NCBI GenBank assembly: GCA_032358165.1
Contig: JAALGY010000015.1
Span: 372,001-436,000, forward strand
DNA: 64,000 bases
Origin: Diplosphaera chodatii
Lineage: Eukaryota > Chlorophyta > Trebouxiophyceae > Prasiolales > Stichococcaceae
Reading direction: 5' to 3'
Numbering within the stretch: position 1 is the first letter of the stretch; every line of letters starts with the position of its first letter. Positions 1 through 64,000 of this stretch are shown piece after piece. The notes under the pieces are model-generated. The model searched no databases. It saw only the letters and a list, made by a program, of their open reading frames with translations, and was not told where the DNA came from. Both the position numbers and the translations under genes were made by a program.

Positions 1-579
1 AGGTGGCGACTGTCTGCGGCGGCGCAGTGCCTGGCAGTACTCAATCCATTGACGGGGCTGGGTGGTCTATATACTGCACATGGCACAGCAGCAGCATGTA
101 TACAAACGTGTTGATGATGCCGTGACGTGCATGCGATTAACCACTGCGCAGCGGGGTGGACGGAGGCCGGACTCAATGAAGCACCATGCTTCTGAGGCAC
201 ATCACAAGGCTTTGACAGCCGCCGTCACCTGGCGAGCTTTGAAGGTAGTACCTCCGAAGTGGCTATTCTAGCAGCAGCGCGTCAGCAGCTGAGCCGCTGA
301 CGACCCTGTAGTCCTCAGTGCAACGCAGACACAGCAGTGAGCGGGTTGTACAAGGGGATGACCCTCTTCCAGGAACCCCGCGGCCACGGGTGCGTGCTGA
401 TCAGCCTTTCAGGCTGTGGAGTGCTGAGGACTGCTGCCTGCCGCTCCTATGATGATGGCAACTCGTGGGACGAGGGTTTGGCGTGATCTCCAGGGGGCAA
501 CGTGGGCGGAGTCGATCGTGAAGGCGTCTCACTTTTGCATTTGCACCGGACCAGCCCCGACCGTTACACCCTCGGCACC
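1..579. other. upstream region without a recognised gene
   Basis: No reading frame here resembles a known protein. It is the 5' flank of the surface-protein gene that begins at 580 and should hold its promoter and 5' UTR. I see no clear TATA element. Confidence 0.5.
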
Positions 580-3500
580 ATGCAACACCTCAGCTACGTC
601 CTACTGTGCGCTGTCACCATCCTGGCAGCGGCTGTTGTGCAGCCAGCGGCCGCCGTTCGCTCAGGTGCGAGACTTGTTGCTTTGAACGGCACTCTGGCAA
701 ACGTCCCGGCTTCGCACGGCGCAGTGCCCCGTGCCTAGTCTAATCACACTCCTAGGATGAAGCATGCTGCTCGCTGGCCTGACGTGGTGATGCCGTGCCA
801 CGGCGGCCGACCTCCGTTATCCTGCCGCTCACGCGCAACCGCGAGTTTCCAGGGCCCCGAAGACAGCGCAAGGTCCCACGCGCGCTAACATGCCCATGGA
901 TTAAACAAGACAGCACGCATGCTGCTCGGGCGCCGCTGCGGCGCGGCCGCCGCGCTTGACACGAAGATATCTCACATCGTGCACGTGTGCTCCCTCGCTG
1001 CCCAGCGGGTTATGTGCTGCAACGTAAACCCCGAAAGGCCGCCCCTGTAGTCAAACTCGCCTGCATCATTAGTAACATCATCGGTATTGGTCCAGCACAC
1101 CACACATCGTGTGCGAACCCTTCCGGCATCGTCGGAAACGTAACTCAAATTCCCGCTCGATGGCAATCTCATGTGCTTGTTGACTCGGAGCTTGCCACCA
1201 ACTCATGCTGCCGCCACTACCGTGCATGCATGCCAGCACTTCGCGCCAGCTGGACAAAACCTAGTAGACTGAGTGTGACCGTAGACTCATTGTTCAGTTG
1301 AAATGCTACTGTACGACTGTTGACATGTCGTCTTGCAGGAGATGACCACTTTGAAGGTGACACACCAGGACTGTTTTATGTCCCTGGAGACTTGGTGAGC
1401 GTCACCCTTCCTGTGCATGCGAGCTGTTGTTCTGTACACCGCCAGTTAAGTATCCAGGCATCACATGTGATGACAGACCGGTCAGCTTTGACCGACTTGC
1501 TCGTGCATGCCATGAGTGCTGCCCTGGACCATGAGTGCTGCCCTGGATGCATGCCTGCAGGCCATCGCAATCATTGACCCAACAACCCAGACTAACGTGA
1601 AGAACATCACGACCTTTGCTGGCGCGCCGCTGCTCGGCCCAGACGGGGAGACCCCCCGAAAGTGAGCTATGACATCCAGCCAGTTGCCGGACCTGTTTGC
1701 GCAGGATGACTTTGGCCGGTGTAGGCCATCCTGCATGCTTCCAGCCCAAGTTGCAAGTGGGTTCCGTCCAGGTGCATGCAGAACCACTTCTGACATTGCT
1801 CTCAAGCCAGTGCTAGAATTGTGCTGCTGCACTGCAGGTGGGGCGATGCCATATATGCAGAGGACCCTGCGAATGACCGGTACTACATCTTCATCAATGA
1901 GGTGCATGCTATACCATGTTGCAAATCCAATCTCGCCGAGTTTCACCTGCAGGTATGTTGGTGTGAGGCATGCTAAAGCTTGCTGATGCTTGTGAAGAGG
2001 CATTGACTAAATGCCCTGACACGCAGGTGGACGTGTACACCGATGATGACGGCTCAACGTACTCCCATGTGACCGTCATTGACACAGTGCAGCAGGAGGT
2101 GTGCTCACAGATCTGTCTCTGCATTTGGTGTTGTTTTGGATGCACACGCATGTACGACCACCACTGTCACAATCGGCATGTGACCCTCTCCCTTACAATA
2201 ATGCTGGCAGAATTGCATCACACACGCATGCTCTGATGCCATGTATGTTCACAAGCAGATCGTGGCGCGCGTGCGTGCTGGCCCAGCACTGGTGCATGGC
2301 TACAGCGTCTATAACCAGAATGAGTTCTGGGCCCACTCTGATGCAGAGTGAGCTACGCATTGTGATTCGTTCACAGGTTGCTTATGCGTGCTGTTGCACA
2401 TGTCGCTATGCCACCAGGCTCATTGATCATTGACAATGTCTCGCTGCAGCGGTCAGTTCTACGTTATTTCCTTGGATGAGGCTGGCGCTCTAGCATCTCA
2501 GCCGGTCAAGGTGCCTGCCGTTTCATGCTGCATGTAGACTCCATTCACCCATTGCCAAAGTCACACCAGCGTCCCAGTGTACACTGATGAGCCTGCACAG
2601 CACTGTACAACGCCACGCTGCAACCACATACAGGCATTCTTTGATGAGCCCGGCCACGGAAAGCTGTTGATCGACGACCGCATCTACCCGGCCGCCTACG
2701 CCACAAACGTGAACCAGCCATACGTCTTCGAGGTGCGTATCCTCCTCTGGTCTGAAGGCATGCACAGGAACACCATATGCTCCTTTTGCTGCAGGAAGTA
2801 GGCTGTGCGCTCAGCATGAGCTCTATACGACTGTCGCCCCTGCAGCCCAATTGTTGCCTTGCAATGGACTCGCGTTGACGCTGCACTCTACAACGCATCA
2901 CACGCTGTCCTGCAGATCGATCTGGAGAGCAGGACGCTGGCAGAATCCTACCCATTCCCGGCTCAGCTTGCCACAGCCTGCCCCGGCACCCACTCTATCG
3001 CCTTCTCAAAGATCAACATGCAGTGCGCTTTCTGCACCCAACACCACCATGGCCACACACCCCTGTGCCTTGTGCTGGTACCTGTCCCAATTGCAGGTTC
3101 ACGCAGCATGAGGCATTATATGCGCATGCACCTGCCAACACATGCACATCCGTATGGCCGACATATCCGTGTCTGTATGCGACTCAGCCTGTTTGTGTTC
3201 ACAGCCTGTACATCGAATGCGTTGGCGGCGGCGGTGTCGTCGAGTGGGACACCGTCAGTAAGAAGGTAGTGGACGCTGTATGCAAGAACGCCGACCATGC
3301 ACCTGTGACCATGCACCCATGACCCTGATGCAGCATCAACACATAGCATGCACAGGCAGCTATGGGCCCCAGTTGCAGTGGTTCAGTTCGTGCTTACAGC
3401 AAGAGCAGTCAGCCACGTGTGGGCGTTGCCAACGCAGGTGGTGAAGCAGTGGAGCCAGACCTTTGGTGCGGTGTACTCCACGCACGACGCCGACAGCCAG

Positions 3501-5986
3501 TACGTGCTGGTGTCCGATAACGCCAACAACCGGGCCGTCATCTTCCAGCCTGCAGGTTACACCGATTGCACCCGCTCTGTACTGCGGCTGACATGTCTTT
3601 CCTGTGCGCATAGCACAGAGCAAAGGTTGCGTGGCAGACGCCTATGCCTTGGCTTGCTTTGCTAGAGTTTGGCATGCTGACACGTGCCCACGCGCCTGTG
3701 GTGTGCAGCCACCGGCAAGGCCAGCACCATCAAATACACTGTGCCGGTGGAGGGCAACCCTGGACACCCTCTGTTCTACCCAAAGAATTCCGGCGACAAC
3801 GAGACCACCTTCTCGGTGCACAGCCTGCTGTGGGCCCTCCTTGCACTTAAACGCACGTGCGATGTGCTTCCTGCACATCCAGGAATGCGCAGACTTGCAT
3901 CTCAGCGCAGCAGGCATTGTCCAATACCTCAAAGTTGTGATCTGCTGACACCTCACAGGAGTACCTGGTGTTCTTCCCCCTGACGCGCAACACTAACAGG
4001 GCCAACATTGCTGCGGGTAAGGCCGTGCCCTGCCGTGCTGTGGCGTGCTGAAGGATCAGCATGGTGCCTTCGGCAACCGTGAATGTCGCCGTGCAACTGT
4101 TGCTGTGAGTGTGGCTCCCCACATGGGCTGGCTCATGTGCTGCCGCCACACACCTGCCCCGTAGTGACTGCACTGGGCGCCCGCGCACCGGGGGATGTCA
4201 CGAGCCCCGACTATGCCGGGGAGCCTTTCGACTGCAACTACGCGCCAGCCACGGCACTTGACGCTGCCGGCGGCGCCGACTCTGAGGCGTGAGCGCTCCG
4301 CTTCAAGTGTCTGATCGCCACGTGCCCAATTGCAAACCCTTGCCTTGCATGTACTGCACACGAAGTCGACGTCAGCTGCCGGGCAGCGCTATCACGTGAT
4401 GCTGTGCTGTCACCCCGCACTCCGCCTGTGCAGGGGACTGCAGCTGGCTACAGGGTCGGGTGCGACGCCGAGGTGCGGCTCCTGCGCGCCGCAGGACCCC
4501 GCCACCGACTTCCTCCCCAACCTGTCTGGCTTCAGGTGCGGTGGCAGGGCATGCGGAACCGTGCCGGCGGCAATTCGGGCCACCCTGGGTTGCTGTCGGA
4601 CCTGCACCTGCGACCGGGACCAAGCTTCACGTCATGGGTGTGGTTCTAGGCAGAAGCTATCTTCCTTTGGCGGTCTATGCAGGTACTTCGATGTCCAGGA
4701 GGTCATTGCGCAGGGCCCCGGCAATGCTTCTGCCACCACCGCCACGCTGATCCCGGCCGGCGCCATCCTCCCAGCGCCTGCTGAGGCGAGCAGCTTCTTA
4801 TCCTTCTTGCACTATGACCAGCTGCCGTCCCAACGACGCTCCAAATGCACCGGACATCCTGCAGTTACTCGTGCATGGACAGCTGGTGCAGTTGTGTGCG
4901 GTATGCATCCCGGCTGGCGAGCACCAGTTCACTGCTGCAGGGCAACGACACCAACCAGTGCGCATATGCTGGTGAGGACTCCCGCGAGGGCCACAGGGGC
5001 GGGCGCTACGTCGCTGTCCTTGCCGATGTCCCTGCGCCTGCGCTATATGTAGGTGCCCTGCCCCGCACTGCTGATATGAGGGCCGACCTGCGGCGACAGT
5101 CCAGTAGGACAGGCTCACTACCTGGACATGGTGCTTGCTGCCTGCCTGGATGCGCAGCGGCGCTGATCAAGTGCGCGCGTGTCATCCTCAACGCAATGAG
5201 TGAAGGGCACTCCAGTGACCCCAGCAGCCTGCCATCCCGTGTGGCAGGTGGTGGACGCCAGGGCGTCTGGTGGCCCGGAGCTGCTGGGCACGGCACCCGT
5301 CGGCGGCAACCCCGCGCGCACCACCTGGGCCCCCGCCCGCACCTACGCCGGTGAGCGAGCCCCCGCGCCCCGAGCCCCCCTGAAGACCACACACCCTACG
5401 CCCAAGCACCCCTGTGATACAGTGGACGCCGGGATGAGTGGTCGGATCAAGGGCACAGGGCTAGCAGCGCTGGCAGGGCCTCTCTGCTTCGCACGGCAGC
5501 GAAAGGAGCCTCTCTGTAGTTGCTCAGCGTGCTGTGGACTGGCTTGCAGCTGGAAGGACACCCGACGCGACGATCATTGGCGGCGGCGTCGCTCCGGTGT
5601 CCGGCGGCCCCGCGCCCGCCATCGAAGTGCAGGTGATGCCACACCCCAGTTGCAACTGCCACAACACAGCCAGCGGGACCGGCTGGGCATGCTTGCATCT
5701 GAGCTCCGTGCTGCCTGCGCATTGGCGTTTACGATCACCTGCCCACGCTGCCACCCCGTGCTGCATGCAACACCTGGCGCCCGAGCTGCGTTGGATGATG
5801 GCTGTGCTGCTTGCTGTGCAGGCGTCTGGTGTCGCGGCCGATTCTCCTGCCCCTGCTACGAGCACCACCCCATCCTCCGCCCCATCCACACCTGCGCCAG
5901 CGCCCCAGGGTGGCCACCGCAGTGTAGTCTTTGCGGCCGGCGCCGGAGCTGTGGTTGTGACAGCAGTGCTGGCTCTGGTGCTGTGA
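580..5986 (+). CDS. secreted or surface-anchored beta-propeller-like protein, many exons
   Basis: The first exon (from ATG 580) encodes a signal peptide: a short start, a hydrophobic core (VLLCAVTILAAAVV) and an Ala-rich cleavage region. It splices in phase to about 1340 (GDDHFEGDTPGLFYVPGD). Further exons follow at about 1561-1662 (AIAIIDPTTQTNVKN), 1838-1900 (DRYYIFINE), 2027-2096, 2256-2330, 2453-2510 (GQFYVISLDEAGALA), 2633-2730, 2847-3018 (ALYNASHAVLQIDLESRTLA), 3204-3265, 3440-3550 (YVLVSDNANNRAVIFQP), 3709-3835, 3960-4018, then several Pro/Gly-rich exons. The last exon ends in a hydrophobic stretch (SVVFAAGAGAVVVTAVLALVL) right at the stop, preceded by a Ser/Thr/Pro/Ala linker. This looks like a GPI-attachment signal or a single membrane anchor. 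The repeated 'Y-hydrophobic-D...N' blades resemble YVTN/NHL-type propellers, but no specific family is recognised. It probably acts at the cell surface. The 5' and 3' ends are well supported; internal exons between 4000 and 5600 are less certain. Confidence 0.7.
1510..1547 (+). repeat. exact 19-bp tandem duplication in an intron
   Basis: Two identical head-to-tail 19-bp units, 1510-1528 and 1529-1547 (CCATGAGTGCTGCCCTGGA), lie just before the 3' splice site at about 1560. Probably replication slippage. Confidence 0.9.
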
Positions 5987-6594
5987 TGGAAACGCGCAGT
6001 AAGGGGGCTTGGGATGAAACTGTGTGATGTGCCCAGCAACAACAGTCAGTTCTGGCGCAATGGGAACTGGGAAGTGCAACATGCTGAGAATTGTCACTAC
6101 TGATGCACTGCATGCAACCTTCTTGATATCTTTTGCACCACGTATGCAGGCCTGTCTTCATTTCACTCTTTCTGTACACGATCTCGCGTGACGAGGGCTT
6201 AGGGTTTGGGGTATGTCGAAGGCCTGACTGAGGATAAACAATTGGCGTTCGCATGGGCGAGACGCGAGTTTGTCCCCCACTGGCATGAAAGGGAGGCAGG
6301 GAAGGGGCGAAGGGCGTGCATCCTGAAAGGCTGCTATACCTGCCCTCGTCATTGGAAAACACTTAACTTCTACCCCGGGGTTAAGAGGATATAACCATTC
6401 GCAAACCAAATATCGCTCGCCGCGCCACGCAGCTAGCTCGTCGCCGTGCGACGCCGACAGCAACAATGCACAAGATGGGCGAGATGATTTTAGGCCACAA
6501 GCTGGCAGCGCTGATGGCCGAACGGCACCATCAGCCGTTCCGGAAATAACAGTATTAGGGTTTACGCTCGCTCTCATCGCGGTGAACGCAAAGA

Positions 6595-6620
6595 GTTTGG
6601 CCCCTAAAGGGGGGCCAAAC
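6595..6620. repeat. perfect 10-bp inverted repeat (hairpin)
   Basis: GTTTGGCCCC at 6595-6604 is the exact reverse complement of 6611-6620, separated by six bases (TAAAGG). No target-site duplication is visible next to it. It could be a 3'-end structure or an element terminus. Confidence 0.75.
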
Positions 6621-6657
6621 TAAAAACCAGTAGGTGACGCGAACACCGGGTGGTTTT

Positions 6658-6742
6658 GATAGGAAGGGGGCCCCCCGTTTCCTCCGTTTTCTCCCCCGTT
6701 TCCTCCATTCCCCCCCCCCCCCCCTCCTCGTTTCCTCCCCCG
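6658..6742. repeat. pyrimidine-rich tract with C15 run
   Basis: The + strand is almost purely C/T, with repeated CCCCCGTTTCCTCC-like units around a run of 15 C at 6710-6724. The opposite strand therefore carries several G-runs. A related CTCCCCCGTTTCCT motif recurs at about 7827. Confidence 0.85.
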
Positions 6743-8289
6743 TTCCGGGCTGCGGGCCATTCAGGGGGGGTAAAGTGAAAAATGTATAGGGCCGGAGGCC
6801 CCAGCCTCTCACACCGGCGCTGCTGGCGTCGCAGCTGCAGCTCGAGGCATTGCTGATGCTTTGTCGTCCTTGATACTAGGTGCTGCCTGCTTGGCACCTG
6901 CTCATATGGCCGCTATGGCCGCTAGGCAGCTGAATTTTGCCCAAAAATCCAAAAATTTCTGCAAATTCTTGCAAATTTGCAGCATTTTTCCATGTTGCTG
7001 CTGGCAGAGTCGCAAAATTTTCCTAGCAGCGGTTGCGACGTAGCGTGTGAGGTATCCGGGCGTCGCAGACCTACAACAGAAGCAGCCATATGTCCTGCAG
7101 CCGTCTGCAGCCATAACAGTGCAGTTCGACAGGAGGCAGTAGGGCAGCCTTTAGTAGGCAGTGCCATCAAGCAATTGGGGCTGCCCATTCATCAAGTCCA
7201 CAACGGGCTGCAGCTCGTTGCTGCTGACATGGAGCAAGCTGCAGCCTCATAAGATGCACCACATAGCGTTTGCGGCCTGGTGAAGCGCTTGCGGCAGCCT
7301 GAGCACGGCGCGGGGACCAGAAACCACCGATCAGCCCCGCAGCAGCCTGGCAGCAGCGCTGCGACGCGGTCTATTGCTGCGCAGACTTCGTGTTCATATT
7401 GTTTCGTGCAATGCGCGACCCTGAAGGATGTAGCGTGTCAGCGTCGCGTGCACTGCGCCAGCTGTCGGGTCACTGACACAGGCAGCGGGCTATCAGTCCT
7501 GCGGCCGCGGAGAACGCAGTGCAAGCCCCTCGGGCGTGCTGAGGGCTCGTTCAGAGCCGTTCATGGGGTCGCGGGCGTCCGTGTTGGCACAGATTCGGCG
7601 TGCGGCGCCGTTGAATTCTTGCCCGACAGCACGCGCCGTTTACGGATTGCAGTACTTTGCTGCCTGCAGGATTCTCTCAGTCACAGCTAGATAACCTCAG
7701 TCCGGTGCCGTTCCCCGGGAATCAGAGCGTGTCCTCGGCTAGATGACCTCAGTCGCGAGCGCTGTGGAGCCGGCTAGAAGAGGATTCTCTCAGTCGGGAC
7801 CCCCCCGGAATGGGACCCCGCTCTTTCTCCCCCGTTTCCTTGCTGCCGCACTCTGGTCTCGCAGTGTACATATAAGTTACTGGCCAAAGTGCTTTCGTGT
7901 GCAACTCCAGACATGCTTTACAGAAAGCTGCGGACTTTCTGCCGTTCGACGGACATCCGATGTGATGATGGACACATCGAACAGTTGCTCCTGACGTGAC
8001 ACGTGTGACACCACATTCACTGCAGGGCGCTTCAATCTCTACCTGACACACCGTTAGGGTTGACACGTGGCGCTCTGGCATTGAAAGCGATTGCTGACGT
8101 GTCGGCCTCTCAGCATTTGCAAAAACCCAATTGGAAGTTCGCGTAACAAGCAAAGGTCGAGAAACCATCCAGTCCTGACCAAGCACCTGAGGATTATTGT
8201 CGCACGCATGTAAATCATGAACCTGTACACTTGACTGCTGGAGCTCAAGCAATCAAAATCTTCACGACATGTGTAATTACCGCCTTGCT

Positions 8290-9037
8290 TTATATCAACC
8301 TCCATAGGGTCGAGTACCGCCCTGTGGTTGAAGTTTCAACACACAAACAACCGAAAAGGATTGTCATAAAGCCGCCAACTAAGGCGGCGAACAGGAAGAA
8401 ACTAAGCCCGTCGAAGCCCTGGCTGTCGATCGTGAAGCCGAGGATGAGAGCACCTGCAACACCAATGCTCATGCCTGCACAAAGCCAACAGATGGAAAGT
8501 CAGTGGCATGGCTTGTGCAGTTGCTCACATGAGCAGTGAACTCTGTCGTCGACGGTGACATCGATGCCACAGCCTGTCGACTTTGCAGCACGTTCCTGCA
8601 TACCGATCTCGCGTGCTGCAGCATGCATGTCAGTGCATGCCACAGGCAGCACAGGTTGCTAAAGCACGACAAGTACCAATAACACAGCGCAAGGGGTGGA
8701 CAACCACACCTGCAACCCCAACAGCGGACTGGCAAACAACCGCACCTGCAAGAAGCGCCAGGCACGCTGCCGTGACGACGCTGCCAGCGCGCAGCCTGGC
8801 CCGCACCTGCCCGGCCCTCTCCTTCATGCCTTGCTTGGGCTGTGCATGTGGCAAGGCCGCCGTTGCCGCTGCCGCGGCTGCAGAGCCTTCTGGACCTGAA
8901 AAGCCGGTCTGACCGGCAGCTGACGGCATCTCGATGGCGCTGTGGGCCGCGGCACTGCTCCCGGGGGTGCCATCTGGGATGCTGCAGGGTGTGGGCGCCG
9001 GCATGGACCTGGCTGCATCCTGCTGCGAGTATTGCAC
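8290..9037 (-). CDS. small putative multi-pass membrane protein (two exons)
   Basis: Exon 1 (about 9037-8710) has an Ala-rich start followed by a hydrophobic segment (SVVTAACLALLAGAVV). A phase-1 donor at 8710 joins in frame to exon 2 at 8474-8290. That exon encodes two more hydrophobic stretches (SIGVAGALILGFTI and FFLFAALVGGFMTILFGCL) and ends with a short tail and a stop at 8290. The spliced protein would be about 150-170 residues with about three membrane segments. The start is uncertain: the Met at 9037 or one near 8930. I do not recognise a family. Support is the in-phase splice and the clean hydrophobic pattern only. Confidence 0.42.
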
Positions 9038-10340
9038 ATCATGTCATAGCGGCCTTCTGTGTGCCTTGATCAGTACTGTACGTATGCTCAAGGTGCATGT
9101 AGCCCGACCACATGCGCTGCTGAGCATGGCACGAATTTAGAGTAACAAATGTATGCGGTCTGAACTGATACCTGATGCATGCTGCGGGGTGCTTCAGTAG
9201 CTTCAGCACAGCGAGTACGGCCAGCCGTCTCAGCAGATTGACCCGCAGCGGCAGGCATGGTCGTGTGGCGCTGCGAACAGCTCACATGGCTGTGGGGCAG
9301 CGCGTCACCATACGATGGAGTGTTCAACCTTCAAGCACGCTGACCGGCTTCAATGAATCCTTGACATCTCGTGTGTTCATGGCACAAGCTGTCAGTCTGT
9401 GCGCTTTACAGTTCAGGCGCTGCACCAGCTGCGCCCAACGGATGCACAGGTGATCAACTTCACGGAACAGCATCTGCAAGCTGTGGTTCGCCGAGTGTCG
9501 AAGATGTGCTTAGTATAGCACATGATGTCATATGCAGCACGCAGCGAGCGTGCAACAAGGCTGAACTCGACACCGTGTGCACGACGTGAGCAGGTTTTCG
9601 CACGACTTGGCAAGATGTGTACTGCTGCACAGCAATGCCGCAAAACCGCAGATCCGAACTAAGTGTGAAACCCCGATGAGTGCTTAGCAAAAGCAGGGAT
9701 TGTGTGAGCACGGGCAAGGGACGCAAGGTGTGGGTGTTGGGAAGAGCAAGCTCCCTGCACTTTCGGTGTTGTGCTCCAGGGGGGGAATGGATCGAGGGTT
9801 TTGGTCACACTGAGGAGCGCTGTGGTGCGTTTGTCAGGAAAGTTGTTGGTATCAGGGGGGTTTAACGAAGCCGCCTGTGTCAATGGAGTCTAGCCAGCAG
9901 AAAGAGACGGTTGTGTGGGCACCTCGGTGCGACAAACACCAAGATTCTGTGCGACAACTTCGTGCAAGGTGGCAGTGTTAGCAGGCAGGCAACTACATAC
10001 TCTAGTGCGTGATGTGTTCGGCCCTGTGCTGCAAAAGACTGTGGCGGACCCTGCTGCTGAGTACTGACACAGCGATGAATTTACAGCCTACGACGTGGCC
10101 TAGACACGCCCCTCATGCAGGCTGCTGCTGTGCATGATCCTATCTCAACCCCAAGCTGAAGGTGTTGCCCAAAATTTGCTGCTGAAACCACTGCCGATGA
10201 CTGGGCAGGTAAAGCCCCTTCCAGCCTGGAACGCAGTGCTTGAAACAATGGTACGCACGGGCAGCATCTGTATCGCCGGTGCGCTACCCGCTGCTATGGC
10301 TACTGCACGTGAACGCGTCACTGCCCATATGCGAAAATGC
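9038..10340. other. intergenic, nothing recognised
   Basis: Between the 5' side of the small membrane-protein gene and the 3' end of SDHA. Only short frames without motifs; it presumably contains the SDHA 3' UTR. Confidence 0.5.
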
Positions 10341-13300
10341 TCAGTAGGTGCGGGCCTTGGGCGGCACCTCCGGCATGTCCTTCGTCATCGGGTGGTTGTG
10401 CACTGGCCGGTAGTCAATCTTGACCTGCACGGACACAAACTCGTCGATCGCTGGTTCAGCCGCACGCTCAGCATATGGACGGCCAACAAACAATGTGAAG
10501 ACCTGCTCGGCTTACGGTTCTGAAAGAAAAGGAGCATGTGGGCTGAGCACCCGTCCAGAAGCACACCTTGTCCTTGCCAGGCTTGGAGGCGTCCCACCAG
10601 CCAACCGTGTGCTTCATCCACTCCTTGTCGTTGCGCTCTGGGAAGTCCTCCCGCGCGTGCGCGCCCCGACTCTCCTGCAGCAACAAGTGCCAAAGATGTG
10701 GACGGCAACGCCGATGCAGCACAGGATGCAGAGCAGGCATGTCAACTTGGAGGTAGCGTGCAGGCTGGTTGCTGGTCGGTATGGTTGACCTGCTCTGCGA
10801 GCCCAAGCTGCTGCATGACAAAGCCACGCAGCAGGAGCGCACCTTGCGGGCCTCGGCAGAGTGCACGGTGATGGCGGCATTGGTCAGCAGGTTGTCCAGC
10901 TCGCACGCCTCCAGCAGGTCCGTGTTCCACACCAGGCTGCGGTCTTGCAGCTGCACGAGACGAAGCACATGACCCTTGGCCGCATGAACAGGCAGCAGGC
11001 TGCTGCACCGCAAATGAGGGTCATCTGCAGGGGGATGCGTCCACAGTCTGCTGTCGTATAGGAGACGTTGTAGCACACACACGCACCCCAATGTCGTCCA
11101 TGGAGTCGACGATCTCGTCGATGCGCTGCTTGCCCGACTCCAGCGTCTCCTGCGTCCTGAAGACTGCTGCATCCTCCTGTGACACGACAGGAACGGCCGT
11201 CAGCATGGCCGCTGTTAAGGAAACCATCACGGCGCTCTGATCGAGCACGTGCACCCCAAGCAAAGAGACCCTCATCTCCCTGACACGGCCACGCCTTTGT
11301 AGCCCAGCATTTGGGGCGGCACCTGCATGACGCGCTGCATCTTGCCGCGGATCTGCGCGGTGGGCAGCGACCCCTTGCTGTAGCGCAGCTTGTCCAGGTG
11401 CGCGATGGACGCCTCGCCCGCGTCCTTGGGCAGCTCCGGCTGCGCGTCGCCCGGCTTCATCTCCTCGCCTGTTGCAGGACAACCGTCAACATCGACCGAC
11501 CGACTACTCCGAACGGCTTACTTCCACGTCTCAGCACTGTAACCAAGACGTGAGGCGCCGTCGTGCCAACCTGTAAACCACACTGCAGCTACGAATGCCA
11601 GATGCCGCATCTTCTGGCACAGACAACACACTGCGCAAATGCCAGCTGACAAGCACCCACACATCCAGTGTGCACGAGCACCCTTCACCAAGGCTGATGA
11701 CACACGCACCGACTGTGATGGCGCATGCGCGGCCAAAGACCACGATGTCCAGCAGGCTGTTGGCGCCCAGGCGGTTGGCGCCATGCACGGAGGCGGAGGC
11801 GGCCTCGCCGGCGGCCAGCAGCCCGGGCACGATGCGCTCGGGGTCGTCCTTGGTGGGGGACACCACCTGGCCGCGGTAGTTGGTGGGCACGCCGCCCATG
11901 TTGTACTGCACAGCAGGCGGACACTGCATCAGGGCAGCTGGGACAGTATTGCAAGGACAGAAAGTAGGGTCAGCAGAGCAGCAGGGAAGAACAGGCTCAT
12001 CCCAGTGGCTGCAGATGAAGGACTCACATGTACTGTTGGGATGACGGGGATGGGCTCCTGCAAGCCCAACATGACTCAGAGTCAAAGTCAGGAAGACCAT
12101 CAAAGTCAGGAAGACCTTCCCACTGACCCTGTTCTCAAGTGCACAGTGACAGCCACCAACTCCTTCCTACGATGGCAGCACCAGGAGCCCACCTTTGTGA
12201 CGTCCACGCCCGCGAAGATGGCGGCGGTCTCGCTGATGCCGGGCAGCCGCTCCGCCAGGATCTCCGGCGGCAGGTGGTTCAGGTGCAGGTAGAGGTGGTC
12301 CTTCTCGGGGCCCACCCCCCGCCCCTCCCGGATCTCCATCGTCATGGACCGGCTGACAACGTCACGCGAGGCCAGGTCCTTCGCTGTCGGGGCATACCTG
12401 AACAAAGAATGCGATTTACAGTTGGGCATCTCACACCACATCTTGGCAGCTCTGGTACACATCAGTGCTTGACACCAGGCATCCTTGAGATATACAATGT
12501 ACAGTCACATTGGGCATGCGGCCAAGAGTGTCGGGCGGCGCACCGCTCCATGAAGCGCTCGCCCTCGCTGTTGCGTAGCACACCGCCCTCGCCACGGGAG
12601 CCCTCCGTGATGAGGCACCCCGCCCCATAGATGCCTACGCAGACAGGGACCTGTCTACCATAACATACAGTGAGGCTATGTGACGAGGCAGGACCCGAGC
12701 AGCTACCACGGCCGTCCTCTGGAGGGCCCTCTTTTGCATGATCAGCTTGATGAAGTCTTCTTGACATTTGCACATATTACCACTACTGGGTGTACTGCAC
12801 ACCTGTGGGGTGGAACTGGACGAATTCCAGGTCCTGCAGCGGGATGCCGGCGCGGGCCGCCATCGCATTGCCGTCGCCTGTGCACGTGTGCGCTGAGGTG
12901 GCTGAGAAGTACGCGCGGCCATAGCCTCCCGTCGCCAGGATGGTCTGCAATCGCAGCAAAAGTCACGACAACCCTCAGCTCCTACTCTTTGTAAACTTCT
13001 GGGCTGCACGCTGTGGTAGGTCAGTGCGCTTGGGCAGGGGAAGATGTACAAGAAGATGTAGATGTGCATCTCATTGTGCTGATGCATGGAACAGCCTACA
13101 TGAGGACAGCCTACATCAGTGACAATGCCTGCCGTTGCTGCCACCGACCTGCGCTGCCCTGAAGCGGTGCAGGGTGCCGTCCTCCATGCACATGGCCAGC
13201 ACCCCCCGGCACGCGCCCTGGTCATCCATGATCAAATCCAATGCGAAGTACTCCACTGCAAAGCAGAGCATAAGCACGTGTCCGCCTGCACTTGGATGGA

Positions 13301-14750
13301 CTTTGCTCTGCATTTTGTTTTGGTTGTTTATCTTGCCATGTCTGTCAACATGACACTACTTCACATGGGGAGCAGAAGACGAGGAGCATGACATGTGCTG
13401 AATTGGTGGTCTCACCAAAGAATTGCACATCGTGCTTCATGGCCTGCCCATACAGCGTGTGCAGCATGGCATGCCCGGTGCGGTCCGCCGCAGCTGCACA
13501 GCGGTATGCCTGGCCGCCTTTGCCGAAGTCCAGACTCTGCAGCAGGGAAGTCATCACCATTGGGTCTGACATGATGTCTGGACCAGCAGGGCCACGCGCT
13601 GCAGTGAAGGCAGAGCCGGCGTGCTCCCTCCCCGCCACACACACCACACACACCACCGGACGCCAGCACGTCCCCGACATCGGCCTACCTGGCCGCCAAA
13701 GGCACGCTGATAGATCTTGCCGTCCTCAGTGCGCGAGAAGGGCAGCCCATAGTGCTCCAGCTCCCGCACCGCCTTGGGCGCCTCCCGGCACATATACTCG
13801 ATGGCATCCTGCGGTAATACAGTGCATTCACTGAGCAAACTCCGTCACCTCCCGCTGTTGAACACCCAGTAAGATGACGTCACCTCTGTACCGCAGCCCA
13901 ACATGGCTCCTCCTGCCTTGGCGCCATGCCACTGATTGGCATGCATCCCAATGCCAAAGGCACGGCATCGCCCACACTTGGGACAGCACCTGGTCGCCTA
14001 GCCAATCGGAGCCCTTGATGGTGTCATAGGCATGCCACCGCCAATCGTCCTCGCTCATGTTGCCCAGCGCGGCATTGATGCCGCCCTGCGCCGCCACCGT
14101 GTGGCTGCGCGTCGGGAACAGCTTAGTGATGCACCTGCGCAGCGTGAATGACGACGTGATGATAATGTGCGAAGCGCGCATGCCCAGGGCAGCACACTAT
14201 CACATGCACATGGCGAGGGGTGCGCAGAAAGCACATGCCGACGCGGGCCAAATGCCGACATGCTCCACCGCCGGGTGCACAGCTCCGTGCCAGAAGCAAC
14301 ACATTTATGGCAATGCTAATGAGCATCACACGCACTGGACAAGCTGACAGAGCGTGCATGGGCATGACGTGGCACAGGCCATCGACTGTGCCTTGACCAC
14401 CGAGAGCAGCTTTTATGCCAAATCAGGCTGCTCGACACCATCACGTGTGATATATGATCTAGTATAGTTGCATGCAGCTGTTCGTCTTGACCGCAGGCAG
14501 CACGCTCATTACTTTCAGGTCTCAGCATAGCATCTGTAAGCACTCTGCCCGCAGAAAACCAATGGCCAACTCACGCTGCATTGAAGCCCTGCTCTGCTAG
14601 CCCCACTGTCGCACGCAGCCCAGCGCCTCCGGCGCCCACAACCAGGGCATCATAGGTGTGCTCGATGACTGGGTATGAAGACTGAGTGCTGAAGCTACGA
14701 GCGACCTGGGAGGCCGCTCTCAGAGCAAGGAGGCTCTGTTGTCGAAGCAT
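10341..14750 (-). CDS. SDHA: succinate dehydrogenase flavoprotein subunit, mitochondrial
   Basis: Complex II subunit that oxidises succinate to fumarate and passes electrons through covalently bound FAD to the iron-sulfur subunit. The start at 14750 gives a mitochondrial presequence ([20 protein letters not shown]), then the Rossmann FAD motif ([19 protein letters not shown]). Next come the flavinylation-His region ([16 protein letters not shown], about 14065-14115), exons at about 13840-13690, 13550-13430, 13260-13150, 12950-12800 ([10 protein letters not shown]), 12630-12550, 12400-12195 and 11905-11735 ([21 protein letters not shown] binding). The C-terminal helical part includes [16 protein letters not shown] (about 10675-10625), the catalytic-Arg region. 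The chain ends with [18 protein letters not shown] and a TGA at 10343-10341. All expected blocks are present in order, so it appears intact. It is unrelated in strand to its neighbours. Confidence 0.95.
12082..12117 (-). repeat. 18-bp tandem duplication in an SDHA intron
   Basis: TCAAAGTCAGGAAGACCA (12082-12099) is followed directly by a copy differing only in its last base (12100-12117). It lies in intron sequence. Confidence 0.85.
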
Positions 14751-15138
14751 GACGGACCAAATCAGACTGAAGCACGTCAACAACGCTTTATAGCAGCTGA
14801 GCAGTATTGCGCTTGCAGCGTAACTCGTCACCACAGTGGAGGTTTACGGCACTGGGCTGGTTCCCAATCTACGCTAAATCGCTGCGAATTAACAACGTTG
14901 GCAGGTCCATGGCTGAGCGCAGCCATGCTTGCGAGCAGTGCTGCAAGTTATTGTGTTGCAAGTGTGCATCTGCAGACGATTGTCAACAAGAGCTTCAGTC
15001 CTGCCAAGGCGCTGCAAGCTGCAAGCATCGTTAAGCAGTCGAATGGTATAGTGTGCCACCTCGAGGTGCTTCATTTGGGCAATTAGCCAGCCTTGACGGC
15101 AACACTGGTGTCAGATACCTGCTAGTGTATCATATATC
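14751..15138. promoter_or_regulatory. divergent promoter region between SDHA and TIM17
   Basis: The 388 bp separate the start codons of two divergently transcribed mitochondrial genes, so both promoters must lie here or overlap the genes. Shared regulation of a respiratory and an import gene is possible but inferred. No specific motif is identified. Confidence 0.5.
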
Positions 15139-16690
15139 ATGGAGCCTGGCCAGGGCGGCGCAGGGCCGTCAGTGGACCATCGGAGGGAGCCCTGCCCTGA
15201 CCGAATCATCGACGATGTGGGTGGCGCGTTTGGCATGGGCGCAGTCGGCGGCGGCGTGTGGCACCTCATCAAAGGCATCAAGAACTCGCCGTCAGGAGCA
15301 CGCATGTTGGGCGGAGTGCAGGTGTGTGGCAGCTGCGCATGCCCCGTGCTCCTGCGGCAGCGTGCACCAGAGTCTAGCTGCTTGCACAGCTACAGCAAAC
15401 GGCAATTGCAGCCTGCTGCGAAAAGGGCGATGGCAGCGGTGTTCCGCCTCGGTCGCATTTGAGCATGTGTAGCACACTTTCATCACTGCTGTTGATGTGC
15501 GGAGCACCACATTGCACTTCTGGGACGCTACATCCTTGCTCATGCAGTCCATCCGGCGGGAGGCGCCAAAGATTGGCGGCAGCTTTGCGGTCTGGGGCGG
15601 CCTGTTCTCCACATTCGACTGCACCCTTGTGGCGCTCAGGAAGAAGGTGCATGAGGAGTACTGCACAGTGTAGACTTGGCTGCCAAATGGCCCGGTACAG
15701 CTCACACTGTTGCCTGAACCAGGAGGGGCTTGGTGTCATGCGTCTGGCTGCACAGTCTGACGGCCCCCTGCCGATTGTGCTTCTGGCTCACCTGCTCAGG
15801 AGGATCCATGGAACTCGATCAGCGCGGGCGCTCTCACAGGCGGATTCCTGCAGCTGCGCACTGGCGCGCGGTCTGCCGCCAAGTCCGCAGCCTTTGGCGG
15901 CGTGCTGCTGGTGCGTGGCGCGGGTCTGTGCAGATGCAAAACGCTGCACTGTAGCGTGGCAAATGCCGCCAATGCCATTGGGAAGCACCACACAGGCCCA
16001 GTCTTCCAGCTACTGGATATCTGTCGCACCTTTGGAAACCTGGGCGTCCTCCTGCAGGCCATGATTGAGGGCCTGGGCATCTTGCTGACGAAGATGACGG
16101 CGCCGCCGCCCGCGCCGCCGCCAGCCCTGGACGGCATGGTGGGCGCCCCCCAGCCAGGTGCGCCCGAATGCAGTGGAGATGACACAACAGTGTGACTTCG
16201 TTGTCATAGCATGCACTTGGCCAGCACTGCCTAATGTGGGCACACAACACGATGCATCCTACGCCTTTGCAAGAGGTATGCTGACAGCTTGCATGCTGTA
16301 CCACTGCAGCACCAGCGCCGCTGCCGTCAGCGCCGATCGCAGCGCCTGACGGCGCCTCTCCACTCGGCGAGCTGCAGTCGCCTGAGGGCGGGTTCACCTC
16401 CAGCGGTGCCGGCAGCGGCAGTGAAGCAGATGGCGGCAGCGGCGGCGGCGGTGGCTGGTTTGGCGGCTGGTTTGGCGGCGGCGGCAGCAAACCAGAGCAG
16501 GTGGGATGCCAGCCGTTGGCTACTTGTTAGGTGTGATCTTGACAATGCCCCAGCTGTGCGTGCCTGTGTCAAAATGCAGACACGATGCATTGATGCTTGT
16601 GCTCATGTGCGCTCTATGTGTGTGCAGCCGGCAAGCGCTCAGCCTGTGGATCTCAGCGAGCCTCAAGGTCAGGGCGGCCGCTTCTCGTGA
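15139..16690 (+). CDS. TIM17: mitochondrial import inner-membrane translocase subunit TIM17
   Basis: Channel subunit of the TIM23 complex, which moves presequence proteins across the inner mitochondrial membrane. Exon 1 (15139-15321) carries the hallmark [19 protein letters not shown] followed by the first glycine-rich membrane helix. Exon 2 (about 15547-15647) encodes [20 protein letters not shown]. Exon 3 (about 15804-15911) encodes [20 protein letters not shown] and AFGGVLL. Exon 4 holds the last helix end (IEGLGILLT) and a Pro-rich tail. Two further exons add a Gly/Ser-rich C-terminus ([20 protein letters not shown]) and a stop at 16688-16690. The core matches the usual family; the glycine- and proline-rich C-terminal extension is longer than the short tail of many TIM17 proteins. 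The start just before the conserved block fits the family. Confidence 0.93.
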
Positions 16691-17139
16691 GGGGGGTATG
16701 TCACGCCGGCAGACGCTGCCGAACTGACAGCAACCAGACGCAGTCCTGGCAGCCTTATGGACATTGTGACGGCAACAGCTGTCTGCTCCTGTGTGTTCAT
16801 TTGAGATGATCAGACAATGTGATCGCCTTCCTCTTGCTGGGACGGTGCATAGTGCATACTGCTCTGCTGGAATATTCTTTTGTGGTGCGAACTTTGTGCT
16901 CAGGTCCCAGCTTTTATCTGGTCACGAGATGGATGTAACTAACAAAATCTGCTCAGCACCCGCGCCAGATTGCTGACGCACAACTATTAGGATGCAAATG
17001 CACCGCAGTATTCAGTCACTTATCCCCAAGGTGTCTGGCCGGTCGATCATCTATCAACAAAAACTGTTGGATCACGTGATTCCGCACAAATATGCATGGT
17101 CAGCGCTGAGAAGCGGTACTCGCCATCGCAGTTGTGTGC
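16691..17139. other. intergenic between convergent TIM17 and GDPD copy A
   Basis: Two 3' ends face each other here, so it should carry both 3' UTRs. No coding signal seen. Confidence 0.5.
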
Positions 17140-20100
17140 TTACACCGTCGCGAATGCGTCGGTGGCAGTGTTGACCTTCCGGAAGATCTGCAGTGGGAGC
17201 ACACCACATGCTCCGGCAGGGCAGCCCACCCCAGGACAACATAGGGTGCATGCAGGCACATCCTGCACTGATACACTACAATTGTAGAGACGCTGCACAT
17301 CTGCACCAGTTGACATGGCGGGAGCACCTGGCGCGCGGGGAAGTCGGCGTTCGCACGGGCAGCGCGCAGGTAGAACACAACACCCTCGACGAAGTCGGAA
17401 AAGACCCCGTCAACGCCGAGCTGCAGGGTATAGAATGGCCAATCAAGGCCACAGCATCTGGCGTCGTGTCACAAAGGCTTGCAGGTCACTCATACTGACA
17501 TATGACGGGCACATTTATATATAAGCTTTTGATGCATGGAAATGCTGTGCGGTGGGGTGACCGCACCTCCCGGAAGAACAGCTCGTACCTGCCAGCGTGA
17601 AAACGCACAGGTCAGTATACAGGGGTTTCTCGGCAGTGCGACCTGCTGCGACTCGCATCTGACACGTGAAGAGGATACCGACAAGTACACATTGCACATG
17701 GCTGGCGCACTCACTCGGACATGATGGTCGGCGGCTTGAAGTTGGTCGCAAAGTTCACGGGCTCGTTGCGGAACGTGTATGGGTGCACCTGCAGGCCGCG
17801 GTTGTGCGCCCTGCAATGACGCGGCCTGAGGGTGAGTGCCGACGACCCCAGGGGCCAGTGCAGGGCATGCAAAACATGGTGCCTGCTGGGCAGTGTCTCA
17901 TGGCACACAGCGATGCAGTTGACGAATGGCAACCCAATCACTGCAAGCCGCAGCTCATTCATGTGCCCCATCCGGTTCGGCGAACCAGTCATGCGCACCG
18001 GTCGACCAGGTTGGTGGTGAAGTTGATAGCCTGGTTGGTGCCCGTGCCAGGCGCCAGGGTGTTCTTCCATGGGCCGATGGCATCGGCGTACTGGACAATC
18101 TCGTCCAGGCCGCTCTCCACGATCAGGGCCTGCAAAGTCGGGTCACAGTGCCATCGTCACCTGTCACCTTGATTGCAACCCGCTGCAGGACTCATGCATC
18201 ACCAAAGGAGTGATGCAGGCCGAGCACGCACAGCACGCGCTGTGTTGCGCTCACCGCATACAGCTTGTTAGGCGTGGCGCCGCCAGTCGGCGTGAGGACG
18301 CCAGTGCCCTGGTCTGGGATGGGCGCCTGCACAGCCCAAACCCTCCGGATCTCAGCATGATGGTCACATCATCATCTTCGGCTGTGACTGCTGACCTTCT
18401 GCGGTGTCTGCCACCACTGTCAACTGGCTGGTCACCAACTGGTGGGCTGTTGTCAGCGCAGCGGCCTGTTGTAAACCCTGACCCCAGGCAGAGGAGCCCT
18501 GTGGTGGTGACGGACCCTGACTCCTTGCACGCAACAGCAGCACATACAGGAGCAGCAGCACGTCCTCACAATGGCCTCGTCCAGCAGCTGGACGATGGGC
18601 AGGTTGGTCAGGGGGCGCAGCTCCTTCAGGTTGTTCTGCTCGAAGGACTGCAGGAAGATGGGCTGCAGCAGGAAGCATGGCAGGCCCGTCAGTACGCCAT
18701 GAACCGAGCTACTCTGAGCTGGCCCAAGTGCCTGCAAGCTGGCGCACAGCATGTGCGCCCCGCACGTCACCTGACGCAGCCACTGCTTGCTGTCCAGCTT
18801 GCCGCGGTAGCCCCTGCTCTTGATGACCTGCAGCAGTGTTCGCGCCACGGTGTGCAGTCATCCCAACAGCAAGGCCTGCAATGTCACTTGGGATCTCCAG
18901 CATGTTGGTGGGCCTGTGCTGTCACCGTGCTGCACGAGGGCGGCAACTCGCCTCGATGTACTTGCGGGTCATGGACTTGCCCTTCAGTGCTGGCAGCTTG
19001 AAGCTGTCGTGCCATGTTGGGTGCTTCGTCTCGATGTATCCACCTGCAATGGCCAGTGGCGCTGCCTAGGACTTTTTGTGCACCAGCCGCAGCCCTGGGT
19101 GCAGCTCGGAAGGGGAGTAGCCCTGGGCTGCAATGGTACAGCGCCTGGCCATGCATGTCGACAGCAGCACATCATGCCTCATCTGGCCATGGTAGGCTGC
19201 ATGCGAGGGTCGGAACCCACCGACAACACGCTTGGCATCCAGAAGAGTGTCCAGGTACTCCTCCAGGGTGATGATGTCAAACATGTCATTGTCTGCGGCG
19301 GCAGCGGCCAGACAATCGGCGCAGCACAGCTGATCAGGCGAGGGCTGCAACATTGCACTGACATCCTGGCGAGGCACCACATGCACCACAGCAGCAGCTG
19401 TGCGCACATGACTGATCACGCGAGAACACCCGCTGGCGAGCTTTCAGGGTCTTGATCTCAGCGAGTGTAAGATCCTGCATGTGGTATACACCCACCATCA
19501 TCACTACACTCTCTGCAAGATACCATCCATGGTAGTGTGCCACAACCACGGCCTGAATCAGCGGCAATAGCCAGGGCTCTGAGGATGTGAACCCTGCAAC
19601 CATGCCCAACTCACGATGGCATGGACGCCAGTCGAGGGCAAGAAGTCGATCTCGTACGTCTCTGCACAGGTTGCACAACGTGAGTGCATCCGGATGTGAT
19701 CGTCCGGAGTGATGTTCGCAGGGCGTGTGACCGATGTGCAAGCTGTATATGTGCGGCAGAGATGCCCATGTTGTACTCACTGGTGCGATCCTTGAACAGG
19801 TCGTCGGCGTTGGTGGTGTTGCTGAGGTTGGGCTGCACAGGTTGGACATGGTTTGATGAGAGGCCTTATGATGATGATGACCACTATGTCGCCACCCAGC
19901 AAATTCAGCTGTGCAGACAACAAACAGAATTTTTACCTCGTGGCGCAGGATGAGGTGGCCATCCTTGGTCAGCACGGTGTCGCCCTCAACAAAGTCCGCA
20001 CCCTGGAGAGCACTGCAGCCCACCTCATCAGTGTTGCCCAAGAACAGGACCTAGGATGCACGCCATGCACACAAGGCACGCCGCTCTGCAAGGAGCACAC

Positions 20101-20600
20101 TAATGGCGTCGACACCGCACCAGGGCGATGGCCTGCTCATAGGCCTCACGAGTCTCCTCCGGCAGCTCGCCTGCAGGGCAGGGTCACACGCAGCTGGGAA
20201 CTGCGCCCCACACAGCAGCCATGCTCACTGCGTCAGCCGTGTCAGCTGTTGCCGCATGCCCTTCGGGTGCGAAAAGCCTGCGGACTCATGCAAGGGTTGC
20301 TCGTGGGCTCCGGCGACCGACACAGACCAGCATGGTGCGTGCACAGGGGCCAGAGCAGAGGGGCGCACCGCTGGAGCCGCGGTGGGCCAGGGCGTAGGGG
20401 CCGGCGGAGGTGGGCGCCAGGGGGTTGGGGTCCTTGGGCCGGTTGTCCCCATTCCGGGACATGCCCTGTACCAGGTAGTCCCGGCCGCGGCCGCGGCCGT
20501 AGCTGTAGTCATCATCGTCACCATGCCGTGCGTCGGCGGCGCCGGCGGCCAGCACGACGGCGAGCAACGCCAGGGCGCAGACGGACTTGAAGGCCGCCAT
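17140..20600 (-). CDS. glycerophosphodiester phosphodiesterase, secreted, tandem copy A
   Basis: Predicted to hydrolyse glycerophosphodiesters (deacylated phospholipids) to glycerol-3-phosphate and an alcohol. Exon 1 (20600 down to about 20372) has a signal peptide (SVCALALLAVVLAAGAADA), an Asp-rich stretch and the catalytic AHRG motif (YALAHRGSSG). The next exons give ELPEET..YEQAIALVR, GADFVEGDTVLTKDGHLILRHE's E-x-D pair, QPNLSNTTNADDLF, ADNDMFDIITLEEYLD, YIETKHPTWHDSFKLPALKG, PIFLQSFEQNNLKELRPL, ADAIGPWK, LQVHPYTFRNEPVNFATNF and LGVDGVFSDFVEGVVFYLR. The last exon ends FRKVNTATDAFATV with TAA at 17142-17140. The order and the HPYTFRNE and GVDGVFSD blocks match plant GDPD5/6-type enzymes. 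It probably acts in the secretory pathway, cell wall or periplasm. Exon 1 is nearly identical to that of copy B. Intact as far as I can read. Confidence 0.93.
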
Positions 20601-21838
20601 GCTGCCTGCAAGCCGGAAGCGCAGAGATCAGCCAACCTGGGGGTCACGCCTGCATCACTGGCGCTAGGCATCGGCACGTGAGCAGAGCAGAGAGACCACC
20701 GTATCACAGGCCGCTGATGCTGCCGCCGACAGACCCATATCGATGGTGCCAGGTGCAATGCCTGATTTGATGGGTACTGCACCAGTTGTGATTTCCAGTC
20801 TGCTGACGCTGATCATGCAGGTGCAAAAAGGGGGGACAGCGTCCCACTGGGCCGTTCATTAGCTGACTTGTGACGTTCGAGGCCTCGCATGATGAGCCTG
20901 TGTCGTCACGGCGGATCAGCGGGTCAGCGGGTTGTGACGACGAGCGCATCCCAAGACGCTGTGCGTAACAGAGGCATACACAGTCCATGTCCGATCGCGG
21001 TTGACGACGGTGTTCAGCGTAAACAAGTTTTACTTGATACGCCACTCACAACCCATGCACGCACTGCACGCAACGGCCAGCGAACGAGCAACATGCAGAT
21101 CCCGGCTTAGATCGCAGCATAGACGCCCAAAGCTTTCTGGCTAAACGGTGCGCTCGCACGACATTGCCAAATCCGGTGCATGTGCATGTCTGGCATGCGC
21201 GACAGATGTTGTAGGAGGTCATCGCACATGCAGACCGTGACACATGACATGGCCTCGCTCGCATTCGATGCCAGCTGCAGCGCATGATGCAGTCAGGCGG
21301 TCGCGTCAAGCTGTCAAGGTGCTCCGGGGCGTCTCCAACCACCTGGACCTTCGCAGGTCATGCAGCGCTGCGTTGCTGATCTCACCTTGAGAGGGTGCGA
21401 GGCTTGCCTTGCAGCTGACAACCTAGTCGGTCCCGGTGCGGTTGGCAAGTACAAAGGGATACCGGGTACGCAAGCCACTTGCACTTGAGGATAGGCATGG
21501 CCGCCGGCTGATGACTATCTACGTCACCAAGTACAGTACCCGAATATGCTGGCAGGGTCAAATGTGCGTTTGTGCGCCTACACACAGATGACACATGACA
21601 GCACGTGCAGGTAGGACTCGCAAACTAAATAAGAAGTTCGTGTTCCAATTACAATTTGTCCAAGACAGTGAAGGGCAGCAATACTGGCCAACACGATGGT
21701 CAAAATTGGCAGAATGTGTGTGTAATTGCAGGTCACAAGTGACTGCGTGGCACTCCATCAAGTCTTGATGAAGTGCGCTGCGCCGCTGGGCATGTGAGCC
21801 CTCGCTTACGGCATCCGATAGTTATTCCATGCCACACA
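20601..21838. other. intergenic between GDPD copies A and B
   Basis: It contains the promoter of copy A (its 5' end is at 20600) and the 3' flank of copy B. No coding signal or recognised repeat. Confidence 0.5.
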
Positions 21839-24800
21839 CTATGGTGTCGCCGTGGCGTTGGTGGCTGTGCTCACCTGCGGCAAGATCTGCAAGGGCAGGC
21901 AACAGCAGGTGGTCAATGCATGTCGGCTTTGTTGTCGGGCTGCTGGCACATGCATCGTACGCATGTGTGGTGTTGTATGTGCGTTTGAGCCAGCGACAGT
22001 ACAGTGGTGCAGAACAGGCATGCGCTGCCATGCACTGCGCATGCCCTGAGCTGGAACTGACACCAAGCTGAGCGAGATGGTGCATTGGTCCAACAGTGCG
22101 CAGAACATCGCACCTGGCGGCGCGGGAAGCTGGCGTTCTGGCGGCGGAAGCGGTAGTAGAACACCAGTCCCTCGATGTAGTCGGAGAACACGCCGTCCAC
22201 CCCAAGCTGCGCAGGCAGAGCAGCCCAGCGACGTCAGTGCTCAAGTGAGCTCAATAAACTCACTGTAGCCCGCGTGCTCCTTAGATGCATCAGGTAGACT
22301 TGAGACGGAGCAACAGTTGGGTGTCATGCAGAGGTGGCCTTGTTGAGCAGAGCGCAACTCACCTCCTCAACGTAGAGCTCGTATCTGCAGAGCGCGCAGC
22401 CATGGAGGGGTGGTCAATGGTGACTGCCGGCAGTGTGCAATGTGCAGATCCGGAGGTTTGATGGTTGTTTGCCGGACAGCAATATCTTGAACTCACTCGG
22501 ACATGATGGTAGGTGGGTTGAAGTTGGTGGCAAAGAACACTTGCTCGTTGCGGAAGGTGTATGGGTGAAGCTGCAGGCCGGCGTTGTGCACCCTGCGACA
22601 GGGCGTACCAAACCCCTTGCATCACATGGATGGCTCCATGCCACATGGCCGAACCCGAGCAGCGCAAAAGGAACAGGTAGTAGTGGCTGTGTGCGGAGAT
22701 GACTTGCAGGAGATGTGTATTAACATGCGTCTTGCCCTCGATGCTGCTCCATTTTCACGTGTGTATCCATGGTGCAACGGCAAGAGGCATGGCAAGTTCA
22801 AGTGAGCACGGCAGCCAGGGAGCTGGTTCACATCGCACCGCGTGGCCAGGTCGGTGGTGTAGACGGCCTTGCCGCCGACCAGGGGCACCAGGCTGCCCTT
22901 GTCCGGGCCGACAGCGTCAGCGTACTGGGCGATCTCCGCGAGGCCCGTGTCGATCAGCAAGCTCTGCAACGGTGCCAGGCCACCTTGAGTGAGGGCGGCA
23001 GGTCCTCAAATGTAGAGGCTTCACAGTGCAAAGTGCAATTGTCTGTAGACCGTCAATGTGGGGATGGCATGTCAATAAGACCGTAATGCTCCGAGCGAAA
23101 TGCAACTGATGCGCGCACCCCGTACAGGCGTGCTGGCCTCACGCCACCAAAGGGGGTCAGCACACCGGTGCCCTGGTCCGGGATGGGCGACTGAGCAGTG
23201 CCAGAATCCACAGTCAGCTTGTGATGATGCTCGTTTGTTTGTCGTACTGTTTAAGGGCGCGGCAGAGACACAGCACGCTCGAGATTGCTGTCTACAGCCT
23301 ATCCAGATGCATACCAATGAACTGTGGACCCAGCCCCAACGAGGCACTTCCAGCGATTCAGGTGCAACTCACGTTGACGCCCATCGTCAGCTGCACCAGC
23401 GGCAGCTCAGTCCGTGGGCGCAGGTACTTCAGGTTGTTTGTCTCGAAGGACTGCAGGAAGATGGGCTGCAGGAAGCCAGCCAGCATGTCAGCCTCGCAAC
23501 CGGATGTGGCCACTCGATGGTGCATGCAGCACTTGCCTGCCCGGCGTCACAGCAGGATGGGTATGGCAGCTGACCAGCCACCAAGCACAAGGTGTATTCG
23601 GGCAGACAACTGCAGCTGTATGTGTGTGAGATGATCATGAAAATCAGCACTACCCACCTGCTTCAGCCACCGCTTGCTGTCGAGCCTGCCGCCGTAGCCC
23701 TTGCTCTTGATGATCTGCAACATTGGCATGTGCATATATATGTCTGGGTGCGTTGCATTCTTGAACGGATGATGACTGCCATTGGTGTTTAACTGATCCA
23801 TTGAATAGGGGTACCACAGCGACACAGGAGCACATTGAGCATGTCGAGGTTGTTGCGACAGGGTCATGTTACCCACCTCCAGATACAACTGGGTCATGGA
23901 CTTGCCCTTCATTGCGGGCAGCTTGAGGCTGTCGTGCCATGTCGGGTGCTTGGTCTCAATGTACGCGCCTGCATGGAATCCGGAGCAGTGTTCACCTGGC
24001 AGAGCAATGCTGATAATGCAGGGTGCGGAGCTTTGGGCTCATGAGCCAGCAGCGGCAGCGAGCAGGGGAGCAAGATGACCCACTGACCACCCGCTGGGCA
24101 TTGATGCAGATGTCAAGGTACTCCTGGAGGGTCAGAATCTTGAACATGTCGTTGTCTGCAGAGCCATATTCACAAGTGTCAGTAACATTGTGCTTCGGGC
24201 TCGCCGGCAAGTGTCCCAATGGATAGTCGGATTCGCCGATGTATAACACGGGCATCCGCTTTCATTCGACAGCTGCATAGCTGGGAGGCATGCAGTGCAT
24301 TCGCCTCACGCACATGACTGGTCGCGAGCGAACAGGCGCTGGCGCGCCCTCAGCTGCCTGACCTCTGACAGCTCAAGGTCCTTCAGCACAGGAGAAGCGA
24401 AGTGTCATCAGACACTTGCCGCAGCACGTGCCAGGCAGCACATCTCTGCAGTTGGTGGTGATGGCTATGCAACATGGCGGTAGAGGATGCATGCTTACGA
24501 TGGCATGCACGCCGGTCGAGTTGGCGAAGTCGATCACATATGTCCCTGCAGATCAGTATATACGGTATGGCATTCCTCAACACAGCTAAGGACGTCAGCA
24601 TACAGCTCAAAGCAGTAACATGCAGGCAGGCGGCGTGATGGTAGTTGCCAACACCTTCCCCTGTTTAGCAGGAACTCACTGATGCGATCTGGGAACAGGG
24701 CATCCGCATTGGTGGTGTTGCTGAGGTTGGGCTGCACATGAGGACACGGGGCGTCAGCATAGGTGCACTGCTGAAGTGTCGTGCAAGTGTACTTTGGTGC

Positions 24801-25457
24801 ACACACTGCAAAGCAGCAGCAACAATCTATAAGCTCTTGTGGCACAAGCAGCTGAGGTGCTGCGTGCCACTGGCGCTTGTCACCTCGTGGCGCAGGACGA
24901 GGTGGCCGTCCTTGGTCAGCACCGTGTCGCCCTCGATGAAGTCGGCACCCTGAGACAGATCAGCGACGGCGGATGTTAGCTTGCGGATGTTAGCTCCTGC
25001 CAGCCACGGACACTTGCAAGCTGATTGACACCATTGTTGCCCGGTGAAGCTGTACCGGGGTGAGCAGTCAGGCGCACCAGGGCGATGGCCTGCATGTAGT
25101 CCTCGCGAGTCTCCTCCGGCAGCTCGCCTGTACACCAACACAGTGGCTGCTGAGATGACAAACTAGGCGTGGCCGCAGCACGGTGCAATGTCCAGCACTG
25201 GTACTGTGCCGTGCAGAGCAAGCTCTGCTGAGCATGGCCGCACCGCTGGAGCCGCGGTGGGCCAGGGCGTAGGGGCCGGCGGAGGTGGGCGCCAGGGGGG
25301 TGGGGTCCTTGGGCCGGTTGTCCCCGTACTGGGAGTTGCCCTGCACCAGGTAGTCACGGGGGCTGCTGCCGCCGTGGCCATGGCGTGCCTCAGCGCCGGC
25401 GGTGGCCAGCACGATAGCGAGCAGCGCCAGGGCGCAGGTGGCCTTGAAGGCCGCCAT
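21839..25457 (-). CDS. glycerophosphodiester phosphodiesterase, secreted, tandem copy B
   Basis: Same family and exon plan as copy A. Exon 1 (from 25457) has a signal peptide (ATCALALLAIVLATAGAEA) and YALAHRGSSG. Later exons give GADFIEGDTVLTKDGH, QPNLSNTTNADALF, the VIDFANSTGVHAI block, DNDMFKILTLQEYLD, YIETKHPTWHDSLKLPAMKG, PIFLQSFETNNLKYLRPR, ADAVGPDKGSLVPL, LQLHPYTFRNEQVFFATNF and LGVDGVFSDYIEGLVFYYR. It ends ILPQVSTATNATATP with TAG at 21841-21839. The catalytic HRG, the E-x-D pair and the E-x-K-H block are all present. About 84 bp of exon 1 around HRG differ from copy A by a single base while introns are unalike, which suggests recent gene conversion or strong constraint. Confidence 0.93.
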
Positions 25458-26525
25458 GCTGCAAGCATGTTACAACACTGAATGTGAGACGACAGCGCCA
25501 CATGTTGCGTGCCTGCCCAATCAGCTGTGATTGCATCAGCGGACGGGCAGTGCACAGGCTTGCCATGTGGATCTGACGCATGAGAATGCACATCGCGAAT
25601 GCATACGGATCACCGCAGGAAGCAAGGCGTGTTGACATCGACGAGTCACAGCCAGGTGCAGGAAGAGAGCCCACAGCGAGGGCGCTGGCCTGGCATGGAT
25701 GTGGTTAGCACCAAAACATCATGCTGACAAGCGCCATCCCAGCTTAGTTGCAGGAACCGAGCGACACCGATCATGCCATGCTTGAGATACATGGTTGTGC
25801 TGGCAAGTGTCTGGATGTGCCAGCTTGAAGCGGGCACTGCAATACCGTCGCGCATCATGTCGCGAGATAGCTTTTGCCTTGCAACATCATATTGACAAGG
25901 TCGAGGGCAGATCTTGGCATGCAGCGCGGCTGGCGTGCCCAGTGCGGACCGAGACAATGCGCCCGCACGACACGGTCAACGACAGTGCGTGTACGAAGCT
26001 GTTCCGGTTTTAGCGGGCGCGATCAACGCAGGCAACGGGATCGTGCACATCGACCCCATCACCTGCACGCATGCATGGAAACAAGAAGACAACAGCTTTT
26101 CCCAGCGAGCATGCAGCCAGGCGGCCGCTTGAAAGCCACCAGGATCCATATGTGCCTCGCATATGCACATGGCGGCGCTTGTGCTGCGTTGCCGGTCGCA
26201 CCTGGAAAGGGATGCGAGGTTCGCCACAGCAGCCTAGCCGACACCCTTCCTGATTGCCGCAGCAAGATACACGCCTTGCACGGTCGGTTGGCCCTCTCGA
26301 TAGACATTTCGGTTGTAGAGTCTATCCACGCAAGCACCCGTGACAAGAATATGCTTACATGCTCAAATTGTGCTTGAACGCATGGCAGCACGTGCAGACG
26401 GGACTCGTTGTCCGAGCTGGCATCTCATGTTCACCGGCGGCAGTAGCGGCGGCAGGTGGACTGTACAAACCGTCCAGCAGCAATGCGAGGGCAGCCCACT
26501 AGCTTTCACGCAGCCTGCCTCATGA
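25458..26525. other. intergenic between GDPD copy B and copy C
   Basis: Promoter side of copy B and 3' flank of copy C. No gene recognised. Confidence 0.5.
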
Positions 26526-29500
26526 TCAAGAGCAGTGATGTTGGGCCAGCCAGCTCACGGTCGGTCTCACGCTCGCTAGCATGCACGAAGTGTTCATCAA
26601 TCTGTCTAGTGAGTGAGGTTCTGCGCTCATCTGTCCGTCAGCTGCAGCTGGGTATAGCGGTACTAGGACATGCCCTCGCTGTGGTGTAGCTGTGGCGTTG
26701 GTTGCTGTGCTCACTTGCGAAAACATCTGCAGGAGACGATATGCACTTTGTTGGACTGGCCACTGCGAATTGCATCAATCATAAAGCAGGTGGATCAGCA
26801 CGCACGTACGCTGCTCAATAGTGCTGTAGTCAAAATTCTGCAAATGGGTGATGCAAATGCACACCCATTGCGGCATGCGCTTATGCATACGAGCTAGCAC
26901 CTGACGGCGTGGGAAGAAGTTGCCAGTCTGTCGGCGAAATCGCAGATAGAACGTGAGGCCCTCAATGAAGTCGGCAAATACGCCGTTCACTCCAAGCTGC
27001 ATAGGGCAGGCACAACCTGTTCGTTGATTCAGGAGTGTGCAAGATGTCTGCCGGCGGTTGACACATCTATGGCCTTGAGCGCAGCACGAAAAGGACGTAG
27101 TCGGGCGACTGTTAGGCGCACACTGACATCCCCTCCTCGATGAAGAGCTCGTACCTGCAGACAAGCTGAATCATCGAGGGAACGACGGAGAGTAGGTCTG
27201 TGTAGTTACCTGCCATCCCAGTCGCACTAGCCCCCCTTGCAGAGACATGCTGCTCGTACACAGGCTGCTGGACTCACTCTGACATGATGGTTGGGGCTTG
27301 AGGTTATTGGCAAAGCAGACCGGCTCATTGCGGAATGAGTATGGGTGTATCTGCAGGCCAACTAAATACGTCCTGCAACCAGATGAGGTCAGGGCCGATG
27401 AGTAGGCTGGAGTTTCGATACGCCGAGATTGTGGAGGATCATTGCCGTATGCTTGAGATGCCTGACGGATTACTGACACCCTTGCATCAGGTGGCGTGCA
27501 CATGCCAAGAGGGTGGGACAGAAGCGGCAGGCAAAGTGTAGCACAGCTCGCACCGCTTGGCCAGATCGGTGGTGTAGCTGATTTCGCCATTCTTGCCGTC
27601 GAGGGGCGCAAGGCTGTCATTGTATGGGCCCAGGGCATCAGCATATGTGGTAACCTCCTTCAACCCCTTCCTGATCAGAAGCTCCTGCGGTCGTGCGCCC
27701 ACAGCGTTGCAACTGATGCAGGTAGTAGAGGAACATGACTAGTCCAAGGTTGCACTTGAAGCGCACACTAGCTTGTAGAATGCTGTTGTTGTCTCCAAGA
27801 TACAAGCGAGTCGTACAGCATGCTGTAAAGCTGATGCGCACTCCATGTAAGCGGTGAGGTTTGGCGCCGCCAGTCGGTGTCAACACCCCAATACCGCCGT
27901 CTGGGATCGGCACTTGCAGGTACGGTAGACCCCAGCACCTGATCTCGGTTTCATGTAACGTTAGATCAGGCGAGGCAGCTCTGAGTGTATTGTGGACACT
28001 CTGGCAGACGTCCGCCATCATCGAAGCAGACCAGTACGTGGTTCTGTAGCATGCAGCACGCAGCCTCCAGCAGTACATACAGCCCAGCGTGCTCACTGTG
28101 GCATCATCAGTGAGCTGGACGGTCGGCAGGTCGGTCCGCGGGCGCAGGTACTGCAAATTCTTCTGCTCGAAGGATTGCAAGAAGATGGGCTGCATGACAG
28201 CGAGATTATTTGAACGGAATGTCAGGTGTAAGCGTCTGACCTGCATGGTGTGTGAGTGTGCACTAGCAAGAAGCGGCTAAACAGCCAGGCGCCAGCAGCA
28301 GACCAGACGTTGAAAAAGGTCGAAGCTATACCAGACTGCCCTGTGCACTCGGTCACTGCACCTGTTTGAGCCACCGCTTGCTGTCGAGCCGGCCACCGTA
28401 CCCCTTGCTCTTGATGACCTGCAACATCAGCAAGTATATGCTGCCTGACCTTATCTAGCAACGATGGTGGGTGAGTCCCCCACCATGGCAGTGCAGGATT
28501 CGATGGTACCGCCATGTGATGTGGTGCACCTGTCACATTCCGGTCACCTCCAGATACTTCTGTGTCATAGACTTGCCATTGAGCGCTGGCAGGTCGAAGC
28601 TGTCGTGCCACGTGGGGTGCTTCGTCTCAATATAACCGCCTGCATGCAGTTTGTAGTGTTCAGATGTCCTGAGGCAATGTCAAGTCCACCGGACGGACCT
28701 GGACAGGTACTTCTGGCAGCAGCAGTTAGCGGTACAATCAAGCAGCAGGAGGGCTGCCACAAGAGCAGTGGGCGCAAGGTAGCCCACCAACCACACGCTT
28801 GGCATTGAGGCAGATGTCAAGGTACTCCTCCATCGTCAGCAGGCTGAACAAGTCATTATCTGCAACCTCCCAAGAGCAGTGTCAGGTCCACCGATGGTGT
28901 TGCATAGCATCTACCTGCTAATGTGCAAAGATGCAGGGGGTGCAGAATTGCTGTGTGTCAGCACTGTCGAGCATGACAGGTGCACAGCAGATTCGCTGCT
29001 TGGCAGGGACGCACATGACTGATCGCGTGCAAACACGCGCTGACGCGCCCTCAGCTGCCTGATCTCTGCAAGGTCAAGGTCCTGCAGCAGACCAGCCACA
29101 GCTCCTGTAGCTGTAGTATGTTGTTTTTCAAAGATGAGCAGGACAGATGACGCCATGCTTTGCCCAATACAATAGTGTCAAACGTTTCAAAGGTGTGCTC
29201 ACATGGCATGCACGCCCGTCGAGTCGAGGAAGTCGATCACATCGGTCTCTGGGAAACAGGACTGCAAGGGTCAACACTGGTGGATGTGCAACGCAAACCT
29301 GCAGGCTTTGTGCCGCGAGGCGTTTCAACTCACTGGTGAATGAATGCAATTTGATCAAAGGGGAACTCACTGGTGCGGGTGGGAAACAGGTCGTCTGCAT
29401 TGGTGGTGTTGCTGAGGTTGGGCTGCAGGTGAAGTCGGATGGTGAGACGAGCTGGCACACATGTGCATCATCGATGTACATGTCCTACCCAGCTTGTGCT

Positions 29501-30170
29501 GGGGCATCACTGCTGCACTTGCAGCAGTCTCACATCTGTGGCCAGTGCTTTGGATGCTGGCGCATGGTCACACCCAGCATGCTGGGACGCTCACCTCATG
29601 GCGGAGGATGAGGTGGCCGTCACGGGTCAGCACCGTGTCGCCCTCAGCAAAGTCGGCACCCTGCGGCCGGTGACACCAGGGAGTTGGCATCAACTGTCAC
29701 GCAGCCTGCGTTGCAGCAATACGAGCACAGCAGTCGCCTGGCAGTGATCGACTGTCAGGGAATCTTGCTATGAGGGCAGCGCACCAGGGCGATGGCCTGC
29801 TCGTAGGCCTCGCGCGTCTCCTCCGACAGCTCGCCTGCAGGCCCAGGTTGAGCATGCGCTGATCAGCCAAGTGTGGGCAATTGACATGGGCATCGGCTGA
29901 TGTGGGGCATCGAATGCATGCTCAAAGCTGGGCGCACCGCTGGAGCCGCGGTGGGCTAGAGCGTAGGGCCCGGCGGAGGTGGGCGCCAGGGGGGTGGGGT
30001 CCCTGGGCCGGTTCCTCGTGCAGGGAGTTGCCTTGCACCAGGTAGCCCCGGGACGGGGCGCCGCCCGGGCCGCCGCCGCCAACTTCCGGGCCGCTGCGCG
30101 CGTCTGCAGAGCCAGCCGCCAGCACTGACGCCAGCACCGCCAGAGCGCATGCAACGTGTTTGATCGGCAT
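26526..30170 (-). pseudogene. GDPD tandem copy C, probably a decaying gene
   Basis: The exon plan follows copies A and B: signal peptide from 30170 (ACALAVLASVLAAGSADA), AHRGSSG, GADFAEGDTVLTRDGH, YIETKHPTWHDSFDLPALNG, PIFLQSFEQKNLQYLRPR and GVFADFIEGLTFYLRFRRQ. Three lesions are visible. (1) In exon 1 (about 30005-30025), a 2-bp deletion relative to copy B puts the signal peptide out of frame with HRG. (2) At about 27285-27295, one base is missing from the codons for the 'PPTIMSE' segment, shifting the frame into the C-terminal exons. (3) The stop seen in copy B after ATATP is replaced by a Gln codon, so the frame runs on about 50 codons to 26526. Two independent frameshifts make a sequencing error less likely. 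An internal start could still give a partial enzyme. Confidence 0.75.
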
Positions 30171-31576
30171 GGCGGATCCCTGGGTAGAAGACGAGCATCT
30201 TCATCATATCATGCATATGTGTCGAGGTGCCACGCTCACAACTGCACCAGCACTGGACTGCAGCGCACTCCAGTGCCGAAGGCACCGCACAAGCTCCTAC
30301 CTTGTGATCCCGTCACGATTATCGCTGACTTTGCACCAACTATGCACGTTGTGGGGCAAGCCGGGTCGCCCACTGTCAATAGCACTCTGCATGATGGCGC
30401 GCAACCGATAATGGACATCGGTACTTGCAGCCTGCGAGTGATGCTTCGCGCAACCACAGCATCTAGATGAACGTCCGGTGGCCTCGAGCCCAAGCTGCAT
30501 CAGAGAGGCAGGCAATGCCAGGCAAGGTACTGCCGCATGGGTTTGGGCACATGGTTGGAGTTCTGACTGCGTCGTGCATCAGCCGCAAGATCCAAGTACA
30601 CATCAGGCTGTCGTAGCGTTGGATTTCTCCTATTTTCGCATGACCTTGTTGTCAAGCGGCTGAAGTTTGTGCCGCATGCATGCATTGGTAGTCGCATGGC
30701 GACAACTGCAGCACTTGCTGCTTGCAGCAGTATGTTGGGATCAGTGTGCAGCGCAAGGAGCACCCAGTTGGACGCTGTTTACATTTCTTTATGTACCTTG
30801 TATCAACAGCGATAGATGTCGAGCTACATGCATGTTGAGTGCAGGACGCGACATGCGCTCGCACGACAAAGCAGATGGGCGCAGCGTGACGCTGCGCATC
30901 TGCTTGTCTAGGACTGCACATGCAGATCGTCTGAGGCGGTGCGAAGGAGTGAGCTTTGGCAGAATGAGCACCTGCACCTGATTGTAGTGCACGCGCTAGG
31001 TCCTGGCCAGCTTCATGAGCGGGCAACGACCAAACTCGTGTTGAGGCAATGCCGTCACTGCACAGCGCCATCTTGGCAACACACATCATACGAAGGTGCG
31101 AATATGCTACGCTGCTTGTGCCGATCAGCCTGGGCTGTCCCAGGACGCCTGATGAGACTACAAACGGGCAGGCATCCCGAGCTGCTTGGTAACTGCGATC
31201 AGTGCCAACTGCCAAGCTGCAGATGGTCTGTTCATCTGGCTGATGCGTCAAGATGACTTGGCGACGTGCAGAATCTGCGAAAGTATTGATAGCGGTGCTG
31301 CGCATGCGGAACCGTTTTGAGATCGTTGATCTGTGAATCCAACATCCCCATGCATCGGTTTGCAAGCGCTGCGGACAAGCTTAGGTGTGCTGCTGTGCCC
31401 GGCACACGCGTGTTGAATGGGATGCTGGTCTTTGATGCTCCTAGATGTTAGATCACGCGGTTACAGCCTTCTCCCTGTGCTGCACACGGCAGACATGTCG
31501 CCCAGTTGCATGATGATGCCGTGATCATCAGCACGGTGTGCAAGCTGCGCTGCTGTCACGAGGTCATCTGTGCTGA
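30171..31576. other. 1.4-kb intergenic between divergent GDPD copy C and SDR
   Basis: The divergent promoter region. A 237-codon minus-strand frame (30652-31365) has no recognisable motif and no splice-consistent partner, so it is not called. Confidence 0.5.
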
Positions 31577-33489
31577 GTGCGAGCATCGATGCCCAGGGCA
31601 CCTCACCTGACGGGAAGGCTGCAGCGGGGTCCCTCGCCCTTCACATCGTCACGCAAGGCGCAGCACACGGCAGCGGGGCGGCGCAGCGGTGGCATGCGCA
31701 CCATGGCGGGGGGCAGGATCACGGGGAAGAACGTGGTGGTCACGGGGGCAGGCCGCGGCATCGGCCTGGAGGTGCTCCCTGCATGCTGGCTGGCAAAACA
31801 TCAGGATGGTGCAGCGTCCACCTGCCTCGGCACTGCATATGAGACAGCATCTTGAAGTCAGGCGCCCCTAGTCAGTACTCACTGTGCAGTGGAATGCCGC
31901 CTGGCGTTGCACAGCCATCAGGCTGCCAGGTGACTCACTCCATGCTCTCATTGCCCCGCAGTTTGCCAAGCAGTTCCAGCAGCGCGGCAACCAGGTGATC
32001 GCCACCGTGCGGCAGCAGGGCGCCAGGCAGCAGCTGCAGGACGCGCTGGGCGGCGACGTGCGGGTGATGCAGCTGGACGTGGCGGACCCCGCATCCGTGA
32101 AGGCGTTTGCGGAGGAAGCCAAGGCGGCAGTCGACCACATCGATGTGCTCATCAACAACGCAGGTGCGTCGCATCGCTGTGTCATGCCGGGGTTGCGGCT
32201 GCGCACACATATGTAGAACTGCAGCTGGTGTTGGGGCCGGGTGTCGGTCCTGATGCAGCATGGGTCGAGGGCGCAGCTGCTGGTCTCGCTGCAGCAAGCA
32301 TGCTGGTGTCTGTGGCTGTCATTGGTTGGCCCTGTGTCCCACAGGCATCCTGATCTACTGCGACCTCCAGAGCGTCTCGGCGGAGGACATGCTGGACTGC
32401 TTCCGGGTGAACGCGATGGGGCCGCTGCTCACCTCGCAGGCGCTGCTCAACGCGGGCCTGCTCGGGGGCGGCCGCCGCAGCATCATTGGCAACATCACCT
32501 CCAAGGTGCCTGGGACCACCCTCGTCTGCTCCTCAAATGCAATGCGGTCCCAAGGTGTGGCGTGTGGGGGGCTCGGCAAGCGCGCCCGTCGGGCAGTGTC
32601 ACCCTGCTGCATGGATGAGGCGCTTTGGGCACCCTAAACATACGCTCCAGCGCAGCCCAGGTCTTTCTGTTCTGGCGAATCAGGATGGAGCAGCATTGCT
32701 GAGCATCGATTGATCGACTGTGGGCCTTTGACTGAGGACCAGCGTGTCTGTTGTCAGGTGGGGTCCAACGCAGACAACGGCAGCGGCGGCGGGTACGCAT
32801 ACCGCGCGTCAAAGGCAGCGCTCAACATCAGTAAGCATGCACGGCACTGCATGGTGGTGTGGAGCGACAACTGCGCGTGATGGGCTTGTGAACCGTGCAA
32901 GCGGTGCAGTGAGGTCTTGGTGCCTCCTGGCCGCAGTCAACACCAGCATGTCCATAGACCTGAAGGATCGGGGGGTGAACTCCGTCCTACTGCACCCGGC
33001 AAGTTGCCGTACATCCACAGCTGACTTGCTGACATGAGACGCTGCACATCTTCTATGAGCTGATGCTGCGCTCTGCTATGACATCGCCGCCATCCAAGTT
33101 CTGCAGACTGCTCAGACGCTGCACATCTTCCACGAGCTCATGCTGCGCTCTGCTCTGATATCGCATCGATTCTAGTTCTGCCGTCTGCTGCAGGGCTGGG
33201 TCAGGACAGACATGACGTCCCGCAATGGACTCATTGATGCAGCAGAGTCAGCGGGGGGCCTGATCAGCGTCCTGGAATCGGATCTGCCGCTCAATGGCCA
33301 CTGGTGCGGATATGGCACGGGCGCCCTATCACAAGCCGAGGAATATGTCACAGCATGCATAGCAGCATTCGCGGCACATGTGTCCACTGAAAGTGTCAAG
33401 TACGCTGCCGGTGCCACTGTGGCTGGGCGCATCAATTAAGTCTCTGCGCATGCAGGTACGACTACAAGCACGAAGAAATTCCATGGTGA
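31577..33489 (+). CDS. short-chain dehydrogenase/reductase (C-factor-like SDR)
   Basis: NAD(P)-dependent oxidoreductase with a classical SDR fold; substrate unknown. Exon 1 has the cofactor motif VVVTGAGRGIGLE (T-G-x3-G-x-G). Exon 2 (about 31963-32161) gives FAKQF..GNQVIATVR, DVRVMQLDVADPASVKAF and HIDVLINNA. Exon 3 (from 32346) gives FRVNAMGPLLTSQALL and IIGNITSK. The next exon carries the catalytic Tyr-Lys pair (GGGYAYRASKAALNI). The following exons give SMSIDLKDRGVNSVLLHPG and GWVRTDMTS..ESAGGLISVLE, and a short last exon ends YDYKHEEIPW with TGA at 33487-33489. The 'DN.SGGGYAYRASK' and 'HPGWV.TDM' pattern matches C-factor-type SDRs. The start is ambiguous: Met at 31577 adds a basic, Ser-rich N-terminus that could be an organelle targeting peptide; Met at 31694 or 31703 starts just before the fold. 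Confidence 0.92.
33038..33186 (+). repeat. imperfect 77-bp tandem duplication within an SDR intron
   Basis: The segment starting GACGCTGCACATCTTC at 33038 recurs at 33115 (period 77 bp), with the shared GAGCT, GATGCTGCGCTCTGCT and AGTTCTGC blocks. Both copies sit upstream of the 3' splice site near 33194, so the branch/3'-splice region seems duplicated. Confidence 0.85.
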
Positions 33490-34030
33490 GCGGGCGACAT
33501 GGGCAGGGATCTGCTAGCTGCACAGTGAATGGCCTGACTTGAAGTATTGTGTTGTCAATGCTTTGCCATGCTGGCAAAATTGGCAAGACAAGACACAACA
33601 TGCAGTGGCATGAGGTGCCAGTAGCTGCTCTGCACAATATTGATGTCGCCTACCGCAGCGCTGTCAAACACCCTTCTCTGATTCGGAGTATAGCCTATAA
33701 ATACCCTGCACAAACTTCGGCAGCTCACTCTGCAACCCTCTCAGGCTGGCAAACAATTGTATACTTTTGGGCACGACCTCCCAATACCCTCCTGCTCTCT
33801 GGCTGTTCTGGCTGAACAAAATGCAGACAACGTGCATGCTTCTATCCAACCAGACATGCTGACATCCAGAATTGGTCACGACTTATACTTCACCTACTTT
33901 TGCACCAGTACGGCTGAACGTGCACGACTACCAATATACTTCCAGATTGCGAGGCTTCGTGTCGGCTGTCACAATCTTCCAGCATACTTCTCTGCCATCT
34001 TCAGCGCTGAGGTAGCTCTGTGCCTACTGC
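33490..34030. other. intergenic between convergent SDR and PAP2 copy 1
   Basis: The 3' ends of both neighbours face each other. Open frames here lack motifs. Confidence 0.5.
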
Positions 34031-36833
34031 TTACACCATCTGGGTTGCAACAGGCTGCAGCTGCCCTGGCGGCAACACACCATTGCTTGTCCGTGGCGTG
34101 GCGTGTATATCACCATCTGGACCCTGTGTCAGCTCCAGGTTGCCATTGGTGTGGTGCAAGCTGCAGCCAGAGACACTGGTGTTTGAGCAGCTGCCGCTTG
34201 TTACAGGCATCCCAATGCCTGAGTGTGCCACCCCTCCCCCCCCAGACTACCCTGGCAGCAGGTGGTTGATGCAGACACCCACCTGTGTGTCGCTTCGAAC
34301 TCGGGGCCTGCGGGGCCACACAACATTATGTGAGCGCAACAATCCGAACTGACCAGTCATGCACATGGTATTCGTGTTAGGCGCTGGTCTCACCCTGTCC
34401 GATAACATACTTAGCAGTCGGGATCGCCTGTAAACAAAGGCGCCATCTCATATGCTGCTGGTGATGGCTTTGCACAACTGCCCACCCATAGCCGTGCATC
34501 ATGCATTGCGGCTATGTACGACATTCTGGTCACTGTCGGGCATCGCACCTTGAGCACAAAGAGGGTCCCAAACACCGCTCCCAGCATAAAGCCGCCGACC
34601 ACATCGGCGGGGTGGTGGCGGAAATCGACGATGCGACTGAGACCCATACCCCAGCCGAAGCAGATCTGCACCATTTGAATGAGGCCGCATCAAGTGAGGG
34701 TTGCCAAGCTGGGTGTGATGCTATACCAACCTATGAACATGTTGCCGCAGGGGCCCCCCCAGCAATCCAGTGGCTGTCGAGCCAAGCAACAGCTGAAGCG
34801 TCGCCATCAGCTGAAGCTGGAGCGTTACCTGAAGTAGCACCCAGTAAATAGCCAGTGCCTGGCCAAAATCGTGCCACCAGACACGTCGTCTGCACTGGCG
34901 CGGGGCCTGCAGGTGCATAATCAGACAAGTGGCTACTCAAAGCTCATCCATAGCTAGCTGTGACATGAGATAGGTCAGCCAATCCTTACGTGAGCGGAGG
35001 CTGCCACCACATCACGCATGATCAAGTGCCGATGACGAAAGTAGAGGCACCAAAAACAATATCTGCGGCCACCACTTAACTGGGCTCAGTGATGCTCCAC
35101 ATTTAGAAGACCGGAGAAAGCATCATTGGAGACTGTAGGAAGCATGCGAGTTGCACAACATTCAGCATGGAGCCTGCTTCCACTTGCAGGGCATGGCTCA
35201 CCCGCAGTTGAACAAGGCAAAGACTGTGGTGCTGGCAGCATGGCCTGCACGATGACCCTGGCAGTCAGCCGACATAGGAACCAAAACATGCCAGGCACGT
35301 CGAACGGCGTGCACAGAAGCGACTACTGGTGCAGGCAGCCATCGCAACACCGGCTCTTGCATTGGCTCTGGCATCCGACTGCAGCCGCTCGTGGCATGCG
35401 AGCCAACTCTGCAAGCCGCCCCGCACCCGAGATGAAGGCTGAGCGGGCTGAGTTCTGGTCGTGTTGGCTGGCGCGGCAGGGGAAGCTGGCCAGCGCCTGC
35501 GCCGCCGAGGTGCCGACTGCCAGCGGCTGCCCCGCGAGCGTGGCGCCCGCCGCCGGCACCTGGCAGTCCGCCTCCTGGAGGAAGTCGGGGCTGCAGCCAA
35601 CACATCACGGCAGAGTGACACCGCCGTTTCGATGCCGCGGTGCCAATGACCTCGGGGTGATGGGTGCAGCCTCAGCACCTGAAGTCCTGAGCATGCAGCA
35701 TGCGGGTGCCACAGAAGCAGGGTGCGAGGTGGCTCACCGCAACACGCCTGTGGACACTTTAGTGACCTCCGACAAAAAGGTGGTGAACAGAAACGCCAAC
35801 ACCACGTCAATGAAGAAGTGCAAGACGGTCGACAGCGCCATGGTGATGTTGCGGTGCACCTGCGCATGCACCAGCGTCTTATCATGCGTCCCCCACCCCG
35901 ATGCGTCCCTCAGCATGCTTTGGGTGTGAGCAACATCAAAGCGACAAGTCACAGTCTTCCAGTTGGACGTAGGGCCACACCTCCTTGAATAGGACGCACT
36001 CGCCGACAAGCAGGCTGGTGAGGATGAAGAAAAAGGGGACCACGGCGGACACCCAGGCGGGGATGCTGTCAGCCTTCGCCGGGTAGGAGATCCTGGCATC
36101 ATAAATGAAGAAAGGCCGCGGGTTGGGAGAAAGGCCCCCTGCGCGTGAGGGTGCATGCACGTCATGGATGGCATGACCCATGTCGGCCTCTGTGTTGGCT
36201 CAGCAACCGATTGCAGCTTGCATGGTGACCTGCCAAGACACGCAGCGCAGCGCAGCTCACAGTGGACGACGCCCATCATGGCGACGGGTATGACCGTCAG
36301 GATGGTCGTTGCCCACAGCTGCGACCTGATGATGAACACCAGGTCGATGTCCCTGATCTGCGGGCCACCGCGCCATGTGCAGTCAGCACCACTTTGCATG
36401 ACATCCAATACCGCACACCCATCTGAGCAGTAAACATCTGTTCAAGGCGTGCAGTTGAAACTGCAAAGATACAGCAGACGCACCCGCCAGGCGTCATGGG
36501 CACGCGCTCGCGGCGATGCGACGAATGGCACGGGGTCTGAGATTTTGCTGCCCGGCAGGCAGCTCCTACGCCACAGCACAACCTATCGCGTCGGTGCAGA
36601 CTGTCACGACATGGCGTTATGAGGTCATCTAGCAGCTGGGTGCCTTGCCATGACCAAGGGGTATAAAGAGAATCATACCCCTTGGTCATGACCAGGACAC
36701 CGCCCGCGGCACTGGAGTCCCGCATGAGGTGCACAGGTGCAGCGTGCCCACACACCAGACCTCACCGCTTGCCCTGTACATGGTCATCTCCGGGCTGCTC
36801 GACCGGCGCTCTCTCAGGTGCGGCTGGTGCCAT
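34031..36833 (-). CDS. lipid phosphate phosphatase (PAP2 superfamily), tandem copy 1
   Basis: Integral membrane enzyme predicted to remove phosphate from phosphatidic acid or related lipid phosphates. Exons agree in phase and position with copy 2: 36833-36766 (start MAPAAPERAP), 36565-36484, 36357-36261 (VFIIRSQLWATTILTVIPVA), 36138-35981 (helices WVSAVVPFFFILTSLLVGE), 35859-35738 (HFFIDVVLAFLFTTFL), 35590-35427, 35244-35202, 35062-34990, then FGQALAIYWVLLQ (about 34850) and ICFGWGMGLSRIVDF (about 34670). The three catalytic motifs are K-x6-RP (KVSTGVLRP, split by an intron), S-G-H (FISG then HAAST across an intron) and SR-x5-H-x3-D (SRIVDFRHHPAD). The usual Pro of PSGH is Ile here. About six membrane helices. 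The C-terminus is soluble and ends LQPVATQMV with a stop at 34031. Confidence 0.9.
36649..36690. repeat. perfect 16-bp inverted repeat in the first intron of PAP2 copy 1
   Basis: CATGACCAAGGGGTAT at 36649-36664 is exactly complementary to 36675-36690, with a 10-base loop. No direct repeat flanks it, so a transposon origin is not shown. The equivalent intron of copy 2 has no such structure. Confidence 0.9.
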
Positions 36834-38080
36834 GTCACGCATGCCGCAGCGGCAGCGCCCCAGTGCACCTGGTGGCCAGTCTCAAACTTCAGGGTGTGTC
36901 GAAGTGGAATCCATAGTAGACTATGGATCTGCCATACGTCTGCAGGTTTTGAGGTGATACTTTATCTGACGTAGCGATGGCGCGCGCATGCCATTCCGGC
37001 TAATTCTGGCTGATTATATAACAGAAGCCAGCTCGTCAGCACCAGTGGTTGTCGGGTGCCGAAAGGGTCTCAAAGTCTCTTCAAGGTGGACTCTGTTCAA
37101 TGTTGTATGTCTGCATACCTGCTGGTCAGTGTGTGCGCCTTGATAGCGCCATCACGCTGAGCTGGCATGGTGGCAGACGCTAAGAAGCTGAGCAAGCAAA
37201 TGTCGCACAAGTGCCGTGCCGACCATGAGCGCCAGGATCTAGCGCGAGAGTTTCAGCAGGATTACAACGCCCACATACAGCGCTGCCATTAGAGGATTGA
37301 GCGATTAGCTCATGGCGGCCCCTGCCAGCTGCACAATTGTGACATCATCAGACCGCGGACGAGCGCTCGCCACTTGAGGAAGGTAAACGACATCTGGATG
37401 CATGCTGTCATTTTATGCATACGCCAAGCTGCTTGACACCGGCGGTCCTGCATCCCGTGGTTACTTGGAGGCTGGTTGCATGCCGGACCGCGTAACATGC
37501 AACGCAACCCACCTGCTGCTAAAGCTTCACATCCACTCGGCGCAAGATCAGAAGTTCTTCTTCGCGTTGATCTCGTCCGCGGATGCGTGACAACAGGTCC
37601 GTGAAGGTAGGCGCTGGCCACTACCACTTCACCAGTGTAGGTCTCCATCACTACCATTGTCATGCTCTGTAGTAAACCCTTAAAATTCACTCATCGGTTT
37701 GACACGAGTCTGACTCGAGGCTGGCTGGGACACCTGTTGACCCTGTGCTACAAAGGGTTCTCACATGTCTCCTCAGCCACAGTCGCTTCTCGGCAAATCT
37801 GAAGAGGTCGTCACGAAAGCTGATGCCCTTTGTTTCTCCATGCGCCGTCATTTCTCTTCGTGCTGAAAATCTGAGCTCAGCCTGCTGCTGCTGTGCCCAT
37901 TTCTAACACACACATGCATATCACCACTCAGTCCCCAAGAACAGCAACGTTTGAAGTGCACAGTGATATGGTGACAGACACCCTGGAAGCGAGGGTGGCT
38001 GGTGAGCTGTGCGGTCTACAATCACGTAGCGCTTGCCGCAAACCCTGAGCTGCCTCCGACCAATAAGCAGCCGCGTTCCC
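36834..38080. other. intergenic between PAP2 copies 1 and 2
   Basis: Promoter side of copy 1 and 3' flank of copy 2. A 41-codon charged frame starts at 37168 (+), but nothing supports it as a gene. Confidence 0.5.
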
Positions 38081-41000
38081 TCACACCATCTGGATCGCAG
38101 CTGGCTGCGGCTGCTGCGGCACGGGGACGCCATTGGGTGTTGGATCTGGCGCAAAGTGCACGCCAGGCCGCTTCGGCTGCTCTGGCATGCCGTCTTGTAA
38201 TGCAACTGCTACGGGGTGCACACTCCCCCCCTGGTCCCAGCTGCTGGTGATTGGGCCCCGCATGGAGTCCAACTCGCCATGCATGCTGCGGTAGTGCATG
38301 CTGCAAGCACAAATCCTGACCTTACAGCAGCAGCAGCGCAGCAGCAGCTGCACACAACGGAGGAGCCTGTGCTCCTGAGCTTTGCTACTGCAATCACTGG
38401 TGGAGTCTGACCTGTTCGGACGTGTGGACAAGTAGGCCATCTCAAACTCGGGGCCTGCGAGAGACCATAGACATAGCAGCGTCACGGCCAGCAAGCAAGG
38501 CAGCACAGCATACACACAACAGAGTTTGAGCACTGACACATCCACTGCTGCGCCTTACCTCGTCCGATAACATACTTGGCAGTCGGGATGGCCTGCGTGC
38601 GCAGATTGTGTGGTGATGTGATACGAGCAACCATGTGCAGCGAGCAATGTCTCTGAGGTCTGGGCGCTCGACCAACTGACTGCTGCCCCACTGCCTAACA
38701 GCGCCAAGCACTACATGCGCGCACCTTGAGTACGAACACAAGCCCGAACATCGCCCCCAGCACAAAACCGCCAACCACATCGGCTGTGCTGTGCTTGTTG
38801 TCGATGATGCGGCTGATGCCAATCCCCCAGCCAAAGCAGATCTGCACACACGGTCATGGGCATGAATAAGCGACATCAGCATGTCCAATGTGGCAGCAAG
38901 CCTGCGTCCAGCCTGGCCGTACACATGACCAGCGTCAGTGCAGTATCCTGCGTAACATGGCTTGGCTGCAAGGTTGCTCTCGTGGCAAGCTGTACCTGGA
39001 TGAGCACCCAGTACATGGCCAGCGCCTGGCCGAAATCCTTGAGCCAGACACCCCGCTTGCCCTTGCGCTCAACCTGCAGGTGAGATCCGGCTGCTAGCAC
39101 TGATGGTGGCCTGGCAGGTCGCACCAGGGGCAACAGTTCAACACGTGACCAAGAAGAGCAGTCCGACATGGCAGTCCAACATTTCAACGTGTCCTCACCA
39201 CATGGCTCATGATGGAGTGCCGTTGGCGATAGAAAAAGCACCAGAGGAGGTACCTGCAGGTACGAGACCCACATGAGCGCATGCTCAGCTAGCCGTCGGT
39301 CAACCACGGACTGAAGCCCTATGATACTGGTCTGGAGGGTTGGCACTTGAGCAGAGCAACAGCCATGTGGTCGCACATACACCACCCACCCGCAGTTGTA
39401 GAAAGCAAACAGCGTCGCGGTGGAAGCATGCCCTGCACCACACAGATGTCTATTGACTATACACGATGGCTGCAGAGTCGTCACTCAAAGCGGGCATATG
39501 GCTCCTGGTGGCATGTGACCAACCGGGCAGCACCTGACACGAAGGACTGGCGCGCATTGCGCTGCGTCTTTACGTCCGCGCGGCAAGGGAAGTCCAGCAG
39601 CGCCTGCGACCCGGAGGTGCCGATCTCCAGCGGCTGCCCCGTCAGCGTGGTGCCCACCGCCGGCTGGCAGTCCGCCAGCGTTAGGAAGTCGGGCCTGTGC
39701 CCAAAGGATGCCGGCTTGGTGCTACCATGACTCAGCCCTGATTGTGATGGTATGGTGAGGCAACACTGGCTTGACATTTGCAGCTGTGACCTGTGGGACG
39801 AGTGGGAGAATCCTGAGGGAAGAGCGGACAGACACCCTACAGTGGGGCAGCTCACCGCAGGACGCCTGTGGCCACCTTAGTAAGCTCCGTCATGAAGATG
39901 CTGCAGATACACTGTCCACTGTCAATGTGCTGAGAGATATGGATGGAACCTGTAGCTCTGATAGTGTTCATATGACAAACAAGTGGAAAGGAACGTGTAG
40001 CTCTGATAGTGTTCATATGACAAACAACTGGAAAGGAGGTACGTGAACAGGAAGGCGACCACGATGTCGATGAAGAAGTGCAGCATGGTGGACAGAGCCA
40101 TTGTGATGTTGCGGTGCACCTGCACGGCATTAGGTCCCTTGTTTGCACAGGCAGATGGCAGTACATGTGATGGAAGCGGCACGTGAACGATGTTTACTTC
40201 ATCAGAAGCCATCTGCAGCGTCCTACCCGTTTGAACAGGATAAGCTCGCCAATGCAGAGGCTGATCAGCATGAGGATGAAGGGGATGATGATGGCGACCC
40301 AGGCGGGGATGCTGTCACCACGCAATGGGTAGGAGATGGTGGCATCGTAGATGGCGAATGGACGGATGCGCGGCTTCAGCGCCCCTGCGCAAGTGCCACA
40401 TACGCAACCTGACGTACATTTCATCAGAACATGCAGAACAGTACCACTCCAGAATCCACTGTTGCTGATGGTGCGTCGTGCTGGTGCTTGGCAGGACATC
40501 AGCTGCAGCTCACAGTGGATGACGCCCAGCATGGCGACGGGGATCAAGGTGATGATCGCCGTCGCCCACAGCTGCGACTTGACGATGAACACCCAGTCGA
40601 TGTCCTTGATCTGCGGGCGAGTGCAGGGGGTGCAGCTGTCAGCATGCTTGGGTGGAGAGGAAACGAGAGCAGCACTGCAACCCGTGCAGCCAACCTCACA
40701 GTTCAGGTGTTTTCTCCTTCAACCGAGCATGGCGCACACCCACCCGCCAGGCGATGGGGGCACGTGCCCGGGGCGATGCGACGGATCTGGGCTCTCTGAA
40801 TTTGCTGCCGGGCAGCCGAGGCGACCCGCCCGACACGCTGTCCGAGGTCTTGACGGCCGGCAGGCAGCTCCTGGTCGGGCAGACACGGCGCGCCTGAGCT
40901 GCAATCTCAGGGTGTCCACACGGCAGAGGTGCACCTCGGCACCATCAGCCAGCTGCGCCGCGCTCATGCTGCAGCTGTCCTCTTTGCAGGTGGTGCGCGT

Positions 41001-41103
41001 GCACAGCGTGGGAGCAGGCCAGGCCTTACCATCCTCCTTGTACGCGGTCCTCCCCGCCGTTGATGTGGTCCAAGGGCGTCTGCTCAGGCGCCGCTGGCCC
41101 CAT
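38081..41103 (-). CDS. lipid phosphate phosphatase (PAP2 superfamily), tandem copy 2
   Basis: Paralogue of the neighbouring copy with the same predicted reaction. Exons: 41103-41030 (start MGPAAPEQTP), 40870-40744, 40610-40514 (VFIVKSQLWATAIITLIPVA), 40384-40227, 40119-40043, 39900-39856, 39694-39534, 39432-39390, 39253-39199, 39073-38996 (WLKDFGQALAMYWVLIQ), 38841-38725 (ICFGWGIGISRIID), then short exons and a C-terminus ending QPQPAAIQMV with a stop at 38081. All exon lengths I checked keep phase. Motifs: KVATGVLRP, FVSG-HAST (Val where Pro is usual) and SRIIDNKHSTAD. The exon that is single in copy 1 (HFFIDVV..FLFTTFLSEVTK) is split here by a 142-bp intron (40042-39901). About six membrane helices, likely ER or plastid envelope; location inferred. 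Confidence 0.92.
39945..40034 (-). repeat. 45-bp tandem repeat (two units) filling a copy-specific intron
   Basis: Unit 1 is 39945-39989 and unit 2 is 39990-40034; they differ at two positions (for example GGAACC versus GGAACG). Together they make up 90 of the 142 bp of the intron that PAP2 copy 1 lacks. Confidence 0.92.
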
Positions 41104-42404
41104 GCTGCACCGCTGCGGCAGCGCCCACCTTGCCTGCTTTTGGGCTTATTCCTCAAGGCCTTCAGCTGTAGAAGAAAGAATCATACAGTTTACCATTTGC
41201 TGGTGTTGGCTTTCAACCATTCAGCACTGACGCGCGGGCGTACATCGAGGGTGGGCTGATCTGACTGCGGCATGACAAGGCGGAAGTGCAACTTGCACGG
41301 TGCCCGGACGGCTCTACTGTGCACGCGCTTAGCATCGGTTCCACTGCACGCCAAGCGTCGTGGGCGCCGGCCAAGCCGCGGGCCGCGGCGGCGCTTCAGG
41401 GCTGAGCTGTCACTCTCGGCAGACGCTGGGAAGCTGGCCGTCTCAAACCGTCTGGCCGCCATAGCAAGGCATAATCACCTTGCCTTGAATGCATCGGGAC
41501 TGGAACCAGCATGAGCGCGGGGCTAATGAACTGCCGACTGCCTGAGTCACCCTTTGCCCTGGTGCAGACCAGCAAGCTCGCCATGCCCAAATGCACCTGA
41601 AAAGGGGCCCGCAATGGCTGCAGCCGCGCCAAGTTGAAGCAAACATCTACCAGAGCCTATGTCTGTGGGGGATGACAACCTTCGCGCCAGGCACACGCTC
41701 AGTACCTGTTTGATGCACGTATCTTGCCTTGGCATGCACACCCGCGGACCTGGTGGTACCGTGGCGGAACGATAGCTGCAAGTACCAAGACGGATAGAGA
41801 TACCAGAATCTTCTGTTTTGCACGCAGAATGTACCGACGAAGTGGCGAAGCTTGGCCGCATCTCAATCACCGTGTCGTGCTGATGACGAACTTCCAATAA
41901 ACCCTGGAAATTTCGCCTCCAAAACCGCCGGCGGAGACCCGCCAGCGCCTCTTTGCAGCGGTCGGAGTGATGCTAGCACCTTAAGATGGCAATTGCGCCG
42001 CAGATGTACAGGCGAGACGGGTCTCGCCGCTGTCAGGACAGTCAAGGGTCACGGCATCATGGCCGACGCCACGTCAGCAAGGCTGCCAGCTGCCACTCTC
42101 ATCTTTGTTGCGCAGCTAGGCTTCCCCACGGTTGCGCCCCCGCCACATTGACACACCCCTGCCAGTCGATCGGATCATGGGCGCAGTCGCGCTTTTGGCA
42201 AAGTTTGCTCGCGGTGCACGCACCAGTGCATGCGTATGTGGCATCCGCAAACTGATATTGTATACCATTCGGAATGATCGACTAAGTGAACAGCGTCGCA
42301 GGGACCCTGAACCAGTTGTGTCAACATGCATGCATCCATGCAGAGTGCAACATTGCCTGATTGTCACCGCTTGAGCCCAACAGCCAGCACCAGCAGACCT
42401 GCTT
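41104..42404. promoter_or_regulatory. divergent promoter region between PAP2 copy 2 and CHLD
   Basis: 1.3 kb between two start codons pointing away from each other. Frames at 41190-41462 (-) and 41852-42151 (+) have no motif support. No regulatory element is identified. Confidence 0.4.
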
Positions 42405-45400
42405 ATGAGCAGCATGTCATGCAGCGTTGCGATCAGCTGCGGTTCAGCCCCTTCCTCGGCAGCACAGCAGCGCTACAGCCCGGCAGGCCCGGCACGCAGC
42501 ACTGCTGCAGGGCAGGGTGGCACAGGCCTCTGCAGTGTGCGGCCGTGGCAGCTATCGACAAGGCAGACGGTATGAAGCTGGCAACCATTGACAGCTGGCG
42601 GCTGTTCGCCTGAAAAATTCATGTCAGTGGCCGTGTGGCGGCATTGCAATGTGGTAGCAAACTCATGTCATGCTGGGTACAGCTGCCCTGTTGATAATGA
42701 GGGCCACGAGCAGCCGGACCGTGAAGTGTGGCAATGTGCAATGCCCTTGCAGCGGCACAGCGTGCAGCGGCGGCAGAGGCAGCCATGGCAGAGCAGGAGC
42801 AGGTCGGGTTTGCGGGGGACGCTGTGGCGGCACGGCTCTCCCGCAGCTTTCCGCTGGCCTCCGTCGTCGGCATGGACGACATCAAGGAGGCGCTGCTGCT
42901 TGGCGCGGTGTGTGGTTGCTTCAGCTTCTTTGCTGCTATGGACGTCCTTGACAGGTCATGCTGCTTCATCATGGAGGAATGGCCGGCCTCGTCGGCTCAG
43001 GAATCGCAGCTGCCTGTAGGTGGACAATCAGCTGGGCGGCGTGGCGATCATGGGGCGGCGGGGCACCGCCAAGTCGGTGATGGCACGGGGCATCCATGCA
43101 CTGTTGCCTCCCATCGAGGTGGTGGCCGACAGCTGGTGCAATGCAGACCCCGAGGACCCACGCGTCTGGGAGGTGAAGCACTGCCGCTGCAGCTAGGCGT
43201 CCATATCGACACCCATGGCCTTGCTCTGTGGAGCAGAAGAAGGCGGTTTCGGTTTCTGAGCAAGAACATCAGACGGTGAACGTTGCTGGGTTGACTGCTA
43301 TTGTCACCCTGCAAGAGCGCGACCAGACATCCTGCCTGCCACAGGACGGCTTGAGGGAGCGGCTAGGAGCCAGGGCAGACACGCCGCCGACCCGCATCCG
43401 CGACGCGCCCTTCGTGCAGATCCCGCTGGGCGTGACAGAGGACCGCCTTGTGGGCACAGTGGACATCGAGGCGTCCATGAAGGCAAGCTGGCACCATTGT
43501 GTAGCGGTAACCACCAACAGGTGCTGCATTTTGATGGTGTCACGGCGATGGGACCTGCCCGGCTTGCACAATGCCGCCAGCAACACCTGAGGGGCAGCTG
43601 CCTCTGCGCACCCGGCAGCCAGGCTGACGCCAGTCGGTGCCGCCAAGCAGGAGGGCAAGACGGTGTTCCAGCCGGGCCTGCTGGCAGAGGCGCACCGTGG
43701 CGTGCTGTACGTGGACGAGATCAACTTGCTCGATGATGGCGTTGCCAACCTGCTGCTGTCCATCCTGTCAGACGGCCGCAATGTTGTCGAGCGCGAGGGC
43801 ATTTCCATCAGCCACCCGTGAGCAGCAATTCATGACCGCAACTCACAGGCGCTCAAGCTGCTGCTGCTGCGGCCGTGCCTACTGTCCTGTGTCGGATGAA
43901 CGAGTTCACCTGGCCCTGTCAGCTGCCGCTTGGATTACAGCAGGCGAAGACAAGTGTCCCGCTGATGTGACAGCGCCCAGAACACTGTATGGCACGGATA
44001 GGGGGTCACATGGACTGTACACATCGTAGGTGCAAGCCGCTGCTGATTGCGACATACAACCCAGAGGAGGGCTCCCTGCGGGAACACCTGCTGGACCGGA
44101 TAGCCATCACACTGTCAGCCGATGTGCCGCCGACCTTTGAGGACCGTGTCGCCGCAGTCATGGCAGCATCCCGGTTCCAGGTATGTGCATTGGAGAACTA
44201 ATTTCATGACCATGTGCAGCGCTCCGACCAGCTGACTGGTATGGCATGCTGGCAGCTCAAACAGTGATGCGATGTCATCTTGGTACTGCTACAGGATGAG
44301 GCACCAGCCATGCTGAAGGAGGCAGAGCAGACCAGCCAGGATCTGCGGAATCAGGTGCGAAGCTGTCTCCTCCCTGGGCCGGCGTTGAGATCGAACGACC
44401 TGCTACCAGCATGTCAGACAGCATGCGGCCTGCATCAGGAGGTGCTGTCGACCTTCACACATCTGTGTGTGCAACAGGTCATCTTCTCGCGGGAGTTCTT
44501 GAGGGACGTGAAGATTGGCGACAAGCAGGTGAGCAGCATGCAATGCACTGCTGCATCCACACAGCGCCGACCGGTCACTGCGCCGAAGCAGCAGCATGCC
44601 ATCGCCTGTGTTGGTCTGCATGCTGTGAGCCTGCTCACCTCTCCCAGTGCACCCGCAGGTGAAGTACATAGTGGAGACGGCGCGGCGGGGGCGGGTGCAG
44701 GGGCACAGGGCGGAGCTGTTTGCGGTGCGGGCGGCGCGGGCGGCGGCGGCGCTGGAAGGCCGCACCGACGTCAGCCCCGAGGACGTGCAGAAGGCCATCA
44801 AGCTGGTCATCCTGCCGCGCGCCGACCTGGACGCCATGAGCCAGCAGGTGGGCGGCGGCCCTGGTGCTGCCAAGTCGTCCTCAGTATCATGACCCTTGCA
44901 CCGCCATGATATCTGGTGCTCTGTCGAATGGTCGCGCGAAGCCGACTGGTCCATCATATGGTCAAACCAGGCGGCTGCTGCAGCAGTGCAAAGCCGTAGC
45001 AGCCCACGGACACAGCTGCACGAAGCATGCTCTCAGGCTGCTTGGTGTGCTGCGTGCAGGAGGAGCAGCAGCAGGAAGAGCCGCCGCCGCCGCCGCCCCC
45101 CCCTCCTCCAGAGGACCAGCAGCAGGAGCAGGACCAGGAAGAGCAGGAGGACGAGGACGAGGAGAAGGAGGAGGAGGAGGTGGGCTTCCCAGTCAACTTG
45201 GCCTTGCGGGATGCTGCCTTTGATGAGCAGCTGCATTATCAGGGGCACAAGCAGCAGGGCTGTCAACAGCTCAAAATGCCGAGGGGTATCCTGTCGGCCC
45301 GCAAGCGTGTTGCAGAGCCCACGTGATGTGAATCCAACCGATGTGTGGTCATACACTGATGGCGGTTGCCGACGTGTGTCCTGCACCATCGGCAGGACGA

Positions 45401-47543
45401 CAACGAGGACCAGCCGGACCAGGTGCCCGAGGAGTTCATCATCGACAGCGAGGGCGTGATCATGGACCCCAGCGTGCTCATGTTCGCGCAGCAGCAGCAG
45501 CGGGCGCAGGGGCGCTCGGGGCGCGCCAAGACCGTCATCTTCTCCGAGGACCGGGGGCGCTACATCAAGCCCATGCTGCCCCGGGGTGGGCTCTCTGGCC
45601 TCCACCGACTGTGTGACACCCTCACCTGGAGCCGTGATGGCGCCGCTGCACTGTGTCCAATGTTCGTAACACGTTCAGAGGTCCGTGTGCGTGCACCAGA
45701 CCATCACTGTACTGGAGATGAGTTTGTCAGAGCACACCAGCATTTCCTGCTGCTCTGCAGGGGGCAAGGTGAAGCGGTTGGCAGTGGACGCCACGCTCCG
45801 GACAGCCGCACCATACCAGAAGTCACGCAGGGCGCGGGCAGAGGCAGCCGGCAAGACGCGCAAGGTCTACGTCGAAAAGGTGCACCACAGCGTGGACTTT
45901 GGAAGCACTGAACTGGGCAGGTGGCCAACAGGGCCGTGGCTTCTGACATGCAGTGTGTCAGCAGCCCGGCACAAGGACTGCTGGATCGAGGTTTGTCCTG
46001 GCAGCCCTGCTGGGCGGTTCTGATGATGACAACCACTGTTGACAATGGTTCGCAGGTGGACATGCGCAGCAAGCGCATGGCGCGCAAGGCGGGCGCGCTG
46101 GTCATCTTCGTTGTGGACGCCTCTGGGTCCATGGCCCTCAATCGCATGGCCTCCGCCAAGGTGCCACCGCATTGTTGGTGACAGTCATCGTGTCGCTTGG
46201 CTGCACCGATGACAACCTTTTCTCAACCTTGTGGCTTGGTACTCAGAGGGGTCTCATCGAAAGTGTGCAGGGTGCGGCGATGCGGCTGCTGGCGGAGAGC
46301 TACACCAGCCGAGACCAGGTGCTCTTGACGGAGTGTCAATGGCATGTTGACCGCCGCAACAAGCCTGCTTGCCCTTTGCTGATCGTGCAGTCAGGGGGGC
46401 AACACAAGAGACTCAGGCTGTCCCCCCGCCCCGCCGCAGGTGAGCCTCATCCCCTTCTACGGGGACCAGGCGGAGGTGCTGCTGCCGCCCAGCAAGTCCA
46501 TCTCCATGGCGCGCCGCCGCCTGGACTCGCTGCCGTGCGGCGGCGGCTCCCCCCTCGCCCACGGCCTCGCCACCGCCTGCCGCACCGGGTTGCAGGCGCA
46601 GTCCACGGTGCGCCGCCGCCCGCACCCGCAACACACCACTGTGCCCCTGGTGCTGCCGGGGGGGGCATCCCCCTCCTGCCCGGTCGCCAGTCACCCGCTG
46701 CATGCGAGGCCTGCCATGCCAGAGCCCATCCACCTGGCAATGCTCCGTTGACAGCAGGGTCCTGACCCGTCCCCCGGCTGCGTCCTGGGTGCAGGGCGAC
46801 TGCGGGCGGGTGATGGTGGTGCTGCTGACTGACGGGCGTGCCAACGTGTCCCTGGCCAAGAGCAACCGCGACCCCGACGCGCTGGCAGAGGACGCACCCA
46901 AGCCCTCCACGGTGAGCAGCGTGCTCGTGGCGAAGACTGCTGCTCCGGCAGCCGTGCGGTCACGAGGGCGAGGGCCTCATCACACCAGCACCATTGGTGT
47001 TCAATGCTGTGCACAACCGCCTCGACAGCGTACCGTGATGAGAGCTGCGTCTCCAGCTGCACGGCATCCTTTCATACGATGCAGGACCAGCTGAAGGAAG
47101 AGGTCATGAACATGGCCAAGAAGATTGGCGCGGCAAACTTCAACCTCCTGGTCATCGACACAGAAAACAAGGCACGTGCCGGAGCAGGATGGTCAGCCGT
47201 AAGCCTCTGGCCCATTGTTGGCAATGTGCCTGACGTCCTAACAAACACTGCCTGAGATCATGCACTGACCGTGTGCAGTTTGTCAGCACCGGCTTTGCGG
47301 AGGAGATTGCCAAGGGCGCGGGCGGCCGCTACTACTACCTACCCAATGTGAGCTCACCAGCGCGTTGTACGCAGTATTACCTATTGTCAGATGAATCATG
47401 CACGCGCGTTGCTCCAGGGCATGCTCACCTTGTGCTGACACGACGGTGTGCTGAGCCCTGTGCAACCCCGGCATGTGCAGGCCAGCGACCAGGCCATTGC
47501 AATGGCCGCCTCATCAGCCATGGCAGATGCCAAGGCAGCCTGA
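42405..47543 (+). CDS. CHLD: magnesium chelatase subunit D, chloroplast
   Basis: Part of the ATP-driven ChlI-ChlD-ChlH complex that inserts Mg into protoporphyrin IX, the first committed step of chlorophyll synthesis; acts in the plastid. The start at 42405 gives a Ser/Ala-rich transit peptide ([20 protein letters not shown]). The AAA+ module follows: [20 protein letters not shown] (about 42848), Walker A GRRGTAKS (about 43050), [19 protein letters not shown], Walker [35 protein letters not shown], then [11 protein letters not shown] and [20 protein letters not shown] linker of about ten prolines followed by long Glu/Asp/Gln runs (45060-45180) is typical of ChlD. The C-terminal integrin I domain has an intact MIDAS ([13 protein letters not shown], about 46110; [20 protein letters not shown]) and ends [14 protein letters not shown] with TGA at 47541-47543. 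Complete. The exon 1-2 junction is uncertain. Confidence 0.95.
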
Positions 47544-48519
47544 TCCGCAGGCTGTCATTGGCTCGTGCCACCCCTGCGGTGCTGACCGCACAGAGCTGAT
47601 CGGGCCCGTGCTGATACGGAGTGAAGTCAGCACATCGTCAGCGAATGAAGGAACGGCATTGGTACAGATGGGTACGACGTCAGCATGCCCTGTGGATGCG
47701 GGTGTTATTTGGTCCTTAGTGGTCAGCAGCATATCGCCTAGCTGCGGCACGCTTGTCGCATCCTGAAACCACGCGAACTCAGCGGCAGTGGCCTTCCTCC
47801 TGCTAAGACGCAGCACTCAGACGCTACCCAGTGTGCGGTGTGCCGGGTTCCGGCAGTTGTGCACCCGACACCTGTTTGGGCCAGGCACACAACGGCAGGA
47901 CGATACTGGCGTGCATTGCCGAGCTGGCCACAGCTTGGTTCCTGGACGCTGGCGCTGCAAACTTTTGCTGTGTGCGAAGGACGGTGTCAGACTACATGGA
48001 CGGTCCTGACAGCTGGACTTTGTATGGTGCGTGTAAGTCGTGGCCGTTTTGGCTTAGGACCCCAAACCTCCGACCCACAGGGGCAATAAGCAAGCACTCA
48101 TGACGCTACTACCGAATCGCATGCGGCCATGTGCTGCGCCTTCTGAAGGGGCCATGGATGATCGCATGAAGATTGGGCCTCGGCCTTCGAATCAGAGGGC
48201 CTGAAACGATAGCTATCTGCGGTTTGTCACGCCGAGCAGCCTGTAGCCCGTGAAAGTCATGAGCTGTTGTATAAGTCAGCGCTTGATCGGGCTAGCTGCG
48301 GCGCGGAACTCACATCGCGTGATGCTCACAGCGCGACCCGGAACAGCCCACGCACGTGAACCCCAGATTGCAAAAGCCCACGCAGGAATCTGCAGACTGC
48401 GCCGTGTTGTCTTGGTGGCGTCTCGCATCGAGGGCGCAGCTCAACGTTGCGTACCATTAGCAAGCATTTGACAGCCAAGTGACCAGCGCCCGCCGACGTG
48501 AGGCGGGCGAAGGTCGCCA
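47544..48519. promoter_or_regulatory. intergenic and promoter region upstream of the NOS gene
   Basis: Nearly 1 kb between the CHLD stop and the NOS start codon, both on the + strand. It should carry the CHLD 3' UTR and the NOS promoter. No motif is identified. Confidence 0.4.
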
Positions 48520-51500
48520 ATGGTGACCCTTGCGAGGGACGAGGATGGTGCCTCACAGAGCGTCGCAATGCTGCTCAAAAAGTGGGACAGCGCACACGAC
48601 GGCGGGCAGGCAATGGTGAAGCAGCAGAACGGGCACTCCGGCGCCCGCTGCGAGGCCGCAGCACATGCAGCAAACGGCACAAACGGAGTCCTCCACGCGG
48701 ACAAGGCGGCGACAGCAGCCGTCGCGGAGGCGCCCATCAATGCGTGCCCTTTCAGACATGGATCCGTGGGCGTCAAGCCGTTCCCGGTGCGTGTGCACCT
48801 ATTGCTGACCGCTGCACCCGGCTCCCAGCCAGGCTGCCGAGACGACGTTGATGTACACTCTGCAGGTTGGGCACCTCAATTGACCAACTTGACGTGTGTT
48901 GACCTTCAGGGCTATGTACACGGCAGGAACACGAAGATCTGCCCAGCAGGTCTGTCCTCGCTGTCCTTTGATGCACACGCCATGCGCGCATGATGTGAGC
49001 TGGAACGCCATGAGAACATTGACCACACAGGGCATGAACAGCAGAGCTCCCTGCGCGTACAGCAGCTGAGGAGTCTTGGTTCGTCACCTAAGGCATGTCG
49101 ATGGTCTGCAGGGTGCAAGGTCAATGGGCATCTTGGCCATGGCGAGACGCCGCAGCAGACGCTCATCCGTGAAGCATTGGAATATCAGGTGTCATTCTGT
49201 CCCTGTTCATATTAGTACCTTCATCTCGAACGCTGTCAATGGCACACCAGCTGTGATCGCATGTCAGAACTTGCTTGCACAGGTGAGGTGTGCCTCTCAC
49301 GCTGCTCACATCACGGCACAGTCCGGCTAGTGCAATGCCACATCAGCACCGAAAACTCTCATGTGCATGGTCTCAGGAGCTGTATCACCATGAGAGGAGC
49401 TCACCGCCGGAGATGAGGGAGGCGCGCATCCAGGAGGTGCTGGCGTCTATCAATACCACCGGCACTTATGCCCACACCTGGGATGAGCTGCAGCATGGTG
49501 CGCCTGCCCTGGGGTGACTTCCTGGCAGAGCACCTGAAAACACTGTGTACCGCCACATGCACTCCAGGTCACATGTCGAACATTGGCTGCACCGGCTCGT
49601 AGTATGTCAATCCGGTCAGCCTCAGGTGATGTGCGCTTTCGCTCCTGCCCTTGCCTGGTTGTGATGTGCTGGTCCCACTGCAGGCGCGCGCGTCGCATGG
49701 CGCAATGCACCCAAGTGCTCCAACAGGAAGTTCGCCATGGAGCTCAACCTGCTAGACTGCCGGGACTGCACCACACCAGAGGTGCTGGGGCCGCACGCTG
49801 GTCCCAGGCACCGTGCAGTGTTCGCTGAGTGAACCTTGCAGTGGTGCACCAACAGTATGAGCAGCAGCCCCCCAATGCTGGCGCGCCATGCCGCAGACCA
49901 TGTACGAGGCGTGCCTGGACATGCTGGAGCGCGCCACGGTGGTTGGCGCCACCGAGACCTTCATGACGGTGTTCCGCCCCGCGCACCCGCTGCGCCCACA
50001 GGGTGTGCACCACCGACATCGGCACTGTGCAACTTGGTGTCTTGCTTCGCCGCCACCTGATCAGCGAAACGGAGCTCGCACACCGACAACGCACGTGCAT
50101 GTGGAGCGTTGGCACCTGGCTGGCTGCTGCGCTTCAACGAAATTGGTTCCCTGATGTTACTAGAGGGCGGCCCGCGGGTGTGGAACTCACAGCTGCTGCG
50201 CTTTGCGGGCTGGCGGAACGACCAGATGGAGATCGACGGCGACCCGACCGAAGTGGCCTTCGCCGAGTTCTGCCGCCTCAAGTTTGGCTGGGCGCCGCCA
50301 GGTGATCAGCAGCGGGTTGGCCATCACATGCGCACTTCCCTTTCATGTTCAACCCAGCCTCACCTTCGAGCACAGAGCACACTGGCGGTGCCATCAAATA
50401 CACGTGAGAAGCACCCAAATATGCGGTACCAAATGCGGTGTCAATACGATGTGCTGTTGCGCAGGTGGCAAGGGCGGCAGGTTCGACCTGTTGCCTCTGG
50501 TACTGCAGGATAGCCCCGCCACAGCACCCAAGGTGAGCTGACGAATGCTTCTGCCGGTGGAATGTCGCGATGACACTGCAGTGCACACACCTGCACTGCA
50601 AAGCACAATGGACACTGACAGCATGTATCACCTTTGTGTGCAGCTGTTCGAGGTACCGCCGCAATACTGCACAATGATTCCATTCTCGCACCCGCGGCAC
50701 CCCTGGTTTGCGGGCCTGGGCTTGAAGGTGAGAGAGCAAAGAGTGTGCAGCCACAGGCACACCCTCCTGCAAGAGGGCCATGCACACGTGCACACTGCGC
50801 TTGTCTCCGTGAGATGCTGAAAGCTAGGCCCGTTCAAGTCTCACATGAGCTACTGTACGGTGCAGTGGTATGGCGTGCCGGCAGTCAGCAACATGGAGAT
50901 GACCTTGGGCGGCCTGCTTTACACCGGTCCGAATTTGGTTGTGCTAAACTGCTAAACAGCTCACCGCAATGCACCACTGCAATGTTGGGAGCAACAACAG
51001 GGCCTACTTACATGCCCCTGCAAAATGCAAAGACTGGTTGGCTTGCTGCCTGCAGGCATCCCTTTCAGCGGCTGGTGAGTGGATGATCAGCTGATCTCTC
51101 ACACCTGTAACAGAGGCTGCGCACATGCAAGTCAACAGATGCGAACATGTGCTTGGCTGACCTTTGTCAGGGCACAGATGGCAGCCAGAAGGGCTGGCTA
51201 AGCTCAGTGTGCCCGACATTGTCGTGTGCTGCCGGCAGGTATGCCGACACAGAGATCTGCCGTAACCTGTCTGATGAGTGTCGCTACAATATGCTGCCCA
51301 CCATTGCCGAGAAGCTCGGCTACAGCACTGCAACCAACGGAACGATGTGGCGGGATGCGGCACTCGTCGCGCTCAACGAGGTGTGTGTTGAGCTTGCTAC
51401 TGATAACGATGAGCCAGGATATGTCTCAGGGGTCCTGCTCTGCTTCAATGCGCATGACATCAAATATCGAGATCGTGGCTCAGATGCTCCTGGGTCTGGC

Positions 51501-54500
51501 TGCAGGCTGTAACACACTCTTTCCAGCTGGCAGGTGAAGGCTTGCTCTGTTCTTGTATCAAGCAGATTAGCCGGCTGCACCAATGGCAGTCTGCAGCACA
51601 CACCAAGCAGCATGCGTGAAGGGGGCCCTTGCCAAACATGATGTGTGCAGATTCGCTGATCCTTTGTGCTGGTCATGCAGGCATGAGCATGGTGGATCAC
51701 CACACGCTCATGCAGGGCTTTTGGGACTGGCAAGCCAAGGAGCAGAAGACACGCGGCTACATGCCGGGTGGGCGGCCATCTGGCCAGCTGCGTGTGTTGG
51801 ATGCCTGCATACAACGCCATCTTCCCTGACTGCACTGCGGGAGTGTCCAATGTGCTGGATCCTGCCTGATGGCACGCTCACATTGGTTCACCTGGTATGT
51901 GACACGGCGGTGGCTCCTGGCTCCAGGCAACTGGAAGTGGATCATCCCGCCACTTGCTGCAAGCACCAGTCCCTGCTATTTGGGCCTCAACAAGATGATA
52001 GAGTACACGTTGAAGCCCGCCCTGCTGTACGCTCCGGGGTTTCAAAGGTGACCTGGAAACTCCTCAGTAGTGTGGGCATTCACTGATCATGTTACTTGTG
52101 ATCAGCGCCATGCAGCTGTCATGCTTGCTGGACCACAACAAGCTGATTTTGTTCAACGTCTGAGATGTACTTCCGACACAGCTACGCCGAGAAGTACTAC
52201 GGGCCAAACTGGAACCGTGTTGGGCCGCCAGCACAGTCGCTGCAGCTTAATGCTGCCGTATGTGCATGGCTGGGGCGGCGGCGGCTCAAGAAGGCCTCCG
52301 CACGCTGCCGTGTGCTGATCCTGTTTGCAACGGTGTCTGGCACTGCGAAGAAGTACGCAGGCAAGGTGGGCCCCCGGCAGTTGGAGCCCATTCCTTCATT
52401 GGCTTTGGCTTTGCTTCGTGTCATTTGGATCGGTCTATAGCAGGTTCTAGTGCAACGTTCAGTCGGTAGTTCCTGCGCTGGGCTGAGACGTTGCTGCCAC
52501 CTGATGAGCTCCAGGCACACAGAACGTCCTGCAGCACAACAGCAATGTCTTGAGTTTGCTGCTGCAGCTGGCGGCAATGCTGACCCAGGAGTGGATGGTC
52601 ACCGTAAAGGATGTGGCGGGCATCACCGGGGCTGCAATCAAGTGGGACCTGTACGATGTGGTCTGCTTCTTGACGTCGACCTATGGCTCCGGTGCAGCGC
52701 CTGCGTCCTCTACCAAGTGAGAACCCGATGTGACAGATGCTGGAATGTATCAAGATAAACGGTGGAATAGATCGACCAAGATAAGCAAGCCCTGTCATTT
52801 TGGTCAGCGTCGCTGTTGCCCAGTGGCTACTGAAGCTCCACGACTGGAACGCTGCCAGGCGTGATGGACCTGCCCACACACCATGTATATCAGTTGCCTT
52901 TGCGTACTGATGCAGGTTTGTGAAGTGGCTGGCGCTTCAGGGGGATGCGCTGCAGGAGTCGGGGTCGGTGCTGAAGGACAAGCGCTGCGCTGTCTTCGGC
53001 GTGGGGTCCAGCGCATACCCGCGCTTCTGTGCCGCTGCAGAGAGCATGCGCGCGCTGCTTCTGGCTGCAGGTTCCGCATGGTCTTCTGGCTGGTCATGTG
53101 CCCTCTGACTGCTAAAGCACTAGGGGTAGTTAAAGAAGTTCTTTAACTACCCCTAAAAGCACTGTGCCTGCTCACTATCTTGGCTGCTGCACGAGAGTGC
53201 GTCGACTGCTCAATCTCGATGCAACTGTGATAGCATCATGACTATGGCGTGCCGCAGGCGCTCAGGTTATCATGGGCATCGGCAAGGCGGACTCGCTGGG
53301 GGATGGTGAGGGTGCACTGACGAGTTGGGTGGGTGAGTCGTCGAGCTGGTCCAGCGAACGCTCACCTTGCTCAGCTGCTATATCCTGCTGTTTTCCTGCT
53401 GCACCCACAGCACTACAACCTCCTGTGCTCTTAAGTCTGGTGTGTGTAGCTCATCTCTGGTTCACATGTGCTTCTGTACAGGCGAGCTGGTGGGTACGCT
53501 GAGTGAGTTGGGTGTGGCACCAGAGGCATGCGCCCGTCTTGCCAAAACCGCTGCCAGCGGCGCAGCGGACACTTCCACATTCGTGCGGCACTACAAGGCC
53601 ATCAACATGGCAGGTGTGGCAGCAGCTCATTTTGAGGTCGCAGAGCTGCATTTGCGCAGGACGCAAGCTAGGCAGCAAGCTGTACAAATTTGGTGCCCGT
53701 ATCGACTGAGTAGTCTCGACCCAAAATCAGGCCTTCAACTGTTATCAGTAGGCAAATCATGGCACGCGGTGTGCTGCAGGTCTTACTCGAATGGCACCCG
53801 ACTACAGCAGCTCGGTGGGAACTGTCGTGGCGGCTGATGAGCAGTTGACAGATGCAGCGTTGCGAGCAGCGCCCACACGGTCTACAAAATTGCTGCAGCT
53901 GGACATATCCACTACTCACCTACTGTACGACCCAGGTGGGCGACGCCTCAGCAAGGGTTGACATCCCCAAGTCACCATGTCTGTCGCCGCCTGAGCTGCC
54001 TACTCCTTTGCATCATTCACGTGCAATAAGGGAGGCTCATGTTTTGATGTACAAAAGCTGGCACGTGAGAGCCTTGCCACTGCGTACATGATGCAGGTGA
54101 TCATGTGGCCATCTTCGGCAACTGGCACCGGTTCAGGGACGAGGTCGAGGAGCTGGGCAGGGCGCTGGGGCTGAAGCCCACTGAGCAGTATGCCAGCGGC
54201 CTTGACATGCCCTTCGACCTAGAGGTGACCAAGCTGACCAAGCTGGCACCGTTTGTCTAGCAGCTGCTGCCCCGTCAGCGCAGGAACCCGGAGCAACTGG
54301 AACTGTTTGGTACCGGCGGCTGCACCTCCTTAGCTTATCTACTCGTGTAATCGTCAGGTTGTGTTTGTGTGCCTGAGCAGGTGCTGGAGGAAGCAGAGAA
54401 GGCAGGCGTCTCCATCGACGCCAAGAAGTTCCCACTGCCAAACACATACAGGTGGTGGTCACGCCTTCAGGTGGTGGTGGTGCCGCTTCCTCAGCTTGGC

Positions 54501-57500
54501 GGCAGCACCATGCTCACGCTGCAACATTTGAACAGGCCCGCTGATGCGATGCCCACTGCTGTGGCAGGACCATTCTCAACGAGTACTGCGCCCTCATGGA
54601 CCTGGTGGACCGTGAGGCGGTGGCCGCCCTGGCGCAGGTGCCGTGACGCCACGGGCCATCCCTCAATCATGGACTGTCCCTGCTGCCCTTGTTGGCAATC
54701 TGGCTGAGGCCCTCCTGCATCAAGACTGTGCCAAGCTGTCTCAAGCCGTGTACTGCCAGCCAAGTGTCGCAGCTGCCAAGACTTCTCCATGGGGGTTCGC
54801 CTGGCTGCAGTTCGCTGGCAGCGAGGAGGACAGGGCGGAGCTGCAGGGCCTGGGCAGCGACACCACCACCTTCCACGCGTGGCAGCAGCACCAGCAGCTG
54901 CGGTGCGCAGGCCTGACCCGCCACCAGGCCCCAGCTCACAGCCAAAATGTGCTGCACGCTGAGCTATGCCTCCAAGCTGGGGCACGAAATCCCCCATGCC
55001 GTCCTGAGTCACCGCCCAAGTCGCAGGTGGCTGGACCTGTTCAGCAGTTTCCCCAGCCTGGCCGGGCGTGTGCCGGTGGAGGTATTCCTGCAGCTGGTGC
55101 CGCTGGTGCACAGCCGCTACTACTCCATCGCCTCCAGCTCCGACGCATGCCCCGGAGAGGTGTGTGAGGCGCCTCGCTTAGAGCCCACAGCAAAGTGCAC
55201 CGCGGTGGACCAGGCATCTGGCTGCAGATTTCGCAGTGCTTGTTCCGAGGCTTGGCAGCTGGTAAAGCTGCCCAGCGTCCCACCCAGGGTATTGATATGG
55301 GGTTGCTTGGCTGGCACATCCAGCCTTCCTGCCATGCCTATTGCGCAGGTGCATGCACTGGTTGGCCGTGCACAGTGGACTCTGGCGGATGGCTCGACGC
55401 GCTTTGGGCAGTGCTCAGACTGCATCACCCAGCTGAAGCCTGGAGACAGAGTCCGCTTCAAGATTGCGAGGGTGTGTTGCCACATGCGCGCTCAGGCCAA
55501 GTTGTCTCACTGCAGGACCGTTGATGAGGGTGGTTGTTGGCATGACTGACGCTCACAAAAGGGAGACCGGGGGAGGACGCCACCTGTTGTCCAGAGTGCT
55601 ACTAACCTGTTGTCGCAGGTGGCTACATTCCGGCTGCCAATGAACAATGCAGCGCCTGTGGTCATGGTGGCTGCTGGCACAGGCTTTGCGCCGATGCGAG
55701 GTTTCTTGCAGGTGTGCATTACAGAAGTGTTCAGGAGGCTCATGGCATTTGCGGTCATTTGCCAGCGCTGCTCATTGGCTTAGCAAGCGCCAGCACCACG
55801 GCTGGCATGTTGACTGGTTGCCATGCCCGGCGGTTGATACACCGATTTGTGTCAGCGGCTGACAACTTCACAACCGCTGCACTTCTGCAGGCTCGTCAGA
55901 AGGCCAAGAAGCAGGGTAACACAGGCCCATGTGTGCTGCTGTTTGGCAGCCGCACTGCCGCCGACCAGATCTGCAGGTGCGTCCGGTTGTGCAAGAACGG
56001 CATGGCCGATTGCATATACTCTGTTGTGTTGAAGCACACTACCAGCCTTAAGCGAGGTGCACTGTGTCTGCTGATGGGGTCGCCATGGAACGCTTGCAGA
56101 TCGCAAATGAGTGGCTGCGATGCAGGGATCTGGTGAACGCTGCATTTGAGGAGGGCGCCTTGACGCACAAGATCCTTGCACACAGCCGTGAGCCAGGCCA
56201 GCCCAAGCAGTACGTTCAGGACCTCATCCCCGCGCAGGTGGATGCACTGTTCAAAAACCTCGCCATCAAGATGCTTACCAGTGCCATAGTACCATGAGCT
56301 CTGGGCAATGAGGCGGAGATGCGTCTGTGCGTTTGACACTTGTTGTACGCCGGCAGTCTTCTGCGGTGGTGTCACCAACATGTGCGATACGTGCTGCACC
56401 GCAGGCCAGCTGGTTGAAGGACGTGCTGCTGAATGACAAGGCCCACATATATGTGTGCGGCGATTCGCAGATGTCTGCCGGCGTGTCCGCCGCCATTGGC
56501 CAGATCATTGGTGGGTGCCCCTGGCTGCAGCATTATTGATTACAGGGTACTGGAGCCTTTTGGGCCCTATGTGCCGTAGCACTGAGCTACCACCTTACAG
56601 GACCCATGATGGCCCACGGCCTTCTCATATGTATACAGGCGCAGAGACGCTGGCAGCCCTGTCAGCATCGGGGCGTTACCATGAGGTATTTGAATAACGT
56701 GCTTGTGACGTTGTGCAGCTCCCCGACCGTGCAGGTGCTGCTGCCCTGTTATCTTGCTTGTTTCAAGTGTCGCTGAGGCTTTCAACATGCCAGTCGTAAT
56801 ATGCAGGACGTGTTTGGGCTGACGACAATGGACCTGTCAGGCGCCAGCGCCCAGGTCGCCGGCAGCCGCGACGCACAGCGCGCCCTGCTCAAGGCTGCTG
56901 CTTGCGGGCAACCCACTGGTGTGCCCCCTGCTTTGAACGCCACGGTCGTCTACTCGCTGTCAAGGCACAGAGCAGCCCGCTTGTCGGGCGCACAGTGTAC
57001 ATGCAGGCTGGATGCAGGCTGTCAGCGGGTGCGGAAGTTGCACGGGCATGTGCTAACTGTGGGCGAGGGGTAGGCATTGGACGAACATGCTACCGTTCTG
57101 AGCCTGCCCAGATAGCGGGCGCCTGCAGGATGTGATGCCCTGTCGCCTTCCTCATGCTGAGCGCCTCAGCATACTTGATCCGCCCCCGCAGTGGTTGCGG
57201 ACAAGTTGGCGGCCGGCTCCAGTGCAGACGCCGCCGACGGCGATGGCAACACGCTGTTGCACCTGGCGGCAGCGGGGAAGCACATGGACGTGATACAGGT
57301 GTTCTGTAAGCCTGTGCCTCCTGGGCAAAAACGAGGTCTGGCAGCACGCTGCCTGACCTGTGAAGACGTCACCAGCATCTGGCTCTCGGCTGAGCCAGTC
57401 TGCCGGCTGTATTTCTGAGCAGACACTTGTGTGGCATGTGCTTTGGTGGCCACGGCTCAATGGCCTTGACCGTTCTCTGCTTGTTCGGCGGATGGCGACC

Positions 57501-59919
57501 GCATTCGTATGGCTGTGCTGTCTGATGCAGGTCCTGCTGGCTGCCGACCCGCCTGCGGCGCTCGGCCTTGTCAATGACTGGGGTCTCACAGCCGTGGCGC
57601 TGGCTGAGGTGAAGGGCCATACTCAGGCACGCGATGCACTGACAGCCGTTGGCGGGACCACTGCTGGACTGCACACGTTCTACCCCCTGCATTTGGCAGC
57701 CGTCAAGGGCGACGCAGGTGAGGTCGTAATGCCCTGCGCGCACTCTTCCAGTAACGCCACCGACTCATGTGTTGTGCAAGCAACAAACACGCCTGCTAAA
57801 GTTTGCCCGTGCGCATCGAGCTGTCAGCCTGTCTCGCCAGGACATGCAGTTGCCCATTGCCTGATGTTGTCGACCTTCTGCGTAAACAGCGTCGGCACGG
57901 GAGCAGCTTGAAAAGGGCGCCAATCCCAATGTGACGGACTGGGCTGGTGCGACGCCACTGCAGACGGCAGCCGTTTTTGGCAGCACTGGCGTCATCCAGC
58001 AGCTGCTTGCAGCTGGCGGCGACCCCAACATCGCAGACAGGTAAAGTGCCCGTGGCCTTTGGCGCCTGCGTGCACATTGACCGCATCAGTCTGTACAACC
58101 AGCCTCACGGTGAGGCCTGCAGTTGCACAGCTGGACTTGCGGTGTCCTGTCTCAGTGGTGGTCGCCATCTGCCCGGTGCAGCTATGGCCACACACCCCTG
58201 GCCGGTGCGCTCACATTCAACAAGCCAGCGGCAGTGAACCTGCTCAAAAAGGCAGGGGCACGCGTGGTGGTCAACTCGCCGTCAGCTAAGGCAGTCACAC
58301 GCAATGGCGGCGGCGCCATCGCGGAAGACACGGGCTTTACTCCAGACATGGCAGCTGCTGCTCAGGCCATGTGAGCATTTTTCTGGGCACACAGGCGCCG
58401 TCTTGCACCTGTCAGATTTCTTTCTCTTTCAAGGCGATTTAACTGTAGGCCGCCAGCAGTATCAACCTTGCGCAGGAGAGACACAGCAGACGCCCTGTTT
58501 CTGAAGTTTGGGCGCTTGACCGCGTGCGAAGATGTGCACACGGTCCACAGTTGCTGCTCGTCCAGCCCGATCGCACTGTTGCTGCCTGTCCAGCCGACCT
58601 GTCCAGCAAATGTCACTGTGGCCACTGAATCCAGGTGGGCGTCCCTGTCGGCGGACGCGTACCCCGAGGAGGTGCAGCGGGCGCTGACGGGGGCGGGCAT
58701 CGCGCTGTTCGAGCAGCTGTTCGAGGCGTCGCCGCAGATGAAGCGCCTGTTCCCCTTCGTCGACGCAGATGGCAACCCCTCCCGTGAGGTGCGGGGCCTG
58801 GTCCGGAGGGGGTACATGGTCTAGGGCAGGATGGCCATTTAACATGTTGTGAGGCATATCAAGCTGGCTGGTATGTTGGAGGGGGTGACAGCATGCGTTT
58901 GAAGCCCACCAAACTTCTTTTGGCGCCACAGGAGATGGGCAAGCACGGCCTCATTGTCATGAAGACGCTCGGGCTGGTCATCGGCCGCCTTGGCGATGTG
59001 CCGGTGCGCCGTCAATGAAGCCATACTATGAATAATTGTGAACATCGATCGGCAGCCAAACAGACTGCTGTTACCTTCTGTATGATGGTATACACATGGC
59101 AGCAACCTCAACACTCACACATGAGTGTGTGCTCGCCAACAGCACCTTCTGGAGGCAGGAGTTGCAAACATGGGTCACTGCTGGACTGCCATCCTGCAGG
59201 GCCTCGTGCCAATGGTGTCGGACCTCGTCAAGCGGCACATACAGTATGGCGTGCGGGTGAGTTGGAGCTGGCGCTATTCCTGTGTACCTGCCGAAGACAG
59301 CCAGAGCAACGATGACTTATCAATATCGGAGTCACCATTGCGACCAAGTAGTTGTGCCTGCACGCAGATGGAGCACTACGCTGTTCTGGCTGTTGCACTG
59401 CTGGCAACGCTCGAGGTGCGCTCCTGGTTGCAAAGGATGTATGACAACCTCCTTGTTTTGCATGGCCTGTGCTGGCCCTCTGGCAATGGTGACGTGTGCA
59501 AGCTGGACCCTTAAAATACAAAAGAAGCTGCACCCGAGTGAGGCGGAACGAAGCTACATTCAACGAAGCCGAGTCGACTGCCATGCCATTGCAGGGCGCC
59601 TTTGGTGTGCAGTGGGGGCCGGCTGAGACGAAGGTCTGGGAGAAGGTGTTCGGTCTCATTGTGTATGCTGCCAAGGTGAGGCAGCAGGCCCGCGCATGCC
59701 TCCGGCATCATTAGCGAAATTGATACCCAGCAGCTGCTGCGAGCGACATGACGCTCCACGCTGATACCCAACTGCTCGCCTCGAAGTGAACCTCGTCAGA
59801 GCACAGGCTCCTGACTCATGAAGGTCTATCATTCGTTGTGGTGACAGGCCGCATACAAGGAACACGACCAACAACTGGAGGCAGCAGCCGCAGCACAAGT
59901 GGCGCCGCCTGCGGCCTGA
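48520..59919 (+). CDS. NOS: nitric oxide synthase fused to ankyrin repeats and a globin
   Basis: Predicted to convert L-arginine to citrulline and NO with NADPH and O2. The oxygenase domain includes TTGTYAHTWDELQHG joined in phase to ARVAWRNAPKC, whose Cys (codon 49716) is the heme thiolate ligand. Then come VWNSQLLRFAGWRNDQM, GGRFDLLPLVLQ, WYGVPAVSNMEM, IPFSGW joined to YADTEICRN (Glu 51252 = arginine-binding), MSMVDHHTLMQGF and WKWIIPPL (pterin/dimer region). The reductase has FMN motifs (ILFATVSGTAKKY, LTSTYGSGAAP, VFGVGSSAYPRFCA), FAD motif RYYSIASSS, NADPH motifs AAGTGFAPMRGFLQ and YVCGDSQMSAG, and a NOS tail GRYHE-DVFGL. Reading continues in phase into ankyrin repeats (about 56860-58378) and a globin (58475-59919), with stop TGA 59917-59919. 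The N-terminal exons (48520-49100) are the least certain; a CxxxxC zinc motif was not found. The domain set is far longer than a usual NOS. Confidence 0.93.
49373..52070 (+). other. NOS oxygenase (heme/arginine/pterin) domain
   Basis: Exons from ELYHHERSSPPEMREARIQE to KPALLYAPGFQ. It has the heme-Cys motif WRNAPKC, the substrate Glu in WYADTEIC, the DHH motif and WIIPP, each at the order seen in animal NOS. The oxygenase Cys and Glu are both kept, so catalysis is plausible. Confidence 0.92.
52165..56700 (+). other. NOS reductase (FMN, FAD, NADPH) domain and linker
   Basis: After the oxygenase, a short basic stretch (AWLGRRRLKKASARCRV, about 52265-52315) lies where animal NOS binds calmodulin and runs straight into the FMN start ILFATVSG. 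FAD and NADPH modules follow (VGRAQWTLADGSTRFGQCS, VMVAAGTGFAPMRG, HIYVCGDSQ). I see no large autoinhibitory insert in the FMN module. Confidence 0.88.
53114..53163. mobile_element. tiny palindromic insertion with 8-bp flanking repeat in a NOS intron
   Basis: TAGGGGTAGTTAAAGAA (53121-53137) is perfectly complementary to 53139-53155, with one base between. The palindrome is flanked by AAAGCACT on both sides (53114-53121 and 53156-53163). An 8-bp target duplication and a TIR of the AGGGG type are what hAT-family MITEs show, but at about 34 bp the element is far shorter than usual. Confidence 0.6.
56807..58378 (+). other. ankyrin repeat region of the NOS fusion
   Basis: Starting in the exon that also ends the NOS tail, four to five ankyrin-like units follow: RALLKAAACGQPTVVADKLA, GNTLLHLAAAGKHMDVIQ-VLLAAD, YPLHLAAVKGDAG, GATPLQTAAVFGSTGVIQQL with DPNIAD, and YGHTPLAGALTFNKPAAVNL. 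Exons join in phase. Ankyrin repeats usually bind partner proteins. Confidence 0.88.
58475..59919 (+). other. C-terminal 3-over-3 globin domain of the NOS fusion
   Basis: Exons: 58475-58788 (SLSADAYPEEVQRALTGAG and FEASPQMKRLFPF with the CD1 Phe), then EMGKHGLIVMKTLGLVIGRL (His codon 58944 at the E7 position), GLVPMVSDLVKRHIQYGV (proximal F8 His codon 59236), MEHYAVLAVALLATLE (G helix), GAFGVQWGPAETKVWEKVFG (H helix) and a short Ala-rich tail. The pattern is that of neuroglobin/single-domain globins, about 150 residues. Confidence 0.9.
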
Positions 59920-60608
59920 AGGCCTTGCGGTGAGCTCGCTGCAACGGCGCAGCATGGCTGCAGGAGCTTGAGAGTGGAGCGAGGTGACCGGCACTGTGTC
60001 TGCAGGCATGGCCATCGTCAGCCAGGTCGCTGACCCATGCCCCAGCAGTAGGTATTGAACCACCATACATGTTTGACACGTTCAGCAACGGTCGAGAGAT
60101 GCGACCTGAGCACTGCTCACACATTCATTTGTCTCTTTGTACAGTGACCTGGATCTATATTGGTCTTCTGTCTTGTGTCAATGTTGTCCATTGCTTGATA
60201 GGTAGGATTGGCATTTGGCCACAGCACCATGGCCATGCCAGAAACTGCAGCTGGGCATGCTGATATGTGTTGGGGAGTGACGGTTGACCGGCACGCTTTG
60301 CTGAAAGCCAAACCTGTGAAGGCAGTGCAAGTGACTCGCCGGATGGTAGGAAGGCCTTGCAGTCAGCGCAATGTTTCAGAGCCAGACACGTGTGGCTCAC
60401 AGAATTGCTACAACACGCATTCCAGCATCGTGCACATGAGCCCTAGTACACTGCAACATGCACAACAGAAGCAGCACTCTGTACCATGATGTGTCAATGA
60501 TGCCGCCTGCTGGCAGGCACTCACTTTAGGTTTCATACACTACACCATGAGCGGTGTTGCTGCCCTATATCGAATCGAATCGAGTCGAAGTGCGGCACGC
60601 GCTCCTTA
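59920..60608. other. intergenic between convergent NOS and SCCPDH-like genes
   Basis: Both 3' UTRs should lie here. No coding signal. Confidence 0.5.
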
Positions 60609-63600
60609 TCACATCTTGCTCTGGCTGCTGGCCTTGTCCGCCGGCTCGGCGTCCGTGGGGCCGCTGGCCGCGAGGCGGTGGCCCACCGCCGGGCTGATGG
60701 TGAAGCGGCAGTCGGCGTGGCGCTGCAGGCGGTCGATGAGCACGGGGCCCATCGCCGAGGCGGGCGTCAGGATGCCACCCTTGAGCCGCCCGGCCTCCTC
60801 GCAGTCTTTCAACTGCACGGGTGCATATGAGTGTTATGTAGGAGTGACTGCCGTTGAATCGCCCTGGACAACAACACCAATACCACAGGCCATGGCAGCC
60901 AGGTCACGACTGCAAGCGGCGGCTGCCACCTGCAGTGCGAGCGTGAGGCCGGCCTCCAGGACCATGCGGGTGGTGCTGCCGAAGCCCGCGTCCCCCCTGC
61001 CATACGCCTCCGCCTGCAGCAAGGACGCCCCGCAACAGGCAGTTGGAGACACGGGGTGTCAACAGGTGTGCTGCCCGATCGCCACCGGCGGCTGGCCGGG
61101 TCGCCATGAAGGCTGTCCTCTGCACATCAGGCCGAGCGGAGCAGAGAGCAAGCTGCCAATGGCACCTGCACAGTGGCCTGTGCCTCGCCCTGCGGCGTGG
61201 CCAGGAAGTAGTTTGTCCATGAGGCACCCTCCCGCGTCTTCTCGTCAGGCCCTGCAGCAGAGCCCCTTGTACACTCTGGCCTGGTCTGTACATTCGCCCG
61301 GCAATGGCACTGTGGCCCCGTCATGCATGGCTGCAAGGCTCATGGGCGCCCAGCATGCACACCTTCGCCGGGCGCAGGCAGCAGCCTCTTGCGGAGGAAG
61401 CCCCCGATGATGGGCGCAGTGAACAGGCCCAGTCCGAGGCCGAGGCCGGCTGTTGCGAGCGGAGCCATCAGCATCCCCGGGTTGGGTGCTGGCATCTCCT
61501 CGCTGTACCGCCAGTCGCTGCCTGCAGCATTGCCACCGACATGCATATGATGGTGCATCTGCCACAGTCGCTGAAGTCGAGCAACTATCACCAGAGCCAG
61601 ACGCTCATGTGCTGCATCGAAGTTCACTTCTCAGTGGAACTCGTGCTCATCGATGAACAGGCAGACACAAACGCAGCTGCCTGGTAGTGTTGCGTCCAAT
61701 CACCGTATGCATCGTTCATCAGCGCATTCGACCGCCGCACAACCCGTGTGTTGATGGGCGCCATGAAAAAGGGGATGGTGCGCTTGTTCAGCTCTGGCAC
61801 CCAACCCGGGGCGAAGCTGTCCCTGCCGTCTGGTCCCGACCTGCCCAGGTGGACGGCAGCAGCTGCTCAGGATGTGTGGCTGGTACCACGCATGCCACCG
61901 ATACCTGAGGATGCCTCGTGGAGACTGGCACACCTGCCCTGACGCAATAGCACGGGGACTGCACACTGATGGGCATTCGAGCGGCCCAGAAAGCTCACCT
62001 CTTGTCGGGCGGGTTCAGGCCGTAGGGGTCGGCGGCCGCCCGGCGCTCCTCCCGCGAGATGCTCTTGAAGCCCAGCAGCGAGTCGACGGTGCCGCCGCCC
62101 AGCGCGCCGCCCTTGGTCGTCGCCAGCATCCGCACCTGTGTTGTGGCCCTGCGCCAGGCACACGCACCATTTCTGACAAGGTGACAGCGATGTCCTCTGA
62201 GACATGCCCAAGGGCGACCAAGTGGTCAGGAGCGGCCGTGGTGACACCCAAGCGAGGTGCCTGCAGGTGCCGCCAGGCTTTCAGGTCATTGCTCACTTGC
62301 CGAGCTGCTTCTTGACGTGGTCCACCACGAACCAGGTGCCCAGGTCGGAGGGGATGCTGTCGTAGCCGCAGCAGGGTACCACGCGCACGCCCTTGGCGGC
62401 CGCCGCATCGTGGTACTTGTCGATGATGCGGCGGATGAACCACGGCTCACCTGCAGCAGCTCGCAGCGAGGCGCGGCTCAGGTTGCCTGACGTTTGCACT
62501 TGCTTGCTTTGCGGTCAGCATCACTGCAAGGGCAGCAGCATCATGCTGCCATGCTGCAGTACAGCAACCACCTGTGAGGTCCACATAGTGGGTGCCCTCC
62601 TCGACGCAGGCCGCCACCACCGGCTCACCAAGCGTCTGCAATCAGGCCAACGATTTTTGCAACTGCAGCACCTCACGCTCAAGCATATGAAATTTGCATC
62701 TCCAGCATGAACCACTTGTCTGGCAGGCAGTTTGTGCATGGCAGCCACTGTTGACTACCAATGCCGGCTAGGGTTCTTGTAAGTCATCAGCCATCCTGCA
62801 AGTACGCACCTGGTACGGACCCGCCAGCGCAATGATGACCTTTGTTCGGCGGGCGATGGCCTGCAGCGTCTCGGGCTCCTTGATGTCGCCCAGCAGGATC
62901 TCCGTGTCCTGATGCCAGATGAGGCGCAGTGAGCACAGTGAATACAGCATTGTGACAGCTGTTGCCAGCTGGCGAAGAAGAGTCAGGCCATCAAATATAT
63001 TACAGTCTACACCACCCAGCAGATCATGATTGCAGGAACAGCGCACTTGCAGGAATGTCCAACAGAACGATGCGAGGTTACACAACCACGCAAGAGGGCA
63101 CACCTTGGCGGCTCCATTGGCAGCGGCCACTGACTGTCGGACACCCTCCAGTTTCTCCTTGTTGCGACCGGCCATGGCCCACTTGACCTCACCCTGCGAT
63201 GGCAGACGTTGGTGCACACTGCAACCGAGCCCATATACATCGGTCCCTGCCAGCTTCAGTGCAGCAGCCGCACAGCGTCAGCAGCACATCAAAACCCACA
63301 ATGAAATCGATCCTGACAAGTAGGCCTGAACTCTTGATTAAGGAATGTGCATTGAGTCACCTGATACTTGCGTGCAAGCCGCTCGCACACCAACCGGCCA
63401 ACAAAGCCAGTGGCTCCCCACACCACCACATCAAACTCGCGCTGCACCTCTGTCATGTTGGCTGCGCTCGCCGAGACTGTTGCAGCGGCGGTCTGACCTC
63501 TTATCTGCTTCGACCTGGATCCCGCCCCAGCACCTCGCCCTGTGACTGCAGAACGACCTGACAATGACGTGTACGATTGGGCCTTGCTCAAGCCTGCTAC

Positions 63601-63750
63601 TGGCTTGCTCGTCTGGCCTGGAGACTGTGATGATCCTGCTTGCTGAGGCGACTTGGACGCTATCCCTGACGCAGACACAAGTGGGGTATTGAGATGCACA
63701 AATGCAAGGCGTGAGCTGCAGTGAGTAAGCCTGCCGATGGTGCTGTGCAT
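60609..63750 (-). CDS. saccharopine dehydrogenase-like oxidoreductase
   Basis: Member of the SCCPDH/trans-acting enoyl reductase-like family; the substrate is unknown, and in other organisms these are linked to lipid droplets or lipid metabolism. Exon 1 (63750 to about 63362) ends with the Rossmann motif FDVVVWGATGFVGRLVCERL. Next are GEVKWAMAGRNKEKLEGVRQ, TEILLGDIKEPETLQAIAR, VIIALAGPYQ, GEPVVAACVEEGTHYVDLTG, PWFIRRIIDKYHDAAAAKGV, RVVPCCGYDSIPSDLGTW and GGALGGGTVDSLLGF. The C-terminal part (ELNKRTIPFFMAPINTRVV, EEMPAPNPGMLMAPLATAGL, GFGSTTRMVLEAGLTLA, GGILTPASAMGPVLIDRL) runs to a stop at 60609-60611. The family's usual start corresponds to an internal Met (ANMTEVQREFD). The extra 97-residue Ser/Gly/Arg-rich N-terminus could target mitochondria or plastid. 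Confidence 0.9.
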
Positions 63751-64000
63751 GTCACTACCGCCAGTTGAGGCAGCGCAGCTGCAATCAAGGCACCTGCAGC
63801 TGTATAGCTACTGTTCAAAGCCTGCAAACGATATTTATACACAGCGTTTCGTGACTGCACCCACCAAGCATGCACAGTTGCTGGCACCACAGGGTGGGGA
63901 GCAGCGGTATCCGGGAATGGAACCCTGGATTGATGGAGGCCTGCACTCTTAGACGTTGCTATGACCTCGAGGAGTCGAGCCCATGATAAGCCGTGCAAAC
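63751..64000. promoter_or_regulatory. upstream flank of the SCCPDH-like gene
   Basis: 250 bp upstream of the minus-strand start at 63750, expected to hold its promoter. Nothing specific recognised before the window ends. Confidence 0.4.

Follow-up and report, generated by a model that had tools for sequence, protein, structure and literature searches.

A single gene, at positions 48520 to 59919 on the forward strand of the window (the whole 64,000-nucleotide stretch analyzed here, C13:372001-436000 in a genome of 85.6 Mb and 55 contigs), is predicted to encode one protein in which a complete nitric oxide synthase (NOS) of animal type is followed first by ankyrin repeats and then, at the C-terminus, by a globin. 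The preliminary description had proposed this fusion at the same coordinates, which are the first ATG and the stop codon of our final model, and the fusion was confirmed by spliced models in two copies of the gene and by a Pfam scan of the 1532-aa protein. The models were obtained by spliced alignment to a profile of 12 relatives, in separate runs for the window and for the second copy on contig C44. The gene comprises the following features.

48520..59919, forward strand: whole NOS-ankyrin-globin gene, ATG to stop, 43 exons, 1532 aa
48520..48786, forward strand: exon 1, a variable N-terminus and then the conserved CPFRHGSV, the start of the algal NOS
49153..52033, forward strand: NOS oxygenase domain, aa 117-481, exons 3-15 (PF02898 NO_synthase, E 6.7e-112)
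49716..49718, forward strand: codon of the haem-ligand Cys180 in RNAPKC (alignment with animal and algal NOS)
51252..51254, forward strand: codon of the substrate-binding Glu365 in WYADTEI (aligned with the animal WYMGTEI motif)
52318..53301, forward strand: FMN (flavodoxin) domain, aa 532-663 (PF00258 Flavodoxin_1)
53869..55420, forward strand: FAD domain, aa 748-958 (PF00667 FAD_binding_1)
55664..56485, forward strand: NADPH-binding domain, aa 991-1099 (PF00175 NAD_binding_1)
56639..56818, forward strand: end of the NOS part, GRYHEDVFG, spliced over the intron 56686-56806 with the frame continuing (spliced models and alignment)
56894..58272, forward strand: ankyrin-repeat region, aa ~1153-1339 (PF12796, PF13857, PF13637, PF00023)
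58702..59666, forward strand: globin domain, aa 1395-1506 (PF00042, E 4.7e-19; PDB globin matches)
58750, 58944 and 59236, forward strand: codons of a Phe, a distal His and a proximal His of the globin, presumably CD1, E7 and F8 (alignment and the usual globin numbering)
59917..59919, forward strand: stop codon TGA (final model and DNA)

The spliced alignment gave 44 exons per copy, with structures that were alike except in the first two exons. These two were joined into exon 1, since the profile run had split it around a stretch that is absent in the relatives; this stretch is open reading in both copies. All 42 introns of the window gene are GT-AG, and the C44 copy has one GC donor. The final model has a single terminal stop, and no stop codon, which the preliminary description had named as evidence against a single gene, lies in the spliced frame between NOS and globin. 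Two in-frame ATGs, at 48520 and 48568, are conserved, and either may be the true start. An earlier comparative model, based on the C13/C44 comparison only, had 42 exons and 1404 aa at 48568-59919, but left out two exons of the FAD domain and set some exon borders wrongly. A comparative gene run on the whole window, whose list still contains doubtful models on the strand opposite real genes, put the gene end at 59821. Comparative finder and spliced profile alignment nevertheless concur on one gene.

That NOS and the ankyrin-globin part are two neighboring genes merged only in the model is very improbable. dN/dS is unable to distinguish one gene from two; however, the NOS-ankyrin splice is identical in both copies, and the same fusion occurs in at least 11 homologues among the 120 listed of 203 over threshold, which argues against a modeling artifact. 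Furthermore, the longest contig of one of them, P0004 (1485 aa), measures 4687 bases, which leaves no room for long introns and fits a transcript. TGTAA poly(A) motifs were uninformative on this matter: four lie within 48500-60700, none was kept in C44, and none was found past the stop either. A pseudogene was ruled out, as neither copy model contains a stop or frameshift and dN/dS is 0.084 between them. A bacterial contaminant was ruled out by the 42 introns and by an intron-bearing succinate dehydrogenase gene, one of the following neighbors in the window.

10341-14750, reverse strand: succinate dehydrogenase flavoprotein subunit (13-exon model and domain scan)
17711-20462 and 21839-30538, reverse strand: tandem glycerophosphodiester phosphodiesterase-like pair (one of the pair scanned)
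34377-36279 and 38081-40532, reverse strand: tandem PAP2 phosphatase-like pair (one of the pair scanned)
42785-47543, forward strand: Mg-chelatase-like AAA and VWA protein with a Q/P/E/D-rich linker, adjoining the NOS gene, most likely ChlD (gene model and domain scan)
60609-63456, reverse strand: oxidoreductase-like model, downstream neighbor of the NOS gene, its first 326 residues matching NAD_binding_10 just under the Pfam cut-off

A short palindromic element lies in an NOS intron at ~53121-53156 and matches both strands at many places on other contigs; it is possibly a small mobile inverted repeat.

Six NOS oxygenase matches in the genome fell into two loci only, C13 and C44, in a search that is blind to introns and may miss a weak third gene. 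All 43 exons recur in the C44 copy, which encodes 1531 aa, with 94.1% identity to the window protein over 1520 aligned residues, and lies within a collinear stretch in which introns and spacers are alignable at ~74-80%. Between the copies, dN was 0.0325 and dS 0.3885. By module, dN/dS was 0.425 for the N-terminus, 0.044 for the oxygenase, 0.064 for the FMN and 0.059 for the FAD/NADPH modules, 0.062 for the ankyrin repeats, and 0.093 for the globin. With the 1404-aa model, divergence was 4.0, 2.2, and 22.8% at codon positions 1, 2, and 3, respectively, and 32.6% in introns. Every module past the N-terminus, ankyrin repeats and globin included, is thus under purifying selection.

Diverged partners were found for five of the six loci tried, mostly at 71-78% nucleotide identity with introns alignable. 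The window (1-64000) pairs with C44:821001-892000, at 75% in the NOS gene region. C13:100001-105000 has a partner of 74-78%, ~13-18 kb beyond the place first guessed; C13:700-705 kb one of 75%, in a comparison limited to a single stretch of C44; C1:500-505 kb pieces of 69-89% on C51; and C26:2000-2005 kb one of 77%. For C13:20001-25000, no partner was found at C44:465001-475000, the one 10-kb place compared. Four genome-wide searches returned one long partner apiece, with short repeat matches in addition for the NOS locus and C1. On C55 (174 kb), the plastid genes rps12, atpE, atpB, and rbcL were recognized by eye, the last with what we take to be rbcL signatures, such as KYGRG. Its best solved matches were 8q04 (1067 bits), 1gk8 (1064), 9hvm (1052), and 9chz (1047), with 4hhh, 1wdd, 5iu0, and 8ruc at 1022 or less; the first two are presumably from Chlorella and Chlamydomonas, respectively, and the last four presumably from land plants. 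This rbcL and its structure matches say that the host is a chlorophyte, which bears out the algal host supposed earlier. The single rbcL match in the genome makes a mixed culture of two algae less likely. What is new here is that the genome perhaps consists of two diverged subgenomes, from either allodiploid hybridization, as described for Auxenochlorella (PMC12636532), or an old whole-genome duplication.

The alignment shows that the haem Cys180, Glu365, GRYHEDVFG, and the globin residues Phe1411, His1428, and His1460 are all present. Together with the oxygenase, FMN, FAD, and NADPH modules, this agrees with the complete animal-type NOS of the preliminary description. Like animal NOS1-3, the window protein has the oxygenase-FMN-FAD-NADPH order, the haem Cys, the Glu, and a haem-pocket Val (Val340), which occurs in 5/5 animal rows; the site is Ile in six of the seven presumed bacterial rows of a deep bacterial group. 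It differs from them in the ankyrin-globin tail and in the zinc site, which is CPAGC (CX3C) instead of the animal CX4C. It lacks the long FMN insert of the two animal rows NOS1 and NOS3 (P0072 and P0062), and its lariat carries an insert. Both CX3C, for algal NOS, and a lariat insert, for non-mammalian NOSs, are described in excerpts of PMC8728061. A basic stretch, GRRRLKK, lies where the calmodulin-binding helix is expected, but it is not conserved.

All 11 relatives whose globin is complete retain both the distal and the proximal His; the globin of the twelfth relative, Apatococcus, is truncated in the annotation and departs after LFPF. The best solved structure for the window globin was 3wfw, a hemoglobin-like flavoprotein fused to Roadblock/LC7 (45 bits), followed by class 1 non-symbiotic hemoglobins and then the hemoglobin-like flavoprotein 3s1i. 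With the globin alone as query, the matches were two metagenome fragments of 93 and 107 aa, and no free-standing globin emerged as a donor. Because ankyrin words dominated it, a query with the ankyrin-globin region brought up 17 proteins rich in ankyrin repeats and not a single NOS. A PF00042 profile search of the whole genome gave zero matches, this gene's own globin included, probably because the globin is split into short exons, so it carries no information on other globins.

The fused homologues listed are two from Chlorokybus and one each from Micractinium, Mesostigma, Edaphochlamys, Chlorella vulgaris, Chlamydomonas incerta, C. schloesseri, and Gonium, plus the metagenome proteins P0004 and P0060; Chlat1 was read as Chlorokybus and Mesvir1 as Mesostigma, and N-terminal parts are absent from some of these models. 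In the window gene and 11 aligned fused relatives, the ankyrin repeats lie between reductase and globin (Pfam positions for four). The globin is of the same family as in all 11 fused members compared (59-128 bits), a set without KnNOS2. The NOS-ankyrin-globin architecture is therefore already known, chlorophytes included: excerpts of PMC8728061 give NOS-globins from Klebsormidium, Chlorokybus, and Mesostigma and from the chlorophytes Gonium pectorale, Chlamydomonas incerta, C. schloesseri, and Edaphochlamys debaryana, and our homologues add Chlorella vulgaris and Micractinium. Hence, of the preliminary description, the gene, its architecture, its host, and its domain order stand, whereas the novelty that it saw in the chlorophyte context does not; the roles it suggested for the globin, in NO oxidation to nitrate, sensing, or feedback, are hypothetical. 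No further report of an algal NOS-ankyrin-globin was found in a literature search by title and abstract start, with queries other than the names Micractinium and Apatococcus.

Compared with the KnNOS2-type algal NOS-globins (excerpts of PMC8728061), the window protein shares module order, a C-terminal M-family globin with two His, and CX3C. In contrast, it shares only 43% identity with the Chlorokybus proteins in alignments that cover 98% of it (1404-aa model), has two diverged copies in its genome, and belongs to another chlorophyte lineage. The closest among the matches listed was the Apatococcus lobatus NOS-ankyrin protein P0001 (45% identity over 92%), which has the ankyrin repeats but as annotated ceases to match past the first globin helices. 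This model (WJX74_009932) breaks off after the globin start, and its true globin exons are probably missing through an annotation fault. Chlorella vulgaris P0009 and Micractinium P0005 share the architecture (Pfam positions for P0005) but represent a different lineage of NOS and tail. The SyNOS-type cyanobacterial proteins likewise carry NOS and globin on one chain, and the SyNOS globin was modeled on PDB 3s1i (PMC6104048, in part), a structure that likewise ranks among the top matches for the globin of the window. Their globin, however, is N-terminal, preceding the oxygenase in 3/3 presumed bacterial proteins scanned (0/3 with ankyrin repeats), which upholds the difference in domain order noted before; they have the haem-pocket Ile (PMC6104048, same excerpt), and their globin is not close in sequence to that of the window. 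When eight presumed bacterial globin-NOSs were compared, over their first 520 residues, with the window globin, three scored 12-14 bits and five gave no match.

The NOS-core tree was built from 998 columns and 31 rows (both copies and a selection of 29 from the 120 homologues listed); this and the tail tree contain neither KnNOS2, OtNOS, nor land-plant globins. The window copies were sister to Apatococcus (99/94), and these grouped with Chlorokybus and KnNOS1 (100/99), with Mesostigma outside (98/96). We call lineage A the NOSs of Mesostigma, Chlorokybus, Klebsormidium, Apatococcus, and the window alga. Lineage B (100/99) held Chlorella, Micractinium, P0004, Gonium, two Chlamydomonas, two Edaphochlamys, Botryococcus, and P0019. 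The ulvophyte NOSs (Ostreobium and Bryopsis) fell outside both. A 48-row quick tree gave the same groups, and the presumed bacterial globin-NOSs included in it grouped with Nostoc and Amaricoccus NOSs. Constraining the window copies, Apatococcus, and lineage B together was rejected with a p-AU of 1.8e-5, an optimistic value since the group was picked after tree inspection; it includes P0004 and P0019 and leaves out the ulvophytes. The rejected joining thus points to a new placement, in which the window NOS sits with Apatococcus and streptophyte NOSs and not with the Chlorella/Chlamydomonas type.

Lineages A and B were united in the best tree without support (61/22; 81 in the quick tree), and adding P0060 to them was not rejected (p 0.36). 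A single clade of 13 fused NOSs, with P0060 left out, was rejected (p-AU 3e-45), because plain NOSs are interspersed among the fused ones; this tells against a never-lost tail, not against a single origin. In the tail-only tree (14 rows), the window, Apatococcus, and Chlorokybus tails grouped (99/97), as did the Chlorella and Chlamydomonas types (99/98); Mesostigma had no firm position, and Apatococcus was not the specific sister of the window tail. The tails form one globin family, and their tree largely agrees with the NOS tree, a new result contrary to the independent fusions suggested in print. The plain NOSs KnNOS1 and Edaphochlamys P0012 are placed firmly within fused groups, suggesting that the tail can be lost. 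Edaphochlamys P0008 (tailed) and P0012 (plain) are close kin at the consecutive loci HYH03_006385/HYH03_006386, likely reflecting a recent tail loss or a split annotation.

As judged from these trees, one fusion with several tail losses is the simplest reading, and the conflict of the trees with the species history needs an old duplication or gene transfer. This fusion may have preceded the chlorophyte/streptophyte split, with lineages A and B already distinct, the nested plain NOSs, KnNOS1 too, as tail losses, and the self-scavenging NOS lost in land plants, a scenario that we consider somewhat less likely than not. Separate fusions in streptophytes and chlorophytes, as excerpts of PMC8728061 suggest, seem doubtful to us. 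In that paper's tree KnNOS2 is unrelated to the Edaphochlamys and Chlamydomonas NOS-globins, and in ours the fused rows do not form one clade and the union of A and B is weak; yet the tails align end to end, fall, except for Mesostigma, into nearly the same two groups as the NOSs, and carry globins of one family, with 80-128 bits between the window globin and ten tails of lineages A and B and 59 to P0060, against 45 to the best solved globin.

Regarding function, we infer that the predicted polypeptide would be an NO synthase complete in itself and equipped with a globin that handles NO. NADPH would supply electrons, via FAD and FMN, to the haem of the oxygenase, where arginine would yield citrulline and NO, and the C-terminal globin, held on an ankyrin-repeat spacer, would bind O2, convert part of the NO to nitrate, and be re-reduced by the NOS flavins. 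NO pulses could then be limited by the enzyme itself and arginine nitrogen returned to nitrate assimilation. That the protein makes NO from arginine and that its globin oxidizes part of it to nitrate is the function we consider most likely, with about as much confidence as doubt. Excerpts of PMC6104048 describe more nitrate in E. coli with SyNOS and propose a flavohaemoglobin-like globin, and in vitro work cited in PMC8728061 (in part) makes the cyanobacterial NOS globin mainly responsible for nitrate. The SyNOS chemistry serves only as an analogy, because the algal tail globin has little sequence similarity to the globins of bacterial NOSs. The somewhat quicker evolution of the globin than of the other modules counts against an NO-oxidizing globin.

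Ankyrin repeats usually mediate protein contacts, and the globin might instead be a sensor that binds O2 or NO and, via the repeats, alters NOS activity, dimerization, or partner binding. The position of the repeats between reductase and globin and their constraint, as strong as that of the NOS, fit such a sensor, but the two conserved His also fit NO dioxygenase chemistry and the Pfam scan of the final protein found no separate output domain, so we consider a sensor possible but rather unlikely. By analogy with the proposal for SyNOS, the enzyme could also serve mainly to mobilize nitrogen from arginine to nitrate with little free NO; E. coli with SyNOS grows on arginine as its sole nitrogen source (PMC6104048, in part). 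This we regard as improbable, as no nitrogen-metabolism gene was recognized among the five neighboring gene models scanned and Val340, in place of the bacterial Ile, suggests faster NO release.

We know of no NOS in land plants, and the plant NO source is an open question for that reason; green algae do have NOS, several with an attached globin. A chlorophyte with a streptophyte-type NOS makes the single ancient fusion with later losses testable, and the two retained, diverged copies offer a natural comparison of selection on the NOS, ankyrin, and globin modules.
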